From Sporocytophaga myxococcoides DSM 11118 (GTDB taxonomy: Bacteria; Bacteroidota; Bacteroidia; Cytophagales; Cytophagaceae), in the NCBI RefSeq assembly GCF_000426725.1, contig NZ_AUFX01000019.1, forward strand, positions 1 to 61,828: a stretch of 61,828 bases of DNA, written 5' to 3'. A program made the translations under genes and the position numbers. This document shows, piece after piece, positions 1 through 61,828 of the stretch (positions are counted from its first letter, which is position 1; each line of letters opens with the position of its first letter). The notes under the pieces are model-generated. The model searched no databases. It was not told the origin of the DNA and saw only the letters and a program-made list of their open reading frames with translations.

Positions 1-5
1 CTGAC

Positions 6-77
6 TTTCCCTTCGTCTAACTGGCAGGACATCTCCCTTTGAAGGAGAGCGTTGTGGTTCGAATCCATGAGGGAAAA
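6..77 (+). tRNA. tRNA-Gln (anticodon TTG)
   Basis: The sequence folds as a cloverleaf. The acceptor stem is TTTCCCT paired with AGGGAAA, the anticodon stem is TCTCC/GGAGA with loop CTTTGAA (anticodon TTG, glutamine), and the T loop is TTCGAAT. The T stem includes two G-T pairs and no CCA is encoded. It is the first of three closely packed tRNAs. Confidence 0.78.
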
Positions 78-83
78 CAATAT

Positions 84-156
84 GGTGGTTTTAGTTTAAC
101 AGGTAAAATGCTACACTGTGAATGTAGAGAACAGGGTTCGAGTCCCGAAATCACCC
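84..156 (+). tRNA. tRNA-His (anticodon GTG)
   Basis: The anticodon stem CTACA/TGTAG encloses loop CTGTGAA, giving anticodon GTG (histidine). The acceptor pairs GGTGGTT with AATCACC, and the discriminator position is C, as expected for tRNA-His. Only the inner three T-stem pairs are good; the outer two are mismatched. This makes it either a divergent or a decaying tRNA. Confidence 0.62.
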
Positions 157-186
157 AAGAGTATTAGTAATACATATACATTATAT

Positions 187-262
187 CAGTAGGTATAGGA
201 GTCAGGTTTATCTAGACTCCCTTGGAAGGAGGAGCACGCAGGTTCGAATCCTGCCCTACTGA
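187..262 (+). tRNA. tRNA-Pro (anticodon TGG)
   Basis: The acceptor CAGTAGG pairs perfectly with CCTACTG, followed by discriminator A. The T arm is GCAGG-TTCGAAT-CCTGC. The anticodon loop CTTGGAA gives TGG (proline). The outer pair of the anticodon stem is an A-G mismatch and the D stem is TAGG/TCTA, both unlike housekeeping tRNA-Pro. The bases after its 3' end repeat the first 20 bases of the window. Confidence 0.78.
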
Positions 263-278
263 CTTTCCTTTCATCCAA

Positions 279-330
279 GATTCCTGTGATGTCGGATCGA
301 AATACCAGACACGCAGGAATGCTTTTACTT
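279..330 (+). terminator. Hairpin after the tRNA cluster
   Basis: ATTCCTG (280-286) pairs with CAGGAAT (314-320). An inner partial stem is formed by TGTCGG and CCAGACA, and a T-rich tract (gctttta) follows. The position just after the last tRNA fits a transcription terminator. Its core TGTCGGATCGAAA also occurs in the perfect hairpin at 47186-47209, so it may be a decayed repeat copy. Confidence 0.45.
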
Positions 331-373
331 AAAGTGTTCAGTATCTTCAACAGGATTTCAATAACTAATCCAA

Positions 374-3208
374 CTATTCTTTTACAATCTTGTAAAACTT
401 ATTTCCAGTCTTCACAAGATAGGTCCCTGCTTTTAATTGATCGCCAAAAACTACTGACCTAACATTTTTATACTCCACAAGCTTTTGTCCATCCAAAGAG
501 TAGACTGAAATGTCTGAAGGTCTAGAAAGCTCAACTTTGAAACTTTCGCTACTTGGATTTGGATAGATAGTACCTCTAACCTCGTCATTGGCTTCATCTA
601 GGCCAGTAATCACAGAGGTAATAGAGATATTGAAGACAAGAGTAATCTGCTTTATATCCGTAGCACTTTTGGTATACACAAGGGCTTGTTTGAATGTATA
701 AGATTCGCCATCCATAACTTTACCAGGATATTGCCCCACATTTGCAACCAGTTTGCTCATGTCCAGTTCAGAATAGATATAGGCATTGGTTCCGTAAGTT
801 GTGATTGCTCCCGTTTTATTATACCAATGACCAGGTGCGTTGGCGGTAGAAACAGAGTCGAGCGTTCCATCAGTATTGACACCAAAATATTTAATAGTTT
901 TATTCGCAAATTCACTGGTGATTTGTGCAGCCGTTAAACCGAATATCTGTCTGATCTGAGATGAGTTCAGAGAAATAACTGTTGGCGTATAATCAGACAT
1001 AGGCTGCATCTCAGCAGTATAGGTAATGGTTTGAATCGGTATTGCGGTGAAAGTTGCTGTAATGGTTTTATTGGCATCCATTATTACCGAAAGCGGGTTG
1101 GTTGTTCCGGAAGCATTACCACTCCAGCCAGTGAACAAATATCCGGAAGCAGGCTTTGCTGACAGTATTACTGTTGTACCTTCATCATATGTGCCGGAAG
1201 TTGGAGTGACAGTACCCGAACCAACAACAGAAACTGAAAGCGTATAGGTTTTTAGTGCTACTGTCGTACAAGCCGGAGTTGCAGTAAATGCCATTTGGTT
1301 AGCAGTAAAATTTGTAAAGCCTGAATTGATATCAACATTGGAAGCATCTGTTGCTCCTTTGCCATCACACTCGGTACGTCCATTTCTCCAATAAGTCGGT
1401 TGTAAATAAACTCCATTAGTAGAACAAGATCCAACCTCTGCATCGCCTCCCACAATCACATTGTTGCCATAAGTAGCAGACCAAACCATTGCATTGCCCT
1501 TTACCTGAGCAGTATTCGTCACAGTTCCGCCTTCCATCCATGCGTTACCTGAAATGACTGCGTCTCCTGAGATGGTAGCATTGTAAATAGCTGCGTTATC
1601 TTTCACTACTGCATTCCCACTTACATTTCCACCTTCAACAGTAGCAAAGCCTTCTATTCTTGCATTACCTGAAACTGTACTACCTAAAACCATCGCATAA
1701 GGGCCAACATATGCTGTAGAGGCTACATTTGCATTGTTTGAGATCCAACCTCCTCCATTTGAGTGAAGCTTCCCATTTGTTTTTCTCCATTTTCTAAAAT
1801 CTGCTGAAGCCTGATAACCTTCAGGTACAGCATTGGCAATTTTAAGCTCATAAGGATATCTTCTGTATTTTGGATAACCAACATCCATGTTATAGTTGGA
1901 ATGTATTTTAGGAGCTGAAAATACAACCAGGTAAATGTTTGTTTCACTCGCAGTGTTTAGATTAAATGAAGCCTCACCATCTGCGCTGGAATACATAGGA
2001 CTATAGCGTGAAACTGTTCCATCTGTCTTAGTGGTCACAAATCCATATCTCCAGCCTGCATATGTTGGATTCACTTCTGTATGTCCTTTGAATTTAACAG
2101 AGACTGTTTTATCCGTTCCGGTACATGTAGGATAAAGAGGAATGATATTCATGCCATAATCCTGAGGCGCCCAATTCTCATTCACAAAAAAATGATCTGT
2201 TGTTCCTTGTACCTTATCTAACAAGGTGTATTGACGACTGGTATATCTCGGAAGACTATTTTTGATTCCCTGATAGGTTTGTCTCATTACCTTACCAAAG
2301 TTACTATTCTGATTTACTGTGCTATTCCACTGAATAGGATAATCAAAGGTCACATCTCTTGATGCATAGCCATACAAATAGTCATTGAGTTGTTCTTGTG
2401 TAAATCCCTTCAGGCGTTTTAAGGTTTCCAATGGATGTTCCTGATTTTTAGATTCAGCCCAAAGCCTTCTGGTCATTTCAAAACCATCTGTTTGCTGAAC
2501 GTAAAACAAAAGATTGTAATTGGTATAATGATGTCTATTGGAAGACCACATAAAGTGTCTGGTCTGTATCCAGCGAGTCAGAGTACCATCAATGTTAGCC
2601 CACTTTTGATATACTTGTGCTCGCATATAATTTGCATGACCTTCAAAAAACGGACCTGCCCAATCATATCCTGAAAAGGCGTTTCCATTTCCCGGGTTTT
2701 CCTGAATCCTCATCATCATTTGCAAAGCATGAGCATATTCATGACTGATAGCTCCCCCATCTTTAACCGCAGAAGGATGTACGAACATTGCACCTAAGGT
2801 ATTGCTATAACTGCTGGCATGAGCAAAACCAGTAGTGCGGTCATCGCCACCGGAAAAAGTTCCTAATATAATGACAGGTGTTTTGTATTTGCCAAAATTT
2901 GTGGTCGGTGCGTTATTGATGAATTTTAAGTCTGTAATAAATCGATTAAAGATAAATTCAAACGTATCAGCAACGGCAACCGGATTAAACCTCAAGTTCG
3001 CATCGGAAGCACTTTGTGGATTGGTACCCACTAAATCACCCCAATAGAGTACAAAGTTCTTAGATTCATACATCCTGCTGGAAGCCATCCTGCCATAGTA
3101 TTCGTGACCAGGATTGCTCCATTCGGTAGGAGTAAAAACTGTTTTTTGAGCATATAGCAGCTGAAGATTGATGTAAATGAAAAATATACAGAGTAGCGTT
3201 TTTTTCAT
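374..3208 (-). CDS. Secreted zinc metalloprotease, Svx/AvrXca (DUF6055)-like, T9SS cargo
   Basis: This is a 944-residue exported protein, probably an extracellular protease of plant-pathogen Svx/AvrXca type. Residues 1-20 form a signal peptide ending at YAQ. HEYAH at residues 156-160 is an HExxH zinc motif, and EGHANY near residue 189 looks like the third-ligand glutamate motif. Residues about 490-590 are short imperfect repeats rich in G-N-A/V, like a left-handed beta-helix. A bacterial repeat domain follows (Y-L-S-V..GSGTVTP..G, about 660-735), then a DUF4859-like segment. The last 80 residues, YPNPSSE to KIVKE, are a T9SS type A sorting domain. It is transcribed alone. The protease family is inferred from the zinc motif and general layout; the T9SS tail is clear. 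Confidence 0.72.
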   Translation of the reverse strand: MKKTLLCIFFIYINLQLLYAQKTVFTPTEWSNPGHEYYGRMASSRMYESKNFVLYWGDLVGTNPQSASDANLRFNPVAVADTFEFIFNRFITDLKFINNAPTTNFGKYKTPVIILGTFSGGDDRTTGFAHASSYSNTLGAMFVHPSAVKDGGAISHEYAHALQMMMRIQENPGNGNAFSGYDWAGPFFEGHANYMRAQVYQKWANIDGTLTRWIQTRHFMWSSNRHHYTNYNLLFYVQQTDGFEMTRRLWAESKNQEHPLETLKRLKGFTQEQLNDYLYGYASRDVTFDYPIQWNSTVNQNSNFGKVMRQTYQGIKNSLPRYTSRQYTLLDKVQGTTDHFFVNENWAPQDYGMNIIPLYPTCTGTDKTVSVKFKGHTEVNPTYAGWRYGFVTTKTDGTVSRYSPMYSSADGEASFNLNTASETNIYLVVFSAPKIHSNYNMDVGYPKYRRYPYELKIANAVPEGYQASADFRKWRKTNGKLHSNGGGWISNNANVASTAYVGPYAMVLGSTVSGNARIEGFATVEGGNVSGNAVVKDNAAIYNATISGDAVISGNAWMEGGTVTNTAQVKGNAMVWSATYGNNVIVGGDAEVGSCSTNGVYLQPTYWRNGRTECDGKGATDASNVDINSGFTNFTANQMAFTATPACTTVALKTYTLSVSVVGSGTVTPTSGTYDEGTTVILSAKPASGYLFTGWSGNASGTTNPLSVIMDANKTITATFTAIPIQTITYTAEMQPMSDYTPTVISLNSSQIRQIFGLTAAQITSEFANKTIKYFGVNTDGTLDSVSTANAPGHWYNKTGAITTYGTNAYIYSELDMSKLVANVGQYPGKVMDGESYTFKQALVYTKSATDIKQITLVFNISITSVITGLDEANDEVRGTIYPNPSSESFKVELSRPSDISVYSLDGQKLVEYKNVRSVVFGDQLKAGTYLVKTGNKFYKIVKE

Positions 3209-3334
3209 ATAAATGAATATTGTTAAAGAAATTTGATTTATCTATTAATTAAAATCATTGGAGCTTTAGAAGAGCAATTTGATTCAAGCAATACTAAATC
3301 AGATCATTAATTGCTCATGATTTTTTTACTTAGC

Positions 3335-3530
3335 AATTGGGAAAAGTTATAAGTAACGAAATTTTGAAAAAAATATAGAAGATGGGTCAAATTCACCTTT
3401 TGTCGATTTTGAAATTACTGGTAAATTGTAGTAAGAAATGAAATATAGATACACCCGATGTGCGCATATCCTTCCAAATTGAAGAGATTGTAGTACTTGA
3501 GTGCATATTTGAAGAAGTTAGTGGCAATTT
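3335..3530 (+). promoter_or_regulatory. Shared leader (copy 1) upstream of the SMI1/KNR4-like gene
   Basis: The segment from 3335 to about 3465 is closely similar to the sequences before the genes at 15503 and 17206. A shared core reads GATTTTGAAATTACTGGTAA, followed by agaAATGAAAT and a tract around ACCCGATGTG. It ends in TTAGTGGCAA eight bases before the ATG. The same ten bases close the inverted repeat at 4166-4175. It could be a common promoter or a recombination boundary of mobile small genes. Confidence 0.55.
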
Positions 3531-3986
3531 ATGATACCAACAATCGAACATATTATTTTAAGAATTGAAAGGGATAAAAAAACTTTAGGAATAACCCTTT
3601 ATAATAAAGCTACCTTGGAAGAGATAGTTTCATTTGAACGAGTGATGAATATTAAACTTCCTGATGATATAAAAACGTTCTATAAATATTGTAACGGATT
3701 TGAATCTGAGGAGGACATGTTTAGGATAATACCATTAGATGAAATAATTGACAGAAGAGAAGACGTTGATAGTTATTTAATTAACCCCAAGGATTTTCAT
3801 ATAGCAGAATACATGATTTATTGTGACATGTGGACATTGACTGTTGATGAGATTAACAATAACAAGTATTCAATCTACAATAATGCGGAAACAGCTGTTG
3901 ATCTAACTAATAATTTTTCAGAATTCATGGATAGATTTTTAAATGGTGGAGTATTTGATGGGCTCTATGATTGGAGAAAGAATTAG
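3531..3986 (+). CDS. SMI1/KNR4 family protein
   Basis: This is a 151-residue cytoplasmic protein without a signal peptide. The segment FERVMNIKLPDDIKTFYKYC followed by an acidic G-F-E region and I-P-L-D-E-I is the usual SMI1/KNR4 (SUKH) core. W-T-L-T-V-D near residue 105 and a hydrophobic C-terminal helix complete the domain. In bacteria SUKH proteins are frequent immunity proteins of polymorphic toxin systems, but they also occur alone. No toxin gene is next to it here, so it may be an orphan immunity gene captured by recombination. The leader repeat ends just before the start and an attC-like inverted repeat begins about 20 bases after the stop, so the gene looks like a single mobile cassette. 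Confidence 0.8.
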   Translation: MIPTIEHIILRIERDKKTLGITLYNKATLEEIVSFERVMNIKLPDDIKTFYKYCNGFESEEDMFRIIPLDEIIDRREDVDSYLINPKDFHIAEYMIYCDMWTLTVDEINNNKYSIYNNAETAVDLTNNFSEFMDRFLNGGVFDGLYDWRKN

Positions 3987-4006
3987 AAAATAAAAAATAA
4001 AAAACA

Positions 4007-4174
4007 TGCCACTAACAATGTGTACAAAATATGCCGGTAGATGTGCAGAAGTTGAGAGCAGTGCAGCTAAGTTCCGCACATTTTATTAATTTTAAAGGCG
4101 TGCGGGTTTCGGTGCTGATAGATAGTGAAGTGGTTCTAAATCCGGCACATTTTATACACTAGACATTAGTGGCA
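4007..4174 (+). repeat. attC-like inverted repeat after the SMI1/KNR4 gene
   Basis: The left arm begins TGCCACTAACAATG and ends ATGCCGG. The right arm begins CCGGCACATTTTATA and ends CATTAGTGGCA. The outer 8-10 bases and the inner GCCGG/CCGGC segments are complementary, and a second inner pair CCGCAC/GTGCGG lies near the middle. The 168 bp layout, with small bulges between two stem blocks, resembles integron attC sites, although the outer boxes fit GTTRRRY/RYYYAAC only loosely. I see no integrase gene in the window. Confidence 0.6.
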
Positions 4175-4223
4175 AGTGTAACGGACACCCTACACAATAA
4201 CAACAAACTAAAATCAAGAGTGA

Positions 4224-4796
4224 ATGAGCGATATTTTACGAAAACAAATAGAAAAAATAACTCTGCTAACAGACACGGAGTTTGACTATATTTTGTCACA
4301 CTTCACGACAAAGAAATTCAAAAAACATCAATTTGTAATTCAGGAAGGAGAAAATGTGCCAAACGATTTTTTCATTTTGAATGGTTGCTTAAAATCATAC
4401 TTTACAGACAAAAATGGTAAAGAACATATTTTGCAATTTGGGATGCAAGACTGGTGGATTACTGATTATCAAGGATATTACAACCAATCAAAAGCTACTG
4501 TAAATATTTCCTGCATTGAAGACAGCGAATTACTTTGCTTATCATTTGAGAATAGGGAAAAACTTTGTGCAGAAATCCATAAAATAGAACACTTTTTTAG
4601 AAAGAAAACTAATAAACGTAACGTTGCATTACAACAACGAATACTTTCTTTATTGAGCAATAACGCCAAAGAAAAATACGACCAATTACTACAATTATAT
4701 CCACAGCTTTTCCAAAAAGTTCCCAAACAACTTATTGCTTCTTATTTAGGTGTTACAAGAGAAACACTTAGCAGACTTAACTCTTCTTCAAAATAA
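4224..4796 (+). CDS. Crp/Fnr family transcriptional regulator
   Basis: This 190-residue regulator has the normal length for the short Bacteroidota Crp/Fnr group. The N-terminal half is a cyclic-nucleotide-binding-like beta barrel (FKKHQFVIQEGENVPNDFF, then FILNGCLKSY). A dimerisation helix follows near residues 105-140. The C-terminal winged helix ends with the recognition helix IASYLGVTRETLSRL. No cysteine cluster for an iron-sulfur centre is present, so it is not Fnr-like in sensing. It lies directly upstream of YceI and nitronate monooxygenase genes on the same strand. A local regulatory role is likely, since these regulators are commonly adjacent to their targets. Confidence 0.9.
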   Translation: MSDILRKQIEKITLLTDTEFDYILSHFTTKKFKKHQFVIQEGENVPNDFFILNGCLKSYFTDKNGKEHILQFGMQDWWITDYQGYYNQSKATVNISCIEDSELLCLSFENREKLCAEIHKIEHFFRKKTNKRNVALQQRILSLLSNNAKEKYDQLLQLYPQLFQKVPKQLIASYLGVTRETLSRLNSSSK

Positions 4797-4893
4797 TGTG
4801 AGGTATATCACCCAAAAGTTGTGATGTATGTCCTATTGCTTCCATTGTTTTCAATAGAAATTTGTGCCATAAATTTTAAACAAAAAAAATAAA

Positions 4894-5418
4894 ATGGCAA
4901 AATTTCAAATTCAACAAGCAAGTAGCACCGTAAACTGGACTGGCAAGAAAGTTTTAGGGTTACATACAGGAAGTATCAATATCGCTAATGGCTTTATTGA
5001 AATTACAGACAACATTATTGTAGGCGGAGAAATCCAAATAGATATGACCTCAATTGTGATTACCGACATTGAAGACCAAAAAACTAACCAAGATTTTTTA
5101 GCACACTTATTAAACGATGATTTTTTCTCAGTTGATAAATTCAAAATTGCTAAACTAACCATAAATGGTTCAAGTAAAACTGAAACCAATAAATTTAAAA
5201 TTGATGGAAATCTCAATATCAAAGACATTTCACACCCAATCAGTTTTATATCTTCTATTGAAATATTTACGGACACCTTGCATTCACTTGGCGAAATGGT
5301 AATTGACAGAACATTGTACAATATTCGTTATGGTTCGGGTAAATTTATTGACAACTTGGGCGACAAACTAATTTATGATGATTTTGTGTTGCAATTCAAA
5401 CTTGTAGGTCAAGCATAG
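4894..5418 (+). CDS. YceI family protein
   Basis: This 174-residue protein has the YceI lipocalin-like pattern: S-T-V-N-W-T-G at the start, G-x-I near residue 27, a D-M-T-S-I-V strand, the H-L-L-N-D-D-F-F block and a terminal L-Q-F-K-L strand. YceI proteins bind isoprenoid or other lipid-like ligands. Most are periplasmic, but this one has no signal peptide and starts MAKFQIQQ, so it probably acts in the cytoplasm. It follows the Crp/Fnr gene by about 100 bases and precedes nitronate monooxygenase, which suggests a small stress or redox unit. Confidence 0.88.
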   Translation: MAKFQIQQASSTVNWTGKKVLGLHTGSINIANGFIEITDNIIVGGEIQIDMTSIVITDIEDQKTNQDFLAHLLNDDFFSVDKFKIAKLTINGSSKTETNKFKIDGNLNIKDISHPISFISSIEIFTDTLHSLGEMVIDRTLYNIRYGSGKFIDNLGDKLIYDDFVLQFKLVGQA

Positions 5419-5437
5419 ACCAAACTAATACGAAAAG

Positions 5438-5486
5438 GCGAAGTGCGGAAAAGCAATTGTTTTAGCAGGTCTTTCAAGCACTTCGC
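5438..5486 (+). terminator. Hairpin between YceI and nitronate monooxygenase genes
   Basis: GCGAAGTGC (5438-5446) pairs perfectly with GCACTTCGC (5478-5486) across a 31-base loop, followed by a short TTTC. It may attenuate read-through between the two genes or stabilise mRNA. The long loop and weak T tract make it a poor classical terminator. Confidence 0.4.
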
Positions 5487-5530
5487 TTTCATCATTTGCA
5501 AATCAGTCAACATTTAATAGTGAAAAGACA

Positions 5531-6601
5531 ATGTGGAATAACACAAAATTTACTAAACTCTTGGAAATAGATTACCCAATAGTGCAAGGTCCATTTGGTG
5601 GTGGGCTATCATCTGTAAAACTTACAAGCACCGTTTCAAACGCAGGTGGATTAGGTTCTTTTGGAGGACAACCCTTTTCTTCAGAAGAAATTATTAAAAC
5701 CTGTAATGAAATAAGAAAATTTACCAATAAGCCTTTTAATATCAATTTGTGGGTGAACGACAGAGATGCCCGTTTAGCAATTTTTGGCGAAAATGATTAC
5801 AAAAAACTCACAGAATTATTTAAGCCATATTTTAATGAATTAGGTTTGCCAATGCCAGAAAGACCTACTAATCTTGGGGCTAAATTTGAAGAACAAATCG
5901 AAGCAATTTATGAAGCAAAACCAGCAATATTTAGCTTTGTTTATGGCATACCTTCATCAAACATTTTAGAAAATTGTAGAAGACTTGGTATAAAAACAGT
6001 TGGTGCGGCAACAACTTTAGATGAAGCTATTGCATTGGAAAATGCAGGAGTTGATGCAATAGTTGCCACAGGTTTTGAAGCAGGTGGGCACAGGGTTTCG
6101 TTTTTGAGGTCGGCAGAAGATTCTTTGACAGGAACATTTTCACTGATTCCACAAGTTGCAGACAACGTGAAAATTCCCATTATAGCGGCAGGAGGAATTG
6201 CAGATTCAAGAGGAATAAAAGCGGCATTTGCATTAGGTGCTGATGCCGTACAAATGGGTACTGCTTTTTTGGCAACTTCACAATCCAATGCTTCACAAGA
6301 CCATAAAGACAAGTTGTTTACATCAGATGCGAAATACACAACACTTACAAAAGTATTTACTGGCAGGTTATCAAGAGGAATAAAAAACAGGCTTACAGAG
6401 GAATTAAAAAATCACGAAGACTTATTTGCACCATATCCTTTACAAAGTAAGTTTATGGGCTTATTAAAAGCATATCCAGCAACCGAAAACTCAAATCCAG
6501 ACTTTAAATCTTACTGGACTGGACAATCAGCTTCTTTATTAAAACATCGGGACGCTAAAATATTTATAGAAACATTGGTAAAAGAAATGAATAGAAAGTA
6601 A
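5531..6601 (+). CDS. Nitronate monooxygenase (2-nitropropane dioxygenase-like)
   Basis: This 356-residue FMN-dependent TIM-barrel enzyme oxidises nitronates such as propionate-3-nitronate with oxygen. The N-terminal YPIVQGPFGGG is the family FMN-binding start. A-I-V-A-T-G-F-E-A-G-G-H-R near residues 175-190 holds the catalytic histidine of the GGHR/GGHxG motif. IAAGGIADSRGIKAAFALGA with VQMGTAFLA forms the phosphate-binding loops. The length is typical. It lies in the same direction as the Crp/Fnr and YceI genes. The family has many substrates, so the exact one is unknown. Confidence 0.9.
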   Translation: MWNNTKFTKLLEIDYPIVQGPFGGGLSSVKLTSTVSNAGGLGSFGGQPFSSEEIIKTCNEIRKFTNKPFNINLWVNDRDARLAIFGENDYKKLTELFKPYFNELGLPMPERPTNLGAKFEEQIEAIYEAKPAIFSFVYGIPSSNILENCRRLGIKTVGAATTLDEAIALENAGVDAIVATGFEAGGHRVSFLRSAEDSLTGTFSLIPQVADNVKIPIIAAGGIADSRGIKAAFALGADAVQMGTAFLATSQSNASQDHKDKLFTSDAKYTTLTKVFTGRLSRGIKNRLTEELKNHEDLFAPYPLQSKFMGLLKAYPATENSNPDFKSYWTGQSASLLKHRDAKIFIETLVKEMNRK

Positions 6602-6631
6602 AATGTAGACTGAAAAAACGACAGCTGCATC

Positions 6632-6690
6632 CAATAGTCCTCGATTGCAACAAGGATTTCCGGGAATAGCGATTGTATCGCTATTCTGCA
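6632..6690. repeat. Interspersed repeat, AGTCCTCG family
   Basis: CCAATAGTCCTCGATTGCAA followed by aaggatttccgggaatagcgattg has close counterparts at 16951-17012, 55905-56012, 57550-57650 and, shortened, 60637-60690. The common parts are AATAGTCCTCG and GAGAATAGCGATTG. It contains no coding potential. Confidence 0.6.
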
Positions 6691-6870
6691 CCTTGCCCTG
6701 TCTCCTGAAAAACCACAACTCTCCTTCCACTAACCTTTCCATATAATGAGTTAATATTCCAATATATCTATGCTATTTTCGAAAAAGTTAGCTGACGACC
6801 ATTTATGATCTTCTGATTTTTTTACCAGATTCCATATATACGGAGTGGTTTGTCATGGGGCAGGCCACGG
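6690..6870. repeat. Hairpin-ended repeat, subfamily A copy 1
   Basis: The left end carries a degraded hairpin (CCCTGTCTCCTG) and the right end carries GTGGTTTGTC-ATGG-GGCAGGCCAC. Between them are the family marks CCTTTCCATATAATGAGTTA, a block reading AAAAGTTAGCTGACG, and GATTCCATATATACGGAGTGG. The copy separates the nitronate monooxygenase and tautomerase genes. Confidence 0.65.
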
Positions 6871-6921
6871 ATGAGACTTTATAAGTATATTTAAACTAAT
6901 ATTAAAATAACTTTCTGACAT

Positions 6922-7128
6922 ATGCCAATAATCGAATTTACAGCAGGAAAACTATCAAGAGAAGTAAAAGATAAACTTATAACACAACTTACAGACATAT
7001 CTGTTGAAATTACAGGAATACCAAGACATTTGTTTTTTATAACAATTAATGAAAAACCTGACGAAGATATTGCTGTTGGAGGTGTTAGTGTGCAAAAACT
7101 AAAAGAAGAATTAAACAAACAGAAATAA
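6922..7128 (+). CDS. 4-oxalocrotonate tautomerase family protein
   Basis: This 68-residue protein begins MPIIEFTAGKLS; removal of Met exposes Pro1, the catalytic base of tautomerases. K-L-I-T-Q-L-T, the G-I-P-R-H-L-F-F strand, I-N-E-K-P-D and A-V-G-G follow the usual small-subunit tautomerase pattern. The family keto-enolises small acids or phenylpyruvate-like compounds, and some members dehalogenate. It is about 320 bases beyond the nitronate monooxygenase gene, with repeats in between. The two may once have been adjacent, since both act on small activated carbon acids. Confidence 0.82.
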   Translation: MPIIEFTAGKLSREVKDKLITQLTDISVEITGIPRHLFFITINEKPDEDIAVGGVSVQKLKEELNKQK

Positions 7129-7210
7129 CAAGGAACTTCTACACTGTGACCTAGATTTTATATACAAGATACAAGAAGTGGTTATAATTATATCAAAAAA
7201 AGTTTTACTT

Positions 7211-7238
7211 AAAATAGCCGCTCTTCGCGGCTATTTTT
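7211..7238. terminator. Bidirectional Rho-independent terminator
   Basis: AAAATAGCCGC (7211-7221) pairs perfectly with GCGGCTATTTT (7227-7237) across loop TCTTC, followed by T residues. It sits between the convergent tautomerase and RsgA genes and can serve both strands. Confidence 0.88.
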
Positions 7239-7256
7239 ATAATTTAATTCAGAAGG

Positions 7257-8321
7257 TCACGACTTATATTTTTTCCGAAAATTATTAGCCTCCCGTACTA
7301 TTTTTCCCATCTGCTTATCCATACGCTTTTTATCTGCGGCGCTGACTTCAAAACGGTTCTGTTCTTTCAACAGTTTTAGATAACTTTCATAAACATGTTT
7401 ATCAAGCGTTCCGTTTACGATAGCAGCTGTAACCGCACATCCCTTTTCATGGATGTGTTTGCAATCAGCGTAAAGACATTGAGATGCAAGTTTATGAATT
7501 ACCGGAAATAACTCTGATTCATCTTTCCCTTCTTTAGAAGTAACCCCAAACTCACGCATTCCTGGTGTATCAATTACCAGGCTATCGTTAGATAACCGAT
7601 ACAAACTACGAGCAGTGGTTGTATGTTTGCCTTTTTGAGTTGATTGGCTGGTTTCCTGAGTAATTTGTATAGATCTATCAGAAAATGAATTCAACAAGGA
7701 GCTTTTACCCGTTCCGGATGATCCTATCAGAATATACGTTTTGAAAGGTTTCAGCACTTCATGCTTAATTACTTCCAGTCCGTATCCGGTATAGGTGCTG
7801 CAGAGATAAACCGGAGAATCTCTTTGAAGCTTCTCTGTTTCTGCCATAAACTCTTCAGGACGATCAACCAGATCCGTTTTGTTGAGAATCACAACTGCTT
7901 TGATTCCACACGCTGTAATCTGAACCAGATACCTTTCCAGCCGCATCATATTAAAGTCCCGGTCAAGCCCTTGCACGATCAATGCATAATCGATATTGCT
8001 TGCAAGGATCTGTTTTTCAGTTTTTGTTCCTGGAGTTTTTCTGAATAAAGCATTGACTCTCTTAAAAACTTCTATAATATATCCTGTGGGATCATAATCC
8101 ATATAAAATACCCAGTCACCTACTTTGGGTAACTCATCCTGGGTGTTCGAGTATAACAGTTTTCCGGATAGTTCAGCCTCAGTTTCACCTTTTTCTGTTA
8201 TAAGATAGTATTTGAATCCCTGAATGGAAATAACACGCCCTACGGACAAATCTTTTTTATTATGCTGATCAACATATTGTTGTTGAAAATTAGTCCAGCC
8301 ATATTTTTTTAGCATTGCCAT
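7257..8321 (-). CDS. rsgA: Ribosome small subunit-dependent GTPase A
   Basis: This 354-residue circularly permuted GTPase acts in late 30S subunit maturation. An OB-fold domain occupies roughly residues 25-100. The GTPase motifs appear in permuted order: NKTD at 147-150 (G4), GSSGTGKSS at 200-208 (G1) and DTPG at 251-254 (G3). The zinc knuckle uses C282, C287, H289 and C295, followed by a helical tail rich in lysine that ends in NNFRKKYKS. Length and order match RsgA. The gene is monocistronic on the minus strand and shares the terminator with the tautomerase gene. Confidence 0.95.
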   Translation of the reverse strand: MAMLKKYGWTNFQQQYVDQHNKKDLSVGRVISIQGFKYYLITEKGETEAELSGKLLYSNTQDELPKVGDWVFYMDYDPTGYIIEVFKRVNALFRKTPGTKTEKQILASNIDYALIVQGLDRDFNMMRLERYLVQITACGIKAVVILNKTDLVDRPEEFMAETEKLQRDSPVYLCSTYTGYGLEVIKHEVLKPFKTYILIGSSGTGKSSLLNSFSDRSIQITQETSQSTQKGKHTTTARSLYRLSNDSLVIDTPGMREFGVTSKEGKDESELFPVIHKLASQCLYADCKHIHEKGCAVTAAIVNGTLDKHVYESYLKLLKEQNRFEVSAADKKRMDKQMGKIVREANNFRKKYKS

Positions 8322-8404
8322 AATAATAATGAGTTTCAGGTGTGGAATAAATCATACCACACGACTTTGATAAGAATTTGGAATTTGATAGAAACGATTA
8401 TTTA

Positions 8405-8439
8405 CAGACCCAGGCAGGAAATTAAATTCAGTGGGTCTG
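8405..8439. other. Small inverted repeat upstream of rsgA
   Basis: CAGACCCA (8405-8412) pairs with TGGGTCTG (8432-8439) around a 19-base loop, 84 bases before the rsgA start on the minus strand. It could be an mRNA leader hairpin or a minor repeat. The rest of 8322-8677 shows no gene or clear signal. Confidence 0.3.
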
Positions 8440-8677
8440 CAATCAGGCAATTGCTACGGCTGATGAAGGACGATATGTAACTTGTAAAGTTGTCATATTG
8501 ATTGAGTCAAAATTAGAAAAAAAATCACTAGCCAACAATATGAAAACATTTTATTTTTAGATGCAGATATTAAAACTGGATAGAATCTCCTCTCCAGCCA
8601 TTGCCTCAGCGGCTTTCCAAATGTTCTGCATTAAATGATACTGGGTTACTTTTTTTATTTGTCATTCTTCCTACACA

Positions 8678-8830
8678 GTGGCCTCTCCCCTGCCAGCCCA
8701 CAGTTTTCCGTCCATTAAAACCTTTCCATATAATGAGTTAAGATTCCAAGTTCATCTATTCCATTTTGGGAAAAGTTAGCTGACGTCCATTGGTGATCTG
8801 CAAAGAGGCCTGTGAGAGGGCGGGTCACGG
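8678..8830. repeat. Hairpin-ended repeat, subfamily A copy 2
   Basis: The left end GTGGCC-TCTCCCC-TGCCAG and the right end GAGGCCTGTGAGAGGGCGGG flank AACCTTTCCATATAATGAGT and GGGAAAAGTTAGCTGACGTC. These are the same internal marks as at 6690, 12312 and 15176. It is shorter than its relatives because the segment before the right hairpin is lost. Confidence 0.65.
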
Positions 8831-8879
8831 GGTAAAGGTACGCTCGAATTTGGTGCTGATGTTTAATGTCATTTTTGAA

Positions 8880-10865
8880 TCATGATTTAAAGTAAACCTT
8901 AAATGACGATCCTTTTCCCTTTTCACTTTCTAATTCAATTTTTCCACCCGCATTGTTTATTATCTTCTTTACAATAAACAATCCAACACCAGATCCTTCA
9001 ATATCTTTATGATATCTCTTGAACTCCGAAAATACGTTGGCTACTTGATTTTTATCAAATCCTAAACCATTATCTTGAATGGTTAAGAGTATGTAAGATT
9101 GATTCAATCTTTTGGTAGTAATATTTATAACAGGTTTTCTATCAGGAGAACGGTATTTAATTGCATTATTAATAAGATTATAAATAATACTACGAAGTGA
9201 ACTGACTGGGAATTTTATTATAGGCACTTCGCTAAAGTCTGAAATAATTTTTGCATCTGTGTTCTTAATCTGTGCTGCTAATACTCCTTCAGTAAATTCA
9301 AGAATTTCTATCATTCTATTATTAATAAATTCCTCTTCACTGCTTTTTTGAGCTTTTGTAATTTCAATTAAGTCATATAAGGTACTTTTAAATTTTTCAA
9401 TCGAACTATTCATCATCTCCAAAATTTCTTTCGTTTCCTTATCCTTTTTACAATCTTCACTCATATTATCTTTCAGGTTACCTAATAAGCCCTCGATATT
9501 TAAAACAGGAGCTTTTAAGTCATGTGAAACAGTGTAAGTAAAATTATCCAAATCTTCGTTTCTTCTTTTCAATTGTTCAGACAACTTCTTTTGCTCATCG
9601 ATATCAATAAGGATTCCAAGCCAATATAAAATTTTGCCCGTTTTATCTTTATAAGAGATTCCTCTTGCCATATGCCAAAGATAAGCTCCATCAAATCTTC
9701 TCAATCTATATTCTGCTTCATATCTTTTTCCGGTTTTGAGATGTTCTTCCCATATTTTTAAAATTCTTTCTTGATCATCTGGATGAACTAAATTTTTCCA
9801 GTTCCAATCACTGTTCATTTCTTTTGTAGTACCAGTATAATCGTAATATTTCTGATTAAAATAAGTTACATTACCATTTGGTAGGGTTGTCCATACTATA
9901 TTAGGTATTTCTTCAGTCAGCATTTTGTAACGTTCTTCACTCTCTTTTAAAGCTGCCTGTGCTTCTCGCTTTAAAGTAATATCCTGCACTATTCCCCATC
10001 CTCTTAAAACTTTGTGATTTTCTATAATACCGACTAAGTTAATTCTAAAATGTCTTTTCTTTCCCAAAAAATCATTTTCGCATATCTCTAAATCAGATAA
10101 CTTATAGCCATTTTCAATAAATTTTTGCAATAACTCTCTTACTCTTTCATCTGAAAAATTTATTAAATCTTTTAACCGTTTCCCTACTAATTCATCGCTA
10201 GAAGAATATCCAAACATGTATGACATATAATTGCTGGCTTCTGCCATTTGTATATATTCTATAATTAAATCAATCTGGAAATTGATAGGTAAATTTGTAT
10301 CTATGAAGGGAATTTTTTTAAATTCAAAACGAATCACTCCTATGTGTATTTGATTAATAAAAGAAGTATAACGTTCCTGACTCAAAATTAACTCTTTTGA
10401 TCTTCTTTCAATTACTTCTTCCAGTTTCAAATTATTTTTTATTAGTTCACTTTGAGCTTTTTCTAAGTTCTCTTTAATTCTCAAGTTCTCCTCATTCATT
10501 TGCAATAAATCATGTTCGAAATTTTTAAAATTTGTTATATCTATTGCTGTACCAATATGTTTTATTGGCTTTCCTTCCTGATTAAGGAATGTTTTTCCTC
10601 TCTTAAGAATATACCTTACTTTATTATTTTTAAGTATTAATTTAATTTCTGCTTCAAAAGTTGAATTGTCGGAAAATGAGTTAAACCAGGGAATAGAATA
10701 TTTTTTAATATCATTTTCATCCCAGGAATTAATTAGATTGGGTATTTTCAACTCCTTTTCTGGATCCAGATCAAAAATCTTATAGAATTCATCAGTAGCG
10801 CGAACCTTATCATTTGTGAGATCCCATTCGTAGCTACCTATATTGGCGATTTCCTGAGCTTGCAA
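8880..10865 (-). pseudogene. C-terminal part of a PAS sensor histidine kinase (3' piece of a split gene)
   Basis: These 661 residues hold a PAS/PAC domain (1-120), a coiled coil (120-165), a second PAS domain (165-305), a third PAS/PAC (310-428), HisKA with the phospho-accepting H448 in SHDLKAP, and an HATPase domain ending in GSGVGLFIVKKI and GKGSSFKVYF. The only in-frame starts are non-ATG: TTG at 10865, just after an in-frame stop. The first residues, QAQEIANIGSYEWD, are a normal PAS entry usually found inside a longer kinase. The upstream ORF ends in FLKEAQ at the same place in another frame. One extra base would join them, so I treat the two as one broken kinase, unless the TTG start and 28-base overlap are genuine translational coupling. 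Confidence 0.75.
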
Positions 10866-12142
10866 TATTGAGCTTCTTTAAGAAAAATAATCTCTTGTAA
10901 TTTCTTAAATGAGGTTATCTCAGTTGCATTGATTAAAATCTGCTTTACATTATTATTTATACTATTGAAGACTATTGTCTTCGAATGAAACCAATGCACC
11001 TCTTTATTTGAGTCAATTACTCTGAATTCAATAGACTCAACCTCATTCATACTTATATCAGAATAGCTTTTAATTCTTTTTTTTACCAAGACAATATCAT
11101 CCTCATGAATGAAAGTACTTATAGAATCCTTTATATTTAGATCCAATATACTTTTAACAGAATAACCCAAAAGTTGATGAACTACTTCATTTACAAATAC
11201 AATTTTACCTTCTTCAATATCATAAATAAGAATTAAGGTAGGAGAATATTGTATAATTCTATCTATTAAGTTGTCCTTGGCTTTTAATTCACTATCAATC
11301 TCCTTTAAATCTGTAATATCCTGAATGATGATTTTTGAACCGACAATGTTGCCGCTATCGTCAACAACTGGGAATTCATTGGACATACATTGAATATCTG
11401 GTTGATCCGGTCTTTTTATTTTAAATTCATGAATACTTGTCTTATCTTCTTTATAGGAGGGAATACTTTCTTTAAGGAAAGGATCAAAATCATTTTCATT
11501 ATTGATCAAATTTTTAAGAAACGGTATTTCCAGCTTAAAATCCAGATTAACTCCTAAAATTTTATAAAATTCTTCAGAACATTTAACTTTTCCACTTACA
11601 TAGTCTAATTCACAATGACCAATGTGAGAGCTGGATTCTGCCTGGTTTAATAAATTTTCTGTAGATGTTATTTTTACCTTCAATTCTTGTAAGTTTCTCT
11701 TTTGAAGGTCCTCAATAATTTTGATAAGCGCATTCACTTGACCCGAAAAAAAATGATCCATTTCATTGTTCAATTCTATAGCATCTGCCACTTGGGTTAC
11801 ATAAGTAGATAAAAAAAAATTCAAACTTTTTTTTCTGTTATTGAAAATTGAGATAACCTGAGAGACTTCCCATTCTGTATATTCTGGAAAATATAATCCT
11901 TCTGTTTTAAAAGAATTATTCCATTCGTTAAGTCCATTGATTATCTTATTGTCTTTTAGTAGAGCAATAAAATTCTGTATTTCAAATTTTACTAATTTTT
12001 CACGGTCTTCCTTATTGATGTTATAAATTGGAATTATATTTAAACTTTCACTTTCTATCTCCGACAAATAGAAATTATAAATATCATCACTATAATTCTT
12101 ATTAAGGAAGTCCGCATAATCCTTTAATGATTTTTCACCCAT
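10838..12142 (-). pseudogene. N-terminal part of the same PAS sensor kinase (5' piece of a split gene)
   Basis: This ORF encodes 434 residues from an ATG. Residues 1-165 form an all-helical domain resembling the RsbRD-like or globin-like N-terminal input domain. The domain is visibly related to the whole 149-residue protein at 60767-61216 (both have FLKD, a run of R/K near the helix end, and a final LNNEMDHFF or LRDEIDTLFF helix). Two PAS domains follow at about 170-285 and 290-415. There is no histidine kinase core in this piece. It ends with the short tail YCKLRKSPI, which fits no PAS linker and marks the frameshift. Both pieces lack membrane segments, so the intact sensor would be cytoplasmic. 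Confidence 0.75.
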
Positions 12143-12311
12143 TTTATATGAATTTTATCAGTTAAAAATCTTTAAAAATCACTTATAACTTTTGAAGATT
12201 TTATAAGTTAAATCTTTAATACAGGGTATTTGTTTAAAATCACTATTAGTGGATTTTTACTTAAGTTATGTCAAGTACTTGTTAGTTGTATCGGAGGAAC
12301 TTTCCTTCTTG

Positions 12312-12489
12312 GTGGCCTCCCCTGACAGGATACAATTCTTTTTCATTAAAACCTTTCCATAGAATAAGTTAATATTCCAAATTCATCTATACCATTTTCG
12401 GAAAAGTTAACTGACGCCCCATTTATGATCTTCTGGATTTTTTACAAGATTCCATCTATTCAGAGTGGCTTGTCAGGAACAGGCCATGG
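12312..12489. repeat. Hairpin-ended repeat, subfamily A copy 3
   Basis: The element runs from GTGGCCTCCCCTGACAGG to GTGGCTTGTCAGGAACAGGCC. Internal blocks CCTTTCCATAGAATAAGTTA, GGAAAAGTTAACTGACGCCC and AAGATTCCATCTATTCAGAG match the other subfamily A copies. A further half hairpin, GGAGACAGGCCACGG, follows at about 12567-12582. Confidence 0.68.
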
Positions 12490-12715
12490 ACTAGGACTAA
12501 AGTATCTCCAATATCTTTAAAATGAATGTGCAATGTCAAAATAAAATGTGTAGATACTTTAAGTCAGGAGACAGGCCACGGATGAAGATGAATTATCCTT
12601 TGTTATTAAATCTTACTACACATTGTAAAAAATCGGGAGACTTTCTGACAAATAGCCTAGGCAAAGGACTGAAGCATCTTATAAAAGATGAACACGTTAA
12701 CAGGTATTGAAAAAT

Positions 12716-12747
12716 AACGCTGACAGGGTTTCAAACCTGTCAGCGTT
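12716..12747. terminator. Perfect hairpin terminator
   Basis: AACGCTGACAGG (12716-12727) pairs with CCTGTCAGCGTT (12736-12747) around an 8-base loop. On the minus strand it is followed by TATTTTT. It lies 150 bases beyond the stop of the FG-GAP gene at 12897 and can end that transcript. Confidence 0.72.
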
Positions 12748-12896
12748 AAACTATATAATGCAAGTCTAATACTTCACAAAAGTTCTGACTTTATATTTAG
12801 GATTTTGCTTGTATCAAAGTTAATAGTCAAAAACCCTTATCGTACTGGTTTTAGGTAAAAAAAGCTGAAGTTGACCAACTATAATAAGCCCCATTA

Positions 12897-14846
12897 TCAA
12901 TCTTTAATGAACTTGGTATTACTCTCACCAATTCTTAAGATATACTGTCCTACTGGCAATTTATCTACACTTAAGTGATTGTCATTAATGAAGCCTTTTT
13001 GCACGATGATCCCCATCATATTCAGGATAACATACGATCCATTGTCAGATACGTTTAGGCTGGATGAAGTGGGAACTGGTGCAATAGTAAGAGTTTTAGT
13101 TGCATTCACCTTCTTTTCTATAGATGATACAATGATGGATTCATTTCTGAATTCGTAGAATGTACCGTCTGATCTTCCCACTATCAAATCCTGATCTCCA
13201 TCCTTGTCTAAATCAACAAAGGCAGGGGCTGCTCCATAATCGTGGTTGCTTTGGTTATAAAACTCAAAAGGGTTATCTATGCCTGACAAGAGCGTAAACC
13301 CGGTTTGGTCATTTCTATAGTAGTATAATTTGCCAAAAAAATCTCCCATAAGAATATCCATATCACCGTCCTTGTCAAGATCGGAGACCGCGACTGCACT
13401 TGAGTGGCTCCCTACTTTAAGCCCGTTAAAAGGATTGTCTACTCCGGTTTTCTTTGTGAAAGTCATATTATCATTTTCCAGATAAATGATATCTCCCTGT
13501 AAGTTACCACAGAGTACGTCCATGTCATTATCGTTGTCCCAATCGATAAACAAAGGTTTTGTTGCTTTGTCTAAAAATATACCATCAAAAGGGTTAGCAT
13601 TGTCGGCTTGTTCTATAAACACACCATTTTCATTTTTAAAATACCTTGAAGTATAATCGTCATCTCCAGTCATCATATCTAAATCATCATCTCCATCCAA
13701 GTCGGCAAATGTTGCAGAACCGTTATTCGCCACAGTTATAGTACCAAAGGGATTGTTTTTACCTAGCATTTCGTAGTATACTCCGTCAATATTTTGGTAG
13801 TATTTAAAAGCTCCGTTCAGACTACCACTGATCATGTCTAAATCATTATCACCATCAATATCCGCAAAAGTCGGGGTTGACGTATTTATTGCATCAAAAC
13901 CGTACAGTGGGTTTTCTCGAATGACGTGAACAAAGGTGCCGTTATCATTACGGAATAGTTCAAAATGGTTTGTTCCATTACCACTTATCAAGTCCATGTC
14001 TGAATCTCCATCGATGTCAAAAAAGAAAGGCGTAGAGAATGAGTTTACACTAAGATTAGAGAAAGGGTTTGCAGCATTCTCTGCTTTCTCGTAGGTTCCA
14101 TTATTATTTAAAAATACATTAAACTTACCATCTTTATCACCACTGACTAAATCAAGATCTTTATCTCCGTCTACATCGTAAAATTCAGGAGAAGAGTATC
14201 CACTTACATAAATGTTTTCGAGAGGATTCTGTCCACTAATTGCTTTTTGAAAAAATACTCCATCTTCATTTTCAGCATATTCAAAGGAACCTGACGGCTC
14301 ACCTGTGACCATATCCAGATCACCATCTCCATCCAAATCTACGAATTCGGGATGATACATTGAACCAAAGAAAAAAGGCCTTTCATCACCTGTTCTATAG
14401 TAGTAAGCATTACCTATTCGTTCGTAATATTTTAGAGTATTTGAACTCGAAGATCCAAAGCCAAGAACCATATCCATGTCGTTATCATTGTCTGCATCAA
14501 CGAAAGCCGGGGATGTAAATATGCCGGCATCGATTGTATCCAGTATATTTTCTTCGCCAATAACTTCAGTAAAATAACCTTCAGTATTTTTAAAAAAGTG
14601 TAGATTACCTTCGACGTCACCGCTGACAAAGTCTGTGTCTCCGTCTTCGTCTAAATCTACAGCCACCAATCTTCCTATTCTATCCACTGCAATTGGTAAT
14701 GGTATTATTCTGTCTTTGCGTGACACTTCTTTGAATAGGATCTGACCGAAAGAACTATTGGAGGCCATAAGCCATAAAAAAATTAATATCGGTGTTTTAA
14801 AAAGGCTAATTTTTTTCGACGTATTAGTGTTTTGAAATATATTCAT
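12897..14846 (-). CDS. Secreted VCBS/FG-GAP repeat protein with T9SS sorting domain
   Basis: This is a 649-residue exported protein. A signal peptide covers about residues 1-35 (…MASNSSFGQ). About ten repeats of roughly 50 residues follow, each with a calcium-binding D-x-D-x-D-x-D-L-D/M-x-x-G motif (DLDEDGDTDF, DVDGDKDLDL, DIDGDSDMDL and so on). This predicts a beta-propeller of VCBS/FG-GAP type. The C-terminal 75 residues (APVPTSSSLNVS … LPVGQYILRIG) are a T9SS type A sorting domain, so the protein is probably displayed or released at the cell surface. No catalytic motif is visible; adhesion or calcium-stabilised surface binding is likely. It is monocistronic and uses the terminator at 12716. 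Confidence 0.88.
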   Translation of the reverse strand: MNIFQNTNTSKKISLFKTPILIFLWLMASNSSFGQILFKEVSRKDRIIPLPIAVDRIGRLVAVDLDEDGDTDFVSGDVEGNLHFFKNTEGYFTEVIGEENILDTIDAGIFTSPAFVDADNDNDMDMVLGFGSSSSNTLKYYERIGNAYYYRTGDERPFFFGSMYHPEFVDLDGDGDLDMVTGEPSGSFEYAENEDGVFFQKAISGQNPLENIYVSGYSSPEFYDVDGDKDLDLVSGDKDGKFNVFLNNNGTYEKAENAANPFSNLSVNSFSTPFFFDIDGDSDMDLISGNGTNHFELFRNDNGTFVHVIRENPLYGFDAINTSTPTFADIDGDNDLDMISGSLNGAFKYYQNIDGVYYEMLGKNNPFGTITVANNGSATFADLDGDDDLDMMTGDDDYTSRYFKNENGVFIEQADNANPFDGIFLDKATKPLFIDWDNDNDMDVLCGNLQGDIIYLENDNMTFTKKTGVDNPFNGLKVGSHSSAVAVSDLDKDGDMDILMGDFFGKLYYYRNDQTGFTLLSGIDNPFEFYNQSNHDYGAAPAFVDLDKDGDQDLIVGRSDGTFYEFRNESIIVSSIEKKVNATKTLTIAPVPTSSSLNVSDNGSYVILNMMGIIVQKGFINDNHLSVDKLPVGQYILRIGESNTKFIKD

Positions 14847-15175
14847 ATTGGTTTTAGGTGTTATAGTACTATAAAAACTATCTTACAAAAGTTGCTTACA
14901 AAAGTTGCTATCAAAAGTAGCAAAATACTATTATCATTGCAAACACCCGTCAGTGGAGAAAATTTACTAAACGAATTACCCAAAATACCTGCTGAAATTT
15001 AAATTAAGTTTTGGGTCACCAGAATTCCGCAGGAATTTGGTGGACTTTGCTAGAGATTAATTCCTGCCGAACAATCCACTCGCTAAAAATTTATATGCCA
15101 TCCTGCACTATACCACTAGCGCAGTAGAGGTTCCTATAAACTAATTAATGTCTGCCTAAAAACTCAGACTACACC

Positions 15176-15354
15176 GTGGCCAATCCCTTACAAGCCACAA
15201 TTTTCTTTCCACTAAAACCTTTTCATATATGAGTTAATATTCCAATTCATATATTCCATTTTCATAAAAGTCAGCTGAAGACCATTTATATTTTTCTGGA
15301 TTATTCACAAGATTCCATCTATCACAGAATAGTATGTCAGGAAATGCAATGGAT
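15176..15354. repeat. Hairpin-ended repeat, subfamily A copy 4
   Basis: The left end GTGGCCAATCCCTTACAAGCC and a decayed right end around AGTATGTCAGGAAATG flank CTAAAACCTTTTCATATATG, a TAAAAGTCAGCTGAAGACC block and AAGATTCCATCTATCACAGA. It is the most diverged full-length copy. The rest of 14847-15175 holds no recognisable gene. Confidence 0.6.
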
Positions 15355-15357
15355 GAG

Positions 15358-15502
15358 TAATTGGAAAAAGTTAGAAGTAACAAATTTTTTAAAAAAACTC
15401 TGTGTTGGGCAAATTCGATTTTGAAATTACTTGTAATTTGTTTTGAGGAATGAAATTATACATTCCATTGGGTATATGTATTGACTAATTAGCTGCAATA
15501 TT
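15358..15502 (+). promoter_or_regulatory. Shared leader (copy 2) upstream of the gene at 15503
   Basis: Bases 15358-15490 match 3335-3465: AATTGGAAAAAGTTAGAAGT, then GGGCAAATTCGATTTTGAAA, TTACTTGTAA and ATGAAATTATACATTCC. The leader ends with TTAGCTGCAATATT immediately before the ATG, comparable to TTAGTGGCAATTT before the SMI1/KNR4 gene. Confidence 0.55.
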
Positions 15503-16150
15503 ATGAAAACATCTCTTGTTATATTTTTCACCATATTTATATCGCAATCCGTATCGGGACAATTCTGTGATTGCAAAAAGAAGGAAGTACTGAAACAAAT
15601 AATCAGCTGTGAACCTAAGGTATTAGATAACAATTCTTTTAATTGCGATTCTTCTTGGTTGACATTTGAAAATTCAAAACTGACGACAAGAATTGGACAA
15701 GTTTATTTTAAGGAATTCAAGAACACTTACCTTTATACCAATAAAGTAAATTCCGGATGTTGTGACCCTGTGGATTATTACTTATATGACAAGACAACTG
15801 GAAATCTAATCAAATATTTAGGAGGAGCCCTCTATGTAAGTGACAGTATAAGTTCACCATTTATAGTTACTATAACAAACAGCAATTATGATAAATACTC
15901 AATGCTGGACTTTAATTCATTGACAATTTACAACCTTGATACTAGAAAAGAGTATAAAATTGAATTTGATAAAGGTCAAATCGAGAAAGGAATAGATAAC
16001 AACAACTATATGTTTCCTGAGTATATATTTGATGAAACAGAAATTATTAATGACACATTAATTCTAAAATATCATATTGACAAGTATATTAAGGGGAAAG
16101 AAATTAAGGAGATGGTATTTAAAATTGACTTAAAAAAATACAGCAGCTAA
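15503..16150 (+). CDS. Exported protein of unknown function
   Basis: This is a 215-residue protein that I do not recognise. Residues 1-19 are a signal peptide (MKTSLVIFFTIFISQSVSG), followed by a cysteine-rich start, QFCDCKKKEVLKQIISC, and a further N-S-G-C-C-D-P motif near residue 94. These cysteines could form disulfides in the periplasm. The C-terminal half has alternating strands and acidic residues, with no catalytic motif. The ATG directly follows the shared leader. A second small gene starts 13 bases after the stop, so the two are likely co-transcribed. Base composition is AT-richer than the surrounding T9SS genes, suggesting an acquired gene. Confidence 0.65.
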   Translation: MKTSLVIFFTIFISQSVSGQFCDCKKKEVLKQIISCEPKVLDNNSFNCDSSWLTFENSKLTTRIGQVYFKEFKNTYLYTNKVNSGCCDPVDYYLYDKTTGNLIKYLGGALYVSDSISSPFIVTITNSNYDKYSMLDFNSLTIYNLDTRKEYKIEFDKGQIEKGIDNNNYMFPEYIFDETEIINDTLILKYHIDKYIKGKEIKEMVFKIDLKKYSS

Positions 16151-16162
16151 TAGTAATTTAGA

Positions 16163-16789
16163 ATGAACATGAAATACAAAATAATTTTAGGAATAGTAAT
16201 TTTTACCATATCAGGATTCATGTACTTTAAAAAGAACTTTTACATTGATGCAGTCGATAATGAATGGCTAATATTAAATCCATTGGCACCTAAACAATCA
16301 GATTATGATTATTATTGCTTGAATGCTGATATCTATTTTAAAAGAGGTGATTCAAGAAATTATAAGTATTTCTCAAGTAAAATATTGGAGTTTAAAGATA
16401 CCCACAATGAAGTTCAGTATGAAAGGCTTTTTTCTTGCGGAAATGGTTATTGGGAATACAAGCAAAAAAAACTTTTAAATTATTCTAGGTCATATGAGGC
16501 AATTGGTAATATTGATAGTGCCATAAGTTGCTTAAAAGATGGACTATTCCATTTTGAAAAATATAAAAATGAAATAGATCGCAGATTTTTTCAACTTCAG
16601 ATTAAAAAACAAGGAAAGGATAGGGTAATAGAGGAAATTAGCAGAGGAGTGAATAATATTGACAAGCTAGACTGTTTTATGTGCAACAACTATTATTTCA
16701 AATTTGAAGATTATAAAATAGGAATTGATCTTAATAACAATGACAATGATAAATTACTATCGGATTTGCTTATGCAATATGGAATATAA
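16163..16789 (+). CDS. Membrane-anchored protein of unknown function, possibly TPR-like
   Basis: This is a 208-residue protein with one N-terminal membrane segment at about residues 4-22 (YKIILGIVIFTISGFMYF) and the remainder outside the cytoplasm. The middle region has helices resembling tetratricopeptide pairs (NADIYFKRGDSRNYKYFSSK and SYEAIGNIDSAISCLKDGL). Cysteines near residues 52, 93, 123 and 171-174 may pair. No family is recognised. The start is 13 bases after the preceding gene's stop, so both probably act together at the envelope, for example as a secreted factor and its partner. That partnership is inference from spacing only. Confidence 0.6.
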   Translation: MNMKYKIILGIVIFTISGFMYFKKNFYIDAVDNEWLILNPLAPKQSDYDYYCLNADIYFKRGDSRNYKYFSSKILEFKDTHNEVQYERLFSCGNGYWEYKQKKLLNYSRSYEAIGNIDSAISCLKDGLFHFEKYKNEIDRRFFQLQIKKQGKDRVIEEISRGVNNIDKLDCFMCNNYYFKFEDYKIGIDLNNNDNDKLLSDLLMQYGI

Positions 16790-16828
16790 ACATGGTTTAA
16801 AGTACATGCACATCTAGACAAGTCGCAC

Positions 16829-16950
16829 CATGACCTGCCTGTGGACATGCCACGGACGAGGCCGAACACACCTCTTATTCCTTCAATTTGAGATTTTTTT
16901 CAATCCCAAACAAGCACACTACATCTTAGCTTGTCGCCTGACAGGCCACA
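16829..16950. repeat. Degraded hairpin-end repeat pair
   Basis: A right-end type hairpin (GACCTGCCTGTGGACATGCCACGG, cited in two parts: GACCTGCC and GCCACGG) lies at 16832-16855. A left-end half (CGCCTGACAGGCCACAA) follows at 16935-16951. They flank 80 bases with no other family marks, so this looks like two solo ends and not a full element. Confidence 0.45.
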
Positions 16951-17012
16951 ACGCCAATAGTCCTCGTTTCCAAAGAGGATTTCCGAGAATAGCGATTATA
17001 TCTCTATTCTCA
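16951..17012. repeat. Interspersed repeat, AGTCCTCG family
   Basis: CGCCAATAGTCCTCGTTTCC, then aagaggatttccgagaatagcgatt, matches 6632-6690 with few changes. In both places the repeat lies beside a hairpin-ended element. Confidence 0.55.
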
Positions 17013-17100
17013 ATCAACATCACCCTTACCAAATCCTTTCCTACTGCCATAATCCCACACACTACTATATAAATTATATTCAGGGCAATCTACCAACCAT

Positions 17101-17205
17101 CTTTTGTCGATTTTGAAATTACTGGTAAATTGTAGTTAGAAATGAAATTATACATACAATTGGGTGTATGTATTAACTATTAGGCATAGGCACAATATAA
17201 CCAAA
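17101..17205 (+). promoter_or_regulatory. Shared leader (copy 3) upstream of the gene at 17206
   Basis: CTTTTGTCGATTTTGAAATT, ACTGGTAAATTGTAGTTAG and AATGAAATTATACATACAAT repeat the leader at 3392-3465 with few differences. The upstream 60 bases present in the other two copies are missing. It ends with ACTATTAGGCATAGGCACAA before the start codon. Confidence 0.55.
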
Positions 17206-17691
17206 ATGACTATTAAAGAAATCGAAGACAATTTTTCAATTTCATCTGATATTGATGATGATCAGGTCACTCAAATGTTGAATAATGAAAGTCTGAGAAA
17301 AGAAGCAATTGAATATTTTATAACAAACCCGAATAGAGAATTCGCCAGAACACTTTTGGATAAAATAATAAGCAAAAGAAAAATAGCTGACACTAAAATT
17401 GGAGCCGAAGAAAATATTATGTATGCCTGTTATCTGCTTGGACTAAACGAAAAGATTGAAGATTCCCTTTTAATTTGGAAGGCTAAAAACATAGACTTTG
17501 ATACTTATTGCGGAATTGATGTTCAACTTATGGTATTTGCAGGTGTTGACAAAACTTTAAATTATCTTAACTTATTGAATACAGAAGAATCATTGAAAGC
17601 AGTAAGTTACCTAAAAGAATGTAACGAGGCTGGAGATTTTGATAATATTGAAAAATATTATTCAAGAGAACACCTTCCTTGGTGGATATGA
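17206..17691 (+). CDS. Hypothetical cytoplasmic protein, possible immunity-like gene
   Basis: This 161-residue protein is not recognised. I chose the ATG at 17206 because the leader repeat runs up to it and the residues after it (MTIKEIEDNF) begin a plausible amphipathic helix. The in-frame ATG at 17164 lies inside the repeat. The protein is helical and acidic, with no signal peptide and no membrane segment. It ends in HLPWWI. Its leader is shared with the SMI1/KNR4 gene, its size is typical of immunity proteins and it is isolated. These points fit an orphan immunity gene, but nothing in the sequence proves it. Confidence 0.6.
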   Translation: MTIKEIEDNFSISSDIDDDQVTQMLNNESLRKEAIEYFITNPNREFARTLLDKIISKRKIADTKIGAEENIMYACYLLGLNEKIEDSLLIWKAKNIDFDTYCGIDVQLMVFAGVDKTLNYLNLLNTEESLKAVSYLKECNEAGDFDNIEKYYSREHLPWWI

Positions 17692-17785
17692 AGAAGATTG
17701 TGATGTGCTATAAATTGTAATGAATTAGCTTAACAATGATTTTGCATGAGGAAAGTATTTCCTGAAAATTCTATCTAACAACAAT

Positions 17786-19411
17786 TCAATAAACCACCGA
17801 CAAATGAAATTTCTCTTCCCCATTATTGATTTCGATGGTATAATAACCTGTTTGAATAATTGAATTATCCTTTAATCGACCATCCCATTCGACAGGAACT
17901 GATAGTTCCTGAATAACCTGACCCCATTTATTAAATACCTTTGCCTTGCCTTGTTGGGTGAAGAAATAAATATCACTGATACCGTCATTATTGGGAGAAA
18001 AAAAGGCTTCCTTACAGGCTTCTATTGGAAGTATAATCTTATCGTCTATCAGCTTTATGCATCGATCACCGGCTTTGGCATATAAGCGGTATTCAGGATT
18101 ATTGAGATTATTAAAATTCCCATCCTTTGAGGTTACTTGTATTTTGGTTGATTTACTTTCAAGTATATAAGACAGATTATTCTTAGGCTGCAGGCCCGGA
18201 GATACTTTTATAGAACCAGGTTTTACACAAGTAGCACCGGTGACTTCCTTGCTTATGTGAGAAGGAATGAGACACTCAGATATAGTTACATTCTTTACCG
18301 CAGAAGTGATGGGCAGATCCGGAAAATCGGGATGATTAAGGGTGAAATAATAATCTCCACTTTGGCTTATGCTTGAATTGGGAAAGGATAATGTATCTGC
18401 ATTTCCAGTCCAGATTCGGTTATTGTTGTAATACCAGGAGTAATTGACGCCTGCTATCTGATTGGCTATTCCTGTTTTTAGATTGATGGTATCGTATTCC
18501 AGATAATTGGAAAATAAAGGATTTGGGAAAGTTTTTTGAGGTGCGATTTTATAGATGTCTCTAAATGTTGGAATATTCAACAAAGGTATGAAATCTTCAT
18601 AACTCAGATAATTATTTAACAATCCTACCTTTTCAAGATTCGGCAGACTATTCATACTTGCAAATGATTCAAGCATGTTATCATTGGCAAATATGCTTTT
18701 CAATTGTTGGTTTGCACTAAAGTCCGGTAATGTTTTGAGATAATTAAAGCCTAAGTTTAAAATTTTCAGATTAGAGAGATTGCTTATTACTGGTGCCTCA
18801 TTTAATCCGCAGTAATAAAGATGTAACTCTTCCAGTTTTATTAATACAGGTAGTTTTGGAACAACCTTAATATTGATATTACCTGCCAGATTTAAATAAG
18901 TTAAATTCAGTTGATTGCTCAGATCAGGGAAAGAAGGAAGATTGTTCTGACTCAGGTTCAAATACATTAAAGAGCTTGGTACTGGCAGGTTTGGAGCATT
19001 AGACAAAGCATTATTACTTGCATCTATTGATTTCAGATTATTGAAATTACTCAGGTTTGGAAGTTGAGTGATTGTATTTTCATTGATAGTGATCTCCTCC
19101 AGTTTGGTTAATCCTGATATTTCTTCCAGCGATGAGAGTTGGTTATGAGTAAGACTCAGACGTTTTGTATTGATGAAATATTGTATTCCGTCTACATTGC
19201 TCATTTTATAATTGATACAAATAATATCATGTGTAAAATTTGCTGCCGCATTAATATCTAACTCCTTCTGGCTGTTTACCAAAGTCGGCTCCAGATCAGT
19301 GAGACATTGTCTGAACCCATCATCTTTGATATAGTAGGTCTGAGCTAAGCCTGTTAGGGGAGCTATCAGTATCAATAAACAATAAGCAATATGTTTTTTT
19401 ATAGAACTCAT
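17786..19411 (-). CDS. Leucine-rich repeat surface protein with T9SS type B (CHU_C) domain
   Basis: This is a 541-residue exported protein. A signal peptide covers residues 1-23 (…LTGLAQ). About nine leucine-rich repeats occupy residues 75-290 with consensus L-x-x-L-x-L-x-x-N-x-L-x-x-x-P (LMYLNLSQNNLPSFPDL, LKILNLGFNYLKTLPDF). A region of Ig-like strands follows. The C-terminal 90 residues, CKEAFFSPNNDGISDIYFF through FNKWGQVIQEL to WDGRLKDNSIIQTGYY, are a gliding-motility-type CHU_C domain that directs type B T9SS secretion. Its start overlaps the stop of the anti-sigma-like gene by 4 bases, so the two are translationally coupled. It is the likely cargo of this cluster. Confidence 0.88.
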   Translation of the reverse strand: MSSIKKHIAYCLLILIAPLTGLAQTYYIKDDGFRQCLTDLEPTLVNSQKELDINAAANFTHDIICINYKMSNVDGIQYFINTKRLSLTHNQLSSLEEISGLTKLEEITINENTITQLPNLSNFNNLKSIDASNNALSNAPNLPVPSSLMYLNLSQNNLPSFPDLSNQLNLTYLNLAGNINIKVVPKLPVLIKLEELHLYYCGLNEAPVISNLSNLKILNLGFNYLKTLPDFSANQQLKSIFANDNMLESFASMNSLPNLEKVGLLNNYLSYEDFIPLLNIPTFRDIYKIAPQKTFPNPLFSNYLEYDTINLKTGIANQIAGVNYSWYYNNNRIWTGNADTLSFPNSSISQSGDYYFTLNHPDFPDLPITSAVKNVTISECLIPSHISKEVTGATCVKPGSIKVSPGLQPKNNLSYILESKSTKIQVTSKDGNFNNLNNPEYRLYAKAGDRCIKLIDDKIILPIEACKEAFFSPNNDGISDIYFFTQQGKAKVFNKWGQVIQELSVPVEWDGRLKDNSIIQTGYYTIEINNGEEKFHLSVVY

Positions 19412-20523
19412 AATGTAATTGTCACACTTCCTTTTAAAACTTCTCCATCTTCGTACTCGATCACAAATATAAAATATCCTGCTTCCAATCGCTCATATTT
19501 ATCTATTCCATTCCAGGTAGCAACTGTATTACGTTTCAAATCCATTTGATAAATGGGTGTTCCTGACTTTGTATAGATAGTCAATTTTCCTGCTTTATCA
19601 GTCACCGGAATATTCCAGACTTCACCAAAAGACGGATTAAAATAATCATTGATCGGGCAGCTTATTTCGCTTACCTGCGCAGTAAAACGCTGTTGACAGT
19701 TTTTGCTATCTGTTATCAGCAACTCATAATTTCCAGCTTTAAGTCCTGAATTGCTATAAACCTCTCTCCCATTTAAAAACAGATTCTGAGTATATGGCAC
19801 AGTGCCTCCTGAAATGTTTATAGCTTCAATTTTACCATTTGTCTTACCAATACATGCAGGTGTGGTATTGATTTGGGCCTTCCACTGTATCAGGTCACAT
19901 GGTTGGATATTTTCATCTTTGGCCTTTGTGCCAGATATGCTTATATATTTTGTATCCTCGTATTTAGAAACCTCTGGTTTGATATCGGCATTGTCAGCAG
20001 GTGTTTTAGGCAGTATCGTATCTACTATAACACTATAACTTTCGGATGGTGGAATCCCGGCATTATTGCTTTTTAGCATTTTATTATTTTCGGAATGAAC
20101 AATCGGTGATTCCAGATTGGGTTTCTTTTCTACATATGATTTCTCAATAGCACTGCTCCCTCCTACTTTCTGCTCATTCCCAGAATTTTCTATAGATTGT
20201 TTTGCAGCTGTGTCTTCTTTTTTATTGTATTGTAGTATGCCTATTGTCACTAAGATCAAAGTAAGGAGCGCACCTCCAACCATACCCTTTTTAATGTACT
20301 TATTTTTATTTCCTAACTTTACTTCTTCCTGTTTAGCTAAATCTTTGATAGTAAGCAATCTATTCTTAAAAACCAGTTTTTGAAGAAAGCGCGCATTTTC
20401 AACCTTCTCTGCGAGTTCAGGATCATGCAGCAATGCCGCTTCAAATTCCTGAAGTTCTGCACCTTGCAGATTTCCTTTCAGAAAAGCATCAAGATTATTA
20501 TATATGTCTTTAGGATAACTCAT
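19408..20523 (-). CDS. Anti-sigma-like inner-membrane protein with a CHU_C-like periplasmic domain
   Basis: This is a 371-residue single-pass protein without a cleavable signal. Residues 1-75 are cytoplasmic and match the general anti-sigma pattern: L-D-A-F-L-K-G-N-L, then E-F-E-A-A-L-L-H-D-P-E-L. A membrane helix lies at about 80-99 (GMVGGALLTLILVTIGILQY). A low-complexity linker (100-210) follows, then a SprB-like repeat (C-I-G-K-T-N-G-K-I … G-G-T-V-P-Y) and a final domain with F-N-P-S-F-G-E-V-W, Y-T-K-S-G-T-P-I-Y, T-W-N-G-I-D-K, G-Y-F-I-F-V-I-E and G-S-V-T. That last domain resembles CHU_C. It lies between the sigma gene (14-base overlap) and the cargo gene (4-base overlap). The anti-sigma role is inferred from topology and operon position. 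Confidence 0.75.
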   Translation of the reverse strand: MSYPKDIYNNLDAFLKGNLQGAELQEFEAALLHDPELAEKVENARFLQKLVFKNRLLTIKDLAKQEEVKLGNKNKYIKKGMVGGALLTLILVTIGILQYNKKEDTAAKQSIENSGNEQKVGGSSAIEKSYVEKKPNLESPIVHSENNKMLKSNNAGIPPSESYSVIVDTILPKTPADNADIKPEVSKYEDTKYISISGTKAKDENIQPCDLIQWKAQINTTPACIGKTNGKIEAINISGGTVPYTQNLFLNGREVYSNSGLKAGNYELLITDSKNCQQRFTAQVSEISCPINDYFNPSFGEVWNIPVTDKAGKLTIYTKSGTPIYQMDLKRNTVATWNGIDKYERLEAGYFIFVIEYEDGEVLKGSVTITL

Positions 20524-21103
20524 TAAGCAATCGGCTTTTTATTTCCGGTTTTTGTTCCAACTCAAGATCCAATTTGTCTTTACATCGTTTCAACTGCATT
20601 TTCGCTGCACTTACAGTTGAAAATCCCATTCTCAGGGCTATATCTTCCATCAGCATATTGTAGAATATGTCGTAGGTCAGCAGTTCTATGCATTTTTCGC
20701 CTAATCCTGAAAAGATAGATCTGATCAGACTTTCGCCTTTATTAATCTCATCAACAATCTGAAAATCCGGATCAGAAATGGATTCAGCAAGCGTTTCATC
20801 GTGGTTTTCTACAGATGTAAATCGTTTGTTTCTCTTTAATTTATTCAACCATCTGTTTTTTGAAAGGGTGAATAAATATCCGTTTATGGTGTACTTTTCT
20901 TCATCGTACTTCCCGCTCATAATCTGGGAATAGAGGTACATAATGGAGTCCTGAAAGACATCTGAAGCATCATCACCAATTCCACCGTGCGACACCACAT
21001 ATTTTTTTACTTTCGGGAAAATTGTTTTATATAGCAGGGAAATTACCTGTTGATCCTGACCGGCCCTAATCAAATGAGGTATCTCTTTTTCTGTTATTTT
21101 CAT
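20510..21103 (-). CDS. ECF RNA polymerase sigma factor
   Basis: This sigma-70 family factor is 197 residues from the ATG at 21103; a TTG two codons upstream is possible but weaker. Region 2 is seen in D-D-A-S-D-V-F-Q-D-S-I-M-Y-L-Y and Y-L-F-T-L-S-K-N-R-W-L-N-K. Region 4 includes G-E-K-C-I-E-L-L and a helix-turn-helix around M-E-D-I-A-L-R-M-G-F-S-T-V-S-A-A-K. It heads an operon with the anti-sigma-like and LRR genes and lies 83 bases from the divergent PorP/SprF gene. The intervening region is therefore a candidate self-regulated bidirectional promoter. The target genes cannot be read from sequence alone. Confidence 0.9.
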   Translation of the reverse strand: MKITEKEIPHLIRAGQDQQVISLLYKTIFPKVKKYVVSHGGIGDDASDVFQDSIMYLYSQIMSGKYDEEKYTINGYLFTLSKNRWLNKLKRNKRFTSVENHDETLAESISDPDFQIVDEINKGESLIRSIFSGLGEKCIELLTYDIFYNMLMEDIALRMGFSTVSAAKMQLKRCKDKLDLELEQKPEIKSRLLNELS

Positions 21104-21186
21104 CTGCAATATTGAAACATCTCAGGCTTTGAATTAGTAACGAAAGTCAGAAAAAATAATGTGTAATTTAATTTTTGCATCAGTAA
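21104..21186. promoter_or_regulatory. Divergent promoter region between sigma factor and PorP/SprF genes
   Basis: This 83-base AT-rich spacer must carry both promoters. It contains GGCTTTGAATTAG and TAATTTTTGCA, which resemble Bacteroidota -33/-7 elements, but no motif can be assigned to the ECF sigma with certainty. Confidence 0.4.
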
Positions 21187-22092
21187 ATGGCTCGTAGTCT
21201 ATGGGTTTGGGGGATTTTATTTGTGAAATTTGTAACATGCAAAGCACAGATAGCTCCTTTATATCCTGATATCCCAGCTACTTACTCTTTTAACATGCCT
21301 TTGGTTACACCTGCTTATATACCTCTCGAAGGTAAATATATACTGGGTAGCATTTATAAATTTAAACTTAAAGAATCCAACCTAGCCATATTTGACATGA
21401 ATGCCGCCATAGTCTTTGACGGTAAAGGTCAGAACAAACAATTGGTTCGGTTAAATTTTTCCAACGAAAAAGAAGGCCCATATATCAGTACCTCCCGGGC
21501 TTCTGCAAACTATGCCTATAAATTGGCGCTTACCCATGATCTCAATATGTCTGCCGGATTGTCTCTAGGGTTTGTGAACAGGATCTATATGACACCTTCT
21601 TCATCAAATCAGGGCAGTTTTTTTCTTCCCGATGGAAATATTGGATTAACTATAAACTATAAAGAATTGGAAATTGGAAGTGCATTGATGCAGTTTCCCA
21701 ATTCTAAAGAAACTCCATTACAGTCGACGCAACAGGCGAAACGTTTCTATCATATGTATGGTATGTACAAACATGATATCAGCCCTTACTGGTCACTCAA
21801 AGAATATATGTTGGTAAGGGTATTGCCAGAAATAACCACTCAGCTTATTGGCGGCTTCAACATCATATATCAGGATATGTATGAGGCAGGCTTTGTATAT
21901 TATCAAAGACGAGGCATCACGTTTCAATTGGTCTATGGGCTTCCCGGTGAAAAATATCCTCTTGCACTCAGTATGGCTTATAACTCTTCTTTATTGACTC
22001 AAAGTCCACTCTGGGTAGATTCTTTTGAACTTGGTTTGAAGGTACGAATCAATAAGAAGAAGGAAAGTGGATTGACAATTGGGAAATTGTAA
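21187..22092 (+). CDS. PorP/SprF family T9SS outer-membrane protein
   Basis: This is a 301-residue protein with a signal peptide at residues 1-20 (…VTCKAQ). The rest is a run of amphipathic strands typical of the PorP/SprF beta-barrel family: FNMPLVTPAYIP near the start, the L-N-M-S-A-G-L-S-L-G-F-V-N segment, LPDGNIGLTINY and a C-terminal S-F-E-L-G-L-K-V-R-I strand. SprF-like proteins anchor or help secrete type B cargo through T9SS. The gene is divergent from the sigma/anti-sigma/LRR operon, so its likely partner is the type B LRR protein encoded there. Confidence 0.85.
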   Translation: MARSLWVWGILFVKFVTCKAQIAPLYPDIPATYSFNMPLVTPAYIPLEGKYILGSIYKFKLKESNLAIFDMNAAIVFDGKGQNKQLVRLNFSNEKEGPYISTSRASANYAYKLALTHDLNMSAGLSLGFVNRIYMTPSSSNQGSFFLPDGNIGLTINYKELEIGSALMQFPNSKETPLQSTQQAKRFYHMYGMYKHDISPYWSLKEYMLVRVLPEITTQLIGGFNIIYQDMYEAGFVYYQRRGITFQLVYGLPGEKYPLALSMAYNSSLLTQSPLWVDSFELGLKVRINKKKESGLTIGKL

Positions 22093-22130
22093 AGGTTTTA
22101 TTCTTATATACGATTATGATTTTAAAATAC

Positions 22131-22180
22131 AACATAATCATAGCCCATCATTTAATCACAAAAATCAAAGTTCAGACAAT
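22131..22180. repeat. Short repeat, TTCAGACAA family
   Basis: The sequence CATAATCATAGCCCATCATT and TAATCACAAAAATCAAAGTT followed by CAGACAAT matches the ends of larger repeats at 30341-30386, 39875-39925 and 43196-43243. It lies directly after the PorP/SprF gene. Confidence 0.55.
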
Positions 22181-22232
22181 TTTTACTCTTCGGTTGGTGT
22201 TTGAAAATAATCAGCTTAAGGGTTCTATACTT

Positions 22233-22357
22233 TGTCATACTGAGCCTGCGAAATATCTGAGCTTTCAAAAAAATCAAAACTTACCTATCTGGCAGATTGT
22301 AATTGTTCTTGCTAGTTATTTTGTTATTATAAGATTCTTCGCAGGCTCAGTATGACA
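22233..22357. repeat. Inverted-repeat element, GAGCCTGCGAA family copy 1
   Basis: The left end TGTCATACTGAGCCTGCGAA and the right end TTCGCAGGCTCAGTATGACA are exact reverse complements over 20 bases and enclose 85 bases. The element is 125 bp. Related copies are at 39599-39727 and, partly, 60053-60140. The family is non-coding. Confidence 0.78.
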
Positions 22358-22447
22358 GTATAAATGCTTGAGATTATGGTGTCTGCACCGGCCGAATCTA
22401 TTGCGTCAAGCCTATGTTAGGCATTTATTATCCTCCATACTTTTTCA

Positions 22448-22876
22448 TTAATTTTTTGGCTCAAACTCCACCATCCATTCAATGCCATATTTGTCTCTGA
22501 ACATACCAAAATATGAACCTCCAGGGTTTTCGGTAAAAGGTACTTCTATTGCTCCACCTGCCGAAAGACCATTGAATAATTTATCAGCTTCGTCTTTGCT
22601 TTCTGTACTTATCGAAATTTTACTTCTATTCTCATTCTCATTTACTTTCCCCATAAATTCAGGGACATCATTACCCAATAACTTATTGATTTTACCGATT
22701 GGCAAAGCAATATGCATAAGTTTATTTTCTTCTTTTTCCGGTATGGGAAATTCGGTGCTTGCTATATCTTTGAATCGAATAATCTTTGTAAATTCTCCTC
22801 CAAATACAGATTTATAAAATGTAAATGCTTCTTCTGCATTTCCGTTGAAGTTAATGTGTGGATTGATAACTGCCAT
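22448..22876 (-). CDS. VOC family protein, PhnB type
   Basis: This 142-residue protein has the fold of the glyoxalase/bleomycin resistance superfamily. The start M-A-V-I-N-P-H-I-N-F-N-G-N-A-E-E-A-F-T-F-Y, followed by V-F-G-G, is the PhnB signature. E-V-P-F-T-E-N-P-G-G-S-Y-F-G-M-F-R-D-K-Y-G-I-E-W-M close the second module. Most relatives are uncharacterised and may bind small metabolites or antibiotics. A perfect GTTAGGC box (GTTRRRY) lies at 22413-22419, just beyond the stop in minus orientation, which might mark an acquired gene. Confidence 0.85.
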   Translation of the reverse strand: MAVINPHINFNGNAEEAFTFYKSVFGGEFTKIIRFKDIASTEFPIPEKEENKLMHIALPIGKINKLLGNDVPEFMGKVNENENRSKISISTESKDEADKLFNGLSAGGAIEVPFTENPGGSYFGMFRDKYGIEWMVEFEPKN

Positions 22877-23084
22877 GATTTTTATTTTTTACTTTTAAAT
22901 GTATCACTTAACTACAAAATGAATAGGGTATAAAAACGACAAAAAAGAGGTCTTCTGCGTCAAAACATTCCTTTACAATGATGCCTGACAATCTCTTACA
23001 CTTCCACTCCTCGCTCTGTATCTGCACTGGACGAAAATCTTTGATAATTATCTACCTTCTACAACCCAATGTTAGATGCTGAAT

Positions 23085-23609
23085 TCATTTATACTCTTTT
23101 ACATCATCAATAAGAAGTTTATTCTCTTTAATGACCACAGTAATGTCCATCACATAATCAGTTTTCCAACGAAGGTCTCGAACTACTGTATGGAAAGTTT
23201 TCGCAGTGTCTCCCAAAGACTTTAAGTGCTTGCAAATAGAGACCTCTACATATCCATTATCCTTAACTGAAGTAAAGAAACCGCCACTGCCTACATACCT
23301 CGTATCATACTTTGCTTTCCACTTCTGATAAAATTCTTCTTCAGTCATTTCACTATATTCTAAAGTAATTGCCTCTTGCTTATAATTATAGTAGTCTTCA
23401 GTCAACGCTGTCCGCAAATTCTCATGAGCCAGATTTAAGTCATCAGTGTTAACATAGCCAGTAATAACTTTTGTAAGCCATTTTTTTATATATACAGTAT
23501 CCTGGATGACACTAGTATTGATGTTAGTTTCAGGAGGCTTTCTTGAGAAATCAGTTCTGCAGCTAATCAATGACAACACAACTGTCGCAATACTTGAAAA
23601 TTTTATCAT
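23085..23609 (-). CDS. Predicted lipoprotein of unknown function
   Basis: This is a 174-residue protein. Residues 1-17 contain a lipobox (LSLISC, Cys17), so it should be an envelope lipoprotein. The mature part shows a helix (EEFYQKWKAKYDTRYVG), two strands and a terminal I-K-E-N-K-L-L-I-D-D-V-K-E. This resembles small NTF2-like or DUF3828-like proteins, but I cannot name it firmly. Its stop is followed 8 bases later by CATCTAACATT, which fits an RYYYAAC box. It stands alone between repeats. Confidence 0.65.
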   Translation of the reverse strand: MIKFSSIATVVLSLISCRTDFSRKPPETNINTSVIQDTVYIKKWLTKVITGYVNTDDLNLAHENLRTALTEDYYNYKQEAITLEYSEMTEEEFYQKWKAKYDTRYVGSGGFFTSVKDNGYVEVSICKHLKSLGDTAKTFHTVVRDLRWKTDYVMDITVVIKENKLLIDDVKEYK

Positions 23610-23858
23610 AATGTTAGAGGATCTCCTACATTTAAATTGATATAAAGTTAAGCAAAAATGTTTAACCTAAAGAAACAGGTCAAAATCCAGACTGAGCATT
23701 AGTGAAGGGCATGTAATGCTGTATGTATGAGCTTGAATCGTTCTTGATTTCGTAACACATATAATTTTTATGGATAAAAATACTTGTCTCTTCACAAAAC
23801 TTCCTTACCTTTACAGTTCACCATAGCTGGTTGATAATAAAAACATCCCATGTTTTTG

Positions 23859-23886
23859 AGCCTTTTCAGATGGATAAGGCTTTTTT
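23859..23886 (+). terminator. Possible terminator or stem-loop
   Basis: AGCCTT (23859-23864) pairs with AAGGCT (23876-23881), followed by six T residues. No plus-strand gene precedes it, so it may be a relic of a lost gene or a repeat. The remainder of 23610-23999 has no gene. Confidence 0.4.
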
Positions 23887-23999
23887 CATTTTAAGCCAGT
23901 AGCAGTTAAAAGAAAAAAATAATTCCCTCCTTTATCCCAACCTAATTAATAATACAGGTAAAAATTAAAGTAAACAAAACAATCAAGAAAGCCTTACCA

Positions 24000-25346
24000 C
24001 TATTTTCTTGATGGCAATGTAAAACAAAATGAACTACCATTGCCTACAACACTGGTTGCCCAAATTTTGCCTCCCTGTTTCTCAACAAACTCCTTACAAA
24101 TGATCAGGCCTAAACCCGAACCGGATTCCTGCTTTGTCCCTTTTGTTGTTTGTCTTACATCTAACCGGAACAATTTGTTTCTTGCATCTTCATTCATCCC
24201 GATCCCCTCATCAGTAACCTTAACTTCCAGAAGGCCATTTTCCAAAAGCTGGCCAGAAACATGTATGCTTTTATTTTCCATTGAAAACTTTATTGCATTT
24301 GTTAGTAAGTTCCGGATTATGGTTGAAGTCATATAATGATCTCCATAAGCCTTACAATTATTTATTTTATTAGTAATAATAATTCCTTTATCCTTTATCA
24401 TACCATTAAGGCTTTCTATAACTTCGTCAACGATTTCACATAGATCGATCACTTGCGGATTAAAATCGATTTTATTCATTTGAAGCCTCGCCCACTCCAG
24501 GAGCTCATCCAGTAAAGTAGCCACTTTTTTAATCGAATGCCGGAGCATCTCAGCCATTTTTACCCTATCGATCTCATTGGTGTCACCATTTAAAAACTCA
24601 GCTAATTTATGTGCAGAATTTATCGGCCCTCTCAGATCATGACTTATAATAGAAAAAAAAAGATTTTTATTTCTATCTAAACTCCTCAATCCTTCCTGAA
24701 TTTTTCTCTTTTGCCTTAAGTCCCTCCTTACTTCAAAAAGAAAAATCAACCCAATAACAAATGTACCAATAGCAATTGCAATAAATAGATATTGTATCTG
24801 AGTTACTTTTACGGTCGCTTTGGCTTCTCTTTCAGTTAACAGAGAGCCCTCCAACCCTTTCATATGTTTTAGAAGGTTAATAATGGCCACATTAGTGCTA
24901 TCTGACCTTATTTTTTCTGCTTCTTTTTCTATTGTCTCCTTATTAATCCCGTGGTGCTTCCGATATTGAATAAAAGTAACCAGTTCACTGATCCTTTGAG
25001 CTAATAAAGAATCTAACTGATCTAAGTTGCCTTGCTGAGTGGGATTATCCTTTGTAATGGTGTGAATTTTTGATACTGTATTGTATATAGCAATTGTATC
25101 TTGAATAAAGGAATTGTGGAACGGTGGAGAGTTTGTCTGATAGAAAGCCAATGTGTTTGTTTCCATATCGGAAATGCGGCTCTCAGTAAGCTCCAGACTG
25201 TTAAGAACAGTATAGGTGTGAGATACCCACTTGAAATTGCCCAATAACTCTTTAGATTCCTTATAAAACTTGGAAATAACCAGAATGAAAATGATAAAGA
25301 CTATTACATGAACGAAAGTAAAAGTATTTAAATAAGATATTCTCAT
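24000..25346 (-). CDS. CHASE3-type membrane sensor histidine kinase
   Basis: This is a 448-residue kinase. Membrane helices lie at about residues 9-25 and 183-203 and enclose a mostly helical sensor domain of 155 residues resembling CHASE3. A short coiled coil is followed by HisKA with the phospho-accepting histidine in SIISHDLRGPINSAHKL. The HATPase domain shows the N box L-L-T-N-A-I-K-F, the D-E-G-I-G-M G1 box and S-G-S-G-L-G-L-I-I-C-K. There is no receiver domain and no response regulator gene beside it, so it is an orphan sensor. The ligand is unknown. Confidence 0.9.
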   Translation of the reverse strand: MRISYLNTFTFVHVIVFIIFILVISKFYKESKELLGNFKWVSHTYTVLNSLELTESRISDMETNTLAFYQTNSPPFHNSFIQDTIAIYNTVSKIHTITKDNPTQQGNLDQLDSLLAQRISELVTFIQYRKHHGINKETIEKEAEKIRSDSTNVAIINLLKHMKGLEGSLLTEREAKATVKVTQIQYLFIAIAIGTFVIGLIFLFEVRRDLRQKRKIQEGLRSLDRNKNLFFSIISHDLRGPINSAHKLAEFLNGDTNEIDRVKMAEMLRHSIKKVATLLDELLEWARLQMNKIDFNPQVIDLCEIVDEVIESLNGMIKDKGIIITNKINNCKAYGDHYMTSTIIRNLLTNAIKFSMENKSIHVSGQLLENGLLEVKVTDEGIGMNEDARNKLFRLDVRQTTKGTKQESGSGLGLIICKEFVEKQGGKIWATSVVGNGSSFCFTLPSRK

Positions 25347-25800
25347 GCCGAAGAATACATTTTACTTAACATTAAGTTATTATTCAGAAAAATGTTTTCC
25401 CTTACTAAACAAATGGCAAGACTTTGGGATTTTCATAAAAAAATATTGTCTGAACTAGGATTTATGGGATTATGAGATAAACAGGATTATCTCTGATTAC
25501 TTATATAATTTCTCTGAAATAATAATACCATCTAAAATTTCTTTCTTAGCAGTTATTCTTTTAAAATGAAGATTGATATTAAATTCCTTACCCTTATCCA
25601 TTCTGCTGATAAATAAATTTAATATAACTTCTTTCTCACTTTCTCTTACAACATCTATCATATGAAATAATGCTTTAGTTCGCATTTCAAAGTAAATGGA
25701 CCTCATCCCTAACCCTTCTCCTGAAGGGAGAAGGGAACAGATCATCGAAAAAGTCATATGATTTTAAAACAGGTAGAGCTAATAACATACACATTATAGT

Positions 25801-26181
25801 CCCCCCTCTGGCTGAAGTCTTCTGACTTCTTCCAACAAATGAGAGCAAGTTTATAACTTTCGGATTGTAACGCAGACATACGGAATAAAGAGTACAAAAC
25901 TATTTCAAATCCTCCTTCTGTTGTAGGCACCGGCCGGGAGTAGTTACAAAATATATTCCTTTAAGATCATTGATGGTATATTTGGAGGACATAGCTGATT
26001 ATTTTATTATTCTCCAAATAATATAAAAATAGCCCCAATAAATATCGGCGCTATTTTTGAAAACTACCTTGAATTTTTAATTTGTCTGTCTTTATAACCA
26101 CAAGTCAATAGACTTGCTCTCATTTGTTGGCTTAAGTTATAAAACCTAAGCCAGAGATAACCAGACTTCGTCCAGAGGGGG
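25801..26181. repeat. Inverted-repeat-bounded element of about 380 bp
   Basis: The left end CCCCCCTCTGGCTGAAGTC and the right end GACTTCGTCCAGAGGGGGT are near-perfect inverted repeats. A second block, CCAACAAATGAGAGCAAGT at the left, is mirrored by ACTTGCTCTCATTTGTTGG at the right. The centre includes GGCACCGGCCGGGAG, which also occurs in other repeats of this window. No ORF is present. The neighbouring 25347-25800 shows no gene apart from an 86-codon ORF whose end is repeat sequence. Confidence 0.65.
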
Positions 26182-26222
26182 TATTTACCAGACAGCCTTT
26201 CTCAAATCATTGAAACAATCAT

Positions 26223-28058
26223 CTATTCTTTATATACTTTTATTGTTTGAGCAGAATCTCCATAGCTTACTTTTAATAAATAAATGCCCTGAGAAAGGTC
26301 ATATGCAGGTATGGTAAATTTACCACCATTAACAGCTGATTCAGCTGATTTGAATTTGCTGCCATAGCTATCATATATTTCATAACTTACCAAATCCAGA
26401 GAAGCTGTTGCATTGATCTCAACATTTATATATTCTCCTGCAGGATTTGGTACTACTGCAATTTCTCCAGTGTTTACAGGGAAAATCAGTGATGTTGCAA
26501 TATTAGGAGCAGTTGTTACGAAATTCTTAATTTTCACAAATGCATCATTATTGTTTTCATTGGTCTCATCATTGGTCTTATATCCGTCTGCACGAGCGAT
26601 GATGTAGTTGTCGTCTGACCAGGATTGAGGTAAATTCAAAGTCGCTTGATTGCTTTTGTTCTGACCTGGAAGTATTTCCTCATCTTGTGTATAGCCCAGA
26701 TATTGATCATCTGCACTGTATGTACTGTCTTTAGAGATGTAAAAGTAAGTAAAGGTATATTTTGACGAAATTGTGTTTCCGGAATTGTAAACATTGTATT
26801 CAATTTTAATTTTGTTGCCATTATACAATGAGACTATTTTAATATTGCTGATGCGCAGATCCATATATAAACGTTTACCTTTGATATATACATAGGTAAT
26901 GTTGTTAGCCTCATTTGTTTCATGATTCTGGTTTTTAGAATCAGTTTGTATAATTAGATAGTATGAATCCTCAGATATAGGAAAATTAAATTTAAATGGA
27001 AGTTTTCCCTGGGGTTGAATTCTACCCAGATAGTCCATACCTAAAAGTTTATCTGAAGAATCAAGCACAGTGTCATTCGAGATATAAAAATTCAAATCAG
27101 TACCGTAAGAAATATTTTCTCCAATATTGATAGTATGCCCTTCAATCGTATAAAACCCATTTTCTGCAATGATAGTATCATGAAGAGAGACAGGAATCAG
27201 GTCTACTATAAAATCAGAAATATGGACACGCTGTATATTAACATTATTATCTTCATTGGATTCTGTAACAATGGAGTCACCGTCCACTTTCGAAATGAGG
27301 TAATAATAACCTGAATCAACCTGAGGAAGTTTGAATTGATCAATAGATGAAATAGTATCTCCAGGATTTAATTGATATATTGGGGATTTATGCAGAAGAA
27401 CATCTTTTGAATCAATTACATTATCCTTGGAAAGGTAATAGTTAATGTAATTACCTCCTGCAATAGATATCCCATTGTTTTTGACTTTTGCCGTAGCTTC
27501 AATATCTGCACCTGGAGTATATTCTGCAGTCTGATATGATGTATTTTCAAACAATAAATCTGAATCTTTGCCATAAATTTCAATGGCAGTTAATGTGATA
27601 TTATTATTCTCATTGTATTCATCTATCACATTATTAAAGTCTGACACTATGAGGATATGATATACTCCTTCTTCCAGTTTTAATTTTTGAAGATTAAAAT
27701 TCTTTGAAATATATCTTTCCTTTGTTGGGGCTTGAGCCTGAGCAAAAGCGGTATCTAAAAATATATCCTTCGTCAGATCAAGAACAGAGTCTTTAGATAA
27801 ATAGTAAGCTATAGTGTAATTCTTAGTATTCACATCTCCCGCATTAGATTCAGTATGAGCGACAAATAAATTAGGATAGGCAAATGAACTTGCACCTGTT
27901 GGAAATATATCTATTGTTGATTGCTTTTCGGAAGTAAGACTAGATATATGTGAAAGATTGTTAATCTTATCAGCCTTAGCATAATCAGTCATGGAGGCTC
28001 CTACGTGGATAAATCCCAGAAACAGAAATTTCAGTAATAATGATCTATTTTTTTTCAT
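26223..28058 (-). CDS. CARDB-repeat surface protein with T9SS sorting domain
   Basis: This is a 611-residue exported protein with a signal peptide at residues 1-29 (…DYAKA). Four CARDB-like beta-sandwich repeats of about 110 residues follow. Each ends in a V/I-T/D-E-S/T-N-E-x-N-N motif (VIDEYNENNNIT, IVTESNEDNNVN, NHETNEANNIT, DETNENNN), which is typical of CARDB calcium- or adhesion-related modules. Y-Y-L-S-K-D motifs recur in each repeat. The C-terminal 75 residues (VVPNPAGEYINVEI … LSQGIYLLKVSYG) are a T9SS type A sorting domain. An adhesin or extracellular scaffold is likely; no enzyme domain is seen. Confidence 0.87.
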   Translation of the reverse strand: MKKNRSLLLKFLFLGFIHVGASMTDYAKADKINNLSHISSLTSEKQSTIDIFPTGASSFAYPNLFVAHTESNAGDVNTKNYTIAYYLSKDSVLDLTKDIFLDTAFAQAQAPTKERYISKNFNLQKLKLEEGVYHILIVSDFNNVIDEYNENNNITLTAIEIYGKDSDLLFENTSYQTAEYTPGADIEATAKVKNNGISIAGGNYINYYLSKDNVIDSKDVLLHKSPIYQLNPGDTISSIDQFKLPQVDSGYYYLISKVDGDSIVTESNEDNNVNIQRVHISDFIVDLIPVSLHDTIIAENGFYTIEGHTINIGENISYGTDLNFYISNDTVLDSSDKLLGMDYLGRIQPQGKLPFKFNFPISEDSYYLIIQTDSKNQNHETNEANNITYVYIKGKRLYMDLRISNIKIVSLYNGNKIKIEYNVYNSGNTISSKYTFTYFYISKDSTYSADDQYLGYTQDEEILPGQNKSNQATLNLPQSWSDDNYIIARADGYKTNDETNENNNDAFVKIKNFVTTAPNIATSLIFPVNTGEIAVVPNPAGEYINVEINATASLDLVSYEIYDSYGSKFKSAESAVNGGKFTIPAYDLSQGIYLLKVSYGDSAQTIKVYKE

Positions 28059-28351
28059 TTTGTTACTTGTTTTGTTGGATTATTAATTAGTCATTTGAAC
28101 CCGTCTACAATCACAAAAAGCATATGTAACCCAATATGACATTCACTGTTTCTTGTTGAAGTCTGGTTATGTATAGAAGTATTAATGTTCTGATATTATT
28201 CATTTTTCTTTCAGTAATTTGCTATTACATCAAGAGAATCAGGCTTCTAGGACCTGCGTAATCGTTTAGAAATTTAATCGACAAGAAAAGTAAATTAACT
28301 AACAGGTGTCCAAGTACAGGACTAATTTTAAAGCTTATTAAAATTTACTTC

Positions 28352-28655
28352 TTTAATTGAAAACTATCATTCAAGTCTGTTTATCGTACGATTGTAAATC
28401 AAAAGGCTTCTTTTGTTAATTTATCCTCTGTTATAAAGGATACAGTATATTTAATAATATTGAAGGTAATTCTCTTTTGAGCAGTTGTAATATGAATACA
28501 GGGCTAGATTGAAAAATATAATAAGCCTCTTCATCAATTGAAGACCATCATTCAAGCCTGTTAATCATACGATTGTAAATTAAAAGACTTGTTTTAATGA
28601 TTTGTCTTCTGTCATAAAAGTATACTGTATAATTTATAATACTGAAGCTAATTCT
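28352..28655. repeat. Direct repeat pair (two units of about 123 bp)
   Basis: Unit 1 is at 28352-28474 and unit 2 at 28533-28655, 181 bases apart. Both contain ATCATTCAAG-CTGTTAAT/TATC-TACGATTGTAAAT, AAAAG-CTT-TTTT and TCTGT-ATAAA, then TACTGTAT. Identity is high by eye. They lie in the gap 28059-29153, which is otherwise made of other repeats. Confidence 0.6.
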
Positions 28656-28658
28656 GCT

Positions 28659-28686
28659 CCGTGGCCTGTCAGGGGACAGGCCACGG
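28659..28686. repeat. Solo perfect hairpin of the hairpin-ended family
   Basis: CCGTGGCCTGTC pairs perfectly with GACAGGCCACGG around AGGG. This is the exact right-end sequence of the element at 35109-35260, here without a partner. A related hairpin, GTGGCCTATT-GGGG-GACAGGCCAC, lies at 28914-28939. Confidence 0.75.
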
Positions 28687-28710
28687 TGGAGGCATCTGCA
28701 TCATTTTACA

Positions 28711-28810
28711 TGGAATGTGATAAAAGATATTCTTTTATCACAGATTACAGAGAATACTTTGGTTAAGCTGTGATTGAAAGATTCCGTCCAATGCAGACAC
28801 CAGCCGGGGA
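28711..28810. repeat. Interspersed repeat, CAGATTACAGAG family copy 1
   Basis: ATCACAGATTACAGAGAATA followed by ctttgg, AGCTGTGATTGAAAGATTCC and GTCCAATGCAGACAC matches 47806-47903 and 57756-57848. Each copy ends at or near the GGCCGGGGA-type segment. Confidence 0.6.
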
Positions 28811-28847
28811 CTATCAAGAATTTTAATTTTGGCTGCCTCTATGGGCT

Positions 28848-28900
28848 TGAGTTAAAAACTTAAGCCAGATAAACGGTTAACCAGACTTATCCCAGAGGGG
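28848..28900. repeat. Half copy of the 25801-26181 element
   Basis: GGGCTTGAGTTAAAAACTTAAGCCAG and then ACCAGACTTATCCCAGAGGGG (cited in pieces: AACTTAAGCCAG, CCAGACTT, CCAGAGGGG) matches the right end of the element at 26130-26181. The left half is absent here. Confidence 0.5.
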
Positions 28901-29153
28901 CACGATAAACAGAGTGGCCTATTGGGGGACAGGCCACGGTAGGGATTTCCTTTGTTTTTTTGATTGAAATATTTTTTTAGCTTCAATCACTATTTATTTG
29001 CCCCCCTTCTCAATTTTTGACGAGCGTTCTATGGTTTCTTGTATATCATTCAAAATATTTAATGTATAAGTGATTTTATACTTGCAGCTAACGCTCTTTT
29101 GCTAAATCTTACATACAGAGTATCTTCCTGTTATTTCTGATACTCTATACACT

Positions 29154-30197
29154 TCATACAATAGATTCTATTACCGATTTTTCAATGTATTTTAAATAAG
29201 GTTGTGACGAATAATTGAGAATAGAATAATAAAAGCAACTATATTTTTTTACTAAATCCATTCGTGCTTCTGGAAATATAATTTCAATAGAACCATCATC
29301 TTGCTTTTTTTTCAATATCTGATAAATGAATTGTTTTTGGTTAGAAGTTATTTTATCCAAATTATCAAAATCAATATTATATGATTTGATAAAAAAACGT
29401 TCTATAGGCATTGAACATGAATAAAAAAATGGATTTCCCAAAATACCTAAATTATATATGCTATCTTTTTCTAGCTTCTTACTTAAAGGATCCATTTTAG
29501 CAACAAATAAGTTTAAATAGGTAGGCAAGTAAAATTCTCCATGTTTCATTACTTTGATGGCTTTTTTAAAATCCAATTCAAATCCAAATAAAACATTTTC
29601 CTTTACCTGTCTCGTATATCTCTTACAATGTTTGGTAGAATTTTTAGAATCAAAAGTAAATTCAACAAAAATATCTTTAACCAATTTCTCATAAAAGACG
29701 ATTATGTTTTCAATATTAAATGCAGATCCTATTGTAAGAAATTTATCAGCTTCAGAGACATTTATCTTCTCGTAAAAATTTAAATGAGGCGCTGTATTGA
29801 ATGCATGTTTATCAAAGAATTTTTGAATGCATTTTGCCAACAATATATTTTCATCATGATTGTATTTATTAAGAACAGCCGCAGGATAATAAGGTAGTTT
29901 TCCAAATAAGCTATTAATAAAACAGATTTCATTTTGAAAAAAAACATTTAAATCATCTACACGTAATCCTAAAGTGCCACTCTTAGGATTACGCAACATA
30001 TCTTCCATCACTTCAATGCACTGGCTTTTATCAAAAAGAGTAACATTATTAAAATCGGGATTTATATAAAGCAACATAATTTCAAAATATGTATCCAAAC
30101 ATTCTTCAAGTAATTTTATGGAATCTTCATATAATTCTTTCTTATTCTTAGTAAGAGCTACTTCTATTGCTTTGATATCTAAATAATCCGGATTCAT
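29154..30197 (-). CDS. Hypothetical protein of unknown function
   Basis: This gene encodes 347 residues from the ATG at 30197; a TTG seven codons upstream is possible. I do not recognise the family. It has no signal peptide or membrane helix. The sequence is rich in lysine, phenylalanine and asparagine, AT-rich in codon use and predicted largely helical. Notable segments are D-L-N-V-F-F-Q-N-E-I-C-F-I-N-S-L-F-G-K-L-P-Y-Y and C-K-R-Y-T-R-Q-V-K. It is isolated between two repeat-filled gaps, with no neighbour on the same strand within 390 bases. That fits an accessory, horizontally acquired gene. Confidence 0.6.
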   Translation of the reverse strand: MNPDYLDIKAIEVALTKNKKELYEDSIKLLEECLDTYFEIMLLYINPDFNNVTLFDKSQCIEVMEDMLRNPKSGTLGLRVDDLNVFFQNEICFINSLFGKLPYYPAAVLNKYNHDENILLAKCIQKFFDKHAFNTAPHLNFYEKINVSEADKFLTIGSAFNIENIIVFYEKLVKDIFVEFTFDSKNSTKHCKRYTRQVKENVLFGFELDFKKAIKVMKHGEFYLPTYLNLFVAKMDPLSKKLEKDSIYNLGILGNPFFYSCSMPIERFFIKSYNIDFDNLDKITSNQKQFIYQILKKKQDDGSIEIIFPEARMDLVKKYSCFYYSILNYSSQPYLKYIEKSVIESIV

Positions 30198-30340
30198 TTT
30201 TTTAAATAGTTTTTGCAAGTTACATATTTAAGCCGTTGAGAAATAATAAAATCTTCTTGAACTTTTGATCACCTTTGTTTTTATGCCTGAAGGATTTGGT
30301 AACTTGAAGAATTGATTGACCCGCTATAAATAAAATGTAA

Positions 30341-30386
30341 CATTATCATAGCCATCATTTAATCACAAAAATCACAGTTCAGACAA
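30341..30386. repeat. Short repeat, TTCAGACAA family
   Basis: CATTATCATAGCCATCATTT and AATCACAAAAATCACAGTTC followed by AGACAA is the 3' portion of the larger repeat found at 39786-39925 and 43101-43243. Confidence 0.55.
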
Positions 30387-30432
30387 AAAGATAGTCGGGA
30401 GCAATAGTTGATAAGGCAACTTGCTGCTCCAT

Positions 30433-30579
30433 TGCCAGTCCCCCCCGACAGGTCACAATTTCCCTTCTGCTACCTTTCTATATATTGAGTTAAATTTTCT
30501 TCATCATATCTTTTATCCTATTTGTCAGTGATAAGATTAATTGCTACAGAAAGAGTGTCCTGTCAGGGGACAGGCCACG
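30433..30579. repeat. Hairpin-ended repeat, subfamily B copy 1
   Basis: The interior (CCTTTCTATATATTGAGTTA, CTTCATCATATCTTTTATCC, TATTTGTCAGTGATAAGATT, AATTGCTACAGAAAGAGTG) is almost identical to 35109-35260. The left end is slightly degraded (GCCAGTCCCCCCGACAGGTC). The right hairpin is TGTCCTGTC-AGGG-GACAGGCCAC. It ends 10 bases before the stop codon of the dehydrogenase gene at 30589. Confidence 0.85.
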
Positions 30580-30588
30580 ATGGAGCTG

Positions 30589-31497
30589 CTACAGCTCCTG
30601 ACCAGGTATAATATTGATAACAACATTTCCCTTTTTACGGAATGATTCTACATAAGCATGTGCTTCTCTGATTTGCTCGAGTGTATATCTTCTGTCAATT
30701 ACCGTGATAAGATTTCCGGTTTCAATCATTTCTTTTAAGGTCGACAGATCATCAGGCCTTGATTTCGGAGAATCCATGACAGTAGTAAACCTACCTCCCG
30801 GTTTTAATAAATGTCTGCATTCAGATTTAGAGGTTTTTCCTACCGCATCAAAAACAATATCGAAACGCGTTTCTGTTTTTAAAAAATCAGTTTGGGTATA
30901 ATCAATAATGTGATGTGCACCAAGCTGCGAAACCAGACGGGTGTTTGCATTACTACATACTGCAGTAACCTCAGCCTTAAACGATTTTGCGATCTGCACA
31001 GCAAAAGTTCCCACACTTCCGGATGCGCCATATATCAGCACCTTATCATTGGCCTTGACATTGTTCTGTCGCAAGAAACGCAATGCAGTAAGTCCGCCAA
31101 TCGGAACCGTAGCGGCCTCTTCAAATCTCATATTCGAAGGCATTAATGAAATCAATTCATTGGCCGGAAGGCATGCATACTCTGCATAGCCCCCAAATCT
31201 TAAACCACACGATGCAAAAACAGCATCGCCTCGCTTAAGCGATTGAACTTTTTTTCCGACCTCCTCCACAACTCCTGCCAATTCAAACCCGAGCACTTTC
31301 ACTCTTCTGGGTTTGAACAATCCATTAAATACTCTTGCAAGAAACGGATCTGCCTTTCGCAAGCGCCAATCGCCTGCTGATACTGAAGTAGCATAAACTC
31401 TTATTAATACTTCATTTCCTTTAGGAATAGGTTTGTTAATGTCTTTTAACTCGAGAACATCAGGCGCTCCGTATTTTTCGTAAACAACCGCTTTCAT
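30589..31497 (-). CDS. NAD(P)-dependent medium-chain alcohol dehydrogenase/quinone oxidoreductase
   Basis: This is a 302-residue zinc-lacking MDR enzyme. The N-terminal GroES-like fold includes V-L-I-R-V-Y-A-T-S-V-S-A-G-D and G-F-E-L-A-G-V-V-E-E-V-G. The nucleotide-binding Rossmann motif is VLIYGASGSVGTFAVQIAK, and a second signature is F-D-A-V-G-K. No structural-zinc cysteines are present, as in quinone oxidoreductases. The reaction is probably NADPH-dependent reduction of a quinone or enone. It ends the likely transcription unit that starts with the LytS/LytTR pair. Confidence 0.87.
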   Translation of the reverse strand: MKAVVYEKYGAPDVLELKDINKPIPKGNEVLIRVYATSVSAGDWRLRKADPFLARVFNGLFKPRRVKVLGFELAGVVEEVGKKVQSLKRGDAVFASCGLRFGGYAEYACLPANELISLMPSNMRFEEAATVPIGGLTALRFLRQNNVKANDKVLIYGASGSVGTFAVQIAKSFKAEVTAVCSNANTRLVSQLGAHHIIDYTQTDFLKTETRFDIVFDAVGKTSKSECRHLLKPGGRFTTVMDSPKSRPDDLSTLKEMIETGNLITVIDRRYTLEQIREAHAYVESFRKKGNVVINIIPGQEL

Positions 31498-31613
31498 TGT
31501 TAAAGTCTTATTAGTTTTTTATCAGTATTTTGAAGGAAAGAAGCATATAGAGCAATATATACACACTTCTAATCCTAATGTTGCCTCCCGTAAGTCATAT
31601 AGAGGAGTTTCTA

Positions 31614-32336
31614 TTATTTGCTTTGAGTGTCGGGTGTGGGTTTAAAGCCCTTTACAATGAGATATACGCCCAGTGAGAGCTCAAATACTGCTACAGGAAC
31701 AGCAGTGAGCGCAATCAATGGGGCACGCTGTCCGATAAAATCAAACAATATAAGGAAGTCACCTGCTAAAAGTACCGGTCCTCCGATTATTCCGATAAGC
31801 GAAAGACTGCGCGGTACCAACCTCGACTGATATAGCAAGATGCCAAGCAATATGTCGTTTATGGCTGGCATGAGACTCTGCCCGATAAGAAAAATACGGT
31901 CATACATAATAACCAGTGTGCGGCTGGTGACCAATGCTTCAGTACCTGCTGACCTTTGGTGCAACGTCACCACCGTCAGAAGGAACATTACTCCAATGAA
32001 GATGGTCGTTGCTTCCAGTATGCGGAAGCTTACCAGACACAGTGCCATTCCTTCATTTTTCTTTCTGAGCACAGGGTAAAGTGCAACGGCAGAGCCGATA
32101 CATGTGAACCCGACAATTAGTTCAAGGATGTTTCCAATAATCACAGCAGTGTCAGAACCAGAACTAAGTATATAGTTCTGAGCATGAATCTGATCGTAAA
32201 GAGCAAGCGTCGGAATCGAAACAAAAGTGAGCAGATAAAGGATGCCTGCAGTAAGTGAAGTTTTTCGAAGAGAACTTACCGGGGCTGGCATTGTCTGTTT
32301 AATCATGACTCCTGCTGCATTTAAATTCGCATTCAT
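31614..32336 (-). CDS. DUF4386 domain membrane protein
   Basis: This is a 240-residue polytopic protein with about six membrane helices (near residues 28-46, 65-85, 105-125, 150-165, 180-198 and 207-228). The segment A-G-I-L-Y-L-L-T-F-V-S and the S-R-L-V-P-R-S-L-S-L-I-G-I-I-G-G-P are typical of the DUF4386 family, whose function is not known. It lies between the beta-barrel and dehydrogenase genes, with gaps of 81 and 116 bases, all on the same strand. Co-expression with the LytS/LytTR system is plausible. Confidence 0.82.
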   Translation of the reverse strand: MNANLNAAGVMIKQTMPAPVSSLRKTSLTAGILYLLTFVSIPTLALYDQIHAQNYILSSGSDTAVIIGNILELIVGFTCIGSAVALYPVLRKKNEGMALCLVSFRILEATTIFIGVMFLLTVVTLHQRSAGTEALVTSRTLVIMYDRIFLIGQSLMPAINDILLGILLYQSRLVPRSLSLIGIIGGPVLLAGDFLILFDFIGQRAPLIALTAVPVAVFELSLGVYLIVKGFKPTPDTQSK

Positions 32337-32417
32337 TTTTTTGTGGTTAAGATTTATTGAATTTCTTAATGTATTATGGTTGATAAAACCTTCACTGCTG
32401 TGAGGAGCCGAGACTTT

Positions 32418-33110
32418 TTAGTTTATTGCGAGCGGGTTTCTTTTCCACGGTTTTAAACCATACAGACTAAGGGTGAGGTATCTGTTATACATCTCTTTGT
32501 CGTGGGAGATATTAGTTAATCCGTAAGAATATCTCACATCCACGACATACTGCTTTTGTTTTATACGAAATGTATATCCTCCACCTACCTGAACACCTGC
32601 ATCCAGGCGTTTAAAACCTCCATTTGAATTGCTAAAAGATAGTTTTTCGGCCGAATCATCTCTTTTTATTTTACCCGCAACATTGTAGGCAATAGAAGGG
32701 CCTGCATTCACATGGAATTTTCCAAAGTGAATTCGCGCCAGTACCGGGGATTCAATGGTGTATAATCTCAGGGTTTGTTCCTCGGTGGTCAAAGGATTAT
32801 TGGATTTCAGTTTGCCGCCTTTCATTACAAAGTAAACTTCCGACACGACCGACAAGCGCGGAGTGATACCTGCCTGAAATGACGCACCTACCTGTGCCCC
32901 TGAAACAGATTTCTTGTAATCTGCTATAGCTCTGTTTGACTTACCATAGTTGAAGTTTGAACCGACGATATTTAATATAAAGTGGAAAGACGTTTGGGGA
33001 CTCTTTGCCTCCTGGGCTTTTTCAGGTGTTACTTCAGTTGTCTGACTAAATAATTTTCCGGATAAGAAAATCAGACCTAGTACTATTCCCTTTGTTGCAT
33101 TTTTATTCAT
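32418..33110 (-). CDS. Outer-membrane beta-barrel protein (PorT-like)
   Basis: This is a 230-residue protein from the ATG at 33110. I chose this over an upstream TTG because the signal peptide MNKNATKGIVLGLIFLSGKLFSQ begins there. The mature protein shows alternating strands typical of outer_membrane_beta-barrel_2 proteins: VGASFQAGITPRLSVVSEVYFV, FHVNAGPSIAYNVAGK, VQVGGGYTFRI and a terminal L-T-L-S-L-Y-G-L strand. It could be a small porin-like or assembly factor. It lies downstream of the LytTR response regulator gene by about 118 bases. Confidence 0.78.
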   Translation of the reverse strand: MNKNATKGIVLGLIFLSGKLFSQTTEVTPEKAQEAKSPQTSFHFILNIVGSNFNYGKSNRAIADYKKSVSGAQVGASFQAGITPRLSVVSEVYFVMKGGKLKSNNPLTTEEQTLRLYTIESPVLARIHFGKFHVNAGPSIAYNVAGKIKRDDSAEKLSFSNSNGGFKRLDAGVQVGGGYTFRIKQKQYVVDVRYSYGLTNISHDKEMYNRYLTLSLYGLKPWKRNPLAIN

Positions 33111-33228
33111 ATTTCCCTGTTTTTTGAACAAAGAAATAGAAATGGTTCTGGCCCAGAAATTTAATTATGCAAAAGCTGGAAGGATGTCTGCATGTTGCCG
33201 TTTTTGTTCTGCGAAATAAATGGCCAGA

Positions 33229-33924
33229 TTATGCTCCGGTTTGGATGTGCTGATAGAAAGTTTCTTTATAGGTGTCAGAAATGGGTATCAATTGGTCGGC
33301 AACTTTAATCCGGCCACGTTCTATAGACTCTATTTTATTGAGGGCAACCATATATGATTTATGCACCCGACAAATCAGGCTTGAAGGAATCAGCTTTTCG
33401 AATTCACTGAAGTTTTGAAGAGTCATAATTTTCTTGTTGAGCGTATGAATTCTCCGATAATCTCTCATCCCTTCAATATATACGATTTCATTCAGCATAA
33501 TCTTTTCCAAACGATTTTCGGTTTTCACAAAAATGAATTCCAGAGGAGGTTCTGAGCTACGAAAAGTCAGGTTCTCCTGAGCTTTGTTCACCGCCTGTAA
33601 AAAGCGATTGAATGTAAATGGCTTTAAAAGATAGTCGGTTATTTTCAATTCGTATCCTTTCAAAGCATATTCCTGGTAAGCAGTTGTAATAATAACCTGG
33701 CTGTTGATTTTTGTACTTTCAAGGAGCTCTATCCCGGAAAGCTCGTCCATATTAATATCAAGAAACAATACATCTGTCTTGTTGTTGTTCAGATAGGCTA
33801 GTCCCGTGAGCGCATTGTCGAAGGTGGCACTCAGCTGCAAAAAAGGTACTTTTTCTACAAAGCTTTTTACCTTCTCCAGAGCCAAGGGCTCATCTTCAAT
33901 TATTACACAGGTATACTTATCCAT
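33229..33924 (-). CDS. LytTR-family response regulator
   Basis: This is a 231-residue two-domain regulator. The receiver domain (1-120) has the acidic pocket E10/D11, phospho-acceptor D56 in V-L-F-L-D-I-N-M-D, and K102 in L-L-K-P-F. The LytTR DNA-binding domain (135-231) includes I-V-Y-I-E-G-M-R-D-Y, C-R-V-H-K-S-Y-M-V-A-L and I-P-I-S-D-T-Y-K-E. The start codon overlaps the end of the upstream kinase gene by 8 bases, so the two form a coupled pair. Likely targets are the barrel, DUF4386 and dehydrogenase genes just downstream, but no binding site can be named. Confidence 0.93.
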   Translation of the reverse strand: MDKYTCVIIEDEPLALEKVKSFVEKVPFLQLSATFDNALTGLAYLNNNKTDVLFLDINMDELSGIELLESTKINSQVIITTAYQEYALKGYELKITDYLLKPFTFNRFLQAVNKAQENLTFRSSEPPLEFIFVKTENRLEKIMLNEIVYIEGMRDYRRIHTLNKKIMTLQNFSEFEKLIPSSLICRVHKSYMVALNKIESIERGRIKVADQLIPISDTYKETFYQHIQTGA

Positions 33925-34984
33925 TTTGAATAATCAGGTTTACTCGGTACAACTCATTGTCATTATTAACCTCTAACGTATGCTTATCCGGATATATAAG
34001 ACTTAGTCTTTTCTTAATAAGTTCATTACCCAATCCTCCTGATATTTGCAGAACCGATTTTGAATCATATTTATTTTCGCAGGTGAGACGAATAGATTCA
34101 TCATCAATATTAATCTTAATCGTAATGGCATTTTCCATTTTCTTATTTGTAGTATGCTTGAAGGCATTCTCAATGAATGGAATAAAGATCATGGGGGCTA
34201 TTAATCTGTCACCAATATTACCTGTTACCGAAAAATAAACATAGGTCTCATTGGCAGTCCTTATCTTTTGAAGTGCGATATATTTTTCCAGATATTCAAT
34301 TTCCTTCAAAAGCAGGATTTCATTTGCCCGTGTTTCGTAAAGTACGAATCGAATGATATCCGATAGCTTATTTAAATAATCAGAAGCCAAAACGGCATCT
34401 CTTAAAATTAATGAGTCAATATTATTAATTGTATTAAACAAGAGATGAGGGTCAAATTGCTTCTTTATCAGCATCATCTCCATTTCGTGGTTCTTTTCCC
34501 TCAAAATTTCCTTGAGCTTTATTTCATTATACCAGGTGATGAATCCCTTCATGACGAGTGCAACCCCTCCGCTTAACAAGCCGATAGTGGTCATCACCAA
34601 TATTGCCTGAGGTGCAGTAGATCTGCCATTTTTACCTCCCTCATCCATATCAATTATTCGGCCTGATTCTATAAAAAAGCGCAGTAAAATATATGCCAGG
34701 ATGGCTACTACTAGTGAAATAAGTATTCCTATGAATATGGATTGAAATATCTTTTTCTTTTGAAGATATTTTGCAAACAAAAGAAAATAATAAGAATAAA
34801 AGGATCCGACAGAAGGAATAAATGCAAATAGCAAAATGGTGTTTAAAGCATTCATCACACGGGATATATCATGGTTGCTTCTATAGTATAAAGCCAAAGC
34901 GATAAATACCAGCAGGAAATAGCAAGCCCAGAAGCCTACATGAAGCAAAAAGACGAATGTTTTTTTCACAACTAAATATACCAA
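33917..34984 (-). CDS. LytS-family sensor histidine kinase
   Basis: This is a 355-residue kinase. Four membrane helices lie at about residues 9-31, 44-65, 80-102 and 125-147. The His_kinase domain has phospho-accepting H180 in KKQFDPHLLFNTINNI, followed by an HATPase domain with F-I-E-N-A-F-K-H and G-L-G-N-E-L-I-K-K-R-L. The open frame starts with TTG at 34984; no ATG lies before the first helix, so a non-ATG start is likely. It is co-transcribed with the LytTR regulator. The loop between helices 3 and 4 is short, so the stimulus is probably sensed within or at the membrane. Confidence 0.9.
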   Translation of the reverse strand: MVYLVVKKTFVFLLHVGFWACYFLLVFIALALYYRSNHDISRVMNALNTILLFAFIPSVGSFYSYYFLLFAKYLQKKKIFQSIFIGILISLVVAILAYILLRFFIESGRIIDMDEGGKNGRSTAPQAILVMTTIGLLSGGVALVMKGFITWYNEIKLKEILREKNHEMEMMLIKKQFDPHLLFNTINNIDSLILRDAVLASDYLNKLSDIIRFVLYETRANEILLLKEIEYLEKYIALQKIRTANETYVYFSVTGNIGDRLIAPMIFIPFIENAFKHTTNKKMENAITIKINIDDESIRLTCENKYDSKSVLQISGGLGNELIKKRLSLIYPDKHTLEVNNDNELYRVNLIIQNG

Positions 34985-35108
34985 TTAAAAAGCCCAAAGA
35001 CAACAAAGTAATTGCGAACATTGGTAATCCTCCTATCTTGTAGAACCTAACTAAAAAAGTGTTTAAAAGACAGATTTTAAATACTTTACCAGTAATACTA
35101 ATCCTAAT

Positions 35109-35260
35109 CCGTGGCCTGTCCCCTGACAGGCCACAATTTTCCTTCTGCTTAACCTTTCTATATATTGAGTTAATTTTTCTTCATCATATCTTTTATCCTA
35201 TTTGTCAGAGATAAGATTAATTGCTACAGAAAGAGTGGCCTGTCAGGGGACAGGCCACGG
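35109..35260. repeat. Hairpin-ended repeat, subfamily B copy 2 (intact)
   Basis: This 152 bp element has 26 bp perfect terminal inverted repeats beginning CCGTGGCCTGTC. Each end also folds on itself (CCTGTC-CCCT-GACAGG at the left, CCTGTC-AGGG-GACAGG at the right). The 100-base interior is nearly identical to 30433-30579. No ORF is present. No convincing target-site duplication is visible. The rest of 34985-35415 shows no gene. Confidence 0.9.
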
Positions 35261-35415
35261 TGTAGATAGACGGGGAATATTTTTGTTTACCACTGCAACA
35301 CCTATCCAAATTCATCGATTCAACTTTTATTAATGCATATTGAAATGTCAGAAGTTAAGAAGATTTTCGTTACTCTTTTTGTATATTAACAGGGTTTTAG
35401 TTTTTGTTTAGGCAA

Positions 35416-36684
35416 ATGAAAGATAAAAATCAGACACTGATAGCGGAGATAAATAAGGCTGAACATGCCTTGATGATTCACCTGGAAAATCTCAACAGCG
35501 ATATATTAATTTCCTGCATCAACCTGGTTGAAAAACGAATAGCACTGGAGCTGTTCCTGGATATGGAGAATAAATTATTTTTAGAAGAAAATCCCTTCCT
35601 ATTTAACAAATGCTGCGAACTGATTAATAAGGGTGGAAGCGTATTTTTAATAAAAAACAATACAACTACAAAAAACTGGAAGTGCCTGATCGATTTTAGA
35701 GAATTTATTTATTATGCTACTGAAGATGGTCAAACCATTCATGAAACAGATCAAGATACTCTTGTTTTTCAAAATGCTCTAATTGATTTTCAAAGAAAAA
35801 GACAAGAAGGAAAACCTTATTTAATAGGAAAAGGAGATATAAAAATAAGGATTAACATATCTGAACCCTTAATCTTGAAAGGTGATACTGTAGAAGTGAA
35901 TTGGGAAGTTGATGGTGCCTTCAAGGTTATTGTCCAGGGACTTGGAGAGGTAGAAGCTTATGGTAGAAAAAAAATCAAACTTGAACAAGATACTATCATT
36001 AAAATTGGCGCTTCCAATAAATATCAATTTCAATTTAAAGCAATACAGGTAAAAGTATCGGAAGCTGATCCGGAAATTACTTATGATATAGGGTACATCA
36101 GTGAAGGCACGAGGCAATACAACAGTCTGGTCAATTCGGATCTTCATCCACATGTATATGGCGTATCTAAAGGGAATCAGGTAAAACTGACATGGAATTT
36201 ACCTAAGGCTTCTCAAGTGAAAATTCTCCCTTTTGATAAATCAGAAACTGTAGGAGAATTTACTTTTATTCCATCCTCCTCGCTTCAAATAGAAATAAAA
36301 GCGGTGATCTTTAACAAGACCTTTAACAGGAAAATTCAAATCCTGGTATTTCCCATCCCTCTGCTTAAAGAAAATTTAATATCAGTTACCTCTCTGGAAA
36401 CAAAAAAATATGCAGTTTCTATTCCGCTTCTGCTTAATGAAAAAACAGAACATTTTCCTGCATTCAAAAAACAAGAGTACCTTAATCTTAGAAAAAAAAT
36501 ATTTAAGGAACATTCCTACTTCAGTGATGAAAAAATCAACTTAAAAACTTTAAAGGAAGGTCTATTTAATTTTTTAAAAGAGAAATATTCTCCTAGAATG
36601 GGGATAATTAAAGCTATTCAATCAATACAATCTTATTATGAGCAACCTAAATCAAACAGAAGAAACACCAAAGATTCTCTTTAG
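35416..36684 (+). CDS. Unknown protein, possible degenerate phospholipase D-like and Ig-like domains
   Basis: This gene encodes 422 residues from the ATG at 35416. Residues 1-130 resemble a phospholipase D-like domain: an initial helix-strand (LIAEINKAEHALMIHLENL), a middle F-N-K-C-C-E-L-I-N-K-G-G-S-V-F-L-I-K-N-N, then N-W-K-C-L-I-D-F-R-E-F-I, where active enzymes have H-x-K. The catalytic histidine is missing, so it would be inactive. Residues 145-330 look like two Ig-like beta-sandwiches (LKGDTVEVNWEVDG and KGNQVKLTWNL start analogous strands). A helical C-terminus ends in a lysine-rich tail. There is no signal peptide. The last 47 bases overlap the DUF4407 gene, so the two are surely coupled. 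The function is unknown and the PLD reading is tentative. Confidence 0.65.
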   Translation: MKDKNQTLIAEINKAEHALMIHLENLNSDILISCINLVEKRIALELFLDMENKLFLEENPFLFNKCCELINKGGSVFLIKNNTTTKNWKCLIDFREFIYYATEDGQTIHETDQDTLVFQNALIDFQRKRQEGKPYLIGKGDIKIRINISEPLILKGDTVEVNWEVDGAFKVIVQGLGEVEAYGRKKIKLEQDTIIKIGASNKYQFQFKAIQVKVSEADPEITYDIGYISEGTRQYNSLVNSDLHPHVYGVSKGNQVKLTWNLPKASQVKILPFDKSETVGEFTFIPSSSLQIEIKAVIFNKTFNRKIQILVFPIPLLKENLISVTSLETKKYAVSIPLLLNEKTEHFPAFKKQEYLNLRKKIFKEHSYFSDEKINLKTLKEGLFNFLKEKYSPRMGIIKAIQSIQSYYEQPKSNRRNTKDSL

Positions 36685-37819
36685 TCCATTGCAAAATTTT
36701 TTTATATTTTGTTCGGCTGCAGACAAAAACATTCTTCAGCGTTGTCCTGCATCAGAGCATAATAAATATGCAAGCATCGGTGCAACTGTTTTTTTTACCG
36801 GAGTGCTGGCTTCTTTATCAGGTGGATATGCCTTGTATACGGTATTTGATAATATTGTTCTCGCTATTGTATTGGGTTTGTTCTGGGGTAGTCTTGTTTT
36901 TAACCTCGATAGATTTATTGTTTCTACCATTAAAAAAAGCGAGGGCAAATACGGGCAACTAAAACAAGTTACTCCCAGATTATTGCTGGCTATATTCCTG
37001 GCCATTGTCATTTCAAAACCGTTGGAGCTTAAAATTTTTGAGCAGGAGATAAATGAACAAATGCATTATACAGGAATGAAGAAAACCGAAGAAATGGATC
37101 TTTTGTATGAGCAAAAAATAAAAGTAAAGTCAGAAGCCATAGAATTATTGAATGCTAAGACGGAGGAACGTTTTCAACAAAGAGAAAAATATTATGCAGA
37201 TTATAAGTGCGAATGCGAAGGATCTTGCGGTACCGGCGCTAAAGGCGTAGGTTCCGAATGCAAGCGCAAACAGGATAAATACATAAAATCTGACAAAGAA
37301 TACCAGGAACTGAAAGCTCAGAATGATAGTCGTATCAGTTTAATTAATCAGGAAGTTCAGGCACTGAAAAATGACAAGGTAAAATTCAAGGAAGAACTGA
37401 AAACTAATTTTGCAAAAGGATTAATGGCGCGTCTGAATGCGCTGAATGAGCTGCCTTTAGGTCCGTCGCTGGCCATTGTTCTATTGTTAATTGCCATAGA
37501 AATTGCACCTATTTTTGCCAAATTATTGTCTCCCTTCGGACCATATGATCATCTCCTGAAAACCATTGAATATGATTATGAAATTGATGAAATTTCTTCT
37601 ATTAGCTTAAGAAATCAAAAGCTCAACAACCACCTTACTCTGATTGCTAGTATGGAGCAGGAAAAGGTAGGCCAGGAAATTTTAAATAATAAAGAGACGC
37701 TTCATCTGATTGAGCTGGCGCACCAGGAATTGATAAAGGAACAACTGGATATATGGGTAGAGCAGGAAAAAATAAAGCTGAGACAAAACGCTTTAAATGA
37801 TTATAAGGTTAATTTATAA
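36638..37819 (+). CDS. DUF4407 domain membrane protein
   Basis: This is a 393-residue protein. The opening F-F-I-F-C-S-A-A-D-K-N-I-L-Q-R-C-P-A-S-E-H-N-K-Y-A-S-I-G is the DUF4407 signature (shown here as separated letters). Membrane helices lie at about 45-63, 70-90, 112-127 and 275-293. Between helices 3 and 4 is a 140-residue coiled coil interrupted by a cysteine-rich loop (C191, C193, C197, C208). A further charged helix follows helix 4. The family is of unknown function. The start lies inside the end of the preceding gene, a 47-base overlap. The pair probably forms one envelope complex. Confidence 0.85.
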   Translation: MSNLNQTEETPKILFSPLQNFFIFCSAADKNILQRCPASEHNKYASIGATVFFTGVLASLSGGYALYTVFDNIVLAIVLGLFWGSLVFNLDRFIVSTIKKSEGKYGQLKQVTPRLLLAIFLAIVISKPLELKIFEQEINEQMHYTGMKKTEEMDLLYEQKIKVKSEAIELLNAKTEERFQQREKYYADYKCECEGSCGTGAKGVGSECKRKQDKYIKSDKEYQELKAQNDSRISLINQEVQALKNDKVKFKEELKTNFAKGLMARLNALNELPLGPSLAIVLLLIAIEIAPIFAKLLSPFGPYDHLLKTIEYDYEIDEISSISLRNQKLNNHLTLIASMEQEKVGQEILNNKETLHLIELAHQELIKEQLDIWVEQEKIKLRQNALNDYKVNL

Positions 37820-37884
37820 AAGAATAAATAACTGATTTTCATTATTTGCAGTGGTTGATATTCTTTTCATTTTCATGAATTGCC

Positions 37885-37910
37885 GTGGTTGTACCTTTTC
37901 GGCCAACCAC
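37885..37910 (+). terminator. Possible terminator after the DUF4407 gene
   Basis: GTGGTTG (37885-37891) pairs with CAACCAC (37904-37910) across a 12-base loop, 66 bases beyond the stop. No T tract follows, so confidence is low. The rest of 37820-38195 contains no other recognisable feature. Confidence 0.35.
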
Positions 37911-38195
37911 CTACCAGTTAACTGATATAATTTATTTGAGTCATTTAAAGTATTTAATTTAAACAAAAATGTAATCTATAGGTTAGGCTGGCACAATTTG
38001 GTTTCATTGTTATGTTAACTTTTACTGATAAAGGATTCAATGCGGCCATAATTATCGATAATTTTTAAACCTTTTTAAAAGACTATCAATTCCAATAAAG
38101 AAGGTTGAAAATGGTACAACGTTTACTAACATTCTTTAAACAATAATAAGATTATAATATAAGTTAAGTTTAATTAAGGAAAGTAAATCATAATT

Positions 38196-38696
38196 ATGGA
38201 AAGCACCTACATCGTTCCGGCGCAGACACGAATAGGACATGTGCATTTAAAAGTTTCAGATTTGCGCCGATCACTTGAGTTTTATTGTGACCTATTAGGA
38301 TTTCAGGTGACAACAATGTACGGAAAAGAAGCTGCATTCATCTCCGCCGGAGGTTATCATCATCATATAGGATTGAATACATGGTATAGCGAAGGTGCTC
38401 CACCTGCACCAATAAATTCTGCAGGGTTATTTCATATTGCAATAATTTATCCATCAAGAAATGACCTTGCTATTATATTCGAGAGACTTCTAAAAGCCGA
38501 TTACCCTTTAACTGGCGCGAGTGATCATGGCGTATCAGAAGCCTTATATCTCAATGATCCTGATCGCAATGGCCTGGAACTATATTGGGATAGACCGAAA
38601 GAGCTATGGCCTCAAAAAGCAGATGGTTCGCTGGATATGTATACAAGGCATCTTGATCTGAATGATTTATTATCTGAAATTATAAAGGCAGGTTAA
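38196..38696 (+). CDS. VOC family dioxygenase-like protein
   Basis: This is a 166-residue protein with two beta-alpha-beta-beta-beta modules. The first starts T-R-I-G-H-V-H-L-K-V-S-D-L-R-R-S-L-E-F-Y; H15 is the likely metal ligand. The second contains L-F-H-I-A-I and ends G-L-E-L-Y-W-D-R with the expected glutamate ligand. A-A-F-I-S-A-G-G-Y-H-H-H-I-G-L-N-T-W is typical of the catechol 2,3-dioxygenase-like subgroup. The sequence is intact, and the metal ligands suggest an active enzyme or binding protein. It is monocistronic; the substrate is unknown. Confidence 0.88.
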   Translation: MESTYIVPAQTRIGHVHLKVSDLRRSLEFYCDLLGFQVTTMYGKEAAFISAGGYHHHIGLNTWYSEGAPPAPINSAGLFHIAIIYPSRNDLAIIFERLLKADYPLTGASDHGVSEALYLNDPDRNGLELYWDRPKELWPQKADGSLDMYTRHLDLNDLLSEIIKAG

Positions 38697-38734
38697 AAAG
38701 ACAGTTAAAATCAATGCCATGCATAACCGATTTA

Positions 38735-39445
38735 CTACCTGCTACACCATCTCTTAGATTTACATTTCTTTCTTGTCCAATACATTCTAACTATTATTTG
38801 CTTATCAACCCAGGATGTAGTTGAATCTGTAAGTATGGGCATGAGATCTTGTTTTCCTGCCTTGAATGCATGATTTGCTCCTTCAATTGTTATGAGGGTT
38901 GCTAAATGAAGGGAAGCGCACACTTTCTCTATCAGTTCATTGGATGCCAATGTATCTTTAGTACCCTGCAAAAAAAGCATTGGTACTACTATACTCTTTA
39001 GATGTTCTGCTCTTTCTACAGAAGGCTTTCCAGGTTGATGAAGCGGAAATCCCAAAAAAATAATTCCTTTTACATCAGCTGCCGGCTGCGTTGCCAAATA
39101 TTGTGAACTCATTCTTCCTCCAAAAGATTTGCCCGAAACAAACACCGGAAGAGATGGGAATAATTCATGGGCTTTTTTTATCGCCACTTCAATCGTTTTG
39201 TGAGCTAAAGCAGGAGAATCAGGTCTTCTTTTTTGATTTTCCATAAATGGAAAATTGAATCGAAGTGTCGCAATTTTTTTTTCGGCAAGTGATTTTGAAA
39301 TCGACACCATGAATTCATGATTCATTCCAGCACCTGCTCCATGCGCCAATGTCATTATACAGATTGGATTATCAGGAGTAATCAGCTCCGCAGAAACTTT
39401 TCCAATTTCTGGAGAAACAGCCAATGATAGCGATCTCGTTTTCAT
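38735..39445 (-). CDS. Alpha/beta hydrolase, KANL3/Tex30-like
   Basis: This is a 236-residue cytoplasmic hydrolase. H-G-A-G-A-G-M-N-H forms the oxyanion region, S107 in G-K-S-F-G-G-R-M is the nucleophile, and D164 (G-T-K-D) and H192 (G-A-N-H-A-F) complete the triad. The F-N-F-P-F segment and L-G-F-P-L-H-P/Q-P-G-K-P are typical of the Tex30/KANL3 group. The last 20 residues are unusually basic and cysteine-containing (WTRKKCKSKRWC), unlike the family. A small 3' frameshift is possible, but the catalytic core is complete. Confidence 0.87.
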   Translation of the reverse strand: MKTRSLSLAVSPEIGKVSAELITPDNPICIMTLAHGAGAGMNHEFMVSISKSLAEKKIATLRFNFPFMENQKRRPDSPALAHKTIEVAIKKAHELFPSLPVFVSGKSFGGRMSSQYLATQPAADVKGIIFLGFPLHQPGKPSVERAEHLKSIVVPMLFLQGTKDTLASNELIEKVCASLHLATLITIEGANHAFKAGKQDLMPILTDSTTSWVDKQIIVRMYWTRKKCKSKRWCSR

Positions 39446-39568
39446 AATTAAAATAAAAGTGCAAGTTAGAGATAATTTAACTTCCTAAAAGCACAATTTA
39501 AATCAGTCCCGATATTAATTTAAGTTATCGAACAACTGAGATTGTCCACCTACCCAACCTATGCCATT

Positions 39569-39587
39569 ATAGCCGTCAACTCAACAG
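39569..39587. repeat. Fragment of the terminal repeat of the 61254-61635 element
   Basis: ATAGCCGTCAACTCAACAG matches the inner part of the terminal repeat at 61271-61289 (ATAGCCGTCAACTTAAC). It lies directly before another repeat family. Confidence 0.45.
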
Positions 39588-39598
39588 AATCTTTCCTT

Positions 39599-39727
39599 TG
39601 TCAATCTGAGCCCTCGAAGAAGGCTGACCTTTCAAGATGAATAGAATTAAGCTATCTAAAAGAATGGTGGTTTAAATAACAAATTATTCTGTAATTATCA
39701 GATTCTTCGCAGGGCTCAGGATGAACA
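39599..39727. repeat. Inverted-repeat element, GAGCCTGCGAA family copy 2
   Basis: The left end TGTCAATCTGAGCCCTCGAAG and the right end CTTCGCAGGGCTCAGGATGAA are imperfect inverted repeats (cited with cores CTGAGCC and GGCTCAG). The element is 129 bp and resembles 22233-22357. Confidence 0.65.
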
Positions 39728-39785
39728 AAATGGTGTCTGCACCTGCATGGGAATGTCCCAAAGCAAAAAGCCTCCAGAGCCCCAA

Positions 39786-39925
39786 AGCCAGACAGTCACC
39801 CAAAAAAGCCTTAAAGAGCAAAAGCCGGGTCAGTCCCTGCTTCATAAAAACAATCATATAGGCGAATGCTCGATCATATACATCATAGTCTATCATTTAA
39901 TCAAAAAAATCACAGTTCAGACAAT
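39786..39925. repeat. Direct repeat downstream of the sensor kinase gene
   Basis: AAAAGCCTTAAAGAGCAAAA, then CATCATAGTCTATCATTTAA and CAGTTCAGACAAT, matches 43101-43243 in the same orientation. The two copies bracket the kinase gene at 39942-42944, ending 16 bases from its stop. Confidence 0.7.
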
Positions 39926-39941
39926 AAATCCTCCCCGGCTC

Positions 39942-42900
39942 CTATTTGGGTATAGTAAAATAAAAACTACTACCTTTTCCCAATTCGCTTTCTACCCATA
40001 CTCTTCCCCCATTAGACTCTACAATCTCTTTTACAATAGAAAGCCCGATACCATGACTCTCTATTTTTTCTTTTTTATGAGCAACCTCAAACGGTTCAAA
40101 TATTTTTAGCAATTTATCTTCTGAGATACCTGAACCATTATCACGGACACTTATCTGATAATAGTTATCCTTTTCAACCGACCCTATTTTAATATCCGGG
40201 TTTTCTTTGTCCATATATTTGATCGCATTCCCTATAAGATTCTGAATAATCTGCTTCAGAGATGTCCTGTTATAATTAACTATAGGCAAAGTATATGAAA
40301 TATGAATATGAAAATAAGAAGGGGGATTTAAGGTAGTTAGGACATCCTGGCAGAGGTTCAAAAGATTGATAGGTTCTTTGATCTGCTTTTGCTTTTTTGC
40401 CGTCTTCAAAACATCTTCAATGATGTTTTTCATATCTTTTACCTTTCTGACAACCATATCCAGCATTTTTATTCCTTCCTCACTCAAAGGTCCGGATTGA
40501 CAATCTTCCTTAATAAAAGGGACTAATCCTTCAATGACAGAAAGGGGTGCTTTAAGATCATGAGAAATGATATAGGCATATTTATCCAGAGAATCATTCA
40601 ACTTTTTCAGATTATCAATGCTAATTGACAATTCTTTAGTCCTTTCATTTACACGGCTTTCAAGTTTTGCATTGAGATTCTTTAATTGTTCGAGCATCTT
40701 TACTCTTTCTGTGATGTCCTGAACAAACCCGGTGACTTTTACGACTCGATTATTTTCATTCTTAATTACCCTGGCTTTTCCATAACTAACTCCAACTGTG
40801 GAATCTTTTCTGATAAACTTAAACTGATATTCAAATGCATCCTCCTTAAAGATCCGTTCGTTAAATAATCTTTTAGCATATTCTTTATCATCAGGATGAA
40901 TTATCTTCAACTGATTCTCCACTGTAAGCTCGAATTCATCGGGTTCGTAACCATAGATCCTGTATAAATTTTCTGACCAGGTGTTTTTTCCATTTTCAAT
41001 ATTGAATTCATAGCTCCCAAGATTAGCCATTTCAGCTGCTATGCTCAAAAGAATTTCTCTTTTCTCGATTTCAAGTTTGCTTCTTTTCCATTCGGAAATA
41101 TCAAGGATTGTTCCTATCATTTTAATTGGTTCTCCCTTATTGCCATAAAATACCTTTCCTCTCGACCAGACATATTTAATGATATTCTTAGGACATAAAA
41201 TGGCATATTCTATATTGTAAGGCTTCCGATCAAAAATTGCATTCCTGATAGCTTGGTTAGCCTTATCTCTATCATCCGGATGAATATATTCCTCAAGGGG
41301 GTGTCTTTCCAATGCCAAATTTTCTGTGTTTTTGATGGGAATGGAACAAAGTACTTCCGAGATTTCAGGAGTTAAGGTCAATGTCTTGTTCAGAAAATTC
41401 CATTCATAACTGCCAATTTTACCCAGGGTCTCCGATTGAAGAAATATTGACTGAAGATTTTCCATTTGAATATTAGACTCCTTTTGTTGAGTAATGTCAT
41501 CAAATGTAGCGAGCAGTTCATTATCGTTTATTTTTACAACTTTGTTCTTATACCATACATTGAGGCCTTGGAATCCATAATATAAATCAGTGTTAAATGA
41601 CTCTCCGGTTTCGACTACTTTTACTTGTAAATCGAATAGCCCTACATCTTTTACATAGGGATATTCTTCCGCCCATCTTTTTCCTATAAGATCTGTTCTT
41701 GACTTGCCAAGTAAACTTTCAGCCCATCGATTTACAAGGACAAATTCAAAATCTTTAATTTGCTCAGAAGAATCTCTTATTACTTTTAATAATATAATTC
41801 CTTGCTCCACCGACTCAAATACTGTAGAAAACATCGTGTCTGATTTTGCGATTTTCTCTTGAAGACTTTTAGCCATCACATTGATCGAATGTGCCAAATT
41901 GCCAATCTCACTTTTTGATTTTATTCCGGATAGTTGAGAAAAATCGCATTGGGCAAATTTATCAGCAGTGTAGGTAAGTTCTTCAATAGGTTTCACGATC
42001 GAACTTCCTATAAAATAGGCAATGACTATGGCAATAGTGATCACAATCCCATTAAATAAGAGCAAACGATTCCTCAATATAGTAATCGGAACCATTGCCT
42101 CCTTATAGTCAAATTCAGTTACCATTCCCCATCTGGTCTCCGGAAAATAGTTTAATGCGGCAAGTACATCATTTCCATTGTAGTCCTTGCAACGAATCAA
42201 AGTATCTCTTTTTGCATTTATAATTTCTCCCATGGAGGTGGAAGAATCATTAGCAGGAATAGATTTTTTTAATGCGGCATTTTTATTAAAGCGAAGTGAA
42301 TTGAGAAATACAATTGAATCCCCATATTGCTTTCCCAGATAGGTTTCACCTGTTTTCCCTAAGCCGGTATAATCATTGGTTAAAGAGAGGATTTCTTCAG
42401 CACTTCTCGACATTATCAACACTCCAATAATTCTATTCTCAAAATATATTGGGGAGGATAAAAATATACGCAGTTCATTTTCCTTGTTATAATGTAAGTC
42501 ATCCAAAAATTTTCTTCCCGAAGCAGGAACTCTAAAGCTTTCATAAGAAGACCAGTTCTTTCCAATTACTGACGGAACCGTGGAAGCAACAACTTGACCA
42601 TCTTTGGACAATACATAACCTTCTTTAAAACTTTTAATGGACTGCTTATATTTATTTAATACATTAGAAATTTCAAACCTATTCTCATTGCTCGGATCAT
42701 TAAGATAATTATATAGGCCATTAACTATGAGTGGATTGCTGGCAGGATAACTAATAAGCTCTTTCCTGGATTTAATAATGGATTGTATCCTGATCTTTTT
42801 TGTTTTGGAAATTGATCTTAAATGATTTTCAATGTAGGAACGTAAGACTAACTGTTGATTGTGATAAAACAGAAGGCTGATTGTAGAAGAAATTATAATG

Positions 42901-42944
42901 ATTATTAATAAAAATAACAGAATTAACTGATACTTTAACTTCAT
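39942..42944 (-). CDS. Large membrane sensor histidine kinase (dCache, HAMP, three PAS)
   Basis: This is a 1000-residue sensor. A membrane helix at about 5-28 and another at 288-310 enclose a periplasmic double Cache-like domain (Y-V-L-S-K-D-G-Q-V-V-A-S-T, L-G-K-T-G-E-T-Y-L-G). HAMP follows at about 310-362. Three PAS domains are seen: 370-490 (with L-L-G-K-S-R-T-D-L-I-G), 500-625 and 630-755. HisKA carries H795 in ISHDLKAPLSVI. The HATPase domain ends with H-G-I-G-L-S-I-V-K and G-K-G-S-S-F-Y-F-T-I. There is no receiver domain and no regulator gene next to it. Double Cache domains usually bind small organic ligands. The whole gene is bracketed by direct repeats. Confidence 0.9.
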   Translation of the reverse strand: MKLKYQLILLFLLIIIIISSTISLLFYHNQQLVLRSYIENHLRSISKTKKIRIQSIIKSRKELISYPASNPLIVNGLYNYLNDPSNENRFEISNVLNKYKQSIKSFKEGYVLSKDGQVVASTVPSVIGKNWSSYESFRVPASGRKFLDDLHYNKENELRIFLSSPIYFENRIIGVLIMSRSAEEILSLTNDYTGLGKTGETYLGKQYGDSIVFLNSLRFNKNAALKKSIPANDSSTSMGEIINAKRDTLIRCKDYNGNDVLAALNYFPETRWGMVTEFDYKEAMVPITILRNRLLLFNGIVITIAIVIAYFIGSSIVKPIEELTYTADKFAQCDFSQLSGIKSKSEIGNLAHSINVMAKSLQEKIAKSDTMFSTVFESVEQGIILLKVIRDSSEQIKDFEFVLVNRWAESLLGKSRTDLIGKRWAEEYPYVKDVGLFDLQVKVVETGESFNTDLYYGFQGLNVWYKNKVVKINDNELLATFDDITQQKESNIQMENLQSIFLQSETLGKIGSYEWNFLNKTLTLTPEISEVLCSIPIKNTENLALERHPLEEYIHPDDRDKANQAIRNAIFDRKPYNIEYAILCPKNIIKYVWSRGKVFYGNKGEPIKMIGTILDISEWKRSKLEIEKREILLSIAAEMANLGSYEFNIENGKNTWSENLYRIYGYEPDEFELTVENQLKIIHPDDKEYAKRLFNERIFKEDAFEYQFKFIRKDSTVGVSYGKARVIKNENNRVVKVTGFVQDITERVKMLEQLKNLNAKLESRVNERTKELSISIDNLKKLNDSLDKYAYIISHDLKAPLSVIEGLVPFIKEDCQSGPLSEEGIKMLDMVVRKVKDMKNIIEDVLKTAKKQKQIKEPINLLNLCQDVLTTLNPPSYFHIHISYTLPIVNYNRTSLKQIIQNLIGNAIKYMDKENPDIKIGSVEKDNYYQISVRDNGSGISEDKLLKIFEPFEVAHKKEKIESHGIGLSIVKEIVESNGGRVWVESELGKGSSFYFTIPK

Positions 42945-43100
42945 ATATTAATTCTCCTTTAATTCAATTGTCACAAGCGATATCAAATAACTCGCTCAAA
43001 CTTATGTTGTTATAAATGATTTGCTAAATTTATCCTATAAGGAGAGGCTGTTCATCTAAAATTTAAAAGTACAAAAATGTTCAGCTCCCCTCTCCTGGGA

Positions 43101-43243
43101 AGCCAGAAAGCCACCTAAAAAGCCTTAAAAAGTAAAAGCCTGGTCAATCCCGCCTTTTTAATCAAAACCATCACATAGGAAAATTCCCTCTCTATGTACA
43201 TCATAGTCTCTCATTTAATCATGTAAACCAAAGTTCAGACAAT
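43101..43243. repeat. Direct repeat upstream of the sensor kinase gene
   Basis: AAAGCCTTAAAAAGTAAAAG, then CATCATAGTCTCTCATTTAA and AAGTTCAGACAAT, repeats 39786-39925 in the same orientation, about 157 bases before the kinase start codon. Confidence 0.7.
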
Positions 43244-43275
43244 GGCGATTGAATTGCTACTTCAAATCTTAATAA

Positions 43276-43306
43276 AGGACAGATAGATTTTGAATCCATC
43301 TGTCCT
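43276..43306 (-). terminator. Terminator of the GH71-like gene
   Basis: AGGACAGAT (43276-43284) pairs with ATCTGTCCT (43298-43306) around a 13-base loop; the minus strand continues with TTTATT. It lies 33 bases beyond the stop at 43339. Confidence 0.75.
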
Positions 43307-43338
43307 GCATAGATTGTAAATTTTCAATTTAAAAACCT

Positions 43339-46300
43339 CTATTGCTTTAAAATTTTACTAACATAAACCTTATCTCCCGTTTTAAGCATAAGCACATAAA
43401 CACCTCCGGGAAGACGACTTATATCTATAGTTTTACTAAATAAACCAGACAAGTTTTCCTCTTTTATATAAAATACCTCTATGCCATATGAACTTGTAAG
43501 AATTATCTCAACACCTGCCGCTTGATCTATACTCTTAGTTATCGTTAAAAAATCTTCTGTAGGATTCGGGTAGACGAAGAATGATTCTACTTCTTCAGGT
43601 TCATCTAATGTACTAAATCCTGTTCGTGCAATATTTGTAGAAGGATATAACTGGCTTTGTGAAGATTCATTAATACTAAAAGACTTACTTGTTTTATTAT
43701 TAACTTCATTACTCTCTTTTATTCTATTAATATCATCTACCCAGGCTTCAACCGTATGGTTTCCACTAGTAGCTAACCAAGTACTGCTTTTTAAAGGACC
43801 GCCATTTGCTGTAAGCGTAACAGATGCGCCTGCAGCCATTGAACTGATATGCGTATCACTCCAGTTCACAACCTTGCCATCTACAGTAAATCTTACCCCA
43901 TGAATAACTCCGGCATTTGTAGATACTATGCCTTGATTTTTTATTGTTGCTTTAAATGCAATTTGATCACCGGGTAACGGAGAAACTGGTAGCCACGAAA
44001 TATCAGTAACTATCAAATCAGGATAAGCAGATGTTATAGTTATCTTGGAAGAAATACTCGAAGCCCCCTGATTGTCTGTTGCCTTAGCTGTAATATCATA
44101 TATGCCGGAAGCGACATTGCTCCAAACATAATTGTAAGGAGAGGTGGTATCTGAACCCAACAAAGTACTACCGTTGTAAAATTCTACCTTGGAAATTATT
44201 CCATCTATATCGCTGGCAAAAGCGGTAATAGTAAAGGTGGCAGGTGCGCTAAATGCAGCATTATTTGTAGGTGAGGCAATATTAACAGATGGAGCCTGAT
44301 TAACATTTATATTTATAGCAGTTGAAGTTGTTACAGAGCCATAGTTGTCTATAGCTTTAACAGTAATGGAATATTTCCCCGCTGCAACATTTGTCCATGA
44401 ATAATTGTAAGGAGCAATAACAGAAGACCCAAGCAAAGTACTCCCGTTAAAAAATTCCACTTTTGATATACTACCATCAGAATCAGTGGCATCAGCTGAA
44501 ATTACAATACTTGCCGGAGCATTATAAGTAGTATTATTTGAAGGGTTGGTAATTGAAACTACGGGAGCCCTGTTTATATTTAAAGATTCATTGTATTTAT
44601 TATTGTTTTCATTACTTTCCTTTATTTTGTTATTATCATCCACCCAGGCTTCAACTGTATAGTTACCGCTTGTAGCTAACCAGGTACTCTTATTCAAAGG
44701 CCCACCGTTAGCCGAAAGAGTAATGGAAGCGCCTGGAGCAATGGATTTGGTATAAGTATCACTCCAATTAACGGTAGTACCATTAACTGAAAATTTTACA
44801 CCATGAATAATGCCACTACTGGTTCCAACAATACCTTGATTTTTAATAGTAGCTTTTAAATTGACCTCCTGTCCAGGCAAAGGATTGGAAGGTGACCAGG
44901 AAATATCTGTGACCACTAAATCGGGAGCAGCAGCAGGCAGGGAACTGACAGCACGATAGGAATAATCCTGACTTACCTGTTTAAGTTTCACCTGTCGTTC
45001 CTTTGCCGCTGGAATGCTTGCTATTGTCAGATCACCACGTTTTGCGGTGAGGCCGATTAAACCAGTTCCGATTGGAACCAGTTTTGCCAGACTATCCTCA
45101 AGAATAGTCATGCCAGCTGGAACATTATTATATGTAACAATTCGGCCACCTATGTCAAGCGTTACTGTATTATTAGGTTCAGTAAAAAAACAAACGACCC
45201 CTACAGTATTTTTTTCTGGTGTTCCTCCATCCAGTTTCATGAATTTAGTTTGTCCGGAGCTGTATGTAACAGTTGTGGTCGGTTCATTATCCGTAGGCTG
45301 TATCCTATGTGTTAAATAAACTGCATCTCTGACGATTTTGGGATATGCTCCCGTTTTATATCTAATCATGAAATAAAGGTTAAGATCTAGCCAAACCCAA
45401 CCATGATTTTGTGAGGGAGCGACATGAGCTCCTTCAGCAAAGTCTGACCATGTTGGAATTTGAACAATATCTGCTGTAGGGTGCAAAGGGATATTGTTGG
45501 CATCCACAGCGTTATCGCCAATAGCATTGATCCAAGATTCTTTTAACTGACGTATATGATGACGTTCCCAAAACCTTCCATCATTAGGTCTTTCATCCCC
45601 TACCGATACAGGAGCCATGTATTTTTGGGTCGACCATTTAGCTGTGGTCTTAATTTTGTAATACATACGGCGGTTCGATGATGTTTCTCCTGAAGTGTTG
45701 GTTGGATCACGGTCTCCCCAACGAGATGCTGCTGCAGAGATTGAGCCTAAGGAAGGATGCGTTTCAGAACCTAACCAGTCTCTTGTATAGCATGGCCAGA
45801 ATTCTGTTGGAATTCCATGTCCTGTTCTAAGTCTATCCAAAACCGCTGTCCAGAATTGTAGGGGAGAAACAGGGTCTGTCCCTGCAATCTTATTACGATA
45901 TGCAGGAGCAACTTCCGGAGCAAAGGGGGCTAGCACCAGCTTCCCTTCTCGTTTGTATATAGTTGCCGGATATTTATCATTAAGATATTTTATAGCATCA
46001 GCCAATGTTGTTGAATTTGTTGTTGCTGATGTAGATCCATCTGGCATAATCATGATCTTAAAGTCAACATTATCCTGCCTTATAACTTCTTCAACAGCCT
46101 CCATTAATTCTAGCATTTGAGCCCATCTCTGAGGCATATCAGTAACACTTTGAGGAACCTGCAGGATATCTGGTACAAATCCATCAAGGCCTGCAGTAAT
46201 AGCATCCCGAACCTCCCCCATCTTATATTGTATGGCATAAGTTAAAGTCAAACCCTCTTTCGTTGGACTTGGAATATTGGCCAAAACACCATAACGTTTT

Positions 46301-46626
46301 AGATGCCTGTCCCGAACCAGGCCGCCATAAATGTTATGATTAGTTGTACCTTCCATTCCTCCAGGTGGCAGCCACTTTTGGTACCAATATTCAGTAGGAT
46401 CAACCGGAGTACCATCATCGTTTAATTCTGATGATTTATTACTTGCACTAATTGGAAAAGTAAAGAAATAATGCGCGAATACTGCACGAGATCCTGAAGT
46501 AAGTGTCGCACGTGTCGGCATATCAAATGGTAAATTTGGTGTGACAATGAGTGGTTCATTTACCTGTGCACATAACTTCGTGACGGTAATTGCCAACATA
46601 AAATACATTACGTAGATTTTTTTCAT
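43339..46626 (-). CDS. Secreted GH71-like glycoside hydrolase with CARDB and Ig domains, T9SS cargo
   Basis: This is a 1095-residue exported protein with a signal peptide at residues 1-20 (…KLCAQ). Residues about 40-480 resemble glycoside hydrolase family 71 (alpha-1,3-glucanase): R-A-V-F-A-H-Y-F-F-T-F-P-I near the start, D-A-I-T-A-G-L-D-G-F-V-P-D-I, F-K-I-M-I-M-P-D-G-S and W-P-C-Y-T-R-D-W. A CARDB domain (about 605-715), two Ig-like BIg17-type repeats (S-K-V-E-F-F/Y-N-G-S-T-L-L-G) at about 720-890, a second CARDB (895-1000) and a T9SS sorting domain (Y-P-N-P-T-E-D-F) follow. The likely role is degradation of alpha-glucan outside the cell, perhaps fungal cell wall. The GH71 reading is by pattern; the T9SS tail is clear. 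Confidence 0.72.
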   Translation of the reverse strand: MKKIYVMYFMLAITVTKLCAQVNEPLIVTPNLPFDMPTRATLTSGSRAVFAHYFFTFPISASNKSSELNDDGTPVDPTEYWYQKWLPPGGMEGTTNHNIYGGLVRDRHLKRYGVLANIPSPTKEGLTLTYAIQYKMGEVRDAITAGLDGFVPDILQVPQSVTDMPQRWAQMLELMEAVEEVIRQDNVDFKIMIMPDGSTSATTNSTTLADAIKYLNDKYPATIYKREGKLVLAPFAPEVAPAYRNKIAGTDPVSPLQFWTAVLDRLRTGHGIPTEFWPCYTRDWLGSETHPSLGSISAAASRWGDRDPTNTSGETSSNRRMYYKIKTTAKWSTQKYMAPVSVGDERPNDGRFWERHHIRQLKESWINAIGDNAVDANNIPLHPTADIVQIPTWSDFAEGAHVAPSQNHGWVWLDLNLYFMIRYKTGAYPKIVRDAVYLTHRIQPTDNEPTTTVTYSSGQTKFMKLDGGTPEKNTVGVVCFFTEPNNTVTLDIGGRIVTYNNVPAGMTILEDSLAKLVPIGTGLIGLTAKRGDLTIASIPAAKERQVKLKQVSQDYSYRAVSSLPAAAPDLVVTDISWSPSNPLPGQEVNLKATIKNQGIVGTSSGIIHGVKFSVNGTTVNWSDTYTKSIAPGASITLSANGGPLNKSTWLATSGNYTVEAWVDDNNKIKESNENNNKYNESLNINRAPVVSITNPSNNTTYNAPASIVISADATDSDGSISKVEFFNGSTLLGSSVIAPYNYSWTNVAAGKYSITVKAIDNYGSVTTSTAININVNQAPSVNIASPTNNAAFSAPATFTITAFASDIDGIISKVEFYNGSTLLGSDTTSPYNYVWSNVASGIYDITAKATDNQGASSISSKITITSAYPDLIVTDISWLPVSPLPGDQIAFKATIKNQGIVSTNAGVIHGVRFTVDGKVVNWSDTHISSMAAGASVTLTANGGPLKSSTWLATSGNHTVEAWVDDINRIKESNEVNNKTSKSFSINESSQSQLYPSTNIARTGFSTLDEPEEVESFFVYPNPTEDFLTITKSIDQAAGVEIILTSSYGIEVFYIKEENLSGLFSKTIDISRLPGGVYVLMLKTGDKVYVSKILKQ

Positions 46627-46672
46627 ACTAATTAGATTAAAATTTTAAAGCGTTAAAATTATTATCCTATGA

Positions 46673-46714
46673 TTATTGTTTCACTATTTTACTAACATAA
46701 ACCTTGTCTTGATA
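46673..46714 (-). pseudogene. Remnant of a T9SS sorting domain C-terminus
   Basis: On the minus strand this stretch reads QDKVYVSKIVKQ and then a TAA stop. The GH71-like protein ends DKVYVSKILKQ. The match covers about 36 bases (DNA: ACTAACATAAACCTT in both) and stops upstream. It is 47 bases before the GH71 start, so it is the last piece of a deleted or duplicated neighbour gene. Confidence 0.6.
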
Positions 46715-46868
46715 GCTCTCTTATATAATCAATATAAGAATATTTTTATTATATAATTTATGTTTTAATTCCCTTCATTAAGTTAATGACTAGATAAGTT
46801 TATAATATATCTCATTATTTTAGTTTTGTCAATTTTCTATTTGATGAGAATAGTAACAAAAGAATTAA

Positions 46869-46905
46869 GGGCTGTGAGGAAATTTTAGTAATTTCCTCAC
46901 AGCCC
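46869..46905. terminator. Strong 15-bp perfect hairpin
   Basis: GGGCTGTGAGGAAAT (46869-46883) pairs perfectly with ATTTCCTCACAGCCC (46891-46905) around a 7-base loop. The minus strand continues T-rich (TTAATTCTTTT). No intact gene lies immediately before it; it may be left from the gene whose end is at 46673-46714, or protect an mRNA end. Confidence 0.6.
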
Positions 46906-46998
46906 CATCCTATAAGCCACGGAGAGCTAAAGCATTAATCTATTTTATTATTAACCACTTCCCCTGCCTTTAAGTCTGTGACTTAGACTGCTGCCCAA

Positions 46999-47040
46999 AA
47001 TGAGAGCTTCTTTATTAACTTTCGGTTTGTATAATGAACA
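46999..47040. repeat. Partial copy of the 25801-26181 element (left part)
   Basis: AATGAGAGCTTCTTTATTAA and CTTTCGGTTTGTA match the left part (AATGAGAGCAAGTTTATAAC, TTTCGGATTGTA) of the element at 25801. Confidence 0.45.
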
Positions 47041-47185
47041 TATACATGAGTGTTATATGAGCCTTATAAGACATTACATAAGTAGTAGTTACAACATATA
47101 TAACTGACTTAACGACTTCCCCTCACGGTGTCTAACACTTTTGAAAGTTACCAGTGACCTTATATCTCAGTATCAATTGAACGAA

Positions 47186-47209
47186 GTGTCGGATCGAAAG
47201 ATCCGACAC
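47186..47209. repeat. Perfect 10-bp stem with GAAA tetraloop
   Basis: GTGTCGGATC pairs with GATCCGACAC around GAAA. A decayed version occurs at 286-313 (GTGATGTCGGATCGAAAT … CCAGACAC). It is a mobile or structural repeat and lies inside a gene-free 1.4 kb region (46627-48065). Confidence 0.7.
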
Positions 47210-47523
47210 CACGGAAATTTTTACTTGCAATAAATTTCACTTAGCTTTAGTTCTACACTCTTTTTGAACCATCCTCTACATTCCCCGCAGATATTGAGAA
47301 GTAGCCAGTTCAGGTATATCTCTCATATACCCTCACGTATAGCTTCCGTATAGTTCACGCATACATTAGCCATATACAGCCATGCCTGACATTACTGATA
47401 TCCTCTTCTCGGCCGGTGTCTGTACCGGACGGAAGCTTTCCATAACCACTTAATGTTCTCTGCAACCTTTTCTTTCTTTTTACAGAAGAATGATTAAAAC
47501 AAATTTTCGAACTTCAATATTCA

Positions 47524-47639
47524 ATTCTGAAGGGATTGAATATTTATAGGAAAATGGTGTAGAGCTGATGCGACCCCGATTGGGGTCGTATTATAGTTAC
47601 CGAATATTATCTATAAACATTTGACCTCTTCGAGGTCTT
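47524..47639. repeat. Interspersed repeat, GCGACCCC family copy 1
   Basis: TCTGAAGGGATTGAATATTT, then TGATGCGACCCC with GGGGTCGTATTA as an inverted pair, then ATTATCTATAAACAT and GACCTCTTCGAGGTC. All are repeated at 61327-61443. Two internal hairpins (CGACCCC/GGGGTCG and GACCTCTTCGAGGTC) are visible. Confidence 0.75.
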
Positions 47640-47648
47640 ACCTCCTAA

Positions 47649-47770
47649 GCTATCCCGAGAATGCTTATTCTGAAGGCTGGCGTGCTTTTGCAATGTGTGC
47701 AATTTATGTTAGAGGGATTAATTAATACAGTTTAAAAACATATAGATAATGCGTATTCGCATTTGTAATG
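47649..47770. repeat. Interspersed repeat, GCAATTTATGTTAGAGGGAT family copy 1
   Basis: TCTGAAGGCTGGCGTGCTTT, TGTGCAATTTATGTTAGAGG, GATTAATTAATACAG and ATGCGTATTC-CATTTGTAATG correspond to 54982-55104. Confidence 0.65.
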
Positions 47771-47805
47771 CAAAAGTAAAGCTGCAAACAAGAATTTCCA
47801 TTACT

Positions 47806-47903
47806 TGGAAGGTGATCAAAATATTCTTTCATCACAGATTACAGAGAATATTTTGAATAAGCAGTGATTGAAAGATTCCGTCCGGAGCAGACAACGGCCG
47901 GGG
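47806..47903. repeat. Interspersed repeat, CAGATTACAGAG family copy 2
   Basis: ATCACAGATTACAGAGAATA, then ttttgaataagc and AGTGATTGAAAGATTCCGTC, is almost identical to 28711-28810 and 57756-57848. Confidence 0.6.
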
Positions 47904-48016
47904 AATCAGATAATAAATGAGATTGTAGGATTACCGTCAGTCCTTTCAATAGAGAAAGGTCTTTTAAAAAATATCAGGATACCTCAAAAGGTACTTTATG
48001 ACCTTATAAAAAATAA

Positions 48017-48053
48017 AAAGGGGAAGCTGCTTTTATAAAGAGAACCTCCCCTA
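48017..48053 (-). terminator. Terminator of the FG-GAP gene at 48066
   Basis: On the minus strand AGGGGAGG pairs with CTTCCCCT around a 20-base loop, followed by TTTTTA. It lies 13 bases beyond the stop. Confidence 0.75.
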
Positions 48054-48065
48054 TTTATATATTAT

Positions 48066-49535
48066 TTATTCTTTAACAAGTTTCTCAACTTTTACACCAG
48101 ATGCAGTCTTTATTTTCAATGCATAGACACCATTTTCAAGAGCACTAACATCAACCATATTTTCTGAAACTCCAAGAGATTTGACAGCTCCTGCTGCAGA
48201 AACAGCTTCTACTGACACAATCGTTTCAGATGATTTTACGTTAACCACCTCTCCATTGACAGGATTAGGATATAACGATATTGAAGAAGTGCTGGCATCC
48301 ATTCCGTCTTCAGCTTCTGTCAAAGTTCTCCAGCTACCAGACTGGTAAACATAATAGAAAGGCAGTCTGAAAACAGCTCCTTCACTAGGAACATTTGTGC
48401 TCACATTATTGGTGTATGGAGCTCCACCAAGAACATTGTCGCTGTCTATCGCTACACTATATCCCAGGCCAGAAACGCTTAGAGAAGCATTATTTCCTAT
48501 ATACAAGTGTCCTTTGAACTGATAACCGTCAGTATACAGATATACTTTACCTTCATTTGGTCTCACGCCTCCCTGAGCTGGATAAGGTGCACCTACTACC
48601 GCTCTGTTAAACTGAATAGCCACAGAATATCCAAACTGATCTGAGTTATAAGGACCAGCCGAAGCAGGTGGATTTAGGGTGTTTGTCAATTGCCAAACGC
48701 TTCCGTTTCTGGTTAAAATGGCAGCTTTTCTAGCCTCCGGGTCTCCGACTATAAGCAGGCCATCTGTAATATCTACATCATATCCGAATCTGGAAAGATA
48801 TACAGTGTTTCCCCAGGCATCAGTGGCGGGCTGACCCCAGGCAGGTAAATTAGGTTGATAAATCTGCTCCTGTACCCAGACATCATTTACCTGTTTATAA
48901 ATATAAACTTTCTTAATCCCCGGAGCACCTACTACCATGCGGTCACCTCTTATAGCAACAGAATATCCGAAATCTGCATCAGCAGGAAGTCCTGAAGGTG
49001 TGATTTTTTGACTTCTCACCCATGAGCTACCTGATTCTTTCCAGACTTCAATATACCCTCCATGTGATGTGTTGTAAGTGTTAGGAGCACCAATTACCAA
49101 CCAGTTATTGTGCACATCAAGAGCTCTCCCGAATTCATCATACTGACCGGGAGTATGAGCGGTAAGAATGGTGTTGAAATTGTTTTGATACTGTCCGTTT
49201 ACACTTTTTGCCAGATAGACTGTTCCGGTGTAGCTGTTGATCTTTGGTGCACCTACTACGATCCAGTTACTGCTCATAGAATGAGCATATCCAAATCCGC
49301 TGTATTGAGGACCAACCGCCTCAAATTTGTGAGTGGCATTTTGAAATAAATGTATCCTGTCCCTGAATTCGGTACCAATAATTGAATGACCGTTAAACTC
49401 AGTAACTGAAGATCCGAAATAAACGTGCTGATTCGGATTGGGGAATTGTAAACGAGTAGCTACCTGAGCTTCAGTAAATAAGGTTGCAAAAAGCATTGTC
49501 ACAACCAATAGCGGTTTTCTTAAAATTTTTTTCAT
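48066..49535 (-). CDS. FG-GAP repeat surface protein with T9SS sorting domain
   Basis: This protein is 489 residues from the ATG at 49535; a TTG eight codons upstream is less likely because the signal peptide MKKILRKPLLVVTMLFATLFTEAQ starts at the ATG. Six to seven FG-GAP-like beta-propeller blades of about 50 residues follow, each with W-L/I-V-I/V-G-A-P or G-D-R-M-V-V-G-A-P and F-G-Y/R-A/S-V/L. The C-terminal 75 residues, LYPNPVNGEVVNVKS to VKVEKLVKE, are a T9SS type A sorting domain. A surface or extracellular binding protein is likely; no catalytic residue is evident. It has its own terminator. Confidence 0.87.
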   Translation of the reverse strand: MKKILRKPLLVVTMLFATLFTEAQVATRLQFPNPNQHVYFGSSVTEFNGHSIIGTEFRDRIHLFQNATHKFEAVGPQYSGFGYAHSMSSNWIVVGAPKINSYTGTVYLAKSVNGQYQNNFNTILTAHTPGQYDEFGRALDVHNNWLVIGAPNTYNTSHGGYIEVWKESGSSWVRSQKITPSGLPADADFGYSVAIRGDRMVVGAPGIKKVYIYKQVNDVWVQEQIYQPNLPAWGQPATDAWGNTVYLSRFGYDVDITDGLLIVGDPEARKAAILTRNGSVWQLTNTLNPPASAGPYNSDQFGYSVAIQFNRAVVGAPYPAQGGVRPNEGKVYLYTDGYQFKGHLYIGNNASLSVSGLGYSVAIDSDNVLGGAPYTNNVSTNVPSEGAVFRLPFYYVYQSGSWRTLTEAEDGMDASTSSISLYPNPVNGEVVNVKSSETIVSVEAVSAAGAVKSLGVSENMVDVSALENGVYALKIKTASGVKVEKLVKE

Positions 49536-49778
49536 AGTTGTTGATAGATTTTTCTGCAAAAAATAAAATATAACATTCAGTTATTCAGCAGATTAACAAA
49601 CAAGCCTTATCAATTTAGGAATGACAGTAAATTTCAAACGAACGGTAACTCTAATGGAGGAAAAATCTAAAAATCAGCAATTTATGATTGATGAAAGGGC
49701 TAAGATATTAAAAATAGATTTGTATACAGCATAATTGTATTTTTTAAATGAGGTTTTCCCATATCTCTTCCAGTAGCT

Positions 49779-49822
49779 TATATATCTCTTGCTCAAACTG
49801 TTGCTCCTCCAGATACCGGTCT
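49779..49822. repeat. Interspersed repeat, TGTTGCTCCTC family
   Basis: TATATCTCTTGCTCAAACTG and TTGCTCCTCCAGATACCGG resemble 55210-55258, 55863-55915 and 57667-57720 (core CTTGCTGTTGCTCA, ACTGTTGCTCCTC). The gap 49536-50170 has no gene. Confidence 0.5.
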
Positions 49823-49890
49823 AGAAAAAGAACTTATCAAGCTTATTTTCAATTACTTACAACTTTGTTTAAAATTAATCTAAATAAAAA

Positions 49891-49921
49891 TTGACTTAAG
49901 TTAACCTGGATTGTAGTTTTG
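49891..49921 (+). promoter_or_regulatory. Candidate promoter of the TonB receptor operon
   Basis: TTGAC at 49891 and TAGTTTTG at 49914-49921 fit the Bacteroidota consensus TTTG-n19-21-TAnnTTTG. The implied leader is about 240 bases long. The match is plausible but not unique. Confidence 0.35.
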
Positions 49922-50170
49922 CAGGCAATTAGGAATAGTATTAAAAACAGACATATGCCTGTTTCTTTATAGTAAAGCTTTCTTATGTACTGTTTTACAA
50001 ATTATTCTTACAAAACTTATGTCTTTTCAAAGATTTGAAGACTTAAGAAATCATTATTAAATACTGCTAAGATGTACATCGTATCAATAATAGAGGGATT
50101 GACGAGGTATCGTTAACACAACATTTTTAGCAGCAATTTTTCAATTTGAATAGTTTCTGATTAAATCAAT

Positions 50171-52519
50171 ATGAATTACAAGTTAATTGTAACACTATCA
50201 TTACTGTTGTTGGTTTCAAAAGGACTTATAGCACAAGTGGAGGGTTTGCATACTATCACTGGGACAGTTAAAGACGAATCAGGAACACCATTACCATATA
50301 TACAGATATCAATTGACTCCATCAACAAAGCAGCCTTCACCGATATTGATGGTGCCTTTGAATTTAAGGATATCCCTTCCGGTACTTATAAAATAACAGC
50401 CCAATTACTAGGCTATGTGACAATTACAAAAACAGTAGAGGTTCCGTCCAAGAAACTGGTTTTTATATTAAAAGAAGACTCGCACGAACTAAAAGAAGTA
50501 ACTATCTCTGGCAAATCACAAGCAAGGCAAATCGAAGAGTCTGCTCAGGCTGCAAAGGTAATTGAAACCAAAGAAGACAAACAAAAAACTGCAGATCTGG
50601 GAGAAGTATTGGCACGTGCAGAAGGTGTAAGTGTTCAAAGAGCTGGTGGACTAGGTTCTAATATGCGTTTCTCACTCAATGGCCTCACAGATGATCAGGT
50701 TCGGTTTTTCTTAAATGGAATCCCAATGGAATTTTCTCCATATTCTCTGGGACTGGCAAACATTCCTGTAAACTTAGTCAGTGGAATAGTAATCTATAAA
50801 GGAGTACTACCCATTCAATTTGGTGCAGATGCTTTAGGTGGTGGTGTCAATGTAGTTACCAATCCTGTAAAACTAGGATTGCATGGTGATCTGTCTTATC
50901 AATATGGATCATTCAAAACCCATAGAACTACCATGTCAATATCCCATGGGCATAAAAACTTTTTTGTTATTGCTAACGGATTCTACGATTATTCTGCAAA
51001 TAATTATAAAGTGGATGTACAAGTGCCCAAACAATCCGGGAAATTGGAAAATGCTACAGTCAGACGTTTTCATGACGATTATAAGGCACATGGATCCAAT
51101 GTAACTTTTGGCATCAGGAATAAAAAAATTATCGAAGAACTTTCTGCTACTTTATTTTACAACAACTTATATAAAGAAGTACAACATAACAATGTTATGA
51201 GTGGGGCTCCTTTCGGACATGTGTACAGACAAAGTAAAAACATCGGGGCCTATTTAACCTCTGACCTAAAACTAAATCACAAATTAAATACAAAAAACGC
51301 TTTGGGTTATTGCAAGGTTGAAAGGGAATTTACAGATACATCAGCTTACATTTATAATTGGTATGGAGAGGTGGTAACCAGAAGAAACAATTCTAATTCA
51401 GGTGAAATCGGAGGCAACCGAAAAAGCCGGATATTTTTGTGGGACAATAACTTTTTCTGGCGAAGTATTACCTCCTATCAATTGAATGATGCAGCGTTGC
51501 TGGCTCTAAGTATAGCTCCGACTTATAGCAACCGCACGGGAGATGAAAAATATTCAGGAACATGGGATCCGGCAACTTCAAGAAGTAAACTGCTTACCTT
51601 GGTCAATAGTCTTGCGCTCACCTATACAAAACCAAAATGGGAAAACTACATATTTATAAAACATTACTTACAACAAGGACAGTCTGAAGAGCCATTACCA
51701 GCCAATCTGGGAACTAAAAAAAACGATCGGTCTTTCAAAAGCTGGGGTGCTGGAAATGTGCTGGTATTTAACCTGACTTCCAATTTAAAGATCAAACCTT
51801 CCTATGAATATGCATACAGATTGCCCCGTCCTGATGAAATCTTTGGTGATGGAGCCTTCGTTGCAGACAATGTAAATTTAAAGCCGGAAAACAGTCACAA
51901 TTTCAATCTTCAGATTGATTATCTTAAAAAGAAGTCTAATACTATATGGGCTTTTCAATCTAATTTTTTCGGAAGAATGATTAAAGATCTTATCCTGTTC
52001 ATACCCAACAATGATCGATCTGCTGTATACGAAAATGTATTTTCGGCAAATTCTTTTGGCATTGAGCTTGGAGGTAAAACGAATATGTTTGATGATAAAC
52101 TTCGTCTAAACATCAATACCACCTGGCAGCATTTTTACAACAACTCTGAGAAAGGCCATTTTGCGCGCTTTAAAGGAGACAGAATTCCCAACCGCCCATA
52201 TTATTTTGCCAATGCAGGGGCTGATTACTGTTTTAAAAATATAATAAGCAAAGACGATAAAATTTTACTTTACTGGCATCTCAGATACACACATCAATAT
52301 TTTCTTAGCTGGGAAAGTCTCGGTGACAGGTCATCTAAACAGGTGATTCCTGATCAGACACTACAGAACATAGGTATAAGTTACAGTATGCCTATCAAAG
52401 ATAAACCCTCAACGCTGAGTGTAGAAATACAAAACTTTACCAATAAAAAAGCTTATGATTTTTTTGGAGTACAACGTCCCGGACGCGCAGTATTTATGAA
52501 GGTCATTACACAATTTTAA
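50171..52519 (+). CDS. TonB-dependent outer-membrane receptor
   Basis: This is a 782-residue receptor. A signal peptide covers residues 1-21 (…KGLIAQ). A carboxypeptidase-regulatory-like Ig domain spans 26-112 (ITGTVKDESGTPLPYIQISI … YKITAQLLGY). The plug domain spans about 125-235 (E-V-L-A-R-A-E-G-V-S-V-Q-R, I-P-M-E-F-S-P-Y-S-L, Y-K-G-V-L-P-I-Q-F-G-A-D-A-L-G-G-G-V-N-V-V-T). A 22-strand barrel ends with the aromatic F. With the DUF4374 and PepSY genes downstream it forms a TonB/siderophore or haem-type iron uptake operon. The substrate is probably a ferric chelate, inferred from the neighbours. Confidence 0.93.
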   Translation: MNYKLIVTLSLLLLVSKGLIAQVEGLHTITGTVKDESGTPLPYIQISIDSINKAAFTDIDGAFEFKDIPSGTYKITAQLLGYVTITKTVEVPSKKLVFILKEDSHELKEVTISGKSQARQIEESAQAAKVIETKEDKQKTADLGEVLARAEGVSVQRAGGLGSNMRFSLNGLTDDQVRFFLNGIPMEFSPYSLGLANIPVNLVSGIVIYKGVLPIQFGADALGGGVNVVTNPVKLGLHGDLSYQYGSFKTHRTTMSISHGHKNFFVIANGFYDYSANNYKVDVQVPKQSGKLENATVRRFHDDYKAHGSNVTFGIRNKKIIEELSATLFYNNLYKEVQHNNVMSGAPFGHVYRQSKNIGAYLTSDLKLNHKLNTKNALGYCKVEREFTDTSAYIYNWYGEVVTRRNNSNSGEIGGNRKSRIFLWDNNFFWRSITSYQLNDAALLALSIAPTYSNRTGDEKYSGTWDPATSRSKLLTLVNSLALTYTKPKWENYIFIKHYLQQGQSEEPLPANLGTKKNDRSFKSWGAGNVLVFNLTSNLKIKPSYEYAYRLPRPDEIFGDGAFVADNVNLKPENSHNFNLQIDYLKKKSNTIWAFQSNFFGRMIKDLILFIPNNDRSAVYENVFSANSFGIELGGKTNMFDDKLRLNINTTWQHFYNNSEKGHFARFKGDRIPNRPYYFANAGADYCFKNIISKDDKILLYWHLRYTHQYFLSWESLGDRSSKQVIPDQTLQNIGISYSMPIKDKPSTLSVEIQNFTNKKAYDFFGVQRPGRAVFMKVITQF

Positions 52520-52596
52520 TGTAGCCAAAATTCAATACTATACAAGCATATTTAAATCTCTTTACTAAACATTATTAAACATCATATATTATTCAA

Positions 52597-53805
52597 ATGA
52601 AAAAGTTACAGTTTTCCAGTACTATGTTTTTTCTGCTCGGGCTATTCATATGTTTGAGCTTCAGTTCATGTAAAAAGAAGGATGATCCTTCACCAAGTGG
52701 AAGTAGTGAAACTGCCTATTTGTACACAGGAAGATATACTACACCCGACGGAAGAAAATTTTTAATGGGAGCCTTCCCTGCTGTCCCAACTTCCAATCCT
52801 GATATGTCCAAACTTACTGAACTTACAGGTACAAGTGTAGCGACATTTACCTATAATGGCTTTGTATATAGCTGGGATGGTGAAGCTTCTACAATGACAA
52901 AATGGAAGGTGGAAGATAATTTGCAATTAACCAAATTAGATATCCTGAGCTTTGTAAACACAGGGATATCCGGAAATAATTTCGGAGCAGCATTTTTCTC
53001 AGAGACTGAAGCATATCTACCTGGCTTAAGACAAAATATAATGGTAAAATGGAATCCTGCTGATATGACCATTACTGAATCAATCAATGTACAATCTCCC
53101 AATACAACCTATGAAGCATGGAACTGGAGAACCTATATTTCAGGTGATAATCTGGTAATTCCTCTGGAGCTAAATGATTTTGATAAACTTACCGTAGAAT
53201 CTAAAGTGATTGTGGCAATATTTAATACAAAAAATAAAACAATCACTTATGCGGAAGATAATAGAGTCCCTGGGAATAGCATGATGTTTCCTGATGAGAA
53301 CGGAAATCTCTATTCATATCCATCGGCTACTACACCTTTTATGGAACATTATGGTCCTGACAACAACTATCCTGCACAAGGTGGTATGATCAGAATCAAT
53401 AAAGGAGAAAGTAGTTTTGATCCAAACTTCTATGTAAATGTTATGGAAGTAACTGGTGGTGCTGCAATAATGGGAATGTTTTATGCAGGCAATAATAACT
53501 GGCTTGTAAAGCAATATAAGAGTGAGTCTGATTTTCCTGCAACTGAGGATTTATGGGATTTCTGGAATAAAGAATTAGAATTCAAATTAATGAATCATGA
53601 TGCTAAAACTTCTGTGGCATTTCCCGGCAAAAGCAATGGTTATTCAGGGAACAATAGCTGGTTTATTGTAGATGGTAAATATTATCATCAAAACCCAAAT
53701 AAGGTTACTGGCAATACAGAAATTGGTACTATCAGTGCAAATGGATGGGAGAAAATTTATGAAATTCAAGGTGGCGATTTGAGTGACCTTGCGAGAATCA
53801 GATAA
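52597..53805 (+). CDS. DUF4374 domain lipoprotein
   Basis: This is a 402-residue lipoprotein. The signal ends with lipobox FSSC (Cys25), followed by K-K-K-D-D-P-S-P-S. The mature protein has the beta-propeller-like pattern of DUF4374: A-Y-L-Y-T-G-R-Y-T, F-L-M-G-A-F-P, M-T-K-W-K-V, I-M-V-K-W-N-P and F-N-T-K-N-K-T. In other Bacteroidota this family is found beside TonB receptors and PepSY proteins in iron-acquisition loci, where it is thought to bind the ligand at the surface. The start lies 77 bases after the receptor stop; its stop overlaps the next start by one base. Confidence 0.88.
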   Translation: MKKLQFSSTMFFLLGLFICLSFSSCKKKDDPSPSGSSETAYLYTGRYTTPDGRKFLMGAFPAVPTSNPDMSKLTELTGTSVATFTYNGFVYSWDGEASTMTKWKVEDNLQLTKLDILSFVNTGISGNNFGAAFFSETEAYLPGLRQNIMVKWNPADMTITESINVQSPNTTYEAWNWRTYISGDNLVIPLELNDFDKLTVESKVIVAIFNTKNKTITYAEDNRVPGNSMMFPDENGNLYSYPSATTPFMEHYGPDNNYPAQGGMIRINKGESSFDPNFYVNVMEVTGGAAIMGMFYAGNNNWLVKQYKSESDFPATEDLWDFWNKELEFKLMNHDAKTSVAFPGKSNGYSGNNSWFIVDGKYYHQNPNKVTGNTEIGTISANGWEKIYEIQGGDLSDLARIR

Positions 53806-54968
53806 TGTCAATTAAGAAAAACATAAAAATTATACATCGCTGGCTCGGATTTATATCCGGGCTGGTGGTGTTTATTGTGGCGCTTACAGGTGCGATATAT
53901 GCTTTTGAAGAGGAAATCTCAGATTTGATATATCCATATCAGACTATTCCGATTCAAAAAGCTCCGGAAATATCTATTGAAACTATTAAAGAAGCTTGTT
54001 CTCCTTACTTAGATCATATTAATGCAATTTATTTTGAAGGAAAGGGCAGGCCTATAGCCGTAAGAGAAATAGGAAAAAATTCCAACGGTCAGCGCTATAA
54101 CAAATATTTATATCTCAATCCATATACTGCAGAGGTAGTTCATAAAAAATTTGATAACTCTAAATCCTTTTTTGATATAGTTATTGGTTTGCACATAAAT
54201 TTATTATTGGGAGATGTAGGTTCTTACATAGTAAAATATGGGACACTTATCTTTTTAATAATACTTTTATCCGGAATTTACCTGTGGTGGCCTAAAAATA
54301 AAAAGGGAGTAAAGCAGCGATTTACTTTGGATTGGAAAAATTCTACCAAGTGGAAACGCAAGAACTTTGACCTGCATACAGTTCTTGGTTTTTATGCTTC
54401 TGTATTTGTATTGTTTGCTGCCATAACCGGATTAGCCTGGACTTTTGACTGGATGGACAAGGCAATATATGCTACAGCTACATTTGGAAAACCTTATAAA
54501 ACCTGGGAAGAAACACTTTCAGTATCGGATACTTTACTACACCCCATCTCATCTATTGAAGATCTTGTAATGGATAAAGCTATTAAGGATTTAAATGGAG
54601 CTTATATAAGTAAACGATTTTACATTCCATCATCTACAACAGAAGCTTTCAGAATTTACTTCACTCCCGAAAAAGGAACCAATTATAAAGATATCTTATA
54701 TTATTATGACCAGCGCACAGGTCGTTTATTGAAAAAAGAAACTCCGGAAGATAAAAACAATGGAGAATATTTAAGAGACATGTATTATGATATCCATGTG
54801 GGGCAATTGCTTGGATTTCCTGGAAGGGTAGCCATGTTTTTCGCATGCCTGATTACAGCCAGCCTTCCTGTTACCGGATTTATAATTTGGTGGGGACGGC
54901 GAAATAAGAAAAATAGAACCTCCAATAAATCATCTTCAAAATCCAGGCCTTCATTACAACACAATTAA
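53805..54968 (+). CDS. PepSY-associated membrane protein (PiuB-like)
   Basis: This is a 387-residue protein starting in the last base of the preceding stop codon. It has four membrane helices, at about residues 14-33 (H-R-W-L-G-F-I-S-G-L), 138-160, 192-212 and 342-362, and two periplasmic PepSY-type domains between helices. Y-D-I-H-V-G near residue 328 and the histidines in the helices (H-R-W-L-G, D-L-H-T-V-L-G) are typical of the family. These proteins are ferric-chelate reductases or iron transport helpers in the inner membrane. Operon position supports iron release from the chelate imported by the TonB receptor. Confidence 0.88.
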   Translation: MSIKKNIKIIHRWLGFISGLVVFIVALTGAIYAFEEEISDLIYPYQTIPIQKAPEISIETIKEACSPYLDHINAIYFEGKGRPIAVREIGKNSNGQRYNKYLYLNPYTAEVVHKKFDNSKSFFDIVIGLHINLLLGDVGSYIVKYGTLIFLIILLSGIYLWWPKNKKGVKQRFTLDWKNSTKWKRKNFDLHTVLGFYASVFVLFAAITGLAWTFDWMDKAIYATATFGKPYKTWEETLSVSDTLLHPISSIEDLVMDKAIKDLNGAYISKRFYIPSSTTEAFRIYFTPEKGTNYKDILYYYDQRTGRLLKKETPEDKNNGEYLRDMYYDIHVGQLLGFPGRVAMFFACLITASLPVTGFIIWWGRRNKKNRTSNKSSSKSRPSLQHN

Positions 54969-54981
54969 GATAAAGAGGAAC

Positions 54982-55104
54982 AGCTATCCAGCGAATGCCT
55001 GCTCAGAAGGCTGCGCGCTTTTATAAAGCGTGCAATTTATGTTAGAGGGATTTATTATTACAATTAAGAATCATGTTGATAGTGCGTATTCTCATTTGTA
55101 ATGA
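54982..55104. repeat. Interspersed repeat, GCAATTTATGTTAGAGGGAT family copy 2
   Basis: GCTCAGAAGGCTGCGCGCTT, GCGTGCAATTTATGTTAGAG, GATTTATTATTACAATTAAG and GTGCGTATTC-CATTTGTAATG match 47649-47770. A CTGTTGCTCCTC-family repeat follows at 55210-55258. Confidence 0.65.
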
Positions 55105-55357
55105 AAGAAGATGAGAGAGGATTTTAATCTCATGGCATATTGCAAATGCCCTCAACACCAAAGCCGCAATAGATTGCAAAGCTATTGCATATCTCAAAAA
55201 AGAGAAACTACCTATATCTCCTGCTGTTGCTCATACTGTTGCTCCTCTCCTCCAAGTCCAATGCAAATACCTTCCGGGGAGTCAATTGGAAAATTCAATT
55301 TTAGGTATAAATTAGCAGAGGAACTTAGATATTATTTTTTCATTAATCAGTAAGCAT

Positions 55358-55828
55358 ATGACTTCAGCAATAAAATTCATTAAAGGAAACCTGGCGGCTA
55401 CTTTAATAGGGCTTTTATTCCTGCTGGTATCCTGTAAAAAAGAGAAGCAAGATATCCCGGCATGGGATATAGTAACTGGAGATTATAAAGGACTTTTATA
55501 TATTTCAAAGCCCAAAGATTCTTTAGGTGTGGCGCAACCATATTATGATCAAACTGTCCAAATTCATAAGGTGGGAACTGATGAATATAGATTTACCCCC
55601 TCAAATTCAAGTATACCTTCTTTTAACTTTAAGTATGACAGCAAAACCTCAATGAGCTCAGGAGTTATTTATAATGAATATTATTATAATATATACACGC
55701 AAACCAATAATGGAGTAACGGTAACTTCAAATAGTCTGGTATATGATAAAACAAACCCTAAGATAGGCTTTTCTATTTTTAACGGGACTGGTGATACTCT
55801 CTGGTTGTATACTGGTAATAAACAATAG
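55358..55828 (+). CDS. Predicted lipoprotein of unknown function
   Basis: This is a 156-residue protein. A long signal ends with lipobox L-L-V-S-C (Cys27), followed by K-K-E-K. The mature part has strand-rich segments (Y-K-G-L-L-Y-I-S-K-P-K-D-S, Y-Y-N-I-Y-T-Q-T-N-N) and a glycine-rich end (F-N-G-T-G-D-T-L-W-L-Y-T-G-N). No family is recognised; an outer-membrane-attached small beta-sandwich or barrel is possible. It is on the same strand as the iron uptake operon but separated by 389 bases of repeat, so co-transcription is uncertain. Confidence 0.65.
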   Translation: MTSAIKFIKGNLAATLIGLLFLLVSCKKEKQDIPAWDIVTGDYKGLLYISKPKDSLGVAQPYYDQTVQIHKVGTDEYRFTPSNSSIPSFNFKYDSKTSMSSGVIYNEYYYNIYTQTNNGVTVTSNSLVYDKTNPKIGFSIFNGTGDTLWLYTGNKQ

Positions 55829-55862
55829 CCGCAATCGTTATTTCAAATTTTTAGAAGAGATT

Positions 55863-56012
55863 CTCCTATACCTCTTGATGTTGCTTATACTCTTGCTCCT
55901 GTCCCCTATAGTCATCGTTTGATTTGCCTTATACTTGGCTTATTAGAATAAGATTAAGGAGGATTCTCGAGAATAGCAATTGCATTGTTACTACATCTAT
56001 TCTCTCGAATGC
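55863..56012. repeat. Composite interspersed repeat
   Basis: The first part (TTGATGTTGCTTATACTCTTG, TGCTCCTGTCC) belongs to the TGTTGCTCCTC family. The second part, from about 55905 (TATAGTCATCGTTTGATTTG … GATTCTCGAGAATAGCAATT), belongs to the AGTCCTCG family. The two families are adjacent here, as also at 57550-57720 in reversed order. Confidence 0.55.
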
Positions 56013-56025
56013 CTGCTCAGTTTAA

Positions 56026-57405
56026 TCAGTATTTTACAAAACGTTTGTTCAACTTCACATTGTTGGAAAGGATCCGAAGAAAGTAAAGACCAGGTTTAAA
56101 ATTGCTGATATCCAAATTATAATTATTCTCTCCTGATATTAGGTTTTCCTGGTACACTACTTCTCCATTAACATCGATTATATCAAAGTTGGTTACTCCA
56201 TATAAATCGATTTCAAAGCTTAAGTCTATATAATCAGAGGCAGGATTTGGGTAAAGAACAATTCCGTTATTTTTATAAAACTCATTTTGCAATGCTGTTA
56301 ATCCCTGGAAAGTACAAGAAAAATTCTCAGCAAATGCATAAACTCCTTCACATATATTCCTGTCTTTATTGATCGACCAGGTCATAAGCCCTGCCAGATC
56401 TGGATATGAAGAAGTAAGTGTATAGGTGAAATCCGAAGGTTTTGATATTTTCCCTTGTATATACTTCACAGCTCTGCATACATCTTCAGGGCTATTATAA
56501 CCACTGCCTGTTCCCAGATTACAACTGTTTGATTTGGCTGGAAGGCCAATCGCTACCTTAGATGATGGAAAACCATTATAAACACCTTTGTTCTTCAACA
56601 AAGGAAAACCTTTAATAATACTTTCTGTCATGGAAGTGATATAATCCGGATCACTATCATCGTAATAGATTATTCCGTCAATTGCAAAAGTACCTCCACC
56701 TGCTCCACCTGCATTGTAATACTGGCAATGAAGCAAGTCTATATCGTCTTTTAATTGCTCGATAATAGGTAACATGGCACCTCCGTTAAGATTATTAATC
56801 TGATAAGAACTCAATGCTCCCATCAGGTAAACTGTCTCAGGCGCCATTGTCAATAACATCTTTTTACCAGTAGCATTTTGGTAATCAATCATCAGTGTCT
56901 TTATTGCCTCTATAAGGTTTGTCTGAGCAGGTGCAGGATCATCCATAGTCCACGAATTTCCAAAAGCCATTGAGCTTGATTCAAAATCTATATCGATACC
57001 ATCGAATTTATAATTATAACTTTGAAGAATATAGATCACAGAATTTATAAATTCCTGTTTCGCTTCCTCATTATCCAGCCTGATGGGATCATTGCCTCCC
57101 CCCAGGCTTAATATTACAACCTTTCCTTTTGAATGGAGTGCATCAATATCTGTCATAAATGAATTCTTTTCATAATCCCATGGCAGACTGAATGTGATCT
57201 TGGATAACGAAGAACCTTCAGTAGTGCCAAAGGCTAGCTGTATCACATTGTAAGCATCATGAACATCAGTTAGTTTAAGGCCTGTTGACCAGTTCTGCCA
57301 ATAGCCCACCAATGCAGGTTTAGGAATCTGAGAGAATGCCCTGAAGTTAAAACTAAATGAGAGCACGAAAAGAACTTTATAAAACAGCAGTTTTCTGTAA
57401 TTCAT
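56026..57405 (-). CDS. Glycoside hydrolase family 18 chitinase, T9SS cargo
   Basis: This enzyme is 459 residues from the ATG at 57405, chosen because the signal peptide MNYRKLLFYKVLFVLSFSF … AFSQ starts there; an in-frame ATG six codons upstream also exists. The GH18 motif DGIDIDFE is at residues 135-142 from this start, with glutamate 142 as catalytic acid. Substrate-cleft features include Y-W-Q-N-W at the start, S-L-G-G-G and M-A-P-E. G-G-T-F-A-I-D-G-I-I-Y-Y-D-D is in the later barrel. The C-terminal 80 residues (L-Y-P-N-P-A-S-D-Y … L-R-I-L-S) are a T9SS type A domain. It should degrade chitin outside the cell. Confidence 0.92.
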   Translation of the reverse strand: MNYRKLLFYKVLFVLSFSFNFRAFSQIPKPALVGYWQNWSTGLKLTDVHDAYNVIQLAFGTTEGSSLSKITFSLPWDYEKNSFMTDIDALHSKGKVVILSLGGGNDPIRLDNEEAKQEFINSVIYILQSYNYKFDGIDIDFESSSMAFGNSWTMDDPAPAQTNLIEAIKTLMIDYQNATGKKMLLTMAPETVYLMGALSSYQINNLNGGAMLPIIEQLKDDIDLLHCQYYNAGGAGGGTFAIDGIIYYDDSDPDYITSMTESIIKGFPLLKNKGVYNGFPSSKVAIGLPAKSNSCNLGTGSGYNSPEDVCRAVKYIQGKISKPSDFTYTLTSSYPDLAGLMTWSINKDRNICEGVYAFAENFSCTFQGLTALQNEFYKNNGIVLYPNPASDYIDLSFEIDLYGVTNFDIIDVNGEVVYQENLISGENNYNLDISNFKPGLYFLRILSNNVKLNKRFVKY

Positions 57406-57549
57406 ATCAATCCTTAATATCATCCATTACGGATATTCAATCTAATTAGATTTTCAACCATTTTAAAGAAAAATTAAATTAATAGAGGAAATTAAATCAT
57501 TGTGAATGAGTTACAAGATCCCAATAATTATTCAGGCTGAAGAAATACA

Positions 57550-57720
57550 GTGTCCTATAGTCCTCGTTTGATTTACCTCACGCTTGGCTATTTAAAATAT
57601 GATTAACAAGGATTCAAGAGAATAGCGATTGCAATGCTACTTTAAATCTTAAAAAATAGAACCTACCTCTACCTATATGTCTTGCTGTTGCTCAAACTTT
57701 GCTACTCTTCCTTCCCAGCC
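57550..57720. repeat. Composite repeat, AGTCCTCG and TGTTGCTCCTC families
   Basis: TATAGTCCTCGTTTGATTTA and AGAGAATAGCGATTGCAATG lie first; TATATGTCTTGCTGTTGCTC and AACTTTGCTACTCTTCC follow. Both parts have relatives elsewhere in the window. The gap 57406-57944 contains no gene. Confidence 0.55.
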
Positions 57721-57755
57721 GGAAGATTATTCTGTTGTCAACTCCATAGTTTCAT

Positions 57756-57848
57756 TTGGAAGGTCCTAAAAGACATTCTTTTATTACAGATTACGGAGAA
57801 TATTTTAGGTAAGCAGTGATTGAAAATTCCGTCCAGTGCAGACATGGA
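57756..57848. repeat. Interspersed repeat, CAGATTACAGAG family copy 3
   Basis: TTTGGAAGGTCCTAAAAGAC, CAGATTACGGAGAATATTTT and AGCAGTGATTGAAAATTCCG match 28711-28810 and 47806-47903. Confidence 0.55.
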
Positions 57849-57944
57849 TGGAGAGAAGCTTTTTTTAAGGCGTACCAGCTATCCATCTTAATACATTCTT
57901 GCATTACACTATAGCCTTATCTCAACTCAGATACAACCATAGCT

Positions 57945-59552
57945 TTAAACGATCGCATCAGGATCTTTATCCAACCCGATTCTTTCAAGAAACTGATTAT
58001 TAAAAACGTTCATTGATTCCCCTAAAAGAGATTTTCTAATCTTCATCCATTTATTAATTCTCTCTTCTCCATACATTTTTCTCACCATCTGAGGTGTCAT
58101 ATTGTAATTAAGCTTTCCCCAGTGTAACGTAAAGGGCACGCCCAGTTCATCCAGTTTCTGACAGGTGTTGATAAAAAAGGCTCTGGTTATTCTAGAATCC
58201 ATGCCATCTAACTCCATGACACAGCTCTTTTCAAATCTTGTAAAACCTAATAATGCTTTTGTACCTTTTACAAATCTAAAACCTATGGCTCCGCTGAAAG
58301 GGTTTTCCTTATTGATTTTGATGACAGCTTCAAGTACTTTGGAAGTATGCTCTGAATCTATACAAAATGCAAAACTTGCAAGTTTTCCTCTGTATGCAGT
58401 ATTTCTGAATGTCTCCCCTACCGTACCCGTAAGCGGATCTGTAACAGCATATGCAAGCGGAAACAATTTATTGACAAGAGGAGGAATAATATGATCTGCT
58501 AACGGTCCTGCTGCATCAAGCACTTTTTGTATGAGTCCCAACGTATCGTCACCATAATAAAAGCCATTTTCATCTCTAGGGATTTTAGTATAATCTTCCC
58601 TGTATTGCAATTTATAAATCAGACGAAGGTATACTCCTTTTGTTTCATTATCTGGTTCAAAACTATGAGGATTTACTACAACGTCAAGATGATATATCTG
58701 AGGCTGATCCGGGCTCTGCGGATAGGGTAACAGTGAAGCAATACCTGAAAAATCTCTTTGATTGATAAGCTTTTTAACGGCATCAGCATAAGGTACATTT
58801 GGAAGCTTGTGTTGTTCAAGAAGAAATACAGGCTCCACTTCAAGCAATACACCATGTATAAATCCAAAGCTTCCGAAACTCACCACTGCTGCATTAAATG
58901 CATCATCGTCCCTTATAAGTTCTGCTCCAAGCCATTGAATAAAATTATCAGAAGCAACAGGGTTTGAACTTCTTTCCAGCCACACATGAGAGTCTGGCCC
59001 CGTAATAATATGAAGCCCGACTATAGTATCATGTACTGCCCCCAGTTTAAAAGCACCTCCGTGAGTACCTGTAGACGTGGCTCCTGCAATAGTTTGACCG
59101 TTACTGTTACCTGAAGCTCTGAGCGAACGTTTCGGGTTACTTTCTTTTTCCAGCTTTTCATTCAGATCAAGTATACTTACTCCACATTGGGTAAAAAAAA
59201 GATTCTCAGGTTTCTTTCCCTGCCCAAACCAAGCCTCATCAATAAATGATTTTCCCATATTAAATGTAAGCCTCAGAGACTTGGTATCTATTACTCCACC
59301 TTCTGATATGGCCACATCAGAGAATGACCATCCGCTCCCCATAGCTCTTAGCTGAATGTTATTCTCCAACGCATATTTGATAAGCCATTGAAAATTTGAT
59401 GTGGTAGCCCTGTATTTGGCTGTACCATCCGGAGCAGATTCAGGAAGACGTAATTTAAAACTTGTATGCTTTTTAAAAGTATGGGTAAAGTTCTGATGTA
59501 TATTTTCCCACTTTCCCAGCTCTAGAGGCTCAATTCCTTCAGGTAGATTCAT
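57945..59552 (-). CDS. FAD-linked oxidase
   Basis: This is a 535-residue oxidoreductase with an FAD_binding_4 (PCMH-type) domain at about residues 45-225. It shows A-M-G-S-G-W-S-F-S-D-V, then I-A-G-A-T-S-T-G-T-H-G-G, and G-S-F-G-F-I-H-G-V. The C-terminal half resembles the sugar-lactone oxidase type (L-T-G-T-V-G-E-T-F-R, H-W-G-K). It may oxidise an aldonolactone or an alcohol; no signal peptide is present. The Bor-like lipoprotein gene ends 27 bases upstream on the same strand, so they are likely co-transcribed. The substrate is uncertain. Confidence 0.85.
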   Translation of the reverse strand: MNLPEGIEPLELGKWENIHQNFTHTFKKHTSFKLRLPESAPDGTAKYRATTSNFQWLIKYALENNIQLRAMGSGWSFSDVAISEGGVIDTKSLRLTFNMGKSFIDEAWFGQGKKPENLFFTQCGVSILDLNEKLEKESNPKRSLRASGNSNGQTIAGATSTGTHGGAFKLGAVHDTIVGLHIITGPDSHVWLERSSNPVASDNFIQWLGAELIRDDDAFNAAVVSFGSFGFIHGVLLEVEPVFLLEQHKLPNVPYADAVKKLINQRDFSGIASLLPYPQSPDQPQIYHLDVVVNPHSFEPDNETKGVYLRLIYKLQYREDYTKIPRDENGFYYGDDTLGLIQKVLDAAGPLADHIIPPLVNKLFPLAYAVTDPLTGTVGETFRNTAYRGKLASFAFCIDSEHTSKVLEAVIKINKENPFSGAIGFRFVKGTKALLGFTRFEKSCVMELDGMDSRITRAFFINTCQKLDELGVPFTLHWGKLNYNMTPQMVRKMYGEERINKWMKIRKSLLGESMNVFNNQFLERIGLDKDPDAIV

Positions 59553-59579
59553 TTTGAATTAATGTTTTCGTTTAAAAAA

Positions 59580-59936
59580 TTATTCTCCCAATTGTTCGGT
59601 CGGTATGGATTTAGGATTACAGGTCCATTCGACCTTAAGTGGCACTGCTATCCCCAGTGTTGCTGCTGATATCAGTATATAGCCAATATTCGTCTTTACA
59701 GTCACGCTGGTCATTGCCCCGGATTCACATTTGGGATTAATATCTTTAGACTGCACGAGCCCCCAGGCATAAGTCCAGGCCGTTTTCCTGTTAGCAGGAT
59801 TGTTAACCATAGTATCACTGTCATACTTTGATACAATCCTTGTAGTCATACAACTTTGTAAAGTCAAAGAGATGGTCACCAATGTGACCAGGAACAAAGA
59901 TCTATTGGTGCGATAAGAAAATAAATAAATGCTCAT
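59580..59936 (-). CDS. Bor-like lipoprotein
   Basis: This is a 118-residue protein with a signal and lipobox L-T-L-Q-S-C (Cys29). The mature region T-Y-A-W-G-L-V-Q-S-K-D-I-N-P-K-C, N-I-G-Y-I-L-I-S-A-A-T-L-G-I and V-E-W-T-C fit the small Bor/BorR-like lipoprotein pattern seen in phage lambda and many Bacteroidota. Its role is not established. Two conserved cysteines (C-E-S-G and W-T-C) may form a disulfide. It lies upstream of the FAD-linked oxidase in the same orientation. Confidence 0.72.
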   Translation of the reverse strand: MSIYLFSYRTNRSLFLVTLVTISLTLQSCMTTRIVSKYDSDTMVNNPANRKTAWTYAWGLVQSKDINPKCESGAMTSVTVKTNIGYILISAATLGIAVPLKVEWTCNPKSIPTEQLGE

Positions 59937-60052
59937 GGGTGGATATTTTATTCTGATAAAAACTCAGGCCTAATATAAAGGACAGAATAATGAAAATCAA
60001 AAAGTTAATCTAGCAATAGATAAGCAATGTATATAAGTCCGAAACTATACTG

Positions 60053-60140
60053 CCATTCTAAGCCTGCGAAGTATCTGATAGTTACAAAATGATTTGCAAT
60101 TTCAATCATCAGTCTGCCAGATAGGTTAATTTCATCCTTT
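60053..60140. repeat. Partial GAGCCTGCGAA family repeat
   Basis: CATTCTAAGCCTGCGAAGTA, GTTACAAAATGATTTGCAA and AGTCTGCCAGATAGGTT are related to 22233-22357. The right inverted repeat is missing or changed. Nothing else is seen in 59937-60321. Confidence 0.5.
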
Positions 60141-60321
60141 TTGAAAGTTCAGATGCTTCACAACTTCAGCAGGAACTGTGTATAGATTTTCTTTGGTGAT
60201 GGCTATGAAGGTGGCAGGTCTTGGAAAGCACTAATGAGAGATTTTAATTCATTTTTAGCATAATTTTATCTCGTAACCAATAGAACTTCTTATATTTGAT
60301 TAAAAAGAATCAGAAAAGATC

Positions 60322-60567
60322 ATGAAGAATACCTCATCTCTTATGAAGAGAAAATTGCTCAACCTACTAATTGCAGTACTTTTTGGATACTCATTATACT
60401 TTTTATATTTATTGGTAAAATTGCTTATTACTTTATATGAAAATAGAGATCAGGTGCAATTCAATATGAGTATTACTAAACAGCTTGTTATTGAATTCGT
60501 AATGATTGTATTAACTGCTTCTTTCGGTTATATAATTTTCAGGATAAGAAAAAATATAACGAAATAA
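60322..60567 (+). CDS. Small membrane protein, unknown function
   Basis: This is an 81-residue protein with two membrane helices, at about residues 13-33 (LIAVLFGYSLYFLYLLVKLL) and 50-72, and positively charged ends (M-K-N-T-S-S-L-M-K-R-K, R-I-R-K-N-I-T-K). The positive-inside pattern puts both ends in the cytoplasm. There is no recognised family. It is a single small gene in a repeat-rich area; the ATG and hydrophobic pattern support its reality. Confidence 0.6.
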   Translation: MKNTSSLMKRKLLNLLIAVLFGYSLYFLYLLVKLLITLYENRDQVQFNMSITKQLVIEFVMIVLTASFGYIIFRIRKNITK

Positions 60568-60585
60568 GAACTGTACCTACTGCTT

Positions 60586-60690
60586 CGTGATTTGTCTCTC
60601 GACTGGCCACAATTTCCCTTGGGCTAAAACCTTTCCGATAGTCCTTGTTTGCTATAACTTACACTCGGCTAAAACCATTAAATGAAGCAT
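60586..60690. repeat. Half hairpin-ended element plus AGTCCTCG repeat
   Basis: GTGATTTGTCTCTCGACTGG, then CCACAATTTCCCTTGG and AAAACCTTTCCGATAGTCCT, is the left end of the hairpin-ended family running into the AGTCCTCG family. Confidence 0.5.
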
Positions 60691-60766
60691 AATGCGCAAT
60701 CAACCTGCATTATAAACGCTTTTTTTCACAAGATCTGATTTATCCGTATATTAGAAATACTTTATT

Positions 60767-61216
60767 ATGGATAAAATTAAAAATCTTAAGAATTTTGCTG
60801 CTTTCTTACTTGATAAAGATCTTTTAAAAGAAGCCGTACTTATGAATATTGAATCAGCAAGAGAGCATCATAGTAGTATTATTGAAAAATTAGGACCTAA
60901 TACAGAAGAAGAAATTATTCAAATTTTCACCAAAAGTTTTGAAATTTTTTTAAAAGATCTTTCAAATAATAAAGGCTTTGACAATATCCTTGACTCATTT
61001 GAAAACTGGGAAAAAAATAATCACAATCTTACTTCTTCCAATATTCAGGCAACTGATATTATGATGGCTTTTGAAATCAGGAAAGATGTGTTAACGAGAT
61101 TAATACCCATTTATACAAGTGCTATGGATCAAAACTTACAGCTTAGGGATGAAATTGATACTTTATTTTTTCTTGCCAGGAAGACGGGTATGACCTATAT
61201 TAAAAAAAGAAATTAG
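60767..61216 (+). CDS. Stand-alone sensor-type helical domain (RsbRD-like)
   Basis: This 149-residue protein is related along its whole length to residues 1-165 of the split PAS kinase at 10838-12142. Shared marks are F-L-K-D-x-x-x-N-K-G, a central W-E/N-x-x-N-N, R-K-D-V/K-S-L with Y-T/V-x-A-M/V-D, and D-E-I-D-T-L-F-F versus N-E-M-D-H-F-F. In that kinase it is the N-terminal input module; here it ends M-T-Y-I-K-K-R-N with no output domain. It may be a competitor or partner of the kinase, or a truncated kinase gene. A transposon-like element begins 37 bases after the stop. Confidence 0.7.
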   Translation: MDKIKNLKNFAAFLLDKDLLKEAVLMNIESAREHHSSIIEKLGPNTEEEIIQIFTKSFEIFLKDLSNNKGFDNILDSFENWEKNNHNLTSSNIQATDIMMAFEIRKDVLTRLIPIYTSAMDQNLQLRDEIDTLFFLARKTGMTYIKKRN

Positions 61217-61253
61217 CCATTTGTATTTCTGGTTTCGGTAATATTGAATGTAT

Positions 61254-61635
61254 TGTCAGGTCTTCCGACCATAGCCGTCAACTTAACTGTTTATAATTTT
61301 ATAAATCGCTTTATTCATTTATTTACAATCCTGAAGGGATTGAATATTTATAGAAAAGTGGATGTAGCATTGATGCGACCCCAACAGGGTCGTATGCTAT
61401 TTTCCAGGTATTATCTATAAACATATGACCTCTTCGAGGTCTGACCTTTCCTCAAAAAATCTTAATAAACTGAAAAATGAGGTAACCATGTTATTTAAAC
61501 TCAATACATAAAATTTAAAATGACAATTAATTTAGGCTCAAGCAAAGTCATGAACTTAATAATTGATGCCATCGCTTTAAGTGATGGCATCAATCAAATC
61601 TATTAAGTTGACGGCTATGGTCTTCCGACCTGACA
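61254..61635. mobile_element. MITE-like element with 33-bp terminal inverted repeats
   Basis: The left end reads TGTCAGGTC-TTCC-GACC and then ATAGCCGTCAACTTAA. The right end reads TTAAGTTGACGGCTAT and then GGTC-TTCC-GACCTGACA. All but the TTCC loop are exact inverted repeats; the loop is in the same direction at both ends. The interior contains the GCGACCCC-family repeat (61327-61443) and a hairpin with arms TTGATGCCATC and GATGGCATCAA (61562-61593). No ORF is present and no target-site duplication is clear. Confidence 0.75.
61327..61443. repeat. Interspersed repeat, GCGACCCC family copy 2
   Basis: AATCCTGAAGGGATTGAATA, TGATGCGACCCCAACAGGGT, ATTATCTATAAACATATGAC and CTCTTCGAGGTC repeat 47524-47639. 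It is nested inside the element 61254-61635. Confidence 0.75.
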
Positions 61636-61701
61636 CATTTGGCTAATTTAAGCAATAACTTGTCAGTGGTTCGTTGCTTTATTTCTAATAGTGTGTCTTT
61701 A

Positions 61702-61828
61702 TTACCAAGGAATTTCGCCTGTTTCCGGATTATTTTCTTCACTGAAAAACTTACCTGTTGGTCCGTCTTTGTCAATCAAAGCATATTTTACAATTCGTTT
61801 TCCGGCATCTTCTAAAGTTCCTGTTCCT
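61702..61828 (-). CDS. Short-chain dehydrogenase/reductase, C-terminal part (runs off the window)
   Basis: The minus strand from the window end reads G-T-G-T-L-E-D-A-G-K-R-I-V-K-Y-A-L-I-D-K-D-G-P-T-G-K-F-F-S-E-E-N-N-P-E-T-G-E-I-P-W and then TAA. This tail (G-P-T-G-K-F-F-S and N-P-E-T-G-E-I-P-W) is typical of carbonyl-reductase-like SDR enzymes of Bacteroidota. Only about 41 codons lie in the window; the active site is outside. It is the only reading frame here that looks real. Confidence 0.78.
   Translation of the reverse strand, partial: GTGTLEDAGKRIVKYALIDKDGPTGKFFSEENNPETGEIPW

Follow-up and report, generated by a model that had tools for sequence, protein, structure and literature searches.

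In a group of soil bacteria, a sigma factor, a membrane inhibitor, a surface protein and an outer-membrane carrier for such proteins are encoded by a gene set that is conserved and repeated. The inhibitor bears a worn-down copy of the export tag of the surface protein, which suggests that the cells may switch genes by sensing the contents of their own surface carrier. The gene set was analyzed in Sporocytophaga myxococcoides DSM 11118, on a stretch of 61,828 nucleotides of contig NZ_AUFX01000019.1 (hereafter, the window).

Three of the genes are read from the reverse strand: an ECF-type sigma factor (20510-21103; 197 aa if started at the ATG, with a TTG at 21109 as a possible alternative start), an anti-sigma-like single-pass inner-membrane protein (19408-20523; 371 aa), recognized by hydropathy, an AF2 model and its position directly downstream of sigma, and a probable type B T9SS cargo (17786-19411; 541 aa) with LRR_4, CHU_C and TIGR04131 matches. 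The fourth, on the forward strand (21187-22092), encodes a PorP/SprF outer-membrane carrier that was assigned by PF11751, a tree and comparison of C-tails. The sigma and anti-sigma genes overlap by 14 bases, the anti-sigma and cargo genes by 4 bases, and 83 bases separate the sigma ATG from the divergent carrier gene; these positions, given in an earlier sequence-only reading, were correct on re-check. In the Pfam scan, the sigma factor matched Sigma70_r2 (PF04542, 25.5 bits, cut-off 24), with no separate match to region 4. TIGR02937 (40.5 bits, E 2e-10) and TIGR02985 (48.1 bits, E 1.4e-12) matched approximately residues 23-180, both below their curated cut-offs (42.9 and 126.4, respectively). 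The same genome encodes nine paralogs of this sigma factor in the same gene context.

The 6.34-Mb genome holds ten copies of the module. In 83 of the 90 loci with an anti-sigma bearing an SprB-like domain, a CHU_C-like domain or both, sigma, anti-sigma, cargo and PorP were all present, and 62 of these complete loci had the same gene order. A collection scan returned 80 sigma relatives: an SprB-/CHU_C-type anti-sigma lay beside 10 of the 11 best-ranked, while none of the 69 lower-ranked had such an anti-sigma or a PorP. Spacing was tight, with sigma and anti-sigma overlapping or at most 10 bases apart in 68/69 modules, and the cargo at most 10 bases from the anti-sigma end in all 57 modules with a cargo start at -60 to +100. 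At one locus (L244), sigma is accompanied by a CHU_C anti-sigma, while PorP and cargo are absent within 12.6 kb. The ten copies, the 83/90 complete loci and the absence from the 69 lower-ranked relatives confirm a repeated module beyond chance, and with it the conserved gene order on which the sequence-only reading had staked its proposal.

The anti-sigma starts with a helical domain (residues 1-75; 20299-20523, reverse strand, as for all parts of this protein), presumed to be cytoplasmic and to bind sigma by analogy with the class I anti-sigma layout in the available part of PMC7406223. Its AF2 helices (5-15, 22-33 and 35-72) have modest pLDDT (43-77), and zinc ligands are absent. A transmembrane segment follows (approximately residues 81-100; 20224-20283; AF2 helix 81-109). 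All 69 module anti-sigmas have one hydrophobic peak, starting at median residue 80 (range 74-105), and no second TM-like stretch by hydropathy. The long, presumably periplasmic linker (approximately residues 101-208; 19900-20223) has pLDDT under 50 for 98-205, and linker length was estimated at a median of 103 residues (range 88-140) over the 69 modules. An SprB-repeat-like domain comes next (approximately residues 209-289; 19657-19899; AF2 strands 215-284, pLDDT 84-92), scoring 17.4 bits in the window protein (cut-off 28) and matched by Pfam SprB in 43/89 anti-sigma relatives; four Cys residues are invariant across the nine full-length paralogs of this genome. The protein ends in a CHU_C-like domain (approximately residues 291-371; 19411-19653; AF2 strands 291-369, pLDDT 79-91). 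Neither periplasmic domain is indispensable, since the anti-sigmas of L029, L273 and L275 stop after the SprB-like domain, with cargo and PorP present, and those of L201, L203, L205, L236 and L237 lack the SprB-like domain by our model. FecR (PF04773) and DUF4974 had no match in the window anti-sigma or among the 18 families matched by the 89 relatives.

The window anti-sigma matched CHU_C at residues 301-367 with 22.3 bits, below the cut-off of 27. The domain proposed for this protein from its sequence nevertheless holds at the family level, as 75/89 relatives matched CHU_C at E ≤ 0.01 (best 1.8e-11). In a Pfam scan of nine further-related proteins, L201 (39.0) and L244 (34.4) exceeded the cut-off, L237 (24.7) fell below it, and CHU_C was absent from six N-terminal-only relatives. 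A profile built from the 89 proteins also matched the solved grappling-hook protein GhpA in two stretches (whole-sequence E 3.5e-35), the better one placing profile positions 288-361 on GhpA C-terminal residues 5826-5896. These matches make the tail of the anti-sigma a homolog of CHU_C, the tag of type B T9SS cargos.

The hallmark of the CHU_C tag is a PNGDGxxD-type loop, which occurred in 0/69 module anti-sigma tails and in 55/69 module cargos (the strict form was absent in 14/69). In the window cargo, whose type B CTD covers approximately residues 448-541 (17789-18070, reverse strand), the hallmark position reads SPNNDGISD. This cargo scored 62.8 bits for LRR_4 (cut-off 27) and just missed the cut-offs for CHU_C (26.4 bits, cut-off 27) and TIGR04131 (31.6 bits, cut-off 35). 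CHU_C matched 49/74 module cargos at E ≤ 0.001. A signal-peptide-like segment was judged by eye at the window cargo N-terminus, and 47/69 module cargos passed an N-terminal hydropathy threshold. The anti-sigma has no N-terminal signal peptide, its hydrophobic segment sitting behind the presumed cytoplasmic domain. Because this inner-membrane protein lacks both hallmark and signal peptide, its CHU_C-like domain probably does not serve as a functional export tag competing inside the translocon; the missing hallmark is what would be expected of a tag-like reader that, held by its inner-membrane anchor, must stay out of the translocon. The anti-sigma was also considered as a type B T9SS cargo itself and rejected: the CHU_C homology is present, and the hallmark (0/69) and the N-terminal signal peptide are absent.

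The window carrier scored 72.9 bits for PorP_SprF (PF11751, cut-off 22.3) and 57.0 for TIGR03519, below the cut-off of 90.55. In this genome, the nine PorPs beside a CHU_C-bearing anti-sigma had the nine lowest PF11751 scores of 30, and in a second genome, the five module PorPs had the five lowest of 20. A tree of 69 sequences (35 chosen module PorPs and 34 of the 35 other PorPs from the two genomes) placed 30 of the 35 module PorPs on one side of a 100/100 branch, including nine of the ten in the window's genome. The remaining five (L029, L273, L201, L203 and L205), from loci ordered sigma-antisigma-cargo-PorP, formed a separate 100/94 group within the other PorPs; the sigma/anti-sigma family therefore has ties to two lineages of PorP. 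A Cys motif in the last 20 residues occurred in 0/28 module PorPs vs 22/34 other PorPs (any Cys, 1/28). The window PorP has no Cys there, and thus lacks the Cys-bearing periplasmic tail of the SprF-type gliding carrier described in the available part of PMC12635249. Most module PorPs are a separate lineage. Such a specialized partner favors reading of the cognate carrier's state over sensing of the general secretion machinery, the input that had been proposed earlier.

Upstream of the window sigma gene lies an ECF-like promoter variant, CGTTAC-N17-TGTTTC (21114-21142, reverse strand), whose layout is shared by the orthologs L248 and L249. The family pattern, TTAC-N17-GTA, was found in 20/51 intergenic groups. 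In its strict form towards sigma it occurred in 18/51 (shuffle mean 0.67, maximum 3) and was missed by 33/51; the window variant deviates from this strict form and is not among the 18. An ECF-like pattern also precedes cargo genes outside the operon (L024, L262 and L265, one ortholog group, and L238). A looser pattern was found before neither sigma nor cargo in L237, L225 and L266, and not before sigma in L201, L203, L205 and L265. In most modules the pattern, which we infer to be a functional promoter, places the cargo, not PorP, behind it.

The best explanation, on which our confidence is evenly divided, is a trans-envelope sigma/anti-sigma switch, one of ten paralogs in the genome, whose anti-sigma reads the module's own PorP/SprF carrier. 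The cytoplasmic N-terminus of the anti-sigma would hold the ECF sigma, and the flexible linker of about 100 residues would let the SprB-like and CHU_C-like domains reach towards the outer membrane and read whether the carrier is loaded with cargo, or whether that cargo is bound to something outside. Active sigma would transcribe the sigma-antisigma-cargo operon, so that the circuit would feed back on how much cargo the carrier is supplied with. In a homeostatic polarity, an empty carrier would engage the anti-sigma tail and sigma would be released until the carrier is filled. This polarity is weakly preferred; sensing of a surface ligand, by analogy with FecA, is about as likely. In the available parts of the sources, SprF disulfide-bonds periplasmic GldK only once SprB is exported and loaded on SprF (PMC12635249), and loading therefore has an effect in the periplasm; cognate pairing of SprF-like carriers with type B cargos has also been described (PMC12618676). 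More tentatively, a mimic of the cargo tag that cannot be exported, fused to an anti-sigma, might read the loading state of a dedicated PorP/SprF from the periplasmic side, fitting each surface protein to the number of free carriers in about ten parallel circuits per cell. Given sigma, the partial distance-matrix correlation with PorP was 0.277 for the anti-sigma CHU_C domain and 0.304 for the cytoplasmic N-terminus as a control, in a test of little power, as the known partner, the cargo CTD, reached only 0.349. The anti-sigmas that lack one or other periplasmic domain, L244, the 33/51 groups that miss the strict promoter pattern and the 14/69 cargos that miss the strict hallmark also weigh against the carrier-reading switch.

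The CHU_C-like domain in the membrane protein, the conserved gene order and the ECF-like pattern before many operons make the secretion-linked circuit of the sequence-only reading plausible; competition inside the translocon as an export tag is unlikely. In that reading, the CHU_C-like domain would compete for, or be bound by, a shared T9SS component or accumulating periplasmic cargo, with secretion backlog setting sigma activity. Anti-sigma tail and cargo tag are homologous, and their distance-matrix correlation given sigma (0.34; N-terminus 0.16, SprB-like domain -0.11) agrees with this idea, but the tag hallmark is missing in 69/69 anti-sigmas, and a module-specific input agrees better with ten copies side by side that have a PorP and a cargo each, nine of these PorPs being from the divergent lineage. 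We consider backlog sensing unlikely.

Regulated intramembrane proteolysis of anti-sigmas is known from the RseA/RsiW type. If a damaged or misfolded module protein triggered cleavage here, the two periplasmic domains would merely cap or shield the cleavage site, as the disordered linker, the single TM helix and the variants without one or other domain would allow; this would leave the retention of PorP and cargo in 83/90 loci unexplained, and we find it rather improbable. Proteolysis could also be a downstream step within the carrier-reading switch. We give similarly little weight to mere co-regulation of neighbors, in which the pair answers another stress, cargo and PorP are its output, and the CHU_C-like domain is a non-sensing Ig-type extracytoplasmic domain. 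In its favor, the related sigma/anti-sigma pairs L219-L221, L245-L247 and L276-L278 have no detected CHU_C or PorP (CHU_C being absent from the latter two also by Pfam scan), and the cargo rather than PorP mostly sits behind the promoter pattern. Against this, the appended domain belongs to a family carried by PorP/SprF proteins, PorP is retained though mostly outside the pattern, and the association extends to two PorP lineages.

In cell-surface signaling of the FecI-FecR-FecA type, an ECF sigma and an inner-membrane anti-sigma work with a TonB-dependent outer-membrane receptor. The module likewise pairs sigma with a single-pass inner-membrane anti-sigma encoded downstream; the periplasmic end of this protein would read a beta-barrel of the outer membrane, and the module may work in this way without being filed as a member. 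The scanned anti-sigmas, however, gave no FecR or DUF4974 match, the presumed reader being the CHU_C-like domain, and on the outer-membrane side a PorP/SprF carrier and its T9SS surface protein would take the place of the receptor; the scan of module genes found no TonB-dependent transducer, the adjoining outer-membrane gene being PorP/SprF. A Bacteroidota anti-sigma reported in 2024 is said to span both membranes itself, linking sigma to the outer membrane. The link to the outer membrane is alike, whereas the AF2 model of the window anti-sigma shows a single TM helix without a barrel, the outer-membrane part coming from the separate PorP gene. In the Porphyromonas gingivalis PorXY-SigP-PorA system, as covered in the available parts of PMC7712824 and PMC4800418, the feature in common is an ECF sigma influenced by a T9SS CTD protein. 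There, a two-component system acts on one SigP controlling T9SS components; the module instead has a membrane-bound anti-sigma that itself carries a CHU_C-like domain, and exists in many paralogous copies. As in the SprB-SprF and PG1035-PorP pairs (available parts of PMC12635249, PMC9143113 and PMC12618676), type B cargo and PorP/SprF carrier are usually encoded together, but there the carriers connect to GldK or PorE in the periplasm, whereas module carriers lack the C-tail Cys motif and are linked to sigma/anti-sigma. In class I ECF/anti-sigma pairs, according to the available part of PMC7406223, the anti-sigma is encoded next to sigma and has a small helical domain in the cytoplasm, in most cases with a TM helix after it; a class I anti-sigma lies beside only 6% of Bacteroidetes ECFs. 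The window anti-sigma has this layout, lying directly downstream of sigma with a helical N-terminus (helices at modest model confidence) before one TM helix, but the Hx3Cx2C zinc motif was not seen in it and its periplasmic part is a T9SS-type domain.

No published description of the sigma/anti-sigma/cargo/PorP module was found in a literature search. How T9SS users match surface-protein production to export carriers seems little understood; of the reports found, in the parts available, the nearest deal with PorXY-SigP of P. gingivalis and with T9SS genes of F. psychrophilum that have ECF-type promoters. With a sigma, an inhibitor, a carrier and a cargo to itself, such a module would open this matching to direct tests in Cytophaga hutchinsonii, where five copies appear to be encoded. 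If the proposed reading is true, cell-surface signaling by sigma/anti-sigma pairs would take in a second class of outer-membrane proteins besides TonB-dependent receptors, and a secretion tag would have been turned into a sensor domain.

The positions and overlaps that a sequence-only reading had claimed for the four genes of the module (ECF sigma factor, single-pass inner-membrane anti-sigma, type B T9SS cargo, and PorP/SprF carrier) were reproduced. Pfam and NCBIfam models gave clear support for PorP/SprF and the LRR in the window genes, and sigma region 2 of the sigma factor was barely above the Pfam cut-off. Taken as single proteins, both the cargo and the anti-sigma were below the curated Pfam and NCBIfam cut-offs for CHU_C. 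The window is contained as contig C12 in a 6.34 Mb genome, in which the T9SS translocon gene sprA is present (TIGR04189, 2521 bits). The closest named sigma relative among the matches listed in the collection scan (96% identical) was carried by a Sporocytophaga MAG (locus L103). Two large secreted-looking proteins were also observed on the minus strand of the window (12897-14846 and 26223-28058), with abundant DxDxDGD-like repeats in one and CARDB-like repeats in the other; by eye, their termini resembled type A T9SS tags.

The window anti-sigma matched eight more full-length proteins and one shorter relative in its own genome. Sigma, anti-sigma, CHU_C cargo, and PorP genes were found at all nine of these extra loci, giving ten modules with the window, and the gene order of the window was seen in seven of the ten. 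The addition of 96 loci from related genomes brought the set to 106, which were chosen via the anti-sigma match with orthologs included, so that the counts do not represent independent events. Domain boundaries and thresholds were our own, and gene starts were taken as the longest open frames, which may lie too far upstream (e.g., the L265 sigma). The anti-sigma was above the thresholds for the SprB-like and/or the CHU_C-like domain at 90 of the 106 loci, and all four genes were found at 83 of these 90. The gene order was conserved, as had been expected: PorP was divergent from sigma-antisigma-cargo in 62 of the 83 four-gene loci.

For five of the seven incomplete loci, either the contig was short or its end was close by (L206, L223, L228, L240, and L242). 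The other two were not accounted for in this way: cargo was not found at L214, and L244 was a sigma/anti-sigma pair with neither PorP nor cargo. The remaining 16 of the 106 loci included nine N-terminal-only relatives having no PorP or cargo (L219-L221, L245-L247, and L276-L278), and L215, with marginal domain scores and no cargo. PorP and cargo were present at L217 and L235, where the anti-sigma was domain-bearing and its N-terminus fell under the threshold, and at four loci of genome G003 (L249, L266, L272, and L274), where the anti-sigma gene was interrupted by stops, due to either base-calling errors or genuine decay.

Variant architectures with the order sigma-antisigma-cargo-PorP were observed in two forms. 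In one, the anti-sigma ended after the SprB-like domain (L029, 5314-6054; L273, 6010-6744; L275, 6055-6795). The L029 gene was considered as a pseudogene, which was rejected because the same length, 244-246 aa, was found in the other two genomes; we read it as a real variant. In the second form, the anti-sigma had a CHU_C and no SprB-like domain (L201, 3371-4231; L203, 5983-6843; L205, 5964-6818), and the CHU_C score of the L201 protein (39 bits) exceeded the Pfam cut-off. Modules lacking one or the other periplasmic domain thus exist, and neither domain is universal.

Within the family, 15 of the 19 genomes (G000-G014) had a near full-length anti-sigma of the module kind. At the order level, such a protein was found in 22 of 291 genomes, these 15 plus G033, G041, G049, G056, G066, G079, and G142. 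Across 395 genomes of the phylum, a near full-length match at E ≤ 1e-18 was found in the window's own genome only, and two other genomes had partial matches to the C-terminal part. Absences in the order and phylum scans are soft, as only about six and five candidates, respectively, were scored per genome. One genome of the family, G006, contained five complete modules (L190-L194).

The association of the genes was controlled with the best 80 sigma relatives listed, a sample obtained by one collection scan with one sigma peptide pattern. The top 11 (L103-L113) had an anti-sigma with the SprB-like and/or CHU_C-like domain in ten cases, the exception being L108, in which the anti-sigma gene was cut short. 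A PorP gene was likewise found in ten of the 11, the exception being L110, a 3.7 kb contig. With the same models, none of the other 69 relatives listed had a PorP or a domain-bearing anti-sigma. A chance neighbourhood was therefore rejected on this control (0/69 versus 10/11) together with the 83/90 four-gene loci. Three of the 69, in two Bacteroidales MAGs and one Bacteroidetes MAG, had a CHU_C-type gene of 776-791 aa nearby on the opposite strand (L149, L170, and L176), maybe an independent sigma/T9SS link. No module-family anti-sigma was found around the 20 other PorP genes of the own genome or the 15 others of G006. At one own-genome locus (L286, contig C2, about 30000-38500), a canonical PorP was followed downstream on the same strand by a weak ECF sigma match, which is possibly another, unrelated PorP-sigma link.

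The window anti-sigma was modelled (mean pLDDT 64.2, pTM 0.36, 11 sequences) as a helical N-terminus, one transmembrane helix near residue 80, a disordered linker about 100 residues long, and two beta domains, confidently predicted at residues 215-284 and 291-369. The CHU_C-like domain proposed for this membrane protein was confirmed in its family: 75 of 89 relatives matched CHU_C at E ≤ 0.01, the window protein itself being below the cut-off, and 43 of the 89 matched the SprB repeat at the same threshold. The 89-protein profile also matched the grappling-hook protein GhpA (whole-sequence E 3.5e-35) in two stretches, the best being the GhpA C-terminus. The window anti-sigma alone gave no match to solved structures, and its membership in FecR was rejected, as no FecR domain was found.

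An anti-sigma with a cargo-like tag could itself be an ordinary T9SS substrate. The PNGDGxxD-type hallmark of the tag was found in 55 of 69 cargo C-terminal domains versus none of the 69 anti-sigmas. In the SprB C-terminal domain, mutation of any of five conserved motifs abolishes secretion, according to the excerpted text of PMC12618676, and the hallmark is assumed to be one of these. The substrate reading was rejected since the anti-sigma has neither the hallmark nor an N-terminal signal peptide. We infer that its CHU_C-like domain has kept the fold and lost the export function.

The PorPs of the modules were distinct. Of the 30 own-genome PorPs, the nine that neighbour a CHU_C-bearing anti-sigma scored lowest against PF11751 (43.8-124.7 bits versus at least 147 for the rest). 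The same held for G006, where the five PorPs from modules were the lowest-scoring of 20 (57.7-162.4 versus at least 177.9). The tenth own-genome module (L029), with an anti-sigma lacking CHU_C, had a canonical PorP (248 bits). A PorP tree (n = 69) was built from 35 chosen module PorPs, out of 93 PorP-bearing loci, together with 34 of the 35 non-module PorPs in the own genome and G006. A 100/100 branch separated 30 module PorPs from the 34 others and five module PorPs (L029, L273, L201, L203, and L205), which formed their own 100/94 group; the L235 PorP was on the module side. The tree program warned of six long branches, every one a module PorP. Comparison of the PorP profile with solved structures gave one match, which was meaningless.

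A C-terminal Cys motif was present in 22 of 34 canonical PorPs, 0 of 28 module PorPs of the standard architecture, and 0 of seven variant ones. The tails of the 22 canonical PorPs (among L279-L312, two genomes) bear a PCP-like motif, which may serve for attachment in the periplasm in a way similar to the SprF Cys tail. In Flavobacterium johnsoniae, SprF is bonded to GldK through its Cys-bearing C-tail, a bond that requires SprB to have been exported and loaded onto SprF (PMC12635249), so cargo loading is felt at the periplasmic face in that species. In contrast to SprF as described there, the module PorPs are without that particular link.

Co-evolution was assessed by mirror-tree with 69 complete modules having both periplasmic domains. 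Missing, truncated, or split genes or variant architectures had led to the prior exclusion of 37 of the 106 loci. Against PorP, the CHU_C-like domain of the anti-sigma gave 0.277 and the N-terminus 0.304, so the former did not stand out; with equal columns, both gave 0.202.

For promoters, 76 intergenic regions were sorted into 51 groups, with some orthologs in separate groups (e.g., L027/L272). TTAC-N17-GTA pointing to sigma was found in 20 of the 51 groups, other spacings from 12 to 21 in 0 to 5, and the pattern pointing to PorP in four. A stricter pattern was found towards sigma in 18 of 51 groups versus a shuffle mean of 0.67 (maximum 3), and towards PorP in one (shuffle mean 0.57, maximum 3). 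The window copy is a variant outside the strict pattern. For 23 loci with other gene orders, a looser pattern was used with no shuffle control. A TTTAC...TTTGTA site preceded the displaced cargo in L238 and in a single group of orthologs, L024, L262, and L265; before sigma, a site was present in L262 and L238, doubtful in L024, and absent in L265. L028-type loci had a site before sigma, the cargo of L264 and L271 being preceded only by a GTC-ending match, and L224 and L226 had sites before both sigma and PorP. No looser-pattern site was found upstream of sigma or cargo in L237, L225, and L266, or before sigma in L201, L203, and L205. From these sequence patterns, we read the sigma operon as probably autoregulated through a putative promoter and, in many modules, the cargo as one of the targets.

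Among the papers listed by searches of an open-access subset of the literature, no title or abstract beginning described a PorP/SprF-linked or CHU_C-bearing anti-sigma, and no such system was found in the excerpted texts of PMC9723704, PMC7712824, PMC12045153, and a T9SS effector review (PMC10202324). T9SS genes of Flavobacterium psychrophilum are reported to have ECF-type promoters, and the genes downstream of such promoters include one anti-sigma/sigma pair (PMC9723704). Concerning leucine-rich cargos, the word 'leucine-rich' was absent from the main text of one proteomics paper.

In the proposed mechanism, the sigma factor would transcribe its own operon and be inhibited by the anti-sigma, whose tag-like tail would sense the PorP of the module. 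Sigma could be freed by an empty carrier or, with the other polarity, by a loaded, ligand-bound carrier. We slightly favour the empty-carrier homeostat, given that the operon yields the cargo and, in most cases, not PorP; the binding of sigma, the contact with PorP, and the polarity are all inferred. A dual membrane-spanning anti-sigma is reportedly a precedent for comparison. We rate the module as a variant form of sigma/anti-sigma cell-surface signalling, one that we consider new.
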